This document shows, one piece after another, positions 1-64,000 of a DNA stretch of 64,000 nucleotides. The notes below the pieces were generated by a model. It saw only the letters and a program-made list of their open reading frames with translations. It ran no database searches and was not told the origin of the DNA. Within the stretch, counting starts at the first letter, position 1, and each line of letters begins with the position of its first letter. Source of the DNA: Anadara kagoshimensis (lineage: Eukaryota; Mollusca; Bivalvia; Arcoida; Arcidae); assembly GCA_021292105.1 (NCBI GenBank), contig CM037860.1, forward strand, positions 10,930,698-10,994,697, in the 5' to 3' direction. The position numbers and the translations under genes were made by a program.

Positions 1-120
1 TAGATCGGTTTTGTTAACCTTTGCCTGTTATTATCTCTAATTAATACCAAAAAAAAACACAACACTTTGATATGTTTATATGATTGCAACTATATTTCTT
101 TTAGTGATAAATTTTAACTA

Positions 121-385
121 AACCACTACATATTTGTTGGTTGTTGGCTTGGTATGTAGGAGGTCGTTGGTTCAATTCTGGTCATGGTCAGACCAAGACT
201 GTTTAGAAATGAAAGTTAGGGGTCCTTTAGATAAGACCATATCAACTGATGTTGTGGCAGACAAGGCATGTTAAAGACATTGCCCTGATTGCTCTGGAAA
301 TTTTGCCACCTCACCTTTAACTGGTGACGTCTTGATATGAGTGAAATATTCTTGACTGGTAAATAAAACCCCATCATCATCAATC
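121..385 (+). mobile_element. tRNA-derived SINE copy
   Basis: Shows a tRNA-like B box (GGTTCAATTCT at 169) and a body ending GACGTCTTGATATGAGTGAAA then TATTCTTGACTGG and a CATCATCATCAATC tail. The same 3' body recurs at 16917-17254 and 25034-25236. It lies in the intron before the first TM9SF4 exon of the window. Confidence 0.7.
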
Positions 386-562
386 TTAAAACAAGTGCAT
401 GGTATTTTGTATCTCACTATCTGTATAACATGTTAAAACTTAAGAAAGTAAAAGGTTACCTATAGTGTTAACATCAGTAACTGGCTAAGATCTAGTAAGT
501 GAGGTTAAACTTGTTCCGTGTTCATACTCTTACTAAACATGAATTTCTCCTGTTTATTGAAG

Positions 563-633
563 GTATTCTTACAATGATCATGGTGAGAACACTGAGGAAG
601 GACATTGCTAGATATAATAGAGATGAAGATATT
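563..633 (+). CDS. TM9SF4: TM9SF4 exon (first in window): end of TM1
   Basis: Reads [19 protein letters not shown] plus RDEDI. The acceptor is TTGAAG and the donor is ATT/GTGAGT. It enters with one base of a split Gly codon from an exon outside the window. The [10 protein letters not shown] segment is the conserved cytosolic loop after TM1. Confidence 0.9.
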
Positions 634-3600
634 GTGAGTACTATTTCATTCAAGTACAATGTAATTCATGTACAATGTGATAATCCATAATGACTGTTAG
701 GTAATTAAACTGAATCTTAGGGGAAAAACTTGCCATATTATTGCCTAGTATATTAAACATACCAAATGGATTTAACAGATTTGCACAAATGTTATGTAGA
801 CCACAAGTAAAATTGCATTTTAATTAATTACTTTGTTAAACTGATGTAATGGTAATGGCAATTGAAGATTCCCAATGTAATGGTCTTTTGAAGTTTTCAA
901 TGTAATTGACCTAATATCTGGCATATACGTACATGTACATCAGTAACATGAATGATTCTAAATATAGTCCTTTTCTTCTATACTTCCTAAGTCAAACTTT
1001 ACACCCATGTAGATGTTTACCACATAATAGCGAAACTGCACATAATGGAGTTGAAATTCCAGTTTTCTCTTAAGTACTGTAATAAAGTCAGCACCAATTT
1101 TTAAAAGAGATATTTAATGCAAAAGGTTCATTTTATTGCTAACAGTTATGATTATTTCATTTGTAGGAAGAGACACTTGAAGAAACGGGCTGGAAACTAG
1201 TCCATGGAGATGTATTCAGACCCCCAAAACATACAAAATTGTTAGCATCTCTTATAGGTGCTGGACTACAGATCTTCTTCATGGCATTGATCATTATATG
1301 TGAGTTTCTGTGAATTTTTGTCTTTGGTTGTATGGCAGGCAGATTATGTTTTGTGAATAAGTGTTGTTTATTTGTAATTACATTTTGTGTAATGGTTATT
1401 ATGAGGTGTTTGATTAAAAGAAGTGGAGTTGAGTTTAGTAATGGTGCTTCTTCCCCAGTAAAATTTTTTCACTTTTCTAAAAGCAGTCAGTTCTGGAATG
1501 TTAGAGGATTTTGGAATAATGGAGAAAACCACCAACCACATACAAACTGACAAACTTTCTAAGATATGTATAAGTGGGATTTGAATCTTAGGCAATGAGA
1601 GATGCTGTGATTGTAAGCTTTCTCTTTAGGCCACCACATAGCCCTTGATTAGAAGAGATGGACAAAGCTTGAATAAATTACTGAAAACTGTGAATAAAAA
1701 TCAGTTGGTTGTACGTATCAAAAATATTTTTGACTACATTCTGTATATTAGTTTTATTCTTATACTGTACATGTATATGGAGACATCTAGACAACCTTCT
1801 GTTAAATAATTAATCTGAAATAAGGCCTTTAATCAGTTTTATGTTTTTAACTACATACATATACATATTTCATTGTTGTTTCCAGTTTTCGCCATGTTGG
1901 GTATGTTATCTCCAGCATCAAGAGGGGCACTGATGACAGCAGCTATCTTCCTGTTTGTGTTTATGGGGTATGTACATGTATAACAGAATTACACCTGACA
2001 GAATGGCAAGTTAAGGTCACATAATCTTGTACATTGTTAGCTATTTGATGGAACATTAAACCTTCACCATATCCTTTCTCTAAAAGCTAGGTTTTTATGA
2101 TTCCTGAATAAAGAACATAGAGGTGCCACTTTGTTGCTTTGTCTGTCCATTCCACTTGTTCATTCCTCAATCTGTCCATTATAATTTTTTCCAGATCATA
2201 AAATCAAAACTAATTTATCAACATGAAACTTCATAGGTTGATGGATCTCAATGAGATGTGCAATGTACAAGAATCGTAACTCTCTTTTGCATACTTTAAC
2301 TGCCTTGGTATCAATCCACTCTGGCTGATTCTAGTTTGAGGAAGTTTGTCAGTTTGCTTGCCTAAGGTCAGTTGTTTCCAGGCACTCTGGTTTCCTCCAC
2401 CATCATGGAACTTGCCGTCTTGGTATTAGCCAAATTCTCTTTGATTGGGGTCTAATATACTAGTACTCCATGCCACTCTAAACAGATTGAAAATTTGCTG
2501 AAAGTTACAAACATACTAATCAGTGTGAAATAAAAAATAAAGAACATTGAATCATTTATTTCAGGGTATTAGCTGGATTTTTCTCTGCAAGACTTTATAA
2601 AACAATGAAGGGAAATCAGTGGAAAAAGGCAGCTTTAGAGGTAAATGCATAAACAAACAATTGCAATTTTATTCCATATCACAATTTTGTTTCCAAGAAA
2701 AAGTGGATATGCATGAACCCAATTGACAGAAAGTGCCACTTCAGCTCATTTATTTGTTATACAAATAGAGATATTTAGACGGAACTTACATAGCTTGCTA
2801 TTATCAAAGATCTTATTCATGCAAAGCTGGACTTATTGAACTACAGAAAAGTTCATGCTTTATGCAGATTTAGCAGACTTGAAACAAAGTCATGCATGGA
2901 CATTTATCAGACTGTTTGCGGAGGTCTTTTATGAATCTATGAGCCGCCTCAATCTCAGTGTTTTAACAGTTTCAAAATGTCACTATACTCCCAGTGTCTA
3001 ATAATTTCAAACAGCCACTTTACTCCCAGCATCTAACAGTTTCAAACAGCCACTTTACTCTCAGCATCTAACAGTTTCAAACAGCTACTTCACTCCCAGC
3101 ATCTAACAGTTTTAAACAGCCACCTTACTCTCAGCATCTAACAGTTTCAAACAGCCACTTTACTCTCAGCATCTAACAGTTTTAAACAGCCACTTTACTC
3201 CCAGCATCTAACAGTTTCAAACAGCCACTTTACTCCCAGCATCTAACAGTTTCAAACAGCCACTTTACTCTCAGCATCGAACAGTTTCAAACAGCCACTT
3301 TACTCTCAGCATCTAACAGTTTCAAACAGCCATTTTACTCTCAGCATCTAACAGTTTCAAACAGCCACTTTACTCTCAGCATCTAACAGTTTCAAACAGC
3401 CACTTTACTCTCAGCATCTAACAGTTTCAAACAGCCACTTTACTCCCAGCATCTAACAGTTTCAAACAGCCACTTTACTCCCAGCATCTAACAGTTTCAA
3501 ACAGCCACTTTACTCTCAGCATCTAACAGTTTCAAACAGCCACTTTACTCCCAGCATCTAACAGTTTCAAACAGCCACTTTACTCCCAGCATCTAACAGT

Positions 3601-6600
3601 TTCAAACAGCCACTTTACTCTCAGCATCTAACAGTTTTAAACAGCCACTTTACTCCCAGCATCTAACAGTTTCAAACAGCCACTTTACTCCCAGCATCTA
3701 ACAGTTTCAAACAGCCTCTTTACTCTCAGCATAAACATCTTTAGAGGTAAATGCATAAACAAACAATTGCAATTTTATTCCATATCACAATTTTGTTTCC
3801 AAGAAAAAGTGGATATGCATGAACCCAATTGACAGAAAGTGCCACTTCAGCTCATTTATTTGTTATACAAATAGAGATATTTAGACGGAACTTACATAGC
3901 TTGCTATTATCAAAGATCTTATTCATGCAAAGCTGGACTTATTGAACTACAGAAAAGTTCATGCTTTATGCAGATTTAGCAGACTTGAAACAAAGTCATG
4001 CATGGACATTTATCAGACTGTTTGCGGAGGTCTTTTATGAATCTATGAGCCGCCTCAATCTCAGTGTTTTAACAGTTTCAAAATGTCACTATACTCCCAG
4101 TGTCTAATAATTTCAAACAGCCACTTTACTCCCAGCATCTAACAGTTTTAAACAGCCACTTTACTCTCAGCATCTAACAGTTTCAAACAGCCACTTTACT
4201 CTCAGCATCTAACAGTTTCAAACAGCTACTTTACTCCCAGCATCTAACAGTTTTAAACAGCCACCTTACTCTCAGCATCTAACAGTTTCAAACAGCCACT
4301 TTACTCTCAGCATCTAACAGTTTTAAACAGCCACTTTACTCCCAGCATCTAACAGTTTCAAACAGCCACTTTACTCCCAGCATCTAACAGTTTCAAACAG
4401 CCACTTTACTCTCAGCATCTAACAGTTTCAAACAGCCACTTTACTCTCAGCATCTAACAGTTTCAAACAGCCATTTTACTCTCAGCATCTAACAGTTTCA
4501 AACAGCCACTTTACTCTCAGCATCTAACAGTTTCAAACAGCCACTTTACTCTCAGCATCTAACAGTTTCAAACAGCCACTTTACTCCCAGCATCTAACAG
4601 TTTCAAACAGCCACTTTACTCCCAGCATCTAACAGTTTCAAACAGCCACTTTACTCTCAGCATCTAACAGTTTCAAACAGCCACTTTACTCCCAGCATCT
4701 AACAGTTTCAAACAGCCACTTTACTCTCAGCATCTAACAGTTTTAAACAGCCACTTTACTCCCAGCATCTAACAGTTTCAAACAGCCACTTTACTCCCAG
4801 CATCTAACAGTTTCAAACAGCCACTTTACTCTCAGCATAAACATCTTTAGAGGTAAATGCATAAACAAACAATTGCAATTTTATTCCATATCACAATTTT
4901 GTTTCCAAGAAAAAGTGGATATGCATGAACCCAATTGACAGAAAGTGCCACTTCAGCTCATTTATTTGTTATACAAATAGAGATATTTAGACGGAACTTA
5001 CATAGCTTGCTATTATCAAAGATCTTATTCATGCAAAGCTGGACTTATTGAACTACAGAAAAGTTCATGCTTTATGCAGATTTAGCAGACTTGAAACAAA
5101 GTCATGCATGGACATTTATCAGACTGTTTGCGGAGGTCTTTTATGAATCTATGAGCCGCCTCAATCTCAGTGTTTTAACAGTTTCAAAATGTCACTATAC
5201 TCCCAGTGTCTAATAATTTCAAACAGCCACTTTACTCCCAGCATCTAACAGTTTCAAACAGCCACTTTACTCTCAGCATCTAACAGTTTCAAACAGCTAC
5301 TTCACTCCCAGCATCTAACAGTTTTAAACAGCCACCTTACTCTCAGCATCTAACTTTTTCAAACAGCCACTTTACTCTCAGCATCTAACAGTTTTAAACA
5401 GCCACTTTACTCCCAGCATCTAACAGTTTCAAACAGCCACTTTACTCCCAGCATCTAACAGTTTCAAACAGCCACTTTACTCTCAGCATCTAACAGTTTC
5501 AAACAGCCACTTTACTCTCAGCATCTAACAGTTTCAAACAGCCATTTTACTCTCAGCATCTAACAGTTTCAAACAGCCACTTTACTCTCAGCATCTAACA
5601 GTTTCAAACAGCCACTTTACTCTCAGCATCTAACAGTTTCAAACAGCCACTTTACTCCCAGCATCTAACAGTTTCAAACAGCCACTTTACTCCCAGCATC
5701 TAACAGTTTCAAACAGCCACTTTACTCTCAGCATCTAACAGTTTCAAACAGCCACTTTACTCCCAGCATCTAACAGTTTCAAACAGCCACTTTACTCCCA
5801 GCATCTAACAGTTTCAAACAGCCACTTTACTCTCAGCATCTAACAGTTTTAAACAGCCACTTTACTCCCAGCATCTAACAGTTTCAAACAGCCACTTTAC
5901 TCCCAGCATCTAACAGTTTCAAACAGCCTCTTTACTCTCAGCATAAACATCTTTAGAGGTAAATGCATAAACAAACAATTGCAATTTTATTCCATATCAC
6001 AATTTTGTTTCCAAGAAAAAGTGGATATGCATGAACCCAATTGACAGAAAGTGCCACTTCAGCTCATTTATTTGTTATACAAATAGAGATATTTAGACGG
6101 AACTTACATAGCTTGCTATTATCAAAGATCTTATTCATGCAAAGCTGGACTTATTGAACTACAGAAAAGTTCATGCTTTATGCAGATTTAGCAGACTTGA
6201 AACAAAGTCATGCATGGACATTTATCAGACTGTTTGCGGAGGTCTTTTATGAATCTATGAGCCGCCTCAATCTCAGTGTTTTAACAGTTTCAAAATGTCA
6301 CTATACTCCCAGTGTCTAATAATTTCAAACAGCCACTTTACTCCCAGCATCTAACAGTTTCAAACAGCCACTTTACTCTCAGCATCTAACAGTTTCAAAC
6401 AGCCACTTTACTCTCAGCATCTAACAGTTTCAAACAGCTACTTTACTCCCAGCATCTAACAGTTTTAAACAGCCACCTTACTCTCAGCATCTAACAGTTT
6501 CAAACAGCCACTTTACTCTCAGCATCTAACAGTTTTAAACAGCCACTTTACTCCCAGCATCTAACAGTTTCAAACAGCCACTTTACTCCCAGCATCTAAC

Positions 6601-9600
6601 AGTTTCAAACAGCCACTTTACTCTCAGCATCTAACAGTTTCAAACAGCCACTTTACTTTCGGCATCTAACAGTTTCAAACAGCCATTTTACTCTCAGCAT
6701 CTAACAGTTTCAAACAGCCACTTTACTCTCAGCATCTAACAGTTTCAAACAGCCACTTTACTCTCAGCATCTAACAGTTTCAAACAGCCACTTTACTCCC
6801 AGCATCTAACAGTTTCAAACAGCCACTTTACTCTCAGCATCTAACAGTTTCAAACAGCCACTTTACTCCCAGCATCTAACAGTTTCAAACAGCCACTTTA
6901 CTCCCAGCATCTAACAGTTTCAAACAGCCACTTTACTCTCAGCATCTAACAGTTTTAAACAGCCACTTTACTCCCAGCATCTAACAGTTTCAAACAGCCA
7001 CTTTACTCCCAGCATCTAACAGTTTCAAACAGCCACTTTACTCTCAGCATCTAACAGTTTCAAACAGCCACTTTACTCTCAGCATCTAACAGTTTCAAAC
7101 AGCCACTTTACTCTCAGCATCTAACAGTTTCAAACAGCCACTTTACTCTCAGCATCTAACAGTTTCAAACAGCCACTTTACTCTCAGCATAAACATCTTT
7201 AGAGGTAAATGCATAAACAAACAATTGCAATTTTATTCCATATCACAATTTTGTTTCCAAGAAAAAGTGGATATGCATGAACCCAATTGACAGAAAGTGC
7301 CACTTCAGCTCATTTATTTGTTATACAAATAGAGATATTTAGACGGAACTTACATAGCTTGCTATTATCAAAGATCTTATTCATGCAAAGCTGGACTTAT
7401 TGAACTACAGAAAAGTTCATGCTTTATGCAGATTTAGCAGACTTGAAACAAAGTCATGCATGGACATTTATCAGACTGTTTGCGGAGGTCTTTTATGAAT
7501 CTATGAGCCGCCTCAATCTCAGTGTTTTAACAGTTTCAAAATGTCACTATACTCCCAGTGTCTAATAATTTCAAACAGCCACTTTACTCCCAGCATCTAA
7601 CAGTTTCAAACAGCCACTTTACTCTCAGCATCTAACAGTTTCAAACAGCTACTTTACTCCCAGCATCTAACAGTTTTAAACAGCCACCTTACTCTCAGCA
7701 TCTAACAGTTTCAAACAGCCACTTTACTCTCAGCATCTAACAGTTTTAAACAGCCACTTTACTCCCAGCATCTAACAGTTTCAAACACCCACTTTACTCC
7801 CAGCATCTAACAGTTTCAAACAGCCACTTTACTCTCAGCATCTAACAGTTTCAAACAGCCACTTTACTCTCAGCATCTAACAGTTTCAAACAGCCATTTT
7901 ACTCTCAGCATCTAACAGTTTCAAACAGCCACTTTACTCTCAGCATCTAACAGTTTCAAACAGCCACTTTACTCTCAGCATCTAACAGTTTTAAACAGCC
8001 ACTTTACTCCCAGCATCTAACAGTTTCAAACAGCCACTTTACTCCCAGTATCTAACAGTTTCAAACAGCCACTTTACTCTCAGCATCTAACAGTTTCAAA
8101 CAGCCACTTTACTCTCAGCATCTAACAGTTTCAAACAGCCATTTTACTCTCAGCATCTAACAGTTTCAAACAGCCACTTTACTCTCAGCATCTAACAGTT
8201 TCAAACAGCCACTTTACTCTCAGCATCTAACAGTTTCAAACAGCCACTTTACTCCCAGCATCTAACAGTTTCAAACAGCCACTTTACTCCCAGCATCTAA
8301 CAGTTTCAAACAGCCACTTTACTCTCAGCATCTAACAGTTTCAAACAGCCACTTTACTCCCAGCATCTAACAGTTTCAAACAGCCACTTTACTCCCAGCA
8401 TCTAACAGTTTCAAACAGCCACTTTACTCTCAGCATCTAACAGTTTTAAACAGCCACTTTACTCCCAGCATCTAACAGTTTCAAACAGCCACTTTACTCC
8501 CAGCATCTAACAGTTTCAAACAGCCACTTTACTCTCAGCATAAACATCTTTAGAGGTAAATGCATAAACAAACAATTGCAATTTTATTCCATATCACAAT
8601 TTTGTTTCCAAGAAAAAGTGGATATGCATGAACCCAATTGACAGAAAGTGCCACTTCAGCTCATTTATTTGTTATACAAATAGAGATATTTAGACGGAAC
8701 TTACATAGCTTGCTATTATCAAAGATCTTATTCATGCAAAGCTGGACTTATTGAACTACAGAAAAGTTCATGCTTTATGCAGATTTAGCAGACTTGAAAC
8801 AAAGTCATGCATGGACATTTATCAGACTGTTTGCGGAGGTCTTTTATGAATCTATGAGCCGCCTCAATCTCAGTGTTTTAACAGTTTCAAAATGTCACTA
8901 TACTCCCAGTGTCTAATAATTTCAAACAGCCACTTTACTCCCAGCATCTAACAGTTTCAAACAGCCACTTTACTCTCAGCATCTAACAGTTTCAAACAGC
9001 TACTTTACGCCCAGCATCTAACAGTTTTAAACAGCCACCTTACTCTCAGCATCTAACAGTTTCAAACAGCCACTTTACTCTCAGCATCTAACAGTTTCAA
9101 ACAGCCACTTTACTCCCAGCATCTAACAGTTTCAAACAGCCACTTTACTCTCAGCATCTAACAGTTTCAAACAGCCACTTTACTCTCAGCATCTAACAGT
9201 TTCAAACAGCCATTTTACTCTCAGCATCTAACAGTTTCAAACAGCCACTTTACTCTCAGCATCTAACAGTTTCAAACAGCCACTTTACTCTCAGCATCTA
9301 ACAGTTTCAAACAGCCACTTTACTCCCAGCATCTAACAGTTTCAAACAGCCACTTTACTCCCAGCATCTAACAGTTTCAAACAGCCACTTTACTCTCAGC
9401 ATCTAACAGTTTCAAACAGCCACTTTACTCCCAGCATCTAACAGTTTCAAACAGCCACTTTACTACCCAGCATCTAACAGTTTCAAACAGCCACTTTACT
9501 CTCAGCATCTAACAGTTTTAAACAGCCACTTTACTCCCAGCATCTAACAGTTTCAAACAGCCACTTTACTCCCAGCATCTAACAGTTTCAAACAGCCACT

Positions 9601-12600
9601 TTACTCTCAGCATCTAACAGTTTCAAACAGCCACTTTACTCTCAGCATCTAACAGTTTCAAACAGCCACTTTACTCTCAGCATCTAACAGTTTCAAACAG
9701 CCACTTTACTCTCAGCATCTAACAGTTTCAAACAGCCACTTTACTCTCAGCATAAACATCTTTAGAGGTAAATGCATAAACAAACAATTGCAATTTTATT
9801 CCATATCACAATTTTGTTTCCAAGAAAAAGTGGATATGCATGAACCCAATTGACAGAAAGTGCCACTTCAGCTCATTTATTTGTTATACAAATAGAGATA
9901 TTTAGACGGAACTTACATAGCTTGCTATTATCAAAGATCTTATTCATGCAAAGCTGGACTTATTGAACTACAGAAAAGATCATGCTTTATGCAGATTTAG
10001 CAGACTTGAAACAAAGTCATGCATGGACATTTATCAGACTGTTTGCGGAGGTCTTTTATGAATCTATGAGCCGCCTCAATCTCAGTGTTTTAACAGTTTC
10101 AAAATGTCACTATACTCCCAGTGTCTAATAATTTCAAACAGCCACTTTACTCCCAGCATCTAACAGTTTCAAACAGCCACTTTACTCTCAGCATCTAACA
10201 GTTTCAAACAGCTACTTTACTCCCAGCATCTAACAGTTTTAAACAGCCACCTTACTCTCAGCATCTAACAGTTTCAAACAGCCACTTTACTCTCAGCATC
10301 TAACAGTTTTAAACAGCCACTTTACTCCCAGCATCTAACAGTTTCAAACAGCCACTTTACTCCCAGCATCTAACAGTTTCAAACAGCCACTTTACTCTCA
10401 GCATCTAACAGTTTCAAACAGCCACTTTACTCTCAGCATCTAACAGTTTCAAACAGCCATTTTACTCTCAGCATCTAACAGTTTCAAACAGCCACTTTAC
10501 TCTCAGCATCTAACAGTTTCAAACAGCCACTTTACTCTCAGCATCTAACAGTTTCAAACAGCCACTTTACTCCCAGCATCTAACAGTTTCAAACAGCCAC
10601 TTTACTCCCAGCATCTAACAGTTTCAAACAGCCACTTTACTCTCAGCATCTAACAGTTTCAAACAGCCACTTTACTCCCAGCATCTAACAGTTTCAAACA
10701 GCCACTTTACTCCCAGCATCTAACAGTTTCAAACAGCCACTTTACTCTCAGCATCTAACAGTTTCAAACAGCCACTTTACTCCCAGCATCTAACAGTTTC
10801 AAACAGCCACTTTACTCCCAGCATCTAACAGTTTCAAACAGCCACTTTACTCTCAGCATAAACATCTTTAGAGGTAAATGCATAAACAAACAATTGCAAT
10901 TTTATTCCATATCACAATTTTGTTTCCAAGAAAAAGTGGATATGCATGAACCCAATTGACAGAAAGTGCCACTTCAGCTCATTTATTTGTTATACAAATA
11001 GAGATATTTAGACGGAACTTACATAGCTTGCTATTATCAAAGATCTTATTCATGCAAAGCTGGACTTATTGAACTACAGAAAAGTTCATGCTTTATGCAG
11101 ATTTAGCAGACTTGAAACAAAGTCATGCATGGACATTTATCAGACTGTTTGCGGAGGTCTTTTATGAATCTATGAGCCGCCTCAATCTCAGTGTTTTAAC
11201 AGTTTCAAAATGTCACTATACTCCCAGTGTCTAATAATTTCAAACAGCCACTTTACTCCCAGCATCTAACAGTTTCAAACAGCCACTTTACTCTCAGCAT
11301 CTAACAGTTTCAAACAGCTACTTTACTCCCAGCATCTAACAGTTTTAAACAGCCACCTTACTCTCAGCATCTAACAGTTTCAAACAGCCACTTTACTCTC
11401 AGCATCTAACAGTTTTAAACAGCCACTTTACTCCCAGCATCTAACAGTTTCAAACAGCCACTTTACTCCCAGCATCTAACAGTTTCAAACAGCCACTTTA
11501 CTCTCAGCATCTAACAGTTTCAAACAGCCACTTTACTCTCAGCATCTAACAGTTTCAAACAGCCATTTTACTCTCAGCATCTAACAGTTTCAAACAGCCA
11601 CTTTACTCTCAGCATCTAACAGTTTCAAACAGCCACTTTACTCTCAGCATCTAACAGTTTCAAACAGCCACTTTACTCCCAGCATCTAACAGTTTCAAAC
11701 AGCCACTTTACTCCCAGCATCTAACAGTTTCAAACAGCCACTTTACTCTCAGCATCTAACAGTTTCAAACAGCCACTTTACTCCCAGCATCTAACAGTTT
11801 CAAACAGCCACTTTACTCCCAGCATCTAACAGTTTCAAACAGCCACTTTACTCTCAGCATCTAACAGTTTTAAACAGCCACTTTACTCCCAGCATCTAAC
11901 AGTTTCAAACAGCCACTTTACTCCCAGCATCTAACAGTTTCAAACATCTTTAGAGGTAAATGCATAAACAAACAATTGCAATTTTATTCCATATCACAAT
12001 TTTGTTTCCAAGAAAAAGTGGATATGCATGAACCCAATTGACAGAAAGTGCCACTTCAGCTCATTTATTTGTTATACAAATAGAGATATTTAGACGGAAC
12101 TTACATAGCTTGCTATTATCAAAGATCTTATTCATGCAAAGCTGGACTTATTGAACTACAGAAAAGTTCATGCTTTATGCAGATTTAGCAGACTTGAAAC
12201 AAAGTCATGCATGGACATTTATCAGACTGTTTGCGGAGGTCTTTTATGAATCTATGAGCCGCCTCAATCTCAGTGTTTTAACAGTTTCAAAATGTCACTA
12301 TACTCCCAGTGTCTAATAATTTCAAACAGCCACTTTACTCCCAGCATCTAACAGTTTCAAACAGCCACTTTACTCTCAGCATCTAACAGTTTCAAACAGC
12401 CACTTTACTCTCAGCATCTAACAGTTTTAAACAGCCACTTTACTCTCAGCATCTAACAGTTTCAAACAGCCACTTTACTCCCAGCATCTAACAGTTTCAA
12501 ACAGCCACTTTACTCCCAGCATCTAACAGTTTCAAACAGCCGCTTTACTCCCAGCATCTAACAGTTTCAAACAGCCACTTTACTCTCAGCATCTAACAGT

Positions 12601-15600
12601 TTCAAACAGCCACTTTACTCCCAGCATCTAACAGTTTCAAACAGCCACTTTACTCCCAGCATCTAACAGTTTCAAACAGCCACTTTACTCCCAGCATCTA
12701 ACAGTTTCTATATATGTCTAGATTTTCTTTCTTTTGTTTTTACAGACTGCAATGGTTTATCCTGGATTGGTGTTTGGAATTTGTTTTTTCTTAAACTTCT
12801 TTATTTGGGGAAAACATTCATCAGGAGCAGTAAGTATATGTATATATATCCACAGTGGATATAGACCATACGGAAAGACAATTTAGTTAAACTATAGAAC
12901 ATGTACATGCTTGTGCATGTACAATATTTATAAAATATTATAAGTCTGTTTAACTTAAAATTGCATACATGTCTGTTGAATAATATGATGTGGATGAGAA
13001 ATAATTCTGGGAGTTGTATTTTTTTATGACAAAAAATCTGATTGCTTTTACAAATTATATTGCTCTTGAACCATGCTTTTTAAAAATAAAGCATTTTGTA
13101 TATTTTACAAGATAGGGTCGATATTTTTATCACACTTGTCAGATATATTGAACAAAAACTTTGGCATCATTTTGTCTATCTGAAGTATGTATGACTAATT
13201 TCTTAATATATGTTTGATATACTGACAACATATTACACAACCATAGTCATTATCATGATTTCTTTTTTGTAATTTGTAGGTTCCCTTCACGACAATGTTG
13301 GCATTGTTATGTATGTGGATTGGTATTTCAACACCCTTGGTTTTCCTAGGTTATTTCTTTGGATTCAGAAAACAGGTATGTCCAGATGCTAATAATTTTA
13401 CATTAAATTAAAGTAATAATTGTAAACAATGTAAAATAAGAGAAAAGAAATATAAATTTACATTTCAATACTTGTTACTTTGATAAAGTCAGTTACTGGA
13501 ACTTAAAAAATACATTATAAGTTATACAGGTGTTTTGCAGGCTACATAACATCATGTACTCTGTGAAAGATTTTTGCACACTGAGTGGTAGGTTTACAGT
13601 AACTATACTTTTGTGATGTATGAGGTTCTTCCCTTTTACCACTAAAAATCACATGTGCTTTTAAGCCCAAATACTGTGAAATCATTAATTTTCGTTGGGT
13701 CCAATTTTCGTGGAATCGGTAAAAAATAACATTTCGTTGGGACGTAAATTCGTGGTTTTACTGTTATGTCAAAAATGTAGTTTGTCCTTTGAGCCTTGAT
13801 AACGGGTAGGAAGTCATGCTTTGTTTGTTTATCGGCACCTATAGAAAAAGTTATTTGTTGAAATAAGAAAGCAATAAACCGTGACAGAGACGCGGATTAA
13901 TGACTAAGTCTCGGATAGGCGCTAATTACCTGTAATCATTATATCAGTAACAATTAACTACACAAGCGATGTGACACCTGGCCTGAGTAGATCTACCTGT
14001 TACGTTGTACAAATAACCGGTAATTAATTTAGATTTAAAAGTTTATGCATAGAACATCAATCACAACGTGTTTTATAATCACTTTACACGAAACTGAATG
14101 TTTTTCTGTGACATCGGCAACTTTATAAAAATTCTAATTATTGACCTCTGATGACCTAATCAGCTGTTTACGAGAGTAACAATGGCGGCTCTTACCGATT
14201 CGAATGAAGTTTCGTTTTTTAGAAATCAAACAGCTGACTTAATAATAATAATAATGGTAATAATAAATATAAAACAGGTTTATAGAGATTGTTAAAATGT
14301 TTATTTAATTAATATGTAATCGGATTGGAATTTAAATGAGACGGGTCATAATTGATGATGAAAGTTACGGTTAGAAACCTGTCTGTCCCTATCGTCCCGA
14401 CCAGTTCCTAATTGAAAACAAACATTTAAAAAATTAATGAAGAATTTATTAAACATAATATATGTACTTAAATAATTTTCATAATTAAATTAAACATCCA
14501 CGCATCTTTACCTTGTGAAAAGTTTGTGTTTATGTGCGAGTTACGCTAGAGCAAAAAATATGGTACATATATGCATGTCCATTAGTTATCATATATCTTG
14601 TCTTTTTACTTGAGGTTAATACTTCGTGGTGGTCGTAAATTCGTGGTTCAGACTGTCCACTAAAACCACGAAAATTGATCCCCAACGAAAATTAATGATT
14701 TCACAGTAGATTTATGAACATGGTTCCATTTATTCTGGCAAATTAAACAATTGCTATGAGAGAAATGTTTTTGATAGGTGACAATAAATGCTTGTCAGTA
14801 AAGAAATATTAAGAGAATAATGATTGTAAAACATTTGATTATTTAATTATTGTAGCCATATGAACATCCAGTAAGAACCAATCAGATACCAAGACAAGTA
14901 CCAGAACAGATGTGGTATATGAATCCATATTTAGGGTTAGTATTTACAATTGTTATACAGTACATGCCATCATTGTAATCACATCATTCGTTTGTCAGTC
15001 AGCATTACTGAAATAATAAGTTACTAAAATCTTCAAACCTTTATTTTTAAATTAATTTTATTTTCCCAAAGGAATTTCTATTAAGGTTTTTATGTTAAAT
15101 TATTCCATAAACTATGAAAAAGTTGAAGAAAATTGAATGTCCAAATTACTATTTTACTGGGAAATTACATATGGCTAATGTTAAGAAGGAATGTCTTATA
15201 AGAAATAAGGAAGATTCTTTACATAGAAATAAAACACAATTACTTGACTCATAAAGAATTTTTATCTGCTTAATATGGTCAATGCTAACACAAAAGAATG
15301 CTACACAATGTGTTGCATACCATATGTAGATCAAAGTCACAAAGTCAAATCCTATTTGGGTGGGTAGGGGTTATTTAGCTCTCAAGAGAAGGTTCTATAT
15401 ACATGTAGTATTATATTAATTAATATTTTATCAATTATTTTTGTCATTTCAGAGTTATAATGGCGGGTATTTTACCATTTGGTGCTATGTTTATAGAACT
15501 TTTTTTCATTTTTACTGTAAGTATACTTAGTTTTGACTTTAGTATGTGGGATTCACCATGTCTGTCTATGTGTCTGTAAAATTGTGTCAGCTCCATAATG

Positions 15601-18600
15601 TTATGTGTCAATGGATTCCATCAAACTTGACACAACAGGGATTTTTCTGGGTATCCACAGGGTCCGGTAAAGGGACCCATTCCCAATGCAAAAAAACATA
15701 CATTATTCCCAATTCTGTAGTAAAAAATTCCCAATTAGCTACGTTTATCAATTTTTTGAAGAAAAAAATAAAAATCACAAGAGCATCAAAATCATATTCG
15801 GAGGATATCTCTTTCTGATAACGATTTCGCTCTATATTAACCCACATTTTGCTAAATGATTTATATAGAGACAAAGGGGACAGCCCTATTTTGCTGTGAA
15901 ACCGATATAATTTGTTCAATTACCAGTATTCTAGTGGTCTAGAATTTCTAATATGTTGTTGTGATTTTTCCCAAAATTACATTTTTGTTGAGCATTTTCC
16001 CAATTTCATCCCAAGGTCCTTTTCCCAAAAAGGTCAGAAAAATCCCTGCACAAATGTACATACCAACATGACAGGATGTATCCATTTGTTGGGTTGGCTG
16101 TGTCAAGTACAGGTTTTTAGTTGCAAGTAAATTCCTAAAGACATTCTGGTTGGACTGAATTTATTATCTCATTAGATAAACATAACTGTACCAAACTAAC
16201 TGAATATTATGGAAGCTGTCTATTATTCAGATTAAACCATATCGATAATAAGTCATTTGTTTCACTTAGCTTGTATCAATTGCATGGATTTAGAGAAGAA
16301 TGACTGAGATTGAATCTTGAATTTTGTCTGAATGACCTTGAAAACCCTAAAAAAAGCCTTGAATTTTTATACCATATACATGTACCTGTGAGAACCCTGT
16401 TTACAAATCTCAAAACAATTGCTAAACCAATTAGTTTACAAAACAGGCATTGTTGAAACATACTTTATGTTTTATATATATTGAATAGTCTATCTGGTTT
16501 ATCTAAGAAAAATATGATCGGCATGAAAATAAACCAAGTTAAAAAAAGAAGTGAAACCTTACCTCTTAATTATAATAAACATGTACGAAAGAGCTATTAC
16601 ATGTATATACGGCTGTTGCATTATTAACATTTGCATGTACCTGTCTATAAAGGCCACTCAAGGGGACCAGTAAAACTGACCTTTATGGACAGGTAATGAC
16701 TTTTGATTCAAGTCTAATTTAGATTTTATGTTTCTATTTTAGGCTATTTGGGAAAACCAGTTTTATTATTTATTTGGTTTCCTGTTTCTAGTATTTATAA
16801 TTTTGATAATCTCAGTATCACAAATATCAGTTGTTATGGTGTATTTCCAGTTGTGTGGAGAGGTAAGTTATCTTTCTTTTCATAAGTAACATTTTCTTTC
16901 CAGTATAGACTTACCACTATGGTAGCTCAGTTTGTAGATTGCATACTCCATATGTGAGAGGTTGTGGGTTTGAAGCCTGGCCAAGTCCGACCAAGACTTG
17001 AATATAGGTAGCGACTGTTCTTTCGCCAAACAATTGGCATTTGTAAATTAGTCACAGGGTCCTTGAGAAGATACCTTAAAAACCAATGTCCCATCTCAAT
17101 GGCAGGCATCGCATGTAAAAGACCACTCTCTCTTCACATTGCCCTGAGCATACTGCAAAAGTAAAAAATTCTGCCACTTCACCCACAGCTGGTGATGTCT
17201 CAATATAAGCAAAATATTCTTAACTGGGATGTAAAACCCATTCAATCAATCAAATATTGATAACATTTTTTTTCTAAAATAAACTTAAAGAATTTGTCAC
17301 TATGGTAATGCCAAATAGATAAATCTTGACCAAAAATCCATTTATACTGTTAACTGCTCTATTTAGTGCAAAAATCATCCATTGGAATCTTCTTGAACCC
17401 AAACATAAATCTCTTTATTTATAATATCCACTGAAACAAACCTTCAAGTAGTGGAAATCCCCTGTTCATAGACAAGTTTCAGGTTAATTTTTGTCTAGCA
17501 TATGGGTCATTATGGGAAATGTAAAAATCGTAAGAAACTCTGAATAAAACTCTTACAAATGTTTGTTTCTACTTTCAACTAATCAGTCTAATAGACGATT
17601 ATATTGCAAGCCCCATACACATGATTTTGATTTATAAGATTAATTCAATTTAACATTTGATATTTTTTGTTGTTTTAGGATTACCACTGGTGGTGGCGGT
17701 CGTTCATAGTTTCAGGAGGATCAGCTGTTTATGTATTGGCATACTCTGTGTTTTACTTTGTAACCAAGGTGAGTGTTGTTTGTAATTTGTAGCATCTTGT
17801 GTTATAACATCAGTTAAAGTTTGACATGGCTCCTACTTTTTAGATGTCAACAATAATATTTGCATAGAATATGTTAAGCCTACCTTTTCATCAACACTTG
17901 ATAATAGAATTAATTAGTTATAAATCCCTGGAATAAGAATGTTTTAAAAGAATAAAACAATAATGGTCTTAATTATACCTCAGTTTATGATACTTCAATT
18001 TGATTTGCCTATAATAGGTCACGTGTCATTAGATAAATAATCATATTTACCGTTGAAATCATGATGATTGTCTTTTCTCCAAAAACCTTCATATCACTCT
18101 CTGGAACCCTTTATATATCCTACTGTGTACCCTTCATATCACCCTCTGACTTTGTCAAATCCTTTGAATACGTAGTGCAATAATGAAATGTTCCGAAGTG
18201 TTCCAAATGTGTATCTATGTACAACAACAATGGTGGCATCAAGCAGTGCCGTCTGATCGACGATGCAGAAATGGACATCCATCTGCACAAAAAAAGATCT
18301 AAGAATACTGACAAACGCTGAAGGCAGAGTCCAAGTTTGATATAACTTGTCTCAGGTTGTCAAATTTTCATATCGCACCAAAACAAGGGCAATAATTGTA
18401 TAATATGTACATACATGTATCTTGATTTTCAGCTTGCTGAATGAAGTAAAGACAAACTTATGTTCTATCTACAATTAGAATGTCCAATATTAAGATAATT
18501 TATTTGATGATTCATATAATTATATAATTTCTTTTGATGAAAGTACCTTAGAGGCAGAGTGGTCTAAAGCGCCTTTATGGATCTTGGCACATGTTACCAA

Positions 18601-19061
18601 CTAGGTTTGAATCCCACTTGTTACAGATCCTAATGTGAGAACGTTGGTCAGTTTTTTTGCTGAAGGCCGGTGGTTTTCCTTTGACACTAGTTTTTCCTCC
18701 ATCTCTGACTTGATTGACTCAATGTAAGTGAAAAAATCTTGACTTGGGCATTCCACTTCATTCTATTGATGAAAAAAAGTAGGTTTTTTTATGGAATCTA
18801 TGTGTTATTCCTCTAACATATCGTGTTAACAAGAACATTTGCAATCCTCATTTTGTTACACTTAATATATTTTCATTAATAACTTATGATGGTTTGTTGT
18901 TTTATTTTCAGCTTGAAATCACAGGATTTATACCTACTTTATTGTACTTTGGTTACACACTTTTAATGGTATTGACATTCTGGATCCTAACTGGTACAGT
19001 AGGATTCTATGCAGCATATATGTTTATAAGGAAGATTTATGGAGCTATCAAGATTGATTGA
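563..19061 (+). CDS. TM9SF4: TM9SF4 orthologue, C-terminal half (11 exons, partial at 5' end)
   Basis: Nonaspanin (TM9 superfamily) multi-pass membrane protein of the Golgi/endosomal system; in other animals and Dictyostelium (Phg1) the family works in phagocytosis, adhesion and sorting of membrane proteins. Exons: 563-633, 1167-1299, 1886-1967, 2565-2640, 12746-12829, 13280-13375, 14856-14935, 15453-15516, 16743-16862, 17679-17768, 18912-19061. All have AG acceptors and GT donors and join in frame to about 348 residues, against about 640 for the full protein. The window begins at the end of TM1 and covers TM2-TM9. Diagnostic segments are [68 protein letters not shown] and [20 protein letters not shown], which follow TM9SF4 more closely than TM9SF1, 2 or 3. 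The C-terminus KIYGAIKID fits the family's KxD/E COPI-binding signal. No frameshift or internal stop was seen. The N-terminal lumenal part lies outside the window. Confidence 0.95.
1167..1299 (+). CDS. TM9SF4: TM9SF4 exon: cytosolic loop and TM2
   Basis: Begins [20 protein letters not shown] and continues into the hydrophobic [14 protein letters not shown]. The acceptor is TTTGTAG and the donor TATAT/GTGAGT. It ends one base into a codon (phase 1), which the next exon completes. Confidence 0.95.
1886..1967 (+). CDS. TM9SF4: TM9SF4 exon: TM2-TM3
   Basis: Reads [19 protein letters not shown] then IFLFVFMG. The acceptor is TTTCCAG and the donor ATGGG/GTATGT. The SPxxRGALMT motif is a family hallmark. 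Confidence 0.95.
2130..2300 (+). repeat. Dispersed-repeat fragment (GTCTGTCC type)
   Basis: Resembles the sequences at 15546-15635 and 21465-21600: GTCTGTC-rich head, then a segment of the type 'ACATGAAACTTCATAGG'. Family not identified. Confidence 0.4.
2310..2535 (+). mobile_element. Truncated SINE fragment
   Basis: The segment with TTGTCAGTTTGCTTGCC and TGGTTTCCTCCACCATC aligns by eye with the body of the SINE at 18548-18775. The tRNA-like head is missing. It is followed by an A-rich tail just before exon 4 of the window. Confidence 0.5.
2565..2640 (+). CDS. TM9SF4: TM9SF4 exon whose 3' border was copied into the satellite
   Basis: Reads [19 protein letters not shown] then KKAALE. The acceptor is TTTCAG and the donor TTTAGAG/GTAAAT. 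Its last 8 bases (CTTTAGAG) and the following intron start recur eight more times in the intron downstream. Confidence 0.95.
2641..12709 (+). repeat. Higher-order intronic satellite: nine 1.1-1.35 kb units built from a 35-bp monomer
   Basis: Each unit starts GTAAATGCATAAACAAAC, runs through a near-invariant spacer of about 315 bp, then a tandem run of a 35-bp monomer (CATCTAACAGTTTCAAACAG followed by CCACTTTACTCYCAG). Unit starts are 2641, 3747, 4853, 5959, 7205, 8556, 9768, 10874 and 11956; the last is partial and runs to 12709. Unit lengths are 1106, 1106, 1106, 1246, 1351, 1212, 1106 and 1082 bp, so most differences are multiples of 35. I estimate about 200 monomers. The first two monomers of each unit are degenerate. 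The array fills the intron to within 36 bp of the next exon. The monomer length is not a multiple of 3 and includes TAA, so it is not coding. Confidence 0.97.
3739..11961 (+). other. Eight duplicated copies of the exon 4 splice donor inside its own intron
   Basis: CTTTAGAG/GTAAATGCAT, identical to the exon 4 border at 2633-2650, recurs with the GT at 3747, 4853, 5959, 7205, 8556, 9768, 10874 and 11956. The preceding bases are AAACAT instead of the exon's GGCAG, which places the duplication breakpoint inside the last 8 exon bases. Seven junctions read CTCAGCATAAACAT before the copy; the last reads CAGTTTCAAACAT. Confidence 0.95.
12746..12829 (+). CDS. TM9SF4: TM9SF4 exon: TM4
   Basis: Reads [19 protein letters not shown] then IWGKHSSGA. 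The acceptor is a strong TTTTGTTTTTACAG lying only 36 bp after the satellite ends. The donor is GCA/GTAAGT. Confidence 0.95.
13280..13375 (+). CDS. TM9SF4: TM9SF4 exon: TM5
   Basis: 32 codons reading [17 protein letters not shown] then [15 protein letters not shown]. The acceptor is TTTGTAG and the donor CAG/GTATGT. Both borders are phase 0. Confidence 0.95.
13674..14706. mobile_element. MITE with about 40-bp terminal inverted repeats and TA target site
   Basis: The left end begins CTGTGAAATCATTAATTTTC and continues GTTGGG...CAATTTTCGTGG; the right end is its inverted counterpart ending GATTTCACAG at 14706. TA flanks both ends (13672-13673, 14707-14708), the mariner/Tc1-type target. It is 1033 bp with no transposase ORF, so non-autonomous. 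It lies in the intron between the exons ending 13375 and starting 14856. Confidence 0.9.
14856..14935 (+). CDS. TM9SF4: TM9SF4 exon: conserved RTNQIPRQ loop
   Basis: Reads [18 protein letters not shown] then MWYMNPYL. The acceptor is ATTGTAG and the donor TTAGG/GTTAGT, a slightly weak donor. It ends in phase 2. Confidence 0.95.
15453..15516 (+). CDS. TM9SF4: TM9SF4 exon: TM6
   Basis: Reads [20 protein letters not shown] then T. The acceptor is TTTCAG and the donor ACT/GTAAGT. Confidence 0.95.
15546..16130 (+). repeat. Dispersed repeat split by a MITE insertion
   Basis: The parts flanking the MITE (15546-15635 and 16054-16130) carry the TGTCTGTCTATGTGTCTG and CATGACAGGATGTATCC type sequence of a family also seen at 21465-21720. 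Another piece with GCTCTCAAGAGA lies at 15350-15395 and has its match at 21655-21700. Confidence 0.45.
15636..16048. mobile_element. 413-bp MITE with CAGGGATTTTTCTG termini
   Basis: Terminal inverted repeats CAGGGATTTTTCTG...CAGAAAAATCCCTG, with similar subterminal GGTCC/TTCCC motifs. A 5-bp CACAA duplication flanks both ends (15631-15635, 16049-16053). The ends look hAT-like, but most hAT elements make 8-bp duplications, so the superfamily is uncertain. Reading frames across it are not genes. Confidence 0.85.
16743..16862 (+). CDS. TM9SF4: TM9SF4 exon: TM7
   Basis: 40 codons reading [20 protein letters not shown], then a hydrophobic stretch ending [11 protein letters not shown]. The acceptor is ATTTTAG and the donor GAG/GTAAGT. 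Phase 0 at both ends. Confidence 0.95.
16917..17254 (+). mobile_element. Full-length tRNA-derived SINE
   Basis: The head has an A box (GGTAGCTCAGTTTGTAGA) and a B box (GGGTTTGAAGCC) spaced as in a tRNA. The body continues through ACATTGCCCTGAGCATACTG to the tail TATTCTTAACTGGGATG and ATTCAATCAATC. It is the best preserved member of its family here and lies in the TM9SF4 intron 16863-17678. Confidence 0.85.
17679..17768 (+). CDS. TM9SF4: TM9SF4 exon: TM8
   Basis: 30 codons beginning [19 protein letters not shown] and ending YFVTK. The acceptor is GTTTTAG and the donor AAG/GTGAGT. The EDY-WWWR element is strongly conserved in the family. Confidence 0.95.
18548..18775 (+). mobile_element. SINE with Leu/Ser-tRNA-like head
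   Basis: The A box region GGCAGAGTGGTCTAAAGCG resembles a tRNA-Leu/Ser head and the B box is GGTTTGAATCCC. The body matches the fragment at 2310-2535, and the tail has TTGACTTGGGCATTCC. Located in the last TM9SF4 intron. Confidence 0.75.
18912..19061 (+). CDS. TM9SF4: TM9SF4 terminal exon: TM9, KxD tail and stop
   Basis: 49 codons beginning [20 protein letters not shown] and ending [10 protein letters not shown], followed by TGA. The acceptor is ATTTTCAG. The lysine-rich tail carries the KID form of the KxD/E COPI motif. Confidence 0.95.
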
Positions 19062-19490
19062 TGGAATTATTACTGTAAAATCTAGTGTAGGGTTGAATAT
19101 TTAAATATCATGGATGTCCAGATTTTTGCAAGTGGGATTATTATATAAGTTATTGGGTATTTAGAGGTAGAAGAGCTGTTGAAATGAGTGGTTCACATAA
19201 CATTTTTGTATAATTTTCAGTATAATAATATTCTATAAATTTCAGTATGGCTACTTTCAGGTTTTTTTAATAGCAAATTTCACAATATCACAACAGATCC
19301 TTACAAGTTGGTTTTGTACTTAAGTCAAATTGCCAACTTGGAAGATTTTTTATCAGCTTGTATAGACTGGTTACCTACAGGTGAGAATGAGTGCCTTCCT
19401 TGATTGCTTTCTGGGTCAGTGTAATGGTTTGGCATACAAATCTGAAACATTGGAAGGCACTGTAGGTCAGAGCACATTACAAGTGATGTG

Positions 19491-19905
19491 GGTGCACCAC
19501 ATCTTAACTTGATATTAGAAGACTTCACAAGTTTTGTAGATTCACCACATCTCAACTTGAAATTAGAACACTTCACAAGTTTTGCAGGGCACCACATCTC
19601 AACTTGAAATTAGAACACTTCACAAGTTTTGTAGGGGCACCACATATCAACTTGAAATTAGAACACTTCACAAGTTTTGTAGGGCACCACATCTCAACTT
19701 GAAATTAGAACACTTCACAAGTTTTGTAGGGGCACCACATCTCTACTTGAAATTAGAACACTTCACAAGTTTTGTAGGGGCACCACATATCAACTTGAAA
19801 TTAGAACACTTCACAAGTTTTGTAGGGGCACCACATATCAACTTGAAATTAGAACACTTCACAAGTTTTGTAGGGGCACCACATATCAACTTGAAGATTA
19901 GAGTA
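19491..19905 (+). repeat. 48-bp minisatellite in the TM9SF4 3' UTR
   Basis: Eight to nine units of 47-48 bp (GGGGCACCACATATCAACTT followed by GAAATTAGAACACTTCACAA and GTTTTGTA). The commonest unit is 48 bp, 16 codons, so an open frame with a 16-residue repeat (GAPHINLKLEHFTSFV) appears at 19582-19923. It sits after the TM9SF4 stop and has no ATG context suggesting translation; I treat it as non-coding. Confidence 0.9.
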
Positions 19906-21464
19906 ATGGACTTCGATCAGTAATAAATAGTTGAACCATTGTTGATATCTAAAATCAAAGGTATAACAGCTTCTTTGTTTGATCATGGGATAAAATGTTT
20001 ATTTGCAATTTAAAAATTAAGGTTTACCTACAACATTAAGTTTATATAGAGAGGGTTTTTTTAATCGGCTATAGACATGACATTATTATCATTGGTGTTG
20101 ATTGTTTTGTGTTAAATTATTGAATTTGAAAAAAGTTTTGGTAGAATAACATAGCGTTATAAATAGAATTTTACTTCAATGGTGTACTTTATATTTAGGG
20201 AATTTTTAAGAGCTGGACATTTTGGTCTGATGTCATCTTGACACAGCTTAGCTTCCAAATATATTTAAGTTTGACATAAATAATTAAGCATTAATTAATA
20301 ATTTTCTAGTTACCAGTACATGTATATGATTTAGAATGGCATTGTCAGTTTTGCCATTCATACATCAATGTATGTTCAGGTAATTTTATTTATTTTAATG
20401 TAGTTCAGGTAGTGCTATATATCATTGGTTAAATGGACTTATATCAACTTATGTGATGGCAGAAATTAGCTACCATAATTAGACAATTAAAGAATAAAAT
20501 TACATATATGTACATGTGATTACATATATTGTGATCTGTGTAATTGGAATATGGTTATGTGAAATTCATATATAAAAGTGCTATACAATAAATGTGATCA
20601 GTATAAATAGGTATGTGATTCAAAAATCAGTTGAATGTTTAATATATACTATTTTTGTCCCATGTTCTTTGTAGTAGAAAATGGCTCTTAGAATAACCAC
20701 TTTATTATGTCCTTATTTGCACCATAGAAGATTTGATTAAGTGCTACAGAAAGTGTGTGAACAGATGCATATGTACACAGAGTTTTGTTTAAAAAAAAGC
20801 TTTGATTGTAATTGCTGGCCTGACTACTTACATTGTGTAGCACTAACACATAGATGACAGGTTCTTTATATGCACATTTTAGGGGTTAAAAGACATATAT
20901 TTATTTGTAACTTATAACTTGTACAGATTTCATTTTATTTCAATTTATTTTCAAATATATGAATGCTCATGTGTATGTATGGATTGTAGAGATAGAGAGG
21001 GAGAGAGTTGCATCATCTTTGAAGTGAGAATTGTGACAATTTACATGTATGTATATGATGGGGAAATCCAGTCTCAAGAATGTATGTTACAAGTGTTATT
21101 GATATCAATATTTTATTGAAACCAAAATAGAAATAAACGAAGTAATTAGAAAAATGTGAGTAGTTGCTTTAACAGTGCTTGTTTTTAAACCATAAACGAT
21201 CTTAATGCATAGAATGAAATAGATTATATTAATTTTACTACATTCCATATTTTCTGTTCTTTGACAAATTTGTTGAAGTTTACTTTAGGTTTTTGGTTGT
21301 CTTTTAACTATCTTCTAGTGTATGGTAGACCTATTTTCTATTTTCCCACAAAACGTAAAAGATAATATACTGTTTATCTGGTGTTATGCGAGACTGACAA
21401 GAGGGTTAGGACAAAACAATAAAAATACTAAAACTTAATGGCACATGATGATAGGGAGGTATAT

Positions 21465-21720
21465 AGGATAGGGATCACTATGGCTGTCTGTCTGTTCATG
21501 TAAAATCATGTCCGAGCCATTTCTCATAATTGCTTAGTATAGCTGTCACAAAACTTCACATAAATAAACTTCATGAACTTCATGGCCAAAAGGTGTGTAA
21601 TGACCTTGAATAAAGGTCATATTGAAAAGGTCAAGGTTGCAAGAAAACATCAAATGATTGGGATGGGGGGTATTTTGCTCTCAAGAGATCATTTTAGTTT
21701 TTTTTACCAACAGTATCATG
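21465..21720 (+). repeat. Dispersed-repeat fragment
   Basis: Carries GGCTGTCTGTCTGTTCATG and AATGACCTTGAATAAAGGTC, then GGGGGGTATTTTGCTCTCAAG. Related to 15350-15395 and 15546-16130. Family unnamed. Confidence 0.45.
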
Positions 21721-22851
21721 TGTAGGGACCAAATAAGACTACCACATGGGCTCTCTTGGTAACTGTTGCATGGCACTATCATGCAGTGGATGAAATATTG
21801 GTTTCAATTTATTTCACAAAAACACAAACAGTATTAAAATACATCTCAATTTACATTACACATCATACACACTGCTTAGCTTTGGGTTGTACATGTTCAC
21901 ATTCATACTGACATTAAGCTTGGCAGTATATGGAGATTTTGTCATTTTTCATGATTTGAAATCTGGGTAAAAACAATAAAGGCAAATGGATAAATTATTA
22001 ACTTGAGTCATTGTGGTAGACTGTCTGAGATTACTGGGTGTATATTGTATATTTATCAGTTTATATAAAATGCTATTTGTTTGTCAAATATATATTTACT
22101 GCCATTTTATTGAACTGTATTTGAATGTCTGAAGTAAATATATTGTACCTTGACCATATTGTAAATAACTTCAGCATCTTTGTTCTTGTTCTGATAATTC
22201 TCATGATGGTTATCTAAGGGATACATTGTTGTGTTTTGTTTGTTGCCATGGGATACTTTGTTTTGTTTTGTTTGTTGCCATGCTAATTTGTAAGTGCATT
22301 TAATGTTAAGAAAAGCTCAAAATGAATGTATATACCCTCGCAATCTTCAGAATTAGGTTTATGAATACGATATTGCACCTTGATGTTTTTTAATTTTCTT
22401 CATTTTTTCAAATCAAGTAAATGCATACCTTTGGAATTATTGTTATGAAAAACATACTTAATGCTTTGCAATAATTTTATGGATTTAAGATATGCTTTGT
22501 ATTATTTCCTATCAAATTGCGTAGTAAATAACTATAAAATGAAATTTTATTCTCAAAAATGTTCTGACTATATTAATGTGTATATATATTGTTAGAATCT
22601 ATAAAGTTTCACAAATTTGTACCCTGGCTGTATTTATAACCGATTTGTAATCAAGTCTGCCTAAATGAATAAACAGCTACAATGTATTTGACCCTGCTTG
22701 AATAACCCACATGTATACAAGCTATTGATATGTCTGTATTTCAGATTATATATGAAATCCCTAAATATCTGCAACTTTTGTTATGATATCCAGAAATATG
22801 TGATATATGAAGTTTTTGTTTTCTATATATAGTATCCTAAAGGGTTTTCTT

Positions 22852-23175
22852 AGCTCACATGACCAAAAGGCCAATTGTTAAGTTAATGTCATAGTGCTGC
22901 ATATATTTGAAAGTTTAACATGGATTTTGTCTTTTCTTTCAAAAGAACTGGAAATAAATATCTCCAAGGCCATTGCGATTGAATTTTATTTGTTACATTG
23001 CTATTGCAATTTAAAGTAGATCCATGTTATTAAAAAGTGTTGGAAACCATTGCCAGGAACAATTAATGCTGTCATTGGTATTTTGGATATAACTGAAGAT
23101 GAAAACAGTATAATTATCTGGTAAGTTGGTATTATTATGTCCCAGGTGAGCAATACGATTCTTTTGGGCCTCTTA
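22852..23175 (-). mobile_element. Short Helentron/HINE-like element, minus orientation
   Basis: Left end TTAGCTCACATGACCAAAAG and right end GGTGAGCAATACGATTC then TTTGGGCCTCTTATT are the reverse-complement ends of the family seen in full at 33201-35956 (AACAAGAGGCCC...GGTGAGC). About 320 bp, no tandem array. Confidence 0.65.
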
Positions 23176-23420
23176 TTAATATTGGGAAACCATTGTATTT
23201 TCTAGTAGTGTAAATATTTATAATGATCTAGTTATTATTATAATTTTGTGGGAGATTTCTCTATAATATTGTTTGCCTCATTTTCATTCACAGTGGAATA
23301 AACATATTTTATTAATTTTCTGTATTTTGTTATTCTTCTGTGTATAATGAATTTATTGATGTTTTGCTAAGAAAGACATTGTGCACATATAGGTGTTTAC
23401 AACTTGTGTTTACTGTATCT

Positions 23421-23630
23421 GTAGCTGACAGTATTGTTAAGTGTGATGTCTCCGCGTCCAGGATGTATTTGATATCCCACAATTCCATGTTTCTTTCACT
23501 CTAAATTGGCAGGTAAAGTTACCTAACCGGAGGTGCTTACCCTTCCGGAGCACTTGGCATCACTTTCTTGATGGAAGTTCAAGAGTTTAACCTAATTTTT
23601 CAGTTCATAAGTTTTAACTTTGCTTTGGGA
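23421..23630 (+). mobile_element. RT-element tail (3' end) fragment
   Basis: Aligns with the sequence after the RT genes at 43005-43245 and 45000-45215: remains of the RT C-terminus (TCCGCGTCCAGGATGTA), then the tail with GGAGGTGCTTACCCTTCCGG, GCACTTGGCATCACTTTC and a CTTTGCTTTGGGATTGTGA end. The RT body is missing, as in a 5'-truncated insertion. Confidence 0.75.
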
Positions 23631-24275
23631 TTGTGATGTGGACATGGATTAGTATGTTTGTTTTTACTTTGATATGGGATTTTGATTTAGACATGGATTA
23701 ATATGTCTGTATTTACTTTGCTTTTGGATTATGATTTGGATATGGATTAGTATGTTTGTTTTTACTTTGCTATGGGATTGTGTTTTAGTTTGCTTTGGGA
23801 TTGTGATTTTGACATGGATTAGTATTTTTGTTTTTACTTTGCTATGGAATTGTGATTTGGACATTGATTAGTATGTTTGGTTTTACTTTGCTATGGGATT
23901 GTGATTTTGACATGGATTAGTATGTTTGGTTTTACTTTGCTATGGAATTGTGATTTGGACATTGATTAGTATGTTTGGTTTTACTTTGCTATGGGATTGT
24001 GATTTTGACATGGATTAGTATGTTTGGTTTTACTTTGCTATGGGATTGTGATTTTGACATGGATTATGTCTGTTTTTACTTTGCTATGGTATTGTGATTT
24101 TGACATGGATTAGTATGTTTGTTTTTACTTAGCTTTGGGATTGTGATTTTAACATGGATTAGTATGTTTGGTTTTACTTTGCTATGGGATTGTGATTTGG
24201 ACATGGATTAGTATGTTTGATTTTACTTTGCTATGGGATTGTGATTTGAACATGGATTAGTATGTTTGGTTTTTG
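23617..24275 (+). repeat. 49-bp minisatellite expanded from the RT-element tail
   Basis: About 13 units of TTTTACTTTGCTATGGGATT then GTGATTTTGACATGGATTAG and TATGTTTGG. The spacing of the AGTATGTTTG motif is 49 bp (23651, 23700, 23749, 23870). One interval is 72 bp because of an internal partial duplication. The unit equals the last bases of the RT-element tail found single-copy elsewhere (43195-43240). Confidence 0.9.
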
Positions 24276-24689
24276 ATGTTTCAGTATACTATAGAGTATA
24301 GAAGCTCAATAAGGAAGAATTCTATAGCGCATTAATGAATTTCCGGTAAAGTGAATTTGACACGAGACAAGTCACATTCATTGACCATTTTTACAATCTT
24401 GAATGAACATTGCCATAAAACACCAATACTGTGCTTTTAAATTAATATTATTTCCGTGATATAGAAGCCAAGTTTTACACTAGACCTTTTAAAAGGTCTC
24501 CCTGAAAAACATCAGCAGTTCCTTGGCTTCAAAGACCGGATTCTGTCACAAAGACGATTTTCTGTCACTCACACTGTCATGAAAACTACAAACGTTACCT
24601 CTAAGGGAAGTCTGAAGAATAATGCATTAAAATCTGGATTATAACCGATTATGAACTCACACTGCAAAAAGATACATTTCTACAACTTC

Positions 24690-25867
24690 AACTACAGACA
24701 GTTGCGTTTCCTTACTAAAGAAATCGGCACTAATCTTGCTTGATCTTTTATTCCTTCCAGAGAATCATACATGAACTTTGGAATGTGGTCTGAAAAGAAA
24801 ACAATGGTTTTTTTTTCATCCATATTTGACATAAATCCTTGAACACTGTAGAAAACAACCAAACAAACATCTCTTGTACGAAAACCTATACGGGTCACAT
24901 AAAAAATCGAAATACGTAGTAACGCATCTCAAATACGAAATCGATTTCGTAGTAGAAGAACTTGTTTTTACCTGAAAACATGCATTACAATTCAACAACC
25001 GGTAGAACTAATAATGCCACAAATGAAAATTATGGGGCCTTCGAAAGAGACCCTAAGCACCAAAGTTCCGTGTCACAGTAGGCGTGCCACGTTAAAAATC
25101 CTTCCCTCTCATTGCCCTGGGCACACTGCAAATGAATAAAAAGTGCAAGTTCACCTATAGCATGTATAGCTTGAGGCGTCTCGATATTAGTGAAATATTC
25201 ATGACTGGGAGGTAAACCCTATTCAATCAATCGATCCTATGAAGCAGTCGGGTAAAATGTACCGATCTCGAGATTCTTTCAAATAAATATCATAGTGATT
25301 AGTTTAGTGATGGTGTCAATTTTTGAATGTAATCATAAAATACATTCAAAATGGTATATGATTGTAATACAGGGATACCAACCTTCGGCAAGCGACCTGA
25401 CCTTTTGTTTTAATTTTGCACCTGGATCTGCTCGAGTAGGATTTGGAAGTGAACGAGAAAACTGACTATCTGGATAATAAAGCCACGAAGAGCATGCGTA
25501 ACACTGAAAAAAAGAAAGTCTAGTATTACGAATTATGGTCATGGTTAACATCTTCCATATACAAAAATAACACTCAAATAGCAGTTTTTACACTTCAATA
25601 TAGTATACTACTTCCTTTTAGAAATGAAGCTTCTGCAATGATTTTTAATATCAAGAACGCAAAATAAAAATCTGTCAAATAAACATTTGAAATTACCAGG
25701 GAAAGATGACCGAGATGTTCTTTTAAGAGTGTAAATGCATTAAAACAAGCGTTTAGACGTACAGTACAGACCTGTCGGAAGTTGAAACACTGATCTAACG
25801 AAAATGAGTCGAAATACGACTGTCGAGTGGCCGATATATGGATAGATAGTGAATGAAAAGTTTCCAA
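24690..25867 (-). other. Possible minus-strand exon cluster, unidentified
   Basis: Three minus-strand segments begin after good acceptors: TTTCTTTTTTTCAG/TGTTACGCATGC at about 25508 (reads CYACSSWLYYPDSQFSRSL...), TGCATGTTTTCAG/GTAAAAAC at about 24977 (VKTSSSTTKSISYLRCV...), and TTGTTTTCTTTTCAG/ACCACATTCC at about 24794 (one frame gives HIPKFMYDSLEGIKDQARL..., stop near 24702). A donor-like CGACAG/GTCTGT lies near 25770. Local GC is higher than around it. A CYAC start could suggest a Ly6-type exon, but the phases do not give one convincing protein. A SINE fragment sits in the presumed intron. Could be chance. Confidence 0.25.
25034..25236 (+). mobile_element. 5'-truncated SINE
   Basis: Lacks the tRNA head. 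The body CTCATTGCCCTGGGCACACTG and the tail GTCTCGATATTAGTGAAATA, TTCATGACTGGGAGG and TATTCAATCAATC match the SINE at 16917-17254. Confidence 0.75.
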
Positions 25868-25939
25868 GAGATAGATATATACAGCTGGTATCGAGTAGCT
25901 GTCGAGATACGGCTAAAGACCGGGGACCGAAATGTCCTA

Positions 25940-27080
25940 CCGACTTATTATCTTAATGTTAAACTTTAGACAGATCTGTACTGTACTTGTTGATATCATG
26001 GGAGACAATCGTGATGCATTTGTATCGCGATGATTGCTCCAAACCTAAAGAAGTCACACTTGTAGTTTAATACTCAAATAATAAAACTGATTGAATGTTG
26101 GACTAGAAGTTAACGTTCTAATTTGCTTTAATTGTTAACAATCAAAAGTCGACATTGATCTCATTATCGCCTATAATTTAGAATGTAAATGAAATCCAAT
26201 TATAACCATAAAGCGAATGACATATCTATTAAATTTTTTATAGCTGAAGACCCACGATAGAAAGATCAATAATTTCCTTTTTGTATAATGGCCTTTCCTT
26301 AATTTTAAATATATATGTCGCACATGAACCACAAAGCTATTATAAAAATGATTTATTAATCGACAAAAATGGAGTCAGATTTCTCATCAGTATATACAAA
26401 GTAGTATGCAATTTAATGTAAATTACACGAAAAATGTCCAAAAGTTTTAAATAAAACTATTTAAAACAGTAAATCTATTAAAAATAACTTTTTAAAACAA
26501 GTAATATATAATTTGCGAGAAATCCCGCATTCTATTTTAAAATTGACACTTTTTCAGAAACGTGTCAAGCAGTTTTATCCAGTATAAATGAGGGGAAAAT
26601 TTAAATATCATAATTATCTTACATGAATACGTATTGTTTCAAAAGCATACGTATTCAAGGAAATGAATGCTACAGAAAATATTTTGTAAGAAATTCATAT
26701 GTTCGAAAAAAATCTATGAATTATTTTGAAACATATATCACGATCCACATTTTCCGCCACACCAACAAAGTACAGTGGATGTTTCTAAGAATCAGGGATA
26801 ACTCCTGATACTGACATCTTGTGAATCAACTCGATGGGGTTTGCTGATTATTTTGGTCTCTTATTCCACACTAAAGAACAAATAAAATGCAGCAAAGACG
26901 GGGCTCCGTGTCCACAAAGAGAATACAAACGTTATGATAATTACTAGTAATACATTAACACAAGTAGATATAGACAATAAACAACGTTATTTGTATATTT
27001 TTGGAGTGTTGTTAACCATCTGTATTGGACGGGAGATGGCGATGTAAAAACTTACACTGCTTTTAATATGTCAATTTATA
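25940..27080. other. AT-rich intergenic DNA, nothing recognised
   Basis: Both strands were read. The short frames (for example around 26623-26808) have no family resemblance and no exon-like borders. Confidence 0.4.
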
Positions 27081-27085
27081 ACCAA

Positions 27086-27230
27086 CATACCAATCCATGT
27101 CTAAAACACAATTCCAAAGCAACGTTAAAGCGTTGCAGTTGGCAAAATACATGTAGGTTATTACGTTAAATTAACCAAGGAAGTGAGACCGGGTGCTCCG
27201 GGAGGGTATGAGATCTTAGTGCTTCAAAAT
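27086..27230 (-). mobile_element. RT-element tail fragment, minus orientation
   Basis: ACATACCAATCCATGTCTAA, then CCAAAGCAACG and GGAAGTGAGACCGGGTGCTC match the reverse complement of the tail at 43100-43240. Confidence 0.65.
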
Positions 27231-27704
27231 TCAGCTTTTTATTTGAGACGCTAAAAGTGGCGCATTTGTTTTCACTACTAGTATTGCATACTACCATTGC
27301 GGCCAGGCTTCGGACCTGTTAGAACACATTGACGTTTCTGAGATTCTCTTGTTGTTCTTCCTTTCCATGATGGCCAGTTTTAAGACTGTAAATATAAAAT
27401 ACAAACCTTTTGTAACTGATAAACATGTATACGTCAATTAATCATGTTTCGTAATCGTTGTAAAACAGATAAAGCTTTTTATTTTGTGAAACAAACCGTC
27501 ATGTCTGTTATAATTGAATAGATAACGCATCGACTGATTAGAGGAGCGACCACATAAGGGTGGTTAGCATGTATCATTTGTATTATGTTAAGTAAATATA
27601 TCTTTATGCCGATAATAGTTCTTATTTTCTCTTATGTGAAGCCCACCAAATTTTAATGGTACATTCTGCAAAATTATTTTTTCTTCTCTTCATTGAAATT
27701 CATG

Positions 27705-27899
27705 GTTCTTTCGGATGGGAACTTAAAATAGACGATGACCTGTGTTACGATAGGCATGACACGATAAAGAGCCCTGTTGTATAATATAATCAGAGCAATG
27801 CACAGACAAAATATCTGCACCTTCGCCTAAAACGGGCGATGTCTATATAACCAATTCTTGATTGTGACGTTAAACACAATTACTCAATTCAACTATTCT
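27705..27899 (+). mobile_element. Diverged SINE fragment
   Basis: The order of blocks (AGAGCAATGCACAGACAAAA, ATATCTGCACCTTCGCC, GGGCGATGTCTATATAACC, TTCTTGATTGTGACGTTAAA, ATTACTCAATTCAAC) follows the 3' body of the SINE at 16917-17254 with many substitutions. The head is lost. Confidence 0.5.
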
Positions 27900-28028
27900 C
27901 TTTGCTTGAAATAAGCAAATAGAAGATATCAAATCGACCGATTAGCTGAACATAACACAATACAAAGAAGAACAAGTATTTTTCAAGTCCATCATATGAA
28001 AATTGCAATGTCAATAAAATCTTACAAG

Positions 28029-28255
28029 TACCATGATGATGGATATTGCCTTTTACATTTCAATGCTTAATTAAATTTTTCGATTTCGGACTCTCGTTTT
28101 CTATAAACCATTACCATTATTTTCGATCGAAAACTCTCAATTACGTATACCATGACTATTACTAGTATTGCCTTTTATGTTCATAATGTGCACGTATATT
28201 GCTTAATCAAATTTGGACGATTTGGGTTCTTGTTTTCGATATCTAAAAGCTTCGA
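28029..28255 (+). repeat. Short local duplication, two diverged copies
   Basis: 28029-28110 and 28149-28255 share ACCATGA...TATTGCCTTTTA, then GCTTAATTAAATTTTTCGAT versus GCTTAATCAAATTTGGACGA, then CTCGTTTTC/CTTGTTTTC. Function unknown. Confidence 0.4.
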
Positions 28256-29089
28256 CCTACATATGACAATAACATGGTTTATATTAACTGATCATCGATT
28301 AAGTCGATTCCAGACAAATCAAAAGCTTAGACCATATTATAGCGCCAATACAGTTCTTTGTTTAGGATTTAAGTAACTGTCATTCTTAATCTAGATTTTG
28401 TTTCCTTAAGTGGAATGAACATATTTTTTGTGTCGTGGTAATATTGTAAGCCAGATGGATAACTTCTAATATGAGTTTAATTAACCTACCAAAGTAAGCC
28501 ATATGAAGACAGATTAAAGTAACAAATCAGTAAAATAAGATGTCGTAGAATCGTGTTTTCTGTGAAAAAATGACACGATCTTATCATGAGTGTCAACGTA
28601 GGAAATACCATGACAACATTATTGGGTTATCAAGTTTTAATTGTCGATGGTATCATCATTAAATTCAAGGAAAATTAAATCTGATTGAGATGAAAGTCAA
28701 GTGTCAAACAACTATAATGGGCCTTTCTTAAAACACTTGAACATGTTTGGTCAAGTACTTAGTCTGATATTTGTTTCATTAAATGAATGCTACAAATCAA
28801 TTTTTCTGTCATACGCTTCTCTAGTAGTAGTATAATACATAGAGCCTGCGATATTCTTTGCTCCCTACAGGTCGCCGTAAGTGTAAACTAATACAGAACA
28901 GACCAGGTACACATAAACTTGTGTTGTTATAAATCCTTGAAATAACTAGGAAAAATGGTCACATCGTATATAGCTGAATAAATATTGATGCGATGTAAAA
29001 TAACATTCAATTAACAAAAAAAACTGTTTTTCTATGTATCTTGAACAGAAACATTTCAATTATATTTGCCTTTTCGTATAATCCTCCTC

Positions 29090-29287
29090 TCAAATAGAAT
29101 TTTGACCAATATGTTTTTGCCCGCACGAAAAAGACTTAACAATCATGCGGGGTTCGTCTTCGTCAACTTTAAGACATAACTTTCGATTTGCGGATATCTT
29201 GTTAAAATTATTACAAATAAAACGTATTTGCATTTTAGACATAGGGATAACGAAATTACGGTGTTGGACATATGACCCCAAAAATCT
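29090..29287 (-). other. Exon-like segment, minus strand, unidentified
   Basis: An acceptor AAATTGTTTTCAG is followed by an open frame of 65 codons reading RFLGSYVQHRNFVIPMSKMQ, later RKLCLKVDEDEPRMIVKSFS and a TGA stop. Spaced cysteines (FICNN, LCLK, SFSCG) could suit a small secreted domain, but no family is recognised. No partner exon was found. Confidence 0.25.
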
Positions 29288-29445
29288 CTGAAAACAATTT
29301 GAACACATTTAGTAAATGTGATAGAGGCAGGTAATTGATATATAATATTGTCTAATGATAACTTGGAAGAAAACCAAATCAATAATTAATCAAAAAGCTG
29401 ACAGATATAGCCGCAAGTATAATTCCTTATTTTTCTGCTTCAGAT

Positions 29446-29567
29446 GGTTGTATAGTATAAAATTTCGCGAATACATGGTTCGAGATCATTATCGAAACAT
29501 TCCAAAATTTGAAAAAATTCACGACATCAAGTGGCATCAACACCTTACAAGCGTTATGAAGTGCTAA
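29446..29567 (+). other. Exon-like segment, plus strand, unidentified
   Basis: A strong acceptor TTATTTTTCTGCTTCAG is followed by an open frame (WLYSIKFREYMVRDHYRNIP, then KFEKIHDIKWHQHLTSVMKC) to a TAA stop. It would be a short terminal exon. No upstream exon or family is recognised. It could be a decayed fragment. Confidence 0.22.
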
Positions 29568-29579
29568 GCTTGGTAAATA

Positions 29580-30300
29580 ATTAAAATTTTATTGGATAGA
29601 TTTAAGCAAACGGAACAGAGACTAATAAGATTTTACATTAGTGTATGAGTTAACAGGGGGACTGGTTGTAAGTATGACAGTCCAATGTCGACAGATCAAA
29701 GGGAAGTTAGGTTGACAGGTCGAGAGGTTTGTAAATAACAAAGTATGGTCTTGGTCAGGTAAATGGTGTAAGGTGCATGGTAATTATAAAAAACAAAGGT
29801 AACGACTAAAACAAAATAAAAATTTACAAAAGTTGAAAACGTTAACTTCCTCCATAGATACGGGATCTGGTGCCGTCTCCTGTTTAGCTAGCTACAACTA
29901 CGACGAGTGTTATCAAAATTAAGAATAAATTGATCACTATGAGACGTAAAAACTTAATGTGGTTTCTCTACGTTTGTATATCCTTTTTATTGAAAGCATT
30001 AAAGGCATAAAATATGACAAAATTACTAATCAAATAATTCCTTAAAGAAACGTTGGCCTTAGTTTTTCTGGAAAGTAGGTTCAAATGGCCATAGTCATAT
30101 AGCAATCGGAAGATAATTTGTGTTAATTCACACTTGAACCAGTTGTATGAATATTATGACAACAACAAAGTAATTGAAGTCCTGCAAGTAATTCCAGGCA
30201 ATCACAGTCATGATGAACCGACGGAGAAATTGTTAACAGATAAACGCAATCTATATTAACATTCATTTGAAGCCTGAAAGTGTGATTTGAAAACCCACAG
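29580..30300. repeat. Segmental duplicate A (partner at 35957-36780)
   Basis: Shares in order with 35957-36780: AACAGAGACTAATAAGA/AACAGAGGCTGATAGGA, an RT-tail piece with CTGGTGC and CTCCTGTTTAGC, then CTACGTTTGTATATCC, TTTTATTGAAAGCAT, AATCAAATAATTCC, and CAACAACAAAGTAAT. The copies are diverged. Confidence 0.7.
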
Positions 30301-33195
30301 GAAGATTGTTAATTATAATTTGTCCTTATTATCGTTTTTTGTTGTTGTTATCTTTTAAAAATATATCTGTATATTTTTATTTTTGTTTGTTTTTTTTTAT
30401 TTGTAAGTGTTTGTTTGATACTGAATTTATCAAGAATCTTTTGCATTGGATCAATAAAATTTCACACACAAATTTGTTTGAAATGATACTGTTGTATACA
30501 TTTGATCTTTAACAGCTACGGATAGACGTTACAAACAGATTCGTTCGATACGGTTCTTTTGTGTCTGTGCTTAATTCAGTTCTGATGATGGAACATTGAC
30601 ATATACCACTTCTATTATTGCTTAGTCTTGTTATTAACACTTTGCAAGCTTAGATAACAAATGCTTTTTTGTGTTCATATTTATAACATATACCTTTTAA
30701 AAATCAAATTTAAAACAACTGTACTTGGAGTTCTTTAATCTAACCAGAATTATCCACTAAGTGCGAACAATATCTACCATAGCGTATTAACTGTGAAATA
30801 AATGCACCATCCCCAGGAAAACAGGCGTATGGCCGTACTTCTAGCGCGTACAAGTTCTTTTAGCTCCCAACCACGTGTCTTATTTCATTATAAATATAAC
30901 TTCCTTGAATTGTCTCCAGCAATGCTCGCACGGAGATAACTGTTTGAGTTAAGTTGTACCAAAATCGGTGTGAGAAAGAAATATGCCTTTTGGAGTTCAA
31001 ATTTATAGAACATTGAATTGTGTATTGTATCAAAAACAAAAGATTAACAATTCAAAGGGAGAAATTGTTAATAGTTATACGTCATCTACTGAATCATTCA
31101 TTTAAAACCAGAAAGTGTGATTTTAAAATCCATAGTAACTGTTATAATAATTTGTAATTTTTATCATTTTTTCCTTGGGGTTTTAATTTTTTCTTATTTA
31201 TTATTATGTTTTCGTTCTTTTATGCAAGAAGATTTTATAATCTTAAGAAATGAGATTCTTTTTTGTTATAGATGCAAGTACATGTATAAAAACAATGGCC
31301 AGTCAAAATTGCATTACGGCGAAGCCGTTCATGTGTAATTTGTTCTAGCCACTGTTATTCATACTTGCATCGATAACGAAAAAAGGAATTTAATTTTTTA
31401 AATTTACAATCTTCAATTTCAAAAATACGCAATATTTTAAGTGTATTTTGAAATATTTAATTTTGATTCTGCCTGGACACCCACCGTCGGAAAATGGTAG
31501 CGTCCACATGGATAAACGATAACAAATATAGTTCTTCTACTTACCATAAGTTTAAATTATACTAATCCAACAAAATCAAAATTCCATGTTAAAATCAAAA
31601 TTACGACGATTAACTGTTGCAAATTATAACATTGTATTTTACAGCAAAAAGATGAAAATAAAACGGAGCGTCAGAAGGAATTTTAGAATTATCGTGTATC
31701 CAAAAGCGATGATTTGGCGTACCACGTTATAACGTACATTTTTTGGTGTCAATTGTTATCTATAACACTATGGCATACAATTGCACAAAATGTAGAAGAA
31801 GGAGAAACAATTGTAAATATTACGATTGTTAATATGTGTAATAGTATGTTTTATATGACTTCCTTGGTTCTGCGATTGACTCGATTCAGTTCTGATGATG
31901 GAACATTGGCACATACCACTTTCATTATTTATTAGTCTTTTCGATACCACCTTATAAGATTAGATAACAAATACATTTAATGTGTTCATATTTATAATGA
32001 AAAACAAACATACTTATCCATGTCCGAATCACAATTCAGAAGTAAAGTAAAAACTTTGGAACTGATAAGTCGGGTTGTACACGTGAACTTCCACCAAGGA
32101 AGTACATCATGGTGCTCCGGAAGGCTAAGTACCTCCTGTTTAGCTAGCTACACCCGCCACGTGTGTTATCAAAATTATGTGAAAGGAACATCGAACTATG
32201 GGACATCAATATATATCAAGAGAAATTACATACATTTTAAAGAATAAAAACAACTGTACTTGGAGTTCTTTGTCATAGGCAGAATTTCTTTAAAATCGCA
32301 AGTGTTTTAAAATTGACCTGTTATAAAAAAAATCAAAAACAATTATACCAGTCTATGTCACAATTACAATACCCAAGCAAAGAAAAACTATGAAAAAATT
32401 GCAAACAAAGTTTATCACAAGAGTATCAACGACCATAGAACCCTTTGAGGGCCTTGATAATCCATGGCTTGAAATTACCCTTGCGACAACGATTTATGCA
32501 TATGTAGCTTGCTTCGTTGTATAAAGTCAACTTAGTTAGGTCATGATGTACAAAAACGTATTAACTGTGAAACAACAAAAATACATCAACCCCAGGAAAC
32601 ACAAGTGTATTGATGTATGTCTAGGTGCAAGGTCATTTAGCTCGTAAACACGTGTCTTGTCCCATTATGAACATAATAACTACCATGGATTGTTTCCAAC
32701 ATCGCTCTTAGGGAGAGATATGATATCTGTGTAAAAGTTTAGTTGTACTTAATTCGGTGCGAGACATAAAGCTGCCTTCTGGAGTTAATTATACTGTATT
32801 GTATCAAAAACAAAAGATTAACAATTCAAATTGAAAAATGGTAATAGACACACACTATCTATATATCATTCTCTTGAAGCCTGAAAGTGTGATTTGAAAA
32901 CCCATAGGAAGACTATTCATCATGATATGCCCTTATTATCGGTTTTCTGGGTTTTTAAATATTGCTTTTCCGTTATTTATCATTTGTAAGTAATTGTTTG
33001 ATAATGACTTTATGTATTGCAATTATTCATTGAAAATTCACGCACCAATTTGTTTAAATGATATTGTTGTGTACATTTTATCTTTTACTGCTGCGAATAG
33101 GCGAATAGACTTGTTCAATATATTTTGTTTTTTCTGTGCCCGTTTTAGATCTGATGATGGAACATTTAAATATACCACTTATATAATTGCTTAGT
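30270..33195 (-). mobile_element. Tandem decayed copies of the RT element, minus orientation
   Basis: Successive blocks run in one order: RT tail (32010-32250: TACTTATCCATGTCCGAATC, GTGCTCCGG, GCTAGCTACACCCGCCACG), antisense remains of the RT end (30780-30860 and 32555-32650, with GTATTAACTGTGAAA, the complement of codons SQLIRY), GAAAGTGTGATTTGAAAACC (30275, 31110, 32880), TTCTGATGATGGAACATT (30575, 31890, 33150) and AGATAACAAATACATTT. At least three units are recognisable. No frame is intact. Confidence 0.65.
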
Positions 33196-33200
33196 ATGGT

Positions 33201-35956
33201 TAACAAGAGGCCCATGGGCCTGATACGCTCACCTGATAACTAATGGCTAGCTGATAGATTTAAAGAAAACATAAATACTAAACCCCAATGACTTTTGTCT
33301 TTACATCATGATAACCATTGTTACAATACATACAACATTCTATTATACATGCCTATACAAAAAGTTAATAGTTTTCAAGATCATTTCAGTATTGTTTCAC
33401 ATCTGTGACCTTGACCTTTGAACCCATGACCGTTTTTATACATCAAAATGACCGTTGTATCGATACCTACAACATTCTAATATACATGCCTATACAAAAA
33501 GTTTATAGTTTTCGAGATAATAAAACATTTCAGTATTGTTTCGCATATGTGACCTTGACCTTTAAACCAATAACCTTTTTCTATACATTAAAATGATTGT
33601 TGTATTAATACCTACAACATTCTAATATACATGCCTATACAAAAAGTTTATAGTTTTCGAGATAATTAACCGTTTCGGTATTGTTTTGTATCTGTGACCT
33701 TGACCTTTGAACCCATGACATTTTTCTATACATCAAAATGATTGTTGTATCAATACCTACAACATTCTAATATACAAGCCTATACAAAAAGTTTATAGTT
33801 TTCAAGATAATTAACCATTTCGGTATTGTTTCACATCTGTGACCTTGACCTTTGAACCCATGACCTTTTTCTATATATCAAAGTGATTGTTGTATCAATA
33901 CCTACAACATTCTAATATACATGCCTATACAAAAAATTTATAGTTTTTGAGATAATTAACAATTTTGGTATTGTTTCGCATCTGTGACCTTGACCTTTGA
34001 ACCCATGACCTTTTTCTATACATGGAAATGATCGTTGTATCAATACCTACAACATTCTAATATACATGCCTATACAAAAAGTTTATAGTTTTCGAGATAA
34101 TTAACCATTTCCGTATTGTTTTGTATCTGTGACCTTGACCTTTCAACCAATGTCATTTTTCTATACATCAAAATGATTGTTGTATCAATACCTACAACAT
34201 TCTAATATACAGGCCTATACAAAAAGTTTATAGTTTTCAAGATAATTAACCATTTCGGTATTGTTTCACATCTGAGACCTTGACCTTTGAACCCATGACC
34301 TTTTTCTATATATCAAAGTGATTGTTGTATCAATACCTACAACATTCTAATATACATGCCTATGCAAAAAGTTTATAGTTTTTGAGATAATTAACAATTT
34401 TGGTATTGTTTCGCATCTGTGACCTTGACCTTTGAACCCATGACCTTTTTCTATACATGGAAATGATCGTTGTATCAATACCTACAACATTCTAATATAC
34501 ATGCCTATACAAAAAGTTTATAGTTTTCGAGATAATTAACCATTTCGGTATTGTTTCACATCTGTGACCTTGACCTTTCAACCAATGCCCTTTTTCTATA
34601 CCTCAAAATGATCGTTGTATCAATACCTACAACATTCTAATATACATATCTATACAAAAAGTTTATAGTTTTCGAGATAATTTACCATTTCAGTATTGTT
34701 TCGCATCTGTGACCTTGACCTTTGAACCCATGTCCTTTTTCTATACAAGAAATTAATCGTTGTATCAATACCTACAACATTCTAATATACATGCCTATAC
34801 AAAAAGTTTATAGTTTTCGAGATAATTAACCATTTCGGTATTGTTTTGTATCTGTGACCTTGACCTTTGAACCCATGACCTTTTTCTATACATCAAAATG
34901 ATCGTTGTATCAATACCTACAACATTCTAATATACATGCTTATACAAAAAGTTTATAGTTTTCGAGATAATTAACCATTTCGTATTGTTTCGCATCTGTG
35001 ACCTTGACCTTTGAACCCATGACCTTTTTCTATACATCAAAATGATCGTTGTATCAATACCTACAACATTCTAATATACATGCCTATACAAAAAGTTTAT
35101 AGTTTTCGAGATAATTAACCATTTCAGTAATGTTTCACATCTGTGACCTTGACCTTTGAACCCATGACCTTTTTCTATACATCAAAATGATCGTTGTATC
35201 AATACCTACAACATTCTAATATACATGCCTATACAAAATGTTTATAGTTTTCGAGATAATTAACCATTTTGGTATTGTTTCGCATCTGTGACCTTGACCT
35301 TTGAACCCATGACCTTTTTCTATACATCAAAATGATCGCTATATCGATACCTACAACATTCTAATATACATGCTTATACAAAAATTTATAGTTTTCGAGA
35401 TAATAATTATAATCAGAGGTAAAAAAAATTAGGTCACGACCTTCACAATTGACCTTGACCTCATTTTGAAGATACTAACAAGAAGATGTCAAAACTGAAA
35501 ACCCCATGTCATTATCTGGTCAAATAGTCAAGTTATTACAATTTGAAGCTATTTTACGATTTTTTCAAAATTAAACGCAAAAACGCGTAACCTATTTTTT
35601 ATCCGAATTTCACAAAATGAACAAACTATAGGCTTAAGACCCTAGAGAAGCCAAATATCACATCAGATTTTTTCTCCAATCAGTACTTTCGGAGAAGAAG
35701 ATTTTTTAAGATTTTTGCACCTCTAGGTCACCTTGACCTAGTTATGGTAGCCATAGCAACGCCACGAACAAATCTGAATTGCACCGGCCCATATATACTT
35801 CCGACAAAGTTTCATTAAAAACTGTCCAGTAGTTTCAGAGGAGAAGTCGAAAACAGGTGTTAACGACGCACGCACACACGCACACACGTACGCACGCACG
35901 CACATACACACGCTGCACTATGCCATAAGCTCACATGACCTTCGGTCAGGTGAGCT
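33201..35956 (+). mobile_element. Helentron/HINE-like non-autonomous element with central tandem array
   Basis: The 5' end is AACAAGAGGCCCATGGGCCT, with a 14-bp perfect palindrome, then CGCTCACCTGATAAC. The 3' end is CTCACATGACC-TTC-GGTCAGGTGAG, an 11-bp hairpin stem with one mismatch, followed by CTAAAA. In between are a 145-bp tandem array (33278-35405), a unique body (35406-35860) and a CACACGCACACACG tract (35868-35912). Palindromic head, central tandem repeat and 3' hairpin fit Helentron-associated elements; this class assignment is inference. No Rep/helicase is encoded. It sits between segmental duplicates. Confidence 0.7.
33278..35405 (+). repeat. 145-bp tandem array, about 14 units
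   Basis: Units contain ACCTACAACATTCTAATATA, CATGCCTATACAAAAAGTTT, ATAGTTTTCGAGATAATTAA, then TGTGACCTTGACCTTTGAAC and CCATGACCTTTTTCTATACA. Successive GTGACCTTGACC starts at 33405, 33549, 33694, 33839, 33984 and 34129 give a 144-145 bp period. Part of the array (about 33700-34560) has a three-unit, 435-bp higher-order period. Confidence 0.95.
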
Positions 35957-36780
35957 AAAAATTAAAACTTTATCAGAACAGGTAGGATGTAAGTAAACAG
36001 AACAGAGGCTGATAGGATTAAAACAAGTGTACATATTGACAGGGGACGGGTTGTTGGTCGAATGATTGTCAGGTCGAGGGGAATATGGAAAATAGGTCAA
36101 TACTAATTTGACACATTGATTATAAGCTTATCACCCATATAAGTATTGTAGAGTGTACAGGTTGTCAGGTTGAAGATTCGACGTGTCGACGGGTAAACAG
36201 GAAATTAACAAAAAGACTGTATGAGTTTGACAGTAAATACTAGTTTGTACATAAGTATGGGTCTTGTTCAGGCCTATGGTGTAAACGCCCATGGTAGTTA
36301 TCAAGAAAGTTCAAATCATAAACATAAACAAAGTAATATCTTTGAAAACTTACAAAAGCGAAACACGTTAATTGTCACCAAAGAAGAGGGACCTGGTGCT
36401 CCGGAAGGTGAGCACCTCCTGTTTAGCGAACAACACCTGGGACGTGTGTAAACAAAATTGAGAATAAAAGAAGCAGTATGAGACTAAATGTCGTTTGTCT
36501 ACGTTAGTATATCCCTTTCATTGAAAGCATGTTATAGAATATGACGAAATTACCAATCAAATAATTCCTAATTAATAAGATAACCTTAGTATACATTTGC
36601 TGGAAGGTAGCGTCAGATGGTCATACAGCAATCAGAAGATAAATTGTTTTAGTATACACGAAAACCTATTGTATGGCTAGTATGGCAGCAACAAAGTAAT
36701 GCGAGATTCTGCAAGCAATTCAGGCAATCACACCAGAACTGCTATAATAAACCTACATGCACGTATACTTCTGGTAAAAC
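35957..36780. repeat. Segmental duplicate B (partner at 29580-30300)
   Basis: Same block order as 29580-30300, including the RT-tail piece (36385-36450: GGACCTGGTGCTCCGGAAGG, CACCTCCTGTTTAGC). It starts directly after the HINE-like element. Reading frames across it are not convincing genes. Confidence 0.65.
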
Positions 36781-37244
36781 ATTGTTAAAATATAGTCTCA
36801 GGGGTTTGAGGTATATAACACGCTATGAATGAGTAAATTAAATAATAGGACTTAATTCTTTCAAATATAAATGTCACTTCGTATAACGATTCCCTATACA
36901 GTACCCTCACAAGAACTACTAATGTAGCTCTGAAGGTACTGGAATGTTTTAAGAGGGTGTTTTTTTTAGAAAAAAATCGACAAATTCTCTACTTCAAGTG
37001 CGTGCAAATTCTTTTAGGTCCTAAACACTTGGATCGTTCCATTATAAACATAACTTTTATGGATTGTGTCGAATTCTGCTCGCAAGGAAAATGAAATCTG
37101 TGTGAAAGTTAAGTTGTACCTAATTCGGTTCGAGACATAAAACTGCCTTATCGAATTGATATATATTGGGTATTGAACCATGTATTGTATTAAAAATTAA
37201 CCATATAAAAGAGAAATATTATTAATAGATATACACAATCTATA

Positions 37245-38500
37245 TCATCATTCATTTGCAGTCGGCCTGAAAGTGTGCTTTGAAAATCTATAGGAAGACT
37301 TGTTATCGTGATTTGTCATTATTATCAGTTTTCATTCTTGGGTTTTTAAAATATTTATTTTAATTTATTTTCATTATTTGCGTTGATTTATGCTTTTGTA
37401 AGCAGTTTTTATAATTACTTTATCAAAAATGTATTGAATTTAATCAGTACAATTTCAATTATCAATTTGTTGTGTATATTTTATCTATTTCATCAAATAC
37501 GGCTGCGATATAGATTTGTTCGATACAGTTCTTTTGTTTCTGTAACTAATTAAGTTCTGATGATAAAACATTTACATATACTGCTTTTATAATTGCTAAG
37601 TCTTGTTATTAACACGTAACATTTGAAAATAAGAAATACATTTATTGTGTTTAGTTTTAGAACGTATTTTTAAAAAAATAAATACATCAGCATTAAGATA
37701 TCTTTAACCTTACCAGAAAAATCATTCTGTAAAATCATAGCCTGGTATAAAGACAAAATCTCGCATACCAATCGATGCCCACAACACAATAAAAATGTAG
37801 ATGTAAAGTAAAAAACAAAACTTTGAAAACTTGTAAATTAAGTTAAACACGTCAACTTCCACTAGGGAAGTCAGATTGGTTACTCGGAAGGGTTAGTACC
37901 TTCTGTTTAGTTAGCAAAGCCTATCACATGTGTAATCAAAATGAAGAATAAAAGAAAAAGGAACTATGCGACATTATATATATATCCAGTATAATTTTGG
38001 ATACAGAACCATTATACTGATCAACAATGTTTTGATGACGACAATGAAACTTGATTAGTGCCTTGGCAAGACCGGGCTTGCAATATCCCTTCTCAACAAT
38101 GGAGTTCGCCACTGTACCACGTGATACCCGCTAACGTTTATGCGGGACATTTATTTCCAATGGATGTGGAATCGCATGAGTTGACGTTTTCCCGCGAAAA
38201 CGACGTCATTCCGGGAATCTTTGACGCTGACATTTTCCAAAACGTTCCGCACAAACGTTAAGAGGTATTGATCACGTGGTACAGCGGCGAATCCCATTTA
38301 TTTATCAGCATCGTATTCCATTTTATAAAGTCCTTTTAGTGGAAGCAAGCTCTGCCATAGCATATTAACTGTGGAACAAATAATACACCATCCGCAGGAG
38401 AAACAGTCATGTTGTACAGAAAAGTAATATTGCCAATAGAAACTAAAATTAATTTTTATAAGAAATGTATTGTAGAGTCCCTTTGTACATGGCAAGCTTA
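37245..38500 (-). mobile_element. Further decayed RT-element units, minus orientation
   Basis: 37265-37620 repeats the GAAAGTGTGCTTTGAAAATC and TTCTGATGATAAAACATT blocks. 37770-37960 is an RT tail (ACCAATCGATGCC, TACTCGGAAGGGTTAGTACC). 37975-38100 and 38300-38480 are antisense RT remains, including ATACTGATCAACAATGTTTT and CATATTAACTGTGGAACAAA. A 195-bp MITE interrupts it. Confidence 0.6.
38101..38295. mobile_element. 195-bp MITE nested in a dead RT copy
   Basis: Terminal inverted repeats: left GGAGTTCGCCACTGTACCAC then GTGATACC; right end reads inverted as GGGATTCGCCGCTGTACCAC then GTGATCAATACC. Noticeably richer in GC and CpG than its surroundings. AT flanks both ends. A 67-codon frame over it has no family resemblance. 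Confidence 0.8.
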
Positions 38501-39212
38501 ATCAAAATACTAGACATGTTTTATCCAATACAACAAGTATATATTAGGCAGTCAGGTATGGAAGGTATGGTACCTAGAGACAAATATAGTTAATTTAAAT
38601 TTTACGTATTTTCCTCTATACCAGGATCTCTAAAATATCTATCACTAAAATCCTTGATAATCTATTTGGTGAAGTAATTATGAATACGTATGCGACATGT
38701 TCTTCAAATTAATGGTAATAATATAAAATATAAAAAATAATATGAAAAATATGTGAAAAAATCGACGTCTCATTTATTTTTAGAGCACACAACACATAAT
38801 TTATTTTTATGTCAAAATCTAAATAAAAACATAATTGCTTTCTTACTTTAAAATCTGAATACGTGACTTTAGTTGCATGTTGGACCCATAAATTATTAAC
38901 CTATATATGTAATGTAGCTAAAATATTAGTATTGGCAATGGTTGACAAGACAAGCGAGGGAATTCAATAGTTGGCATAAAATATTGACTTTCTGACCAAT
39001 CTAAAAATAATGTAACGCTGCATGCCAAGGTATTTAGCAATAACCCATGTAAACTAGAAAACGAAAAACAAACGAACGAATTAAACATACGAGAAAATGA
39101 TTATAAAATTTCCAACTTTGGACCGAATGACGATAATGTATTTAAAATGATTTTGTTTTCATTTTGCAAATAAGATGGTTTTATTACACGATAGATATAC
39201 AATAAATAGTTT

Positions 39213-39237
39213 ATTATATATATATATATATATATAT
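39213..39237. repeat. (TA)n microsatellite
   Basis: About 12 TA dinucleotides following TTATTATATA. Confidence 0.9.
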
Positions 39238-39299
39238 CGTAGTACTACGATAAAAAGTGCCATACAGTGTGTATTTCATAGCGTTTCATGGGATAATTC

Positions 39300-39735
39300 A
39301 TAACATGTCCAAACCACAATCTCAAAGCAAAGTAAAAACTTTTAAGCTGGGAAATTAAGTTAAACATGTGAACGTCCACCGAGGAAAGTGAGACTGGGTG
39401 CTCGGGAAGAATTTAAGCACCTACTGTTTATCTAGGTCAAGTACAACAACCAGTTAATCACAAAAAATGATATACATTTATGCTACATTTTTAAGCATAT
39501 TGTAGCACAATAAAAATTGCTTTGCATTTTTCCTATCTTTTACAATTTTTATTGAAAAAAACATGTGATTATCATGTGATAATCAATAACAAACATACCA
39601 ATCCATGTCCGAACCACAAGCAAAGTAAAAACTTTGAAGCTTTCAAATTAAGTTAAATATGAACAATTTAACCGGGAAAGTGAGACTGGGTGCTCCGGAA
39701 GGGTATACACCTGCTGCTTAGCTATCTGATATACA
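39300..39735 (-). mobile_element. Two tandem RT-tail copies, minus orientation
   Basis: 39305-39440 and 39595-39735 both read CATGTCC(A/G)AACCACAA, AAAGCAAAGTAAAAACTTT, GTGAGACTGGGTGCTC and then AGCACCT or ACACCTGC. Both are followed by a similar unique segment (AAAAAATGATATACATTTATG), so the pair is a local duplication of about 290 bp. Confidence 0.7.
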
Positions 39736-39899
39736 ATGGCCAGATAATTACAAAAAATGATATACATTTATGCCAATTCTTTTAAGCATATTTGAGTAGT
39801 ACTACAACAAAAAGTGCGTTTAATTGATATAATCCTGATTTTTAAATTTATCATTGAAACAAGAAAAACAGTGTCTTTTTTCAAAAGTGCCATGTGATA

Positions 39900-42190
39900 A
39901 TTTTAAATGTCTCATGTTATATCGATTTTCAAAGTGAACACATGACAAAAATATTGTATCATTTGCTGTATTTTCTTATACATTGAAAAATATTCAAAAC
40001 TTTTGTACAGAAAGTAATTAGAATATGCCTATTGCAAAGATTTTTATCATTCAACCGGATATATTCACAATTATTTATAACATTTCTGTGAGAATTAGTC
40101 AATAAGCTGTCATCGTATCAGTTCCTATTGAAATTTTGGTTTTGTTGTTTTAATTGCTTGTTTCTGATTTATGTCTATGTGGCTATCTATACGTAATTAT
40201 TTTGTATTAAGCTATAACTTATTTGTTCATTATAGATCTATTATTAAGAATATTTTTCAAATGTAACTTTAATGTTGAATTTACTCTGATGTGTTTCGTT
40301 GGTATCGCTTTTTAACTACATGTACACTCTTAAATGTAGCGAATACCGGTTTAAAACTAAACATTCAACTCATTACAACTAGTCCACTTGTAAAACAGTT
40401 TTTTCATTACTTTTTACAAAACCCTAACAATTGACTTGTTTGAAAGTTTGCAAGACGACGACTGATGTCATAATAATTTTACAGAAAAATAAGACATCAA
40501 ATGCCATATTCAATTTAAAATATCATAAATAGACATGCAGCAAAGATATAAACATTGCAGATGTTGTAAAACACGACAGAACTATAAAATTACACTGGAT
40601 AGTGCATTAGGAATTAAACAACTTCGCGTAGGAGACGCCACAAAGGTTTAATATGAATAAATCTATATTAAGTCTGTTTCTTTATGATGAATCTTGAAAT
40701 GTTTGTGTCAATACAATTGTAATCGAGATAGTAGTTTTTATACATTCGCTTTATTAAAAGTTCTTCAATGATTTTGTCATTTGTTTTTTTAAATTTTATT
40801 TAAAAATTAAAATACCTCGGAGAGATCGTTTTGTCACACTGACTGGGAAACTAATTGCATTTGAAGACACTTGCTTCGCTAAATATTCATCTAATGCGGT
40901 TTACACACAGCAACAAAATACAAGTCTGCACGTATGTCAATTGATATACAGACACAAAAGTCGTTATCTATTTAACTTTGATGTATATTCCCTCATAGGG
41001 GATTGGTGTATTCTTTCTTTAAAGATAATAATGAAGTAAATCAATTTATGAGTTTTTTCACCAAATTACGGAGTCATTTCTTTTGTATTATTTATGACCC
41101 TACTCCTAATTGTCAGTGATAGATACGTAGATCTTTCTTATTATGGTAGCTTAGCATTGTCTTTTAGCACTCCGTTATTCTGCTTGGCAGTGAAGTTTTT
41201 TTTAAATTCCTGTCACTTTCAAGTTTATATATATTTTTCAAGCCCTCGATTGATAGATTACTTTTTTCATTCTCATTTTAGAAAACATAAATCCCTTAAA
41301 TCATTTCCATTACTGATATTATGGTAAATACTGAACATTCGTCCTGGTAACTACTGAGTTGGCATCACAACCAACAAAGATTTTCAGGTAATTCCAACAC
41401 GAAAACAAATTTAACCAATGCTTTCTCTACCATACATTTTATTCTCAATTATGATTTTACACATGGTTGATATGTAGCTAGACAAGAAGTGCATACCAGT
41501 TCAAATTACCAGAATTCACTTTCCAGGTGGACGTTCATTTGTTTTACTTAATTTCTGGGTATTTTTAAAAAAACCCATATATATCTGTGTTGTTTAGAAC
41601 AATTATGGGCAATTTTGGACGAAAAAGATAAATAATATTTTGACTTTTCATAATGACGGATTGGGGGAAACATATTTAGATATATATGCTCTAGTTTTAA
41701 TGTTGCATGTAATCATACTTCCATTACCCATTCTCCAAAGAGATACCAGGTCCTTATAAAAATGACGAAAATGTTATAAAATAGGATTTTCAGTACTGCC
41801 TGGATTGATGTTTTTTGAAATTTTGACATGTAATCAAAAACTGTCAAGATATTTTGTATTCAGATGTATCATTTCGTTATAATAAACATGTTTGTAATTT
41901 TTGCCAAATAATTCTTTAAAATCTGAATTGTTATTTAATGCCGATAAACTTTAACATTTTCATGAAATTTACTACAAAAATATGTTTGTAATTGGGAAAT
42001 CGGAAACGTACTGACACGTAAGCTGTGGCTACAGACATGTTTCAAAAGGAATGAATCTACAGATTGTTTTGCCTCGCTCACCAGGGGTCAGTGCACACTC
42101 TTATATAATAATTACGGAAATGCATAAACTGCTGAGGGAGAATGAAGTATGAAAGTGGTTTGTCTCATGTACTTTATCTCATGTAAAAAG
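39900..42190. other. AT-rich DNA, nothing recognised
   Basis: No exon-like frame, tRNA or repeat border was found. The frame at 41094-41327 has no recognisable homology. Confidence 0.35.
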
Positions 42191-42192
42191 TA

Positions 42193-43060
42193 TAAATCAT
42201 TTGATTTTTCTACACTATACACCACTATCCCTCATTCTAAATTGAAAGAATGTTTTAAAGAAATTATTCACTTGTCTTTCTTTTACAAAAACGGTAAGCC
42301 AAGATACAAATATTTTGTGTTGAACAGGGATTCTGGTTATTTTGTCAAGCATCATACGGATTCTAAACAAAAATATACTGATGATACAATCAACAAAATG
42401 TTGGAGTTTTTGATAGATAACATATTTGTTGTGTTTGGTAATATAGTTTTTCAGCAAACAATCGGTATACCAATGGGTACAAACTGTGCACCATTGCTTG
42501 CTGATTTGTTTCTTTATTCTTATGAGGCAGAATTTATGCAGAATCTTGTTAAATCTGGAGAGAAGGCTGTCGCCAAATCATTCAACTCAACATAGAGATA
42601 TATAGATGACGTTCTGTCTCATAACAATCCTAAATTTGGAGACTATGTGAATGGCATCTATCCTAGTGAGCTTGAAATAAAAGACACGACTGATTCCTCA
42701 AGTTCTGCTTCATATTTAGACTTATACCAGAATTATGACGCACACGAAAGGCTACTTTATTACAAACATGATGACTTCAATTTTTCTATTGTCAACTTTC
42801 CTTTTTTATGCAGCAATATACCTGCTTCTCTTGCTTATGGTGTATTTGTTTCCTAACTAAGACGCTATGGTAGAGGTTGTTTCCACTACGTGGTCTTTGT
42901 ACAACGAAGTAGGCTGCTTACAAATAAATTGTTGATCCAGTGATATTGCAAGCCTAGGCTTCGAAAAGTTTTATGTCCGTCATCACAGTATTGTTAATAA
43001 GTTTCTCTGTGTCCAGGATTGCCCTGGATATATATGACGTCTCATAGTGCCATGTTTCTT
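42193..43060 (+). pseudogene. Reverse transcriptase of a probable Penelope-like element, copy 1 (dead)
   Basis: RT motif A is FDFSTLYTTIPH, motif B GIPMGTNCAPLLADLF and motif C YIDDV. Other conserved blocks are KMLEFLIDNIFVVFGNIVFQ, YPSELEIKDTTDSSSSASYL, DDFNFSIVNFPFLCSNIPAS and LAYGVFVS. A TAG stands one codon before RYIDDV (42593-42595), a further TAA follows AYGVFVS near 42855, and frame is lost later, so it cannot give a full protein. Only the palm and thumb part is present; no N-terminal part or GIY-YIG endonuclease was seen. The family call rests on the YIDD motif and on the frequent inverted neighbouring copies; other RT clades are not excluded. Confidence 0.75.
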
Positions 43061-43245
43061 TCACACAATTTTGATTACACACGTGGCGGGTGTAGCTAGC
43101 TAAATAGGAGGTGCTTACCCTCCGGAACGCTTGGCTTCACTTCCCTGGTGGAAGTTCACGTGTCTAACCTGACTTGTCAGTTCCAAAGTTTTTACTTTGC
43201 TTCTGGACTGTGATTCGGACATGGATTAGTATGTTTGTTTTTGAT
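43061..43245 (+). mobile_element. RT-element 3' tail, copy 1
   Basis: The conserved tail begins TTTTGATTACACACGTGGCG, continues GTAGCTAGCTAAATAGGAGG, TGCTTACCCTCCGGAACGC and GGTGGAAGTTCACGTGTC, and ends ACTTTGCTTCTGGACTGTGA, TTCGGACATGGATTAGTATG. It is the reference form for the fragments listed elsewhere. Confidence 0.8.
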
Positions 43246-43329
43246 TTGTACTTATATAATCAACAAATAAATAAAAAAGTAGATAAATAATATCAAACTA
43301 AATACAAACCACTTTATTGACACAAACCA

Positions 43330-43720
43330 CAAACATACATATCCATGTTCAAATAATAGTCATAGAAAGAAAGAAAAAACACAGTTAAATCCTTTGAAAC
43401 TAGAAAGTAAGTAAAACACTTGAACTTATACCTTTGTCGGGTGATAGCTACACCCGCTATGTGTGAAATCAAAATTGAGAATGTAAGGAACATGGAGGTA
43501 TGCTCAATATATCTATATAATTATATTGTTGATACAGAGGTACAATAGTTATGAGCACTATTATGTTCAGGGCCATACAATTTTCTGCGGGTCTTAATAA
43601 CTCGGGGCTCACAATATACCTGAGTAAACATTTATTTGTACCAGAATCTTGCTTTGTTGTGTAAAGTTTCCGTAGTTTAATAAGCATTGTCATAACGTAT
43701 TAACTGTGATACAGTTACAC

Positions 43721-43756
<36 letters not shown>
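43330..43756 (-). mobile_element. Inverted decayed RT copy with a 33-nt A tract
   Basis: Minus-orientation tail (CATACATATCCATGTTCAAA, GATAGCTACACCCGCTATG), then antisense RT remains to ACGTATTAACTGTGATAC, ending in an uninterrupted run of 33 A (43724-43756). It lies back to back with the plus-strand copy ending at 43245. Confidence 0.65.
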
Positions 43757-43757
<1 letters not shown>

Positions 43758-44261
43758 AGTTAATTACTGCACAGAAAGGCAAAATAAGTTGTCAATGTAG
43801 TCATTTAGGTGGCAGTCAGTTGCACTTTATCCAGATGATGTCTTAATATTGTTTATACATTTTTATTATTTTCTCCTGATATTTCTGTTAATTAAACTAA
43901 TCTGCGTTTTGGGATCGTTTTACGCATTTAAAGGTTATTTCACGGTTTTTGGTATAGCATTGTTTTTCTCAATTCTCTCAATTTTATCCATTTCTTGTAG
44001 TAAATTATAAATCAATATTAACTGAGTTTACAGATTATGTAATATTGAAAACCTACCACGCCATCCTTGGTGATCTCAGATTATTTAGCAAAAAATTCTA
44101 ATAGCGTTATTGTGAGATAAAAATTATCCTTAATCTTATTGGTAAAGAAATAGATGTTTTCTTAGTTACATTAGAGCTTTTATGTCCGATATAATAAATC
44201 ATTAAAAAAACGAAGGTATTGTTTATCATCATGTAAACAAGTAATCCAGCTCATTATACTA

Positions 44262-45060
44262 GTATACAAATATCTGGTGCTGAACAGGGATTATAGTTAT
44301 TTTGTCAAGCAACATACGGATGCTAAACAAAAATATACTGAAGATACAATCAACAAAATGTTGGAGTTTTTGATAGATAACATATTTGTTGTGATTGGTA
44401 ATATTGTTTTTCAGCAAACAATCGGTATACTAATGGGTACAAACTGTGTTCCATTGCTTGCTGATTTGTTTCTTTATTATTTATGCAGAACCTTGTTAAA
44501 TCTGGAGATCTGGAGACTGTCGCCAAATCATTCAACTCAACATAGAGATATATAGATGACGTTCTGTCTATTAACAATCCTAAATTTGGAGACTATGTGA
44601 ATGTCATCTATCCTAGTGAGCTTGAAATAAAAGACACGACTGATTCCTCAAGTTCTGCTTCATATTTAGACTTATACCAGAATTATGACGCCCACGAAAG
44701 GCTACATTTGAAACTTGATGACACACGTGATGACTTAATTTTTTCTTTGGTCAACGTTCCTTTTCTATGCAGCAATATACCTGCTTCTCTTGCTTATGGT
44801 GTATTTGTTTCTCAATTAATACGCTATGGTAGAGCTTGTTCCCACTACAGGGACTTTGTACAACGAACCAGGCTGCTTACAAATAAATTGTTGACTCAGG
44901 GATATTGCAAGCCTAGGCTTATCAAGGCCCTCAAAAAGTTTTATGGCCGTCATCACAGTATTGTTATAAGTTTGGTGTCTCTGTGTCCAGGATTGCCCTG
45001 GATATATTTGACGTCCCATAGTTCCATTTCCTTTCACTCAATTTTGATTACACACGTGGC
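44262..45060 (+). pseudogene. Reverse transcriptase of the same element, copy 2 (dead)
   Basis: Begins inside the domain at YKYLVLNRDYSYFVKQHTDA-type sequence. Motif B reads GILMGTNCVPLLADLF with changed residues. A deletion after LFLYY shifts the frame, and the same TAG as in copy 1 precedes RYIDDV (44542). The 3' part is better kept than in copy 1: one frame from 44597 to 45076 reads YPSELEIKDTTDSSSSASYL, LAYGVFVSQLIRYGRACSHY and ALKKFYGRHHSIV, and runs into the tail. Confidence 0.75.
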
Positions 45061-45215
45061 GGGTGTAGCTAGCTAAACCGGGGGTGCTTACCCTTCTGGA
45101 GCAACCGGACTCACTTCCCCGGTTGAAGTTTACGCGTCTAACCTAACTTGTCAGTTCCAAAGTTTTTACTTTGCTTCTGGATTGTGAGTCTGACTTGGAT
45201 AGTATGTTTGTTTTT
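45030..45215 (+). mobile_element. RT-element 3' tail, copy 2
   Basis: TTTTGATTACACACGTGGCG, GGGTGTAGCTAGCTAAACCG, GGGGTGCTTACCCTTCTGG and the end TTTTTACTTTGCTTCTGGAT, TGGATAGTATGTTTG. Confidence 0.8.
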
Positions 45216-45219
45216 ATTA

Positions 45220-47218
45220 TTAGCGAGCTCTTCAAGCAGTCTAATATTGAAATGGATCTTGATTTCTTTGCACAATGGAGTTCACTGTTTGTATCTGTAT
45301 ATTTAGTTCATTATAAACAATTTTACTTATCTTTAAGCATGTAAGTGATAAAAACTGGGAATACTGTTTTATTTATTAATGCGCCCTTCACCCAGTTTGA
45401 TCACGAAATAGAAATTGATTCAGTTGCACTACGGAGCACACTATTTGTATCCGTTACTTTAAATCATTATAAACAATTAGACAGAGTTCTAGGTTTGAAT
45501 GTCCTCAATGAATAATTCTTACCAACATATACTGGGAGCAGAAACCATTTTCATACCTTTTGTTTTGTCTAATGTTCAAGTAACACATTTCTGTGTGAAA
45601 TTTATGTCACTGTTTTTCGATTTGTATAGTCTGTAATGTATAATGAATTATTTTTGTATGCATAGATACTTCTTAAAATGAAAGATATTCAGTGGATTTA
45701 ATGCATCAAGTAATACATTTATAAAGATTTGAATATGATATATATTTTTGTGACAAAAAACAATTATGATCATTGTTATACACAAACATGCATCAGCTTT
45801 GTTCTAAAGTCTGAACATACCCATCTATACAACCAGGATACGTCGGCTATGTTATATAGTATATAACGACATTCGTGTTCCCTACAATAACACATGCATT
45901 AGCTATGGTGCATAATCTAATAGCTCTACAAACATACATCAACTATGATGAGTATACTGTCAGTTGTGTCTGCAACAAACAACAGCCATGTTGTATGGTC
46001 TGGCAATTTAAATTGTAAGGATGAAAAATATTTTAGCTATGGTATATTGTCTGAGAATTTTTGGCCCCCAGACTAAGATACACAGACTTTGTTGCATAGC
46101 CTAAGTCATATTCGTAAAGTCATATTACAGACGAACATATATCAACCCTTGTGTTTAGGTTGACAGGTATTTTCTCCACAATATACTTTAGGTATTGTGT
46201 ATAAAATGTCAATTAGTGCTCTCTACACCCAACAGACAAGTTAAGATAAGTTTTACATTACATGTGTTATAAAACAACAACAAACACAAAACGAATGGTT
46301 TCAATTCCATTGCTTGTTTCAGAATTTCAAGAAACAAAGAAACAATTGCCTTTGATTATTTTTTATATTTCATGACTTTATATTAATACCATTCAGAAAC
46401 AAATCAAAATGTTCCTAAGTTGAAGTATGAAACAGAGACATTGCTGAACATTATTAAGTATCACATGTATTAATAATGGGTGAGTCAGGAAATTATGGAA
46501 TATTGTTTATTGAAGCTTTGTAAAATAAATTCATAGTATATTTCAATCTCATATAAAACGATGGATTGATATATGCAACGTATATATATTTTGTCATTCT
46601 ACAGAATGTTTGTTTGCTTTGAAAATGATATATCGTGTTTCTTTGATAGTATGATATATTGGAATATTTCAATTAACATTTCTCTGCCTGAAGCAATAGG
46701 GAGGGGACTTTCAGCCAGTTTATCTTAAAAAGTCAGTTGCGCAACTAATTTTGATTATTGTATTGTCAAATAAGTTATATACTTCATATTCCTATAATGG
46801 ATCTAAAATCTGTAAAGAGACCCTTAGTATTTGATTATTTATAATGAAAAATACCAGGTACCAGTATTACTGTCATTTCTAGAAAACATCATAGAGATAG
46901 GATTGATACGATGTTATAGTTTGCCACTTAGTGACAATAGTTCCTACATATTAGCCACTTAGTGTCAATAGTTCCTATATTAACTAGAAAATGGACAACC
47001 TCAAATAACAAACGACACAAGTGATGCCAATTACCGAACAATCAGCTACTTCCTAAACAGGTATTTAAGAAGTGAAGAACAAGACAAATGTTTGTTTTCT
47101 CTAGTGAAAATTATTAAATTCCATCGGGGTAACATATTGTGAAACATTCTGTTTACATTAGTGTAAGAAAAACGGAATTCTGTTTGAGACTAAAATGAGT
47201 TTGTCTAACATGTTATTC
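45220..47218. other. AT-rich DNA with weak internal repetition
   Basis: No gene was found. 45780-46100 repeats motifs of the kind CATGCATTAGCTATGGT / ACATCAACTATGATG at irregular spacing. 46922-46980 holds two copies of GCCACTTAGTGNCAATAGTT. Nothing else was recognised. Confidence 0.35.
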
Positions 47219-47222
47219 TTAA

Positions 47223-48340
47223 GGTAGACCCATACCTTACAAATCGGTTGAAAACATATATTGAAATTTTGATATGTTGTACATGGGCATAAACTTTTCG
47301 ACATGCCAAAATTTCAGGATAATTTTTCGCCACCTGGTGGCCATTTTCGCGACACAAATGATCACAGTATAACCACTGGTATCAACAAATAAGCTTTAAT
47401 ACTTTTTCTTCGTACTTTGAAACCAATAGTGTCTTGCATTTAAATTTACCTTTATGTCATGAAAATGATTTGGAGCAATGAAATTTTACTTCTGGTCACG
47501 TGGTTATTTTCAACAGCGCCACCTCAACATTAAAATTCCGGAAAACTAAAAGTAACACCCTTTATTTAATTGATAAAGTATAAAAACAAAGTCGAATACG
47601 ATCCTTTATTTTTACATATATTGCAACAGGATATATGTTTGATTTTCGGAAACAAAAAATAGGGGTTCATCAAGCAACTTTTTTTTTAAAAAATTGAATA
47701 AAAATCCCGAAATTAGATAAATGTCTCATCTCTCACGTAAGAAGTTACCATGTATGTCCTATTATACTATTAAGAACTGAATGTTTTTCGTTTGTTATTA
47801 ACAAATTAACAAAAACACTGATTATGAGCTGTATTTGATTATGCAAAACAAAACCAATTTTAAATATCATATCGGGTTTGTACCAATAGCAACCGTTACA
47901 TAACACAGATGAATTAAAATGGAAAGCGATTTGTAAACATTGATGAAGTCCGGCGAAAGGAAACACAGATACAATAGCATAGTCAAACTGCAAAAAATTG
48001 ACACAGAGATTAAATATTATACAGTATGTTTATTGAAGAATCGTCAGTTTGCGGCCTACTATTTGTATTTAAAATCACAAAAAACTCACTTAAAGCAGCG
48101 TTTAAAATATAGTGTTACAATATACATTTTGTTCTTAAAAAGTGCACACAATGAAATTGTGAATTTTAATCTTTTGTGAATACAGAAAATTATTCTAAAT
48201 GAAAGCATCATAGCTTTCCCGCCATAATTCTGTAGGCGCCGAAGACTACACATTCGTAACGTCATAGATAAAAAAGACGTCAAATCAGACATGATGACCG
48301 TACGCACAAAACGAAGACGTCACCATGGTACGGATCTACC
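47223..48340. mobile_element. 1.1-kb non-autonomous TIR element, probable TTAA target
   Basis: The left end TTAA/GGTAGACCCATACC and the right end, inverted, GGTAGATCCGTACC match at 12 of 14 positions after the target site. The left flank is TTAA (47219-47222) and the right TAAA (48341-48344), which could be a mutated TTAA. No transposase is recognisable; frames inside are short and lysine-rich without homology. piggyBac- or Kolobok-type is possible. Confidence 0.6.
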
Positions 48341-48754
48341 TAAAGATAGGTTTATAAATACAAATTGAGTTTAAGTTAGGGTAAATAACAGATCGAATTC
48401 CGGTTGCATGTTCGTATCAAATGAAAAATTTGTTCAGTAATCTATTTTCAAGATAAGTAATTTATTCCTATTATCAGGCGTTGATTAAATTCATTATTTA
48501 AAACCAATCCGATTTAGTCTAGTCTGTTTAAATGATATTTTCGCTGCTGCATGGTGATTTGATGTAAATTGCAAAGCGATTTTAATCCTGTCGAAACCAG
48601 CCATATTCTTTATCACGAATATAAGATAAAATCAATACTCTGTCGGCATAATTTTATTTTTTAAAACTACATTGTGAACAATTGCTTTATTTTCAGTTAG
48701 AGTTGATATGTGCTACTCTGCATTACTTCAATACATTATTATTCCATCCATACC

Positions 48755-48935
48755 CAATTTTGATTACACACATGACGGATGTAGCTAGCTCAACATGAGG
48801 TGCTTACACTTCAAAAGCACCATGCCTCACTTACACGGCGGAAGTTCTCGTTTTCCATCTAATTTGCCAGCTTTGAAAATTTTACTTTGCTTTGGGATTG
48901 ATGTTTGACATGGATTAATATGTTTGGATTTGATT
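48755..48935 (+). mobile_element. Solitary RT-element tail
   Basis: CAATTTTGATTACACACATG, GATGTAGCTAGCTC, GAGGTGCTTACAC, AGCACCATGCCTCAC and TTTGACATGGATTAATATG. No RT coding sequence precedes it. Confidence 0.7.
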
Positions 48936-48939
48936 GAAT

Positions 48940-50090
48940 ATAAAGTTTGGTACTGACGCCCTACGGAAATAAAGAATTGCAGACACAGAGTCCTACTTGA
49001 TCAGAAGGGACCTCTATATTCTTTTAGGGACTATCATCAATTTATTGTTCTGAAAACAATTGTGTTTTCTGTATTATTTTCTCTGCAAAGTAGATCATAT
49101 AATGGACAAAGTAATATATTTCCAAAGAAGTAAACCATTACAAACTACACACAATAGCACAAAAGTGTACGTCGTATGTAACAGATTATAATTATATAAA
49201 TGCCCATTGTTTTAGTTTAAGTTTGAGATTTGTTTCTTTAGCTTGTTTAACTTGAGAGGTTTGTCGTCATATTTATGCAATATAAACCCTCTACAAAAAT
49301 GTGCAATGTTGGTGGTCAGTAGTAAGCCAATCCAATTTTACATTAGATTTTCATTTGATCAATGTAATTAAATAACATATCTACATTATATAGGAAATTG
49401 TGAATCTTTCCACTAATTAACAAGTATGTAGACATAAAAATAAAAATATGAATCTTTGTCATTAAATCTTGAAGTAAGTTGTATCAAACCTGTACAAATA
49501 TTATGAAAAAACAACAAGAAATAAATAAATAAATATAATGCTATAGTTATTTTATCATCCTTTGTAGTTTATGATCATTTTATCACCATGGTATCTCAGT
49601 GTGCACAGCGAACTATCAAAATGTTTATGAATGATAAATTATTAACCAACTTAAAGAACTGCATGTATTGGCGATGTTTACTAAAATATAATTTACACAT
49701 AAAGTAATATTTAAGGATGGGCAGAAAACATGAACAAAATAAATACCATCTTAATTAGTTTAAACACCTACCAAGCATTAAAATTTATCATAACTTAATA
49801 CTGGGAAGTACGATGCTAAATTTATTTTGTTTTATTTTACACTACATATTCTAATTTCCTATTTGTTCATTTGGCACTATTTGTGATTGCTGAAGGATCT
49901 ACATGTACCTTAAACTTTTTAGTGATTAAATAGATCGTTAATAAAATGGCAAATAAACTTTTCATAATTTTTTTTTCAAAAACCGTTGGTAACAAAAGGA
50001 ATAAAGAGTATAAAACCTTATACTAATGTATTGAATTGTTAAAACAGGACGGTGAAAATAATAATAAAAGTGGTGGAAATAAAATTTAAA
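48940..50090. other. AT-rich DNA, nothing recognised
   Basis: Only short frames and A/T runs were seen on both strands. Confidence 0.35.
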
Positions 50091-50094
50091 TAAA

Positions 50095-50390
50095 ATTTAA
50101 TTGTCCCTGAAGAGACCAATTCCCGCCCAAACATCTACAGGGGTTAAAAGTTTTCACGCCACCTTGACCTTTCTGATATGACCTTGGTTCAAGATCATGA
50201 CACACCTCTGGACCATGAATATTATTTTTGGGAAGTTTGGTGACAGTCGTCAAAAACAATTATGAGATATAGCGAGGACATTATTTTACACGTACAGACG
50301 GGCGGACAAACAGACATACCCTCTCTATCTAGTTGGCGGGAGTATCACAAAGACAAACCGCCTAGGTACACTGATCAAATATAGAACTGT
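50095..50390 (+). repeat. Dispersed repeat with CCTTGACC and GACGGGCGGAC motifs
   Basis: CACGCCACCTTGACCTTTCT, GATCATGACACACC, GGGAAGTTTGGTGACAG and ACAGACGGGCGGACAAACAG resemble bodies of common bivalve repeats that end in CGGACGGAC tracts. Exact ends are not defined. Confidence 0.45.
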
Positions 50391-50639
50391 AAACTATCAA
50401 ACCCACCAAAAAGCTTAAATAAATGTTATTTATAGCATGTATCCATACTTAAAGCTAAACTAAATATAATTAATAAGTAACTAGCTTATTTTAAACTCCG
50501 GCACATTTTTTGACACTTTTTTGTTTAGTACATAACAGTTAGCATCTAAATTTACTATTCTAAATAGTAGACGATTGAACAATAAAAGCATTACTACTGA
50601 GTAAACATGTTCTATCGCTTATTGTACATTTGTTTATCC

Positions 50640-53090
50640 TAGATTATCAGAGGAAAGTTCACACCAAGAATACCGCTTCTTATAAGGTAATTGACTACTT
50701 TGCACTATTGTGTTGGTAATTAAAAGTTTTATCTAAGGTCCCGTTGGCTATGTTTTAATAATGGACAAAACTGAGTGTTTAAGATTAGAATTGTGTATAT
50801 GTTCCAAACAAGTGTGAGAGGGACACCTGTAAAAGCTATAGATTTAATTCCCTCAAAACCAACCATGTTCCGGCCTGTACCTAATTAATATTCTAACAAC
50901 ATCTTCAATACTCGATTTGAGATAATGATGTCGTCAGAGCGAGCTGAAATGCTAAAAATGTCCCAAAAGGGCAATCTGTTATTATGCCTTCTAGAAGAAT
51001 TTTTAACCCCAAAATAAGCTAATATACTTTATAACCATTTATATAAGAGATAAAGTAATACTACTTATCACTACTGTATATGCGCCTGTTATTACGTTTT
51101 TTAATTGATGGTGCCATTATAATTTTTAATTCTACCGATAGCATGTTTATGGAAAATAATCGTATTTAGCGCTCCTTATCCTATACCTTTCGATTGTAAT
51201 TATGCTTTTTGGCACGTTTTGTCGTATAAAAACGAAATCGTATGTTAAACAGTGGTCAAAATATATGTCAGTGTCAAAGTCAATCTCCTGTTTGTTTGTC
51301 AAATATTGTCTTTTTCTATATTTGGAAAAAAATAATTTAATTTTCAATTTAATAAATGTTTCACAGAACAATCTACCCTGATGAAATCTTTAGTGAGTAG
51401 TTTTATGTTAAAATAATTGCACTAATTTTATTCATAGACCAGACTTTATGTAATTAATTTTCTAATTTTCAAGAGAGTTTTGCATATTGGCAATCATACG
51501 CTTTTTGATATACATGAATTGGTTTATTGTATGAATGAAAATCTAACATCTTAGTAAATTAACTATTGCATCATAAATGTTGTCTAAATCAAAATGTTTC
51601 CAAGAAAAAATTTACAATTTTAGAAAAAAATAGTGGAGTTATAAAGCTTATCAGTTAGAAGTCATAATTATGATACCGTTATTACATGGATATCTGAAAG
51701 TAGAAATTGAAAGCAAAAACGTTTTTGATTGTTTAAGTTAAACACCATATTTTACTCAACCACTTACGAAAGGTGTATAAAATCATACAATTTTATAGGG
51801 ATAACATTAGTTTTTTGTACAATGAAAATATATGCGATAATACATAAATAAAAATAAACAGACGTTCCAAATGTTTAAACAAGAAATTAGTAGAACACAT
51901 TGAAAAATAAAATTTTATATACATTTCCTATTAGTTCATTATTTATCTATTTTGTATTAGGATTCCCGATTTTGTTAGGTTTCTAATGAAATCCAAACAC
52001 ACCGGTTCATGTCCAAATCGAAATTCCAAAAACAAAGTAAAACTGCTAGCTACGAGTAAATTAACATGAACTTTCCCATTGAAAGTGAAGAAACAAGTTT
52101 AAGCCTATTTGTTGTCTTCTTATGATATAATTAAGCCCCAACTGATCCTTGACGACGCGCTTATCTTATAGAGTACCCGACCTCACTCTTACATTTTTTG
52201 GAAGTTCAATTGTTTTTTTTCATATGCAGGTATTCGAAGTTTTTTCTTTTGCGTTTGGATTTTAATTTGAATTTGAATCGGTATGTTTCTGGTTAATTCT
52301 TTTAGCTAGGTCTTTATATCGTATTTCATATAATAGATTAGAAGCTTTAATGTTTTGTTTGCTTTTTTATAAAAATTATCATCTACCAATGTGACTATGA
52401 CTAAAAGTTAACCCTTCCCGAAACCACAATTAAGGTATCTTAATTTAAGTATCAACATAAAATATTTTTACAAAATACTTAAATAAGTTTATTGTACTTT
52501 TTTCATTTAATACTTTTCCTTTTCCTATTTTTCAGTAATGAAACATAACATAAATTCGGATTCAAATTTGTTAATTTGCATGATCTTATGTATTTTCATT
52601 TAAAACCTTATTTCGCTATTAAATGCATTTATATAATTTTACTGTAAATAACACAAAACAATTTCTTGCAGAATTTATTATAATTTAACAAATTAACTTG
52701 ATAGACCAAAACGGCATCAAACAAAGTAAAGTAAGTAGTGTTTGAGGTATTCTTACAAACAAGATAGAAGGACTTTGAATGGCATAAAGTGTTATTAAAA
52801 CAGTTGACAGAAAAGCTATGATTTTTTTTATTGCTTTAATGGTACCAGGAAGTTCTTTTGGGTGCAAATAATTATTTAACAGCAGAACTTAATATTGAAA
52901 CCAGACACGCAATCATATTTTCAATGACATATGCTGACAGCATAGTGTGAATAGTTCTCATTTATTATGTTTCGTCTATTAAATCTCTATTAGTTAAATT
53001 TAGTAAGCATTTTTATATTGATATTGGTGATTTATGCTATCAGGCGTATAAGGACAGTAGTTGTCAAAGGCAATTGAATTATGTCTACGC
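50640..53090. repeat. Segmental duplication, copy 1
   Basis: Ordered landmarks shared with 54740-58690: AAGTTCACACCAAGAATACC (50655), AATAATCGTATTTAGCGCTC (51154), GTCATAATTATGATACCGTT (51660), an inverted RT-tail pair (51990-52310), CCAAAACGGCATCAAAC (52707), ATTGAAACCAGACACGCAAT (52893) and AGGACAGTAGTTGTCAAAGG (53051). No gene is recognisable. Confidence 0.75.
51990..52310. mobile_element. Inverted pair of RT tails in segmental copy 1
   Basis: A minus-orientation tail (CACCGGTTCATGTCCAAATC, GAAATTCCAAAAACAAAGTA) faces a plus-orientation tail ending TTTTGCGTTTGGATTTTAAT, TTGAATCGGTATGTTTC. About 60-100 bp separate them. The equivalent pair is at 57065-57400. Confidence 0.6.
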
Positions 53091-53539
53091 CTCCCATATC
53101 TTCTATGTCTTCTAAAAAACTATAGGTGACCAACTTTTAAAACAAATACAGCATAAAAAATGTCAGTACCGGACACCAAAAAACAATATTGACGGATACA
53201 CTGGCTTGTAGTTTATGCCGTGAAAACAAACGATAAACAATCACAGGGCATCAGTTCTGAAAGGGAAGTAACTCTTAAACAATTTGCAGGTACAGGAATT
53301 CGGAGTAAAAAACATATATTTTCACAATCTATGTATTCACTGCATGAAATATGCGTTTTATCAGTTAAAATATTTTCCATTATTTCATTATTAATATAAA
53401 ATAAATGATTTTATAGCTATGAGAGGGTACATATCAGCCCTTGTATTTTTGGGCTATGTCTAATTCCCTGATAGTAAGCGTGATTTATTATCAGCCAGTA
53501 AATACGTCTTTATGATTAATGCCATTTTAATTTACCTCT

Positions 53540-54600
53540 CATAACATATTAATAAAAATAATTGTATTTAGCGCTCATTAATACCATACCTTTCAATTGT
53601 GATACTGCTAAAGCGTCATGTTTTTTTCGAATAAAAAGAAAACAACCCTTGTTTTAATTAGGGGTCAAATTATGTGTCAATGTCAATTTTCTTGTCTGTC
53701 AAAAATTGCCTTCGTTTATATTTCAAAAATTATTTGGTTTTCAATTACATGTAATGGATGATTGATTCACTGAACAGCTGCTTACCTGATCAAATCTTCT
53801 ATTGTGACTAGTTTCATGTTTTAGTCATTGTGTTATATATTGATATATTTGACCCTATGAAATCAATTTTCAAAATTTTAAGATAGTTTTGCATAATTAT
53901 CAATCACACCTTATTTGGTGCAGATGAAAATGTTTTTATTGTATAAAAGCTGATATGATGTCTCAGTCAATTTATTACTGCATTATAAACGTTGTCGATA
54001 TTAAAATGTTTCCAAGATAAATATCAAAACAATCAGCAAAACTATTTAAATTGTTAGACTTATCAGTATGACGTCAGGATTATTATTCTGTTATAACCTT
54101 GATATCTGAAACTACAAATTGCAAATAAAACAGTTTTTGATTGCTTAATTTAAAACCCCATATTTCAATCAGCCATTTTATTTCAGATGTATAATAAATT
54201 TTAATTTATTAGCGATAACAACTAGTTTTTTTGCACAACGAATACTTGAGGTTATACACAAAATACAAAATATGAATAGTTCCATATAAATTTCTCTAAA
54301 GGGAAGTTTAAACAAGAAATTTCTATAACTAATTGTAAAATGAAATGATGTACAGCTATATGGCTTCTAAGTTTGTTTATCTGTTTGTTAGTTGCATAAC
54401 CGATGTTGTTATAGTTTTGATTCAAACACAAAAATACTGGTAAATGTTAAAATCATAATCCCAAAAGCAAAGCAAAAACTAGCAAATTATGTAATACACA
54501 CTACTTCTACCAGGAAAGTAAGGCTATTGCTCCAAGAACTAGCCATAATCGCCATGCGTGAAATTAAAATTGAGAATCAAAGGACAATTGAACTATAAAA
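53540..54600. repeat. Segmental duplication, partial copy 2
   Basis: Aligns with 51150-52100 of copy 1: ATAATTGTATTTAGCGCTCA (53558), GTCAATGTCAATTTTC, TGTTTCCAAGATAAATATC, and a minus-orientation RT tail at 54430-54580 (ATAATCCCAAAAGCAAAGC). It is followed directly by the start of copy 3. Confidence 0.65.
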
Positions 54601-55561
54601 CGTCAACTATATCCGGGATAATATACAAAATAACAAGAATGTACACACCCGAAACAATTACAATTAAACCTTCACAGGTGATTACTATTGACAAAGTATT
54701 TCCTATCGCTGATTGTTCATTTGATTGTCTTTTTTTATCCAACGTAAATCAACACCAGAAATACAACTTCTTATAAGATAATTGATTAATTTACAGTACT
54801 GTGTGGGTAATTAAATGTTATATCTAAGGTCCTGATTGCTATTTTTGATAAATATACAAAGATAAGTGTTCAAGATTACAATAGTGTATATGTTTCAAGC
54901 GAGTGTGGGAAGGGCTGGATGTATTAACACCTTTTATTTTACCCTTTTAATCTTACCATTAATTACGCCAAACTGTTTAATGACCTCTAATTAATTGTCA
55001 TATTTTCAAACATATTGCATCCATGATGTCTTCAGTGTCAGCTAAACGCTTAGATGCTTTAAACGGTAATGGACTGTTTTCATTACTGTTTGTTAAAACC
55101 TACAATACAGCTCCTATTCTTGTATTTTTTACCATGTGTGTAAGAGATTAGGATATAATAATTACTCTTACTTTATATCAACGCGTTATTACTTCTTTTT
55201 GATTGATGCCGTCATTTTATGGTTTATTTGTTACTCTTTATAAGAATTTTATGGAAAATAATCATATTTAGACCATATTTATCTTAACCTTTTGATTGCG
55301 ATTATGCTTAAGTGGCATGTTTTATCATACGGAAGGAACAAAATTGTATGTTTAACATCGGTCAAAATATATGTCAGTGTCAGAGTCAATCTCCTGTAAC
55401 TATGATTAATTCTTCTATTGTGAGTAGTTTCATTATATAGACATTGAATTAATTTTATTCATACATTTGACTCTATAAAATAAATTTTCAAAATATAAAG
55501 ATATTTTTGCATAATTGACAATAACATCTTTTATGCAGATAAATAAGTTGATTGTATAAAA

Positions 55562-56632
55562 AAGCAAACATACTAATCCATGCCCCAATCACAATCTAGA
55601 GGCAAAGTAAACATTCGAACTGACAAGTTAAGTTAGACACATGAACTTCAACCAAGGATGTGAGGCCAGGTGCTCCGGAATGGTAAGTACCGCCTGTTAA
55701 GTTAGATACACTAGCCACACGTGTAATCAAAATTGTATTAAAGGAACAGGGACTTATACGACGTCAAATATACCCAGGGCGATCCTGGATACAGAGACAT
55801 CAAGTTTATCAACAATACTGTGAAGACGGCAATAAAACTTTTTGAAGGCCTTGATACGCTTAGGCCTGCAATTTCTATGGGTCGACATTTTATTTGCAAG
55901 CAACCTGCTTCGTTGTACAAAGTACAAATACACCATAAGGAGGAGAAGCAGGTATATTGCTGCATAGAAAAGGAAAGTTGACAGTAGAAAAATTAAAGTT
56001 ATCACGTTTGTCATAAAGTTTCAAATGTGGCTTTCCGTGGGCGTGAAACATGAAGCAGAACTTGAGGAACCAGTCGTGTCTTTTATTTTAAGCTCGCCAG
56101 GACCGATGACATTCACATTAGCTCCACATTTAGGATCGTTATGACTGAGACAGAACGTCATTTATATATCTGTATATGGAGTTTAATGACCCGGCGACAG
56201 TCTTCTCTCCAGACTTAATAAGGTTCTGCCTCATAAGAATAAAGAAATAAATCAGCAAGCAATGGTGAACATCCTGAAACCACTGGTATACTGACTGTTT
56301 GCTGGAAAATTATTTTATCAAACACAACAAATATGTTATCTATCAAAACCTCCAACATTTTTTTTATTGTATCGTTGGTATATTTTTGTTTGGAATCAGT
56401 ATGTTTGACAAAATAACCAGAATCCCTGTTCAGCACCAGATATTTGTATCTTGGCGTTACCGTTTTTGTAAAAGAATGAAAAGTGAATAATATGTTATCT
56501 ATATAAAAAAAAATACTTCAAACTCTGTCGATGGCATCGTCAGTACATCCCCGCCCGGAACCCGCACGACGCCCATTAAAACCAGAATTCTGGCTCAGCA
56601 CCAGACACTGCACCTTGGACCCGGCTTCGGTT
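55562..56632 (-). pseudogene. 5'-truncated RT-element insertion, minus strand (dead)
   Basis: From the right end in RT sense: a GC-rich start (56632-56524), RT sequence with VLNRDSGYFVK, KKMLEVLIDNIFVVFDKIIF and LLADLFLYSYEAE (56436-56215), a motif C region reading RYIND instead of RYIDD near 56165, IKAFKKFYCRLHSIV near 55830, then the tail down to GCAAACATACTAATCCATGC at 55563. Motif B is changed (SIPVVSGCSPLLADL) and several frame breaks exist. This copy has no stop before motif C, unlike copies 1 and 2. Confidence 0.75.
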
Positions 56633-57064
56633 AGTCAATTTATTATTGCACATAAAAGGCAAAATCAAAATGTTTCCAAGATAAATATTTAAACAATCAG
56701 CAAAAATGGTGGAATTATAAAACGTTTTAGTTAGAAATCATAATTATGATACTGTTATTATGTAGGTATCAAAGAGCAAATTGAAAGCAATACAGGTTTT
56801 CATTGCTTAATTTTGAAAACTATATTCAGTTCACCACTTAAAAAGATGTATAATAAAATGTATTAGGGATAACAGAAAGCTTTTTATACAATAAAAGTAT
56901 TGCGGTAATACAAAATTACAAATATAAAAACGTTTCAAATGCCTATAAGAAAGTCCAAAAAATTGCTAGAACAATTTAAAAAATAAAATTCTATAAGCAG
57001 TTCCTATCAGTTCATTATTTTTCCATTTTGTACTTGTATTCCCGATATTATAAGGTTTCTAATC

Positions 57065-57400
57065 AAATCTGAGCACACTGATTTATGTCCAAATCAAACT
57101 CCCAAAATAAAGGCAAACAAAAACTGTAACAACTGGCTAGCCAAGTTGAACACGTGAACTTTCACCAGGGAAGTAAAGTAATATCTGTTTTTTCTATATA
57201 TCGCGATGGAATTAAGCCTGTTTGTTGTTTACTAGCGATATAAGTAAGTGACGACTGACCATTGAAAAAGTGCTTACCCTCTTGGAGCACCAGGCCTTAC
57301 TTTCGTTGGAAGCTTAGGTTTGTCTCTTAATATGCAAATATTCGAAGTTGTTACCTTGGTGTTTGGACACTAATTTGAACTTGAATATTTATGTTTCTAG
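57065..57400. mobile_element. Inverted pair of RT tails in segmental copy 3
   Basis: The minus-orientation tail at 57070-57180 (TTTATGTCCAAATCAAACTC, GAACACGTGAACTTTCACCA) faces a plus tail at 57255-57400 (GTGCTTACCCTCTTGGAGCA, ATTTGAACTTGAATATTTAT). It is homologous to 51990-52310. Confidence 0.65.
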
Positions 57401-58713
57401 ACTATTCTTATGGCTAGGATCCCATGTCCTATTTCATAAAAATGTATTAAGAAGTGTTATTATTTTAGTTTTTATTGTTTTTGTATAAAATGTTTTATCC
57501 TTGTCTGTGACTGATAGTTAACCTTTAAACTGTTATCGTCTCGTTCAGTTATTAAACCTACCGAACGTTAGTATTCACATTATTTGCATGATCTAGTGTA
57601 GTTACATTTAAAACATAATGAATTAGTTCGCTATCGAACCATCTTAATACATATGACCAAAAGTTTTACAAGTTTGTTTCCTATGGAAATTTTGTAACAC
57701 TAATATTATATTGAAACAACGCAACACGACAGACCCAAACGGCATCAAACAGAGATGTGCTTTCGGGATTCTTACAAACACGATAAAGAATTTGAATGAC
57801 ATTAAGTGTTATTAAAACACTTGGCAGTAAGGCCAGTGTTTATGTATTGATATAAAGATACCAGGAAGTTGTCTTAGGTACAAATATCTACTGTATTTCC
57901 ACAAATTCAGTGCACGTGGAAAATGCAAGAATAAAGTGGTATTTTCCAACAAACTCACAAAAATTGTCAAAACGTTATATAAAATATACTGACCTAATAG
58001 GAAAAAATATTTTTTATTCATGGAAAAGTGAACTTAATTCTGTACATAGAGCATTATTTTTTATTTTATTAACAAAACAACAAATATGACTATGTCAAAA
58101 TTATCCCTTCTGTACCTTCTTACTTGGAACAACTATAAACGTTATGTCATAATTGAAATATTCATGATGATCATACCTGAAAAAAAACCCGAACAACAAT
58201 GACCTACCTGACCCTAAATGCCCTGATGTAACATTGAATGAGGCACAATTGATGTATAAAGTCGATCAAATTTCCAAAAATGTCGCAAAACTTCTCTACG
58301 TACAGAAGAACTTAGTAATAATGTTTTAGATTAAAAATATAATTTGATCAGTGCATTTTAAATGCATTTTATTGATAGTTTAATGGAAACATTTTCAATT
58401 AAAAGAAAGAAAGAATAAAAATCATGTGCAATCAATTTATGGAAATACAGTATGTCACAATTTAACAGCAGAAACTAATATTGAAACCAGACACGCAATC
58501 ATATTTTCAATGACATATAAAGACAGCTTAGTGTGAACAATTCTCATTTAATGACATTTGGCAATTAATTCACGTTCCATGTATTAAACCTCTTGAAGTT
58601 AATATTGGTATCTCTTTTATATCGACATTGCTGATTTTATGCCATATTGTACCACAAGGCTTACAAGGACAGTAGTTGGCAAAGTATGTTATCGGGTATA
58701 GTATGCGGGTGCA

Positions 58714-60601
58714 AGACGTTTCGTCCCATAGGACTTTTCGTCCCATGCCATTTCGTACCATATTCAGGACATTTCGTACCATATTCAGGACTTTTCGTCC
58801 CATACTCGTAAGACGTTTCGTACCATAGGATTTTTCGTCCCATGATATTTCGTAACATTTTCAGGACTTTTCGTTCCATAATTTTAAGATTAACCATAAC
58901 ATTTCGTAGCTTGTCCTTGGTTTTTCGTACCGTTACATTCGTTTTAACGTTTATCTTGGTGTTATTGTGCGATTTTTAATGGAAATTTGACGATGCATTA
59001 TTTAGTTTATTTAAAGTGTTCAATAATTTTCTCATGTCCGTGAAACAAAAATGTGAGTTGTTCGATTCTATGTGTGTTTCAATACTTTGTTATGCATCAG
59101 AAATTTGAGGCTTCCACAAATCTGAAAATATTGATATTATTCATAATACATTTTGCAGAAATGTTCTTAATGTTAGTAAATGATCAACGCCTGTTGATGC
59201 AATGCTTGGCGAACTGGGTCGTTATCCTATGTTTATTAAACGACAAGAACGTATTATTAAATATTAGTTTAAAATTTTACAAAACCATGATAGTATAATT
59301 TTTAAGATTTATAGTGTATTATTGTTTGATGCTAACAATGGTAAAATGAACTGGGTGTATAATGTAAAAAATCTTATATGTAGTCTCGGATTTCCAGAAT
59401 TTTGGAATTGTCAAAACCCAAATTTGATTAGTGTGGAATTAATAATACAACGTTTACATGACCAGTACATTCAACACTGGCATTATTCTATTAGTACCAA
59501 ATCACAGTTATTGTTACACCAAAATGTTAAACGTAATTTTAAATTTGAATCGTATTTAGACTTATTGTGTATAGACCATTCTTCTTTAATAGCACAACTT
59601 AGATGTGGGTCTTTAAAATTATCTATAGAATCGGGTAGATACCTAATATTCCGAGAGAGCAGAGAATTTGTAGATGCTACAACATGAACTTTTTAGAAGA
59701 CGAATATCATTCTATACTCATATGTCCACTATATCAAGAAATAAGGAAACAGTTTTTACCAAAATATTATAATCATTGGCCTAGTATATGTAAACTTTAT
59801 AATCTTATTATTTGTAATTCAGAGTCTCTTATTTTAAAATTATCAAAGTATTTATTTCATGCATTTAAATTAAGACAAAATTATATTCAACAGTTTAATT
59901 AAGTATAACACACTGTACCTAATATATGTATTTGAGGTTAATTGTATTCTGTCGCTATCTTTATCTTTATATATTTTTTGTAATATTGCTACAAGTTGTT
60001 AATACTTTATGCAAATAAACTATTATTGCTATATTTACATATACAATACCCTTTTCATAAGATTTATTTGAAGTATGTCTCTTTTGATGCCCGCGCTTCT
60101 TTGTTTTTGTAGAACGTTCCCTGTGAAATGACTATCCCAATAGTTTGCATCTTAACCCACGCTGCTTAACAAACATACCGAACAACAAAAGCTTGTGGAA
60201 AAATGGTTTGTTTTCATTTTTCGTTAAAAAAAAAATAATAATCAGTATTCCCGATCAGTTTATCTGTTTATGGCTTTAAAGTTTATTCAACTTCACTTAA
60301 TATGAAAATAATTAAATTTTATTTAAAAAAAATAATAAAATAAAATAAATATCTCCAAGCTGTGTTTGACTTAATATAAAAATAATTAAATTTTATTCAC
60401 AAAATAATAATAATAATAATAAAACAAAAAACAAATGAATAAATAATATTTATTTATCTCTTTTAGATAATATAACAATGTTACGAAATGTCTTGGGACG
60501 AAAAGTCCTATGGTACGAAACGTCTTACAAATATGGGACGAAAAGTCCTGAATATGGTACGAAATGGCATGGGACGAAAAGTCCTATGGGACGAAACGTC
60601 T
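58714..60601. mobile_element. Foldback-type element with repetitive terminal inverted repeats
   Basis: The left terminus (58714-58870) and right terminus (60476-60601) are inverted copies of about 125-150 bp. Both are built from variants of the same short words: GACGTTTCGTCCCATAGGAC, TTTTCGTCCCATGCC, ATTTCGTACCATATTCAGGA. The internal 1.6 kb contains LINE remains and AT-rich sequence. No transposase was recognised. Frames reading MGRK/YGTK repeats come from the terminal repeats and are not genes. Confidence 0.8.
58995..59902 (+). pseudogene. Non-LTR retrotransposon (LINE) ORF2 C-terminus, dead
   Basis: The C-terminal region after the RT domain of a LINE polyprotein. It reads ALFSLFKVFNNFLMSVKQKC, FDSMCVSILCYASEI, then stops, AMLGELGRYPMFIKRQERII, NWVYNVKNLICSLGFPEFWN, LIIQRLHDQYIQHWHYSIST and LRCGSLKLSIESGRYLI. 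After a frameshift near 59668 it continues with a C-x-C...H...C knuckle (CRCYNMNFLEDEYHSILICP) to TAA at 59900. There are in-frame stops at three places (near 59107, 59180 and 59272); two fall where Trp is usual. The 5' part is missing. The clade is not assigned. Confidence 0.8.
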
Positions 60602-61265
60602 GTAATCCTAGTATGCCTCATTTGCGGAATTGTCGTATGACAAAAAGATATTTAAGATGTTAACTGAAAAGAAGGGTAACGAGGAATGCTTCCTGTAAAA
60701 GAAAATAATATCATTCAATATGTAACGACTAAATCGGTATTCAATTTTGCATAATGTCTACAGATTTCTTACCAACTTTGGATCACAGAAGTGTAATAGA
60801 TTCCTTGCAAAAATACAACTATAATATAAACTTTTTTAAACTAATGTAAGAGATTTGATATTGAAAAACGTGCATTTGTAGGCAATTAATAACACTACAT
60901 AATACAATACAAGTATATGAGAAAACAACCGAGCAAGAACAGACACAAAGTAAATGTTCAGTTGTGTAGTTTTAGGATTATAGGAGAGTCCGAACCATCT
61001 TACTTATGTTTCAAGTGGTCCTATTACCGTATGCTTAAATTGAATATCAGTCTTATTGTAACTAACTTGCAAATCTACGTTATCTAAATCAAAAACAAAC
61101 ATATCATCTTATGTCAAAAACAAGTTTTACGAAAACGTTTCTTATTTAATATTTATCTAATTATTTTTTCCAGAAATAAGACATGTAACTTTTTTGTTGT
61201 TGCTATCAATAACTTGTATTATGTCGTGTTCAAAGTTATTTCTTTGAATTTACAGATTAATCGAT
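60602..61265. other. AT-rich DNA, nothing recognised
   Basis: No frames, repeats or RNA-like structure stood out on either strand. Confidence 0.35.
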
Positions 61266-61266
61266 C

Positions 61267-61454
<188 letters not shown>

Positions 61455-61469
61455 TCAAGACCAAGTCGC

Positions 61470-63855
61470 CCTATTAAGACCAAAGTTTAAACACTTTTTT
61501 CATGAAACGAAATAATATCTTATATAAAGTTGATGAATTAATAATATATATATCATCTTGTGCATATTTGTACAGACATAGAGGGATATCCTGAAACTGT
61601 TCAGGTAAGGTCCAACAGAAGCGCCTAAATTCGGCAAGGTAACTCACAGACTATATTGTACTTAGTCTTGCCCCGTGTAAGATGATGAATGTATTGATGA
61701 CAGTGCTTTTCACTACGTGATACGAATCATCTTAATTCGATAAAAATCTGATGAGATTTCTAGACTTCATATGTAAAATATGATGAAAATTCGTCTACAG
61801 ATTCTATAAATAAAACAAACCTACATGCGACAATGAGGCCATCCATGTCGGCATCAGTCAGTGATTAAGTGATCGAACTAAAATAACCTCCTTGTAACCT
61901 GACAGTAATATCTATTATCAACAACAATGACATTCACGATGAAAATAGTCTGTGTTATTTTAAGATAATTTAATATAATATCAGACTGGTGCAATGTCTC
62001 ATGAAGGAGTTCTTTAAAATGGTTGCATGTAACAGAATTCAAATCGCGTTGTTTAAACGGTTCTTTTCTAACGTATGTTTAGGCTTTCAATTCATTTACC
62101 TTTGTAAAGCGGCAAGTGTAGTCATTGTGATATGTAACAAGTTACGGCCAAGTGGTACAAATAGACACTGGCATTACGCACAGCGTGTACAAATCCATGT
62201 GGTCTGATTGTATTATTCTAGGTACTAACTTGATGTAACTGTAATAATGTTTTGATAAATACTAACAGGGAAAATTACATTATAAAGATTAAATAAAAAT
62301 AGACAAGAAAATATCATAAATACGGTACACAGATAAATTAGGAAGATACAAATGATTCACTAAAATGCCTTTGACACCTTGATACATTCAGTTGATAAAG
62401 GCGCTTTCCACAAAATTGAATTGATGATATCTTTTTTAATTTTGTTTCGATTTTCAAAATTCTTTTAGATTTTGAAAATTAAGGATTTTTTTATATTTTT
62501 CATACACTATGACTTTTAAAGTATATTTGCACTGACATCATGAAATAAGGGGTGTTATTTGAATGACACACGAAAATTCAGAGAGACGTATTTTCAAGCT
62601 CTATGAGTTTCAGTCACCTTCTCTTGCCAAGTAAACTGGTTAAAATTGTAATGATTTTTTTCACTCGAGTCAAGATTTTGTATCATTAGTTAAATATCTT
62701 GTTCATGTTTTAAATTTAGCCATTGATGATATTTTACTTTAATTTTCTATTTTACTGGGCCGTCTTCTTGGATTTTTGAAGTATCATCGTTGACTCTCAT
62801 TTCGGATTCAGTGATAAGGCTTTTGAAGTAATAATGTTTCTTGATATAATTATTTCTATTATAATTATTATTCTATAGTGACTAGAAATACAAGATAATT
62901 TAATTGATCCAGTAATTCTTATATAAATCATTAAAAATTACTTTAACAGCGAGAAACAAAAACAACACTCCTAGTTTTCGTCACAATTATGTTTGCGCGT
63001 TTGCCGACTCTTTTGCTAATCTTAAAAACCATACATCATATTACGTCTTTGAAGTTTCATACCGAAAAATTTAGCAAGGGGACATATGTTTTCCTTTACA
63101 TTTTTAGAAAATTTATAAGTTGAACATTTTGTTAGTTTTTCTTAAACTTGTTGATCAAACTGTTATTTTTCTACATTTTTACTTGTTTTCCAGAGCCTGC
63201 GATTTCAAGTTCAGACTATGTTTACATTCCAAGATTTTTATTTTTTTTTTTACATTTTTGACGCTTTATAACTAAAAAAGTAAAAAGAACACCCCTTTTT
63301 TACATTTTAAGATGCGCATAAAAAAGATTTACAAGTATAAAAAAATTAGAAGCTTATTGGATAGTGCCTATTTGTTTTACTTTACCTTAAACATAGACTT
63401 GTGTGTCCTCGTTTATTCATGCGTGTTAGAGAGTTTTCACATAATTGCCAAGCGGAAACGGCCCTTCACATTTGGAAGAGTTTGACTATTACCATCAATC
63501 AGCTATCATATTGTATGCTTGTTTATGTGTAATTATCTATTTCCTGTTTCATTATGAATAATAAATGTATACAACTAGCAAAATGATGCAATATAAACTA
63601 TTACTGTACTTAAGACTTTGACCGATCAGTGATTTTATGAAATTCTATCGACTTGAAAACATTTAATTCGAAACTGTTTTGGTCTGCTTCCTGTAATGCT
63701 ATCATCTTCTACACTCGATCGTCATTTTGGTGATAATGTTTGCTCCATATTATCGAAACTACGACAATATTATCTAATTCTTTTCAATGCAAATACAAAT
63801 AAGTTTTATTATCAAGGTTTTCTTTTTGTGTATGTTAGCGGCACAGACATATAAT
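61470..63855. other. AT-rich intergenic DNA, nothing recognised
   Basis: Both strands were read. The 72-codon frame at 61989-62207 has no recognisable homology and no splice context. Confidence 0.35.
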
Positions 63856-63862
63856 TGACATA

Positions 63863-63893
63863 CGAGGGGAGGTCAAAAGTTCATAGAACGGGG
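63863..63893 (-). mobile_element. Terminal inverted repeat of a mariner element
   Basis: CGAGGGGAGGTCAAAAGTTC continuing ATAGAACG, preceded by TA (63861-63862). The position just beyond the transposase stop and the TA target fit the 3' end of a mariner-type transposon lying on the minus strand. Confidence 0.75.
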
Positions 63894-63927
63894 AATATAT
63901 TGCCGCAATAAACCATACATTTTATCA

Positions 63928-64000
63928 TTATTTTTCAATATAGTCCCCATTTACCCCAATGCACTTAGCCCACTTTTCTTTAAGACTGTTTATACCTTTG
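63928..64000 (-). CDS. Mariner-family transposase, C-terminal end (runs off the window)
   Basis: Minus-strand frame reads GINSLKEKWAKCIGVNGDYI then EK and TAA. This is the C-terminal signature of mariner (DD34D) transposases: GI-x-x-L-x-x-(R/K)W-x-KC-(I/V)-x-x-x-G-(D/K)Y-(I/F)E. The stop lies about 35 bp from the terminal repeat, the usual spacing. The catalytic triad and DNA-binding part lie beyond the right edge, so whether it is intact cannot be judged. Confidence 0.8.
   Translation of the reverse strand, partial: KGINSLKEKWAKCIGVNGDYIEK

Follow-up and report, generated by a model that had tools for sequence, protein, structure and literature searches.

The analysis of a 64,000-nt stretch of the Anadara kagoshimensis genome (below, the window) shows that one intron of a gene, which we take to be TM9SF4, is largely filled by a tandem array that has copied the edge of the upstream exon: the exon end with its donor, CTTTAGAG/GTAAATGCAT, is present in nine copies, one at the true exon end (2633–2650) and eight within the intron. 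The eight intronic copies (below, decoys) are likely passengers, silent or nearly so, of a recent expansion that arose by duplication and unequal exchange, with the first donor being the one used. The sequence feature itself, described in an earlier note on this DNA, is real, and the origin proposed there is broadly right; the dilemma it saw for the spliceosome among nine donors is probably not real, passengers being the best reading of the decoys.

In the gene model, ten exons on the forward strand (1167–19061) are joined in frame and yield a 324-aa product closed by a stop. In the profile search, this product matches the EMP70 profile of Pfam (PF02990, E=1.4e-128, profile positions 239–517 of 517), which identifies the host gene as a member of the EMP70/TM9SF family; no match was found among solved structures. 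Since the match begins at profile position 239, the 5′ portion of the gene is missing from the model, and the satellite-bearing intron, intron 4 in the earlier note, is the third one of this incomplete model. The host exon (76 nt, 2565..2640, forward strand) ends with GCT TTA GAG, followed by the true donor, and the next exon (84 nt, 12746..12829, forward strand) has the acceptor TCTTTCTTTTGTTTTTACAG directly before it. The exon end at 2640 and the exon start at 12746 had been correctly placed in the earlier note, and their joining keeps the reading frame. The satellite-bearing intron is 10,105 nt long (2641 to 12745), and the array fills most of it; the intron on the other side of the 76-nt exon has 597 nt, and the eight other modelled introns are 450–1,480 nt long.

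The array is a higher-order repeat of nine units on the forward strand, each formed by a head of about 330 nt followed by 35-bp monomers. Unit 1 (2633..3738, 1106 nt) starts with the true exon end and donor; it is followed by unit 2 (3739..4844, 1106 nt, decoy GT at 3747), unit 3 (4845..5950, 1106 nt, decoy GT at 4853), unit 4 (5951..7196, 1246 nt, decoy GT at 5959), unit 5 (7197..8547, 1351 nt, decoy GT at 7205), unit 6 (8548..9759, 1212 nt, decoy GT at 8556), unit 7 (9760..10865, 1106 nt, decoy GT at 9768), unit 8 (10866..11947, 1082 nt, decoy GT at 10874), and unit 9 (11948..12708, 761 nt, decoy GT at 11956), the last of which continues into the intron's own 3′ end. All eight extra donors are thus exactly where they had been claimed to stand. 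Most of the difference between units lies in whole monomers that were gained or lost, together with a few private changes. The satellite, with consensus TCTAACAGTTTCAAACAGCCACTTTACTC[CT]CAGCA, has a 35-bp period that spans 2964–12708 on the forward strand (TRF, with variants listed) and is broken up by the eight copied heads, which themselves are not satellite. Eight of the nine heads are identical, and the seventh differs at one base (head position 220); heads of 330 nt that are nearly identical put the array far beyond chance.

The satellite does not form a dispersed family within the window, the best ungapped match outside the array having 21 of 35 bases. A search with an exact satellite 31-mer yielded no copy in prokaryote or viral contigs, which is uninformative about animals. 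The window showed no matches in the Rfam (gathering scores) and tRNA scans, and the four open reading frames between 42146 and 59684 showed none in Pfam.

Long tandem arrays are commonly misassembled, and hence the array might have been collapsed, expanded or misjoined during assembly. However, monomer number, private variants and junction type vary from unit to unit, in contrast to one unit erroneously repeated, and we consider an assembly artefact very unlikely; the copy number of the units may still be wrong.

The 18-mer CTTTAGAGGTAAATGCAT starts on the forward strand at 2633, 3739, 4845, 5951, 7197, 8548, 9760, 10866, and 11948, and no copy was found on the reverse strand. Selection on the donors was considered as a cause of this identity and found no support: the heads differ at a single base out of 9 x 330 nt (2,970 bases), and against this background the constancy of 18 bases across nine copies carries little weight. 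Since the whole head is nearly identical, the identity of the donors needs no selection. By eye, we counted 10 private changes in the satellite as against 1 in the heads, with two adjacent changes in one monomer taken as one, a one-base insertion included, and changes common to two or more units left out; under a uniform rate, at most one change in the heads is expected with probability P = 0.12.

The junctions between units show how much of the exon has been copied. The junction at 11948, i.e., the 3′ end of unit 8, reads TCTAACAGTTTCAAACA-T-CTTTAGAGG (AAACA-T-CTTTAGAG at its core), with a monomer on the left and the end of the exon on the right. The pentamer CTTTA is present both in the exon end and in the satellite monomer (..GCCACTTTACTC..). 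As it is common to both parents, the joint may lie anywhere within CTTTA, and only GAG (3 nt) surely comes from the exon; the 8 exon bases of the earlier claim stand as an upper bound. At the other seven junctions the joint is the same as at 11948, but 11 nt, CTAACAGTTTC, are missing. The junction at 11948 looks older than the other seven, and the seven shortened junctions probably descend from one deleted copy. The absence of these 11 nt from seven junctions and their presence at 11948 also explain why the acceptor-like motif discussed below is seen at seven of the eight decoys.

These observations support the earlier proposal of a tandem duplication whose left breakpoint lies at the edge of the exon and whose product was amplified into nine units. 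To explain the array, a duplication at a short sequence present in both parents, followed by unequal exchange, would suffice. Unit 9 together with the last 37 nt of the intron makes about 790 nt, which is inside the 450–1,480 nt range of the other introns, and an intron of this length is a fair guess for the ancestral state. From the anatomy, which is directly observed, we infer the order of events, the donor choice and the decay as follows. The starting point would be an intron of about 0.8 kb that already had a short 35-bp minisatellite; a tandem duplication, perhaps aided by the CTTTA common to both, would have fused a monomer to the exon edge, the duplicated piece extending from the last 3–8 exon bases and the donor to the satellite; and unequal exchange would then have produced nine units, keeping the copies nearly identical. 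The first donor, which alone closes an exon of normal size, would be used, and the 10.1-kb intron would be removed from 2641 to 12745; occasional use of a decoy would lead to premature stops and to loss by mRNA decay.

Tandem duplication at splice sites is also the basis of the Rogers model, as told in PMC4974935 and also PMC2891723, where duplication of an AGGT-containing segment leads to intron gain; tandem repeats at exon–intron boundaries can reportedly create introns as well (PMC2812944). As in that model, the duplicated AG/GT segment here provides a new formal donor and acceptor; however, the model, as given there, results in a new intron, whereas no new intron is evident here and an existing one has grown.

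The donor GAG/GTAAAT scores well, its score being matched by 0.8% of 388 background intronic GTs with a small matrix built from the eight other donors of the host gene. The earlier note had the spliceosome choosing among nine equal donors. The motifs are indeed equal, but equal choice is unsupported, as only the first donor follows the 76-nt exon with its own acceptor. Use of the first decoy (3747) as the exon end would give an exon of 1,182 nt, and reading from the exon into the intron (GTA AAT GCA TAA) meets a stop at the fourth codon. Minigene data in PMC9225289 are relevant here: with two identical strong donors, exon definition and 365-nt flanking introns, splicing used the upstream donor and no other (5/5 minigenes); when both donors were weakened to GAG/guguca, smaller constructs kept the upstream donor, while larger ones mainly skipped the exon. 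In human genes, according to the same paper, the upstream preference is seen only after filtering for donors of near-equal strength; prior to this filtering, the downstream donor was preferred in most events. Given the sequence and this donor-choice rule, which rests on human data and minigenes and is carried over to another animal, use of the decoys appears unlikely.

The kind of object is already known from human ABCA7, where intron 18 contains a 25-bp VNTR that takes in the donor of exon 18; the number of units ranges from about 12 to 427, and alleles reach up to 10.7 kb (PMC5954066). Both arrays stand at the intron start, carry the host donor GT, and place many donors after the true one; the repeat described here, too, starts at the donor of its exon and copies the donor motif. 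As described there, the ABCA7 unit is 25 bp long and begins at the GT, so that decoys are 25 nt apart, while here units of about 1.1 kb with a nested 35-bp satellite also include 3–8 exon bases, and decoys are about 1.1 kb apart. ABCA7 splicing has been measured, whereas the present array is known from sequence alone. The donor one unit downstream in ABCA7 is used in 2 ± 1% of cases, with a frameshift, regardless of array length, and exon 19 is skipped more often with longer arrays (same source). Since the length of the ABCA7 array does affect how the exon downstream is spliced, calling the decoys "silent" may go too far. Among the matches listed from open PMC papers, no report was found of this locus or of an array with kilobase units carrying the host donor.

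A different role would follow if the decoys acted as dual-specific sites: splicing of the true donor to a decoy AG would restore the same donor, and the intron would be removed stepwise, leaving the mRNA unchanged. The earlier note had considered such recursive splicing conceivable. AG/GT is found within this long intron at all eight decoys, and splicing of zero length leaves the frame intact. On the other hand, the decoy AG is a poor acceptor, which makes its putative use unlikely. At seven of the eight decoys, the AG of ..CATAAACATCTTTAGAG/GT scores −13.4, and 71% of 310 background intronic AGs score at least as high; at 11956 it scores −4.1, and 19% of the same 310 AGs reach this value. A good acceptor before AG/GT was found at none of the decoys (−13.4 and −4.1 compared to 2.6 to 13.1 for the ten real acceptors, each left out in turn, with a small matrix). 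The 17 positions before the decoy AG/GT contain 9 pyrimidines at seven decoys and 10 at 11956, and another AG is located 2 nt upstream of AG/GT in all eight.

Two known systems bear on this reading. In human UBC, tandem AGGT sites serve as donors and as acceptors, and the dual sites in use are reported to be generally weaker than single-function ones (PMC10809524), so that a poor score does not settle the matter. Each tandem unit brings an AG/GT in UBC as well as here; in UBC, however, each unit is a ubiquitin monomer with sites that are used, while the present units are intronic, with stops, poor acceptors, and putative sites. Drosophila ratchet points, likewise AG/GT inside a long intron, are described as highly conserved and, where tested, constitutively recognised (PMC8605326); unlike these, the decoys have weak acceptors. 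We leave recursive splicing a very slight chance, because the tandem UBC sites are used though they tend to be weak. It is just as improbable, judged from the sequence, that the eight AG/GT form a self-made recursive ladder, in which an intron that duplicates its donor would gain stepping stones for its own removal and its length would be free to change at no cost to the mRNA.

Returning to the decoys as passengers, acceptors suitable for pairing with them were assessed across the satellite. The earlier note pointed to the acceptor-like CTTTACTCTCAG located 17 nt before seven of the eight decoys. The position holds, but the motif occurs 88 times, always inside the array, and the "acceptor" is the last satellite monomer. 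A 17-nt spacing designed as a microexon was rejected accordingly, as it is merely the end of a monomer with this frequent 12-mer. The 17-nt microexon that had been proposed would read CAT AAA CAT CTT TAG AG, with an in-frame TAG and a frame shift, and hence would be a poison exon.

In the pseudoexon test, each decoy was paired with the AGs lying in the preceding 600 nt (50, 50, 50, 49, 50, 50, 50, and 50), yielding 399 cassettes. Only one of the 399 is both open and in frame (18 nt, at 11956), with an acceptor of the weak TAACAG type (mean −18.1, best −7.6). In-frame cassettes of greater length contain a TAA, which lies 15 nt before the cassette end at seven decoys (TAA ACA TCT TTA GAG) and 24 nt before it at 11956. 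No cassette in this set is open, a multiple of three in length, and preceded by a real acceptor, as a frame-preserving microexon would be.

Satellite acceptors spliced to decoy donors could instead produce low-level pseudoexons that act as poison exons, causing mRNA decay and lowering the output in proportion to copy number. In favour of this reading, CTAAC-like and pyrimidine-CAG motifs recur in almost all monomers. Exons of 52 and 67 nt at seven decoys (and of 112 nt at three of them), as well as of 28 and 43 nt at 11956, are internally open and shift the frame to a later stop; the remaining cassettes, bar one, carry a stop of their own. However, the satellite acceptors are weak by the matrix, which is tiny (ten sites), comes from an AT-rich gene and penalises C: TCTCAG (113 occurrences) has a mean of −5.1 and TCCCAG (93 occurrences) a mean of −5.7, the best score in these two classes being −1.2; among the 12 AG classes listed across the array, the top score is that of an ATTTAG, with −0.06. 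When pyrimidines alone are counted, the satellite acceptors, with about 11 of 17, are on a par with the weaker real ones (10–11), and so are 17% of 299 background AGs. In most of these satellite acceptors an extra AG is located 15 nt upstream (113/113 TCTCAG, 83/93 TCCCAG), while the nearest preceding AG of the ten real acceptors lies at a distance of 20 to 78 nt. The donors, in turn, bear no sign of selection, and we regard the poison-exon reading as decidedly unlikely.

Taken as sequence alone, the array is a curiosity for which a human precedent exists. It also provides a natural duplicated-donor test, in which nine donors, with about 320 nt of nearly identical sequence downstream and mainly different sequence upstream, are spaced approximately 1.1–1.35 kb apart. 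If RNA shows that the first donor alone is used, this would support cross-exon donor choice in an unstudied animal; use of the decoys would tie the growth of the satellite to splicing or to stepwise intron removal.

The tandem repeat at 23611–24273 is built of a 49-bp unit that shares 83–89% identity with single stretches elsewhere in the window, at approximately 32000–32054, 43188–43248, 45162–45216, 48879–48931, and 55560–55611. The array may have grown out of the end of a dispersed element.

An element of approximately 1 kb is present in three copies (42263–43242, 44264–45220, and 55556–56491), two on the plus strand and one on the minus strand; each of the plus-strand copies matches the minus-strand copy at 77–78%. 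By their motifs, the open reading frames of the plus-strand copies look like broken pieces of a reverse transcriptase; a Pfam search with these frames gave no match. Five collinear same-strand stretches, with approximately 69–74% identity, link 50590–53069 to 54681–58684, a likeness that perhaps reflects an old tandem duplication or one element present twice.

A 48-bp unit is repeated in tandem approximately 8.9 times at 19479–19902; the array starts 418 bases past the TM9SF-type gene's stop codon and possibly lies within the 3′ untranslated region of that gene. A dispersed repeat of approximately 200 bp has one copy in an intron of this gene (17057–17251) and another downstream of it (25034–25232), with 69% identity between them. 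The satellite at 33288–35404 comprises approximately 14.7 copies of a 145-bp unit, with 91% matches.
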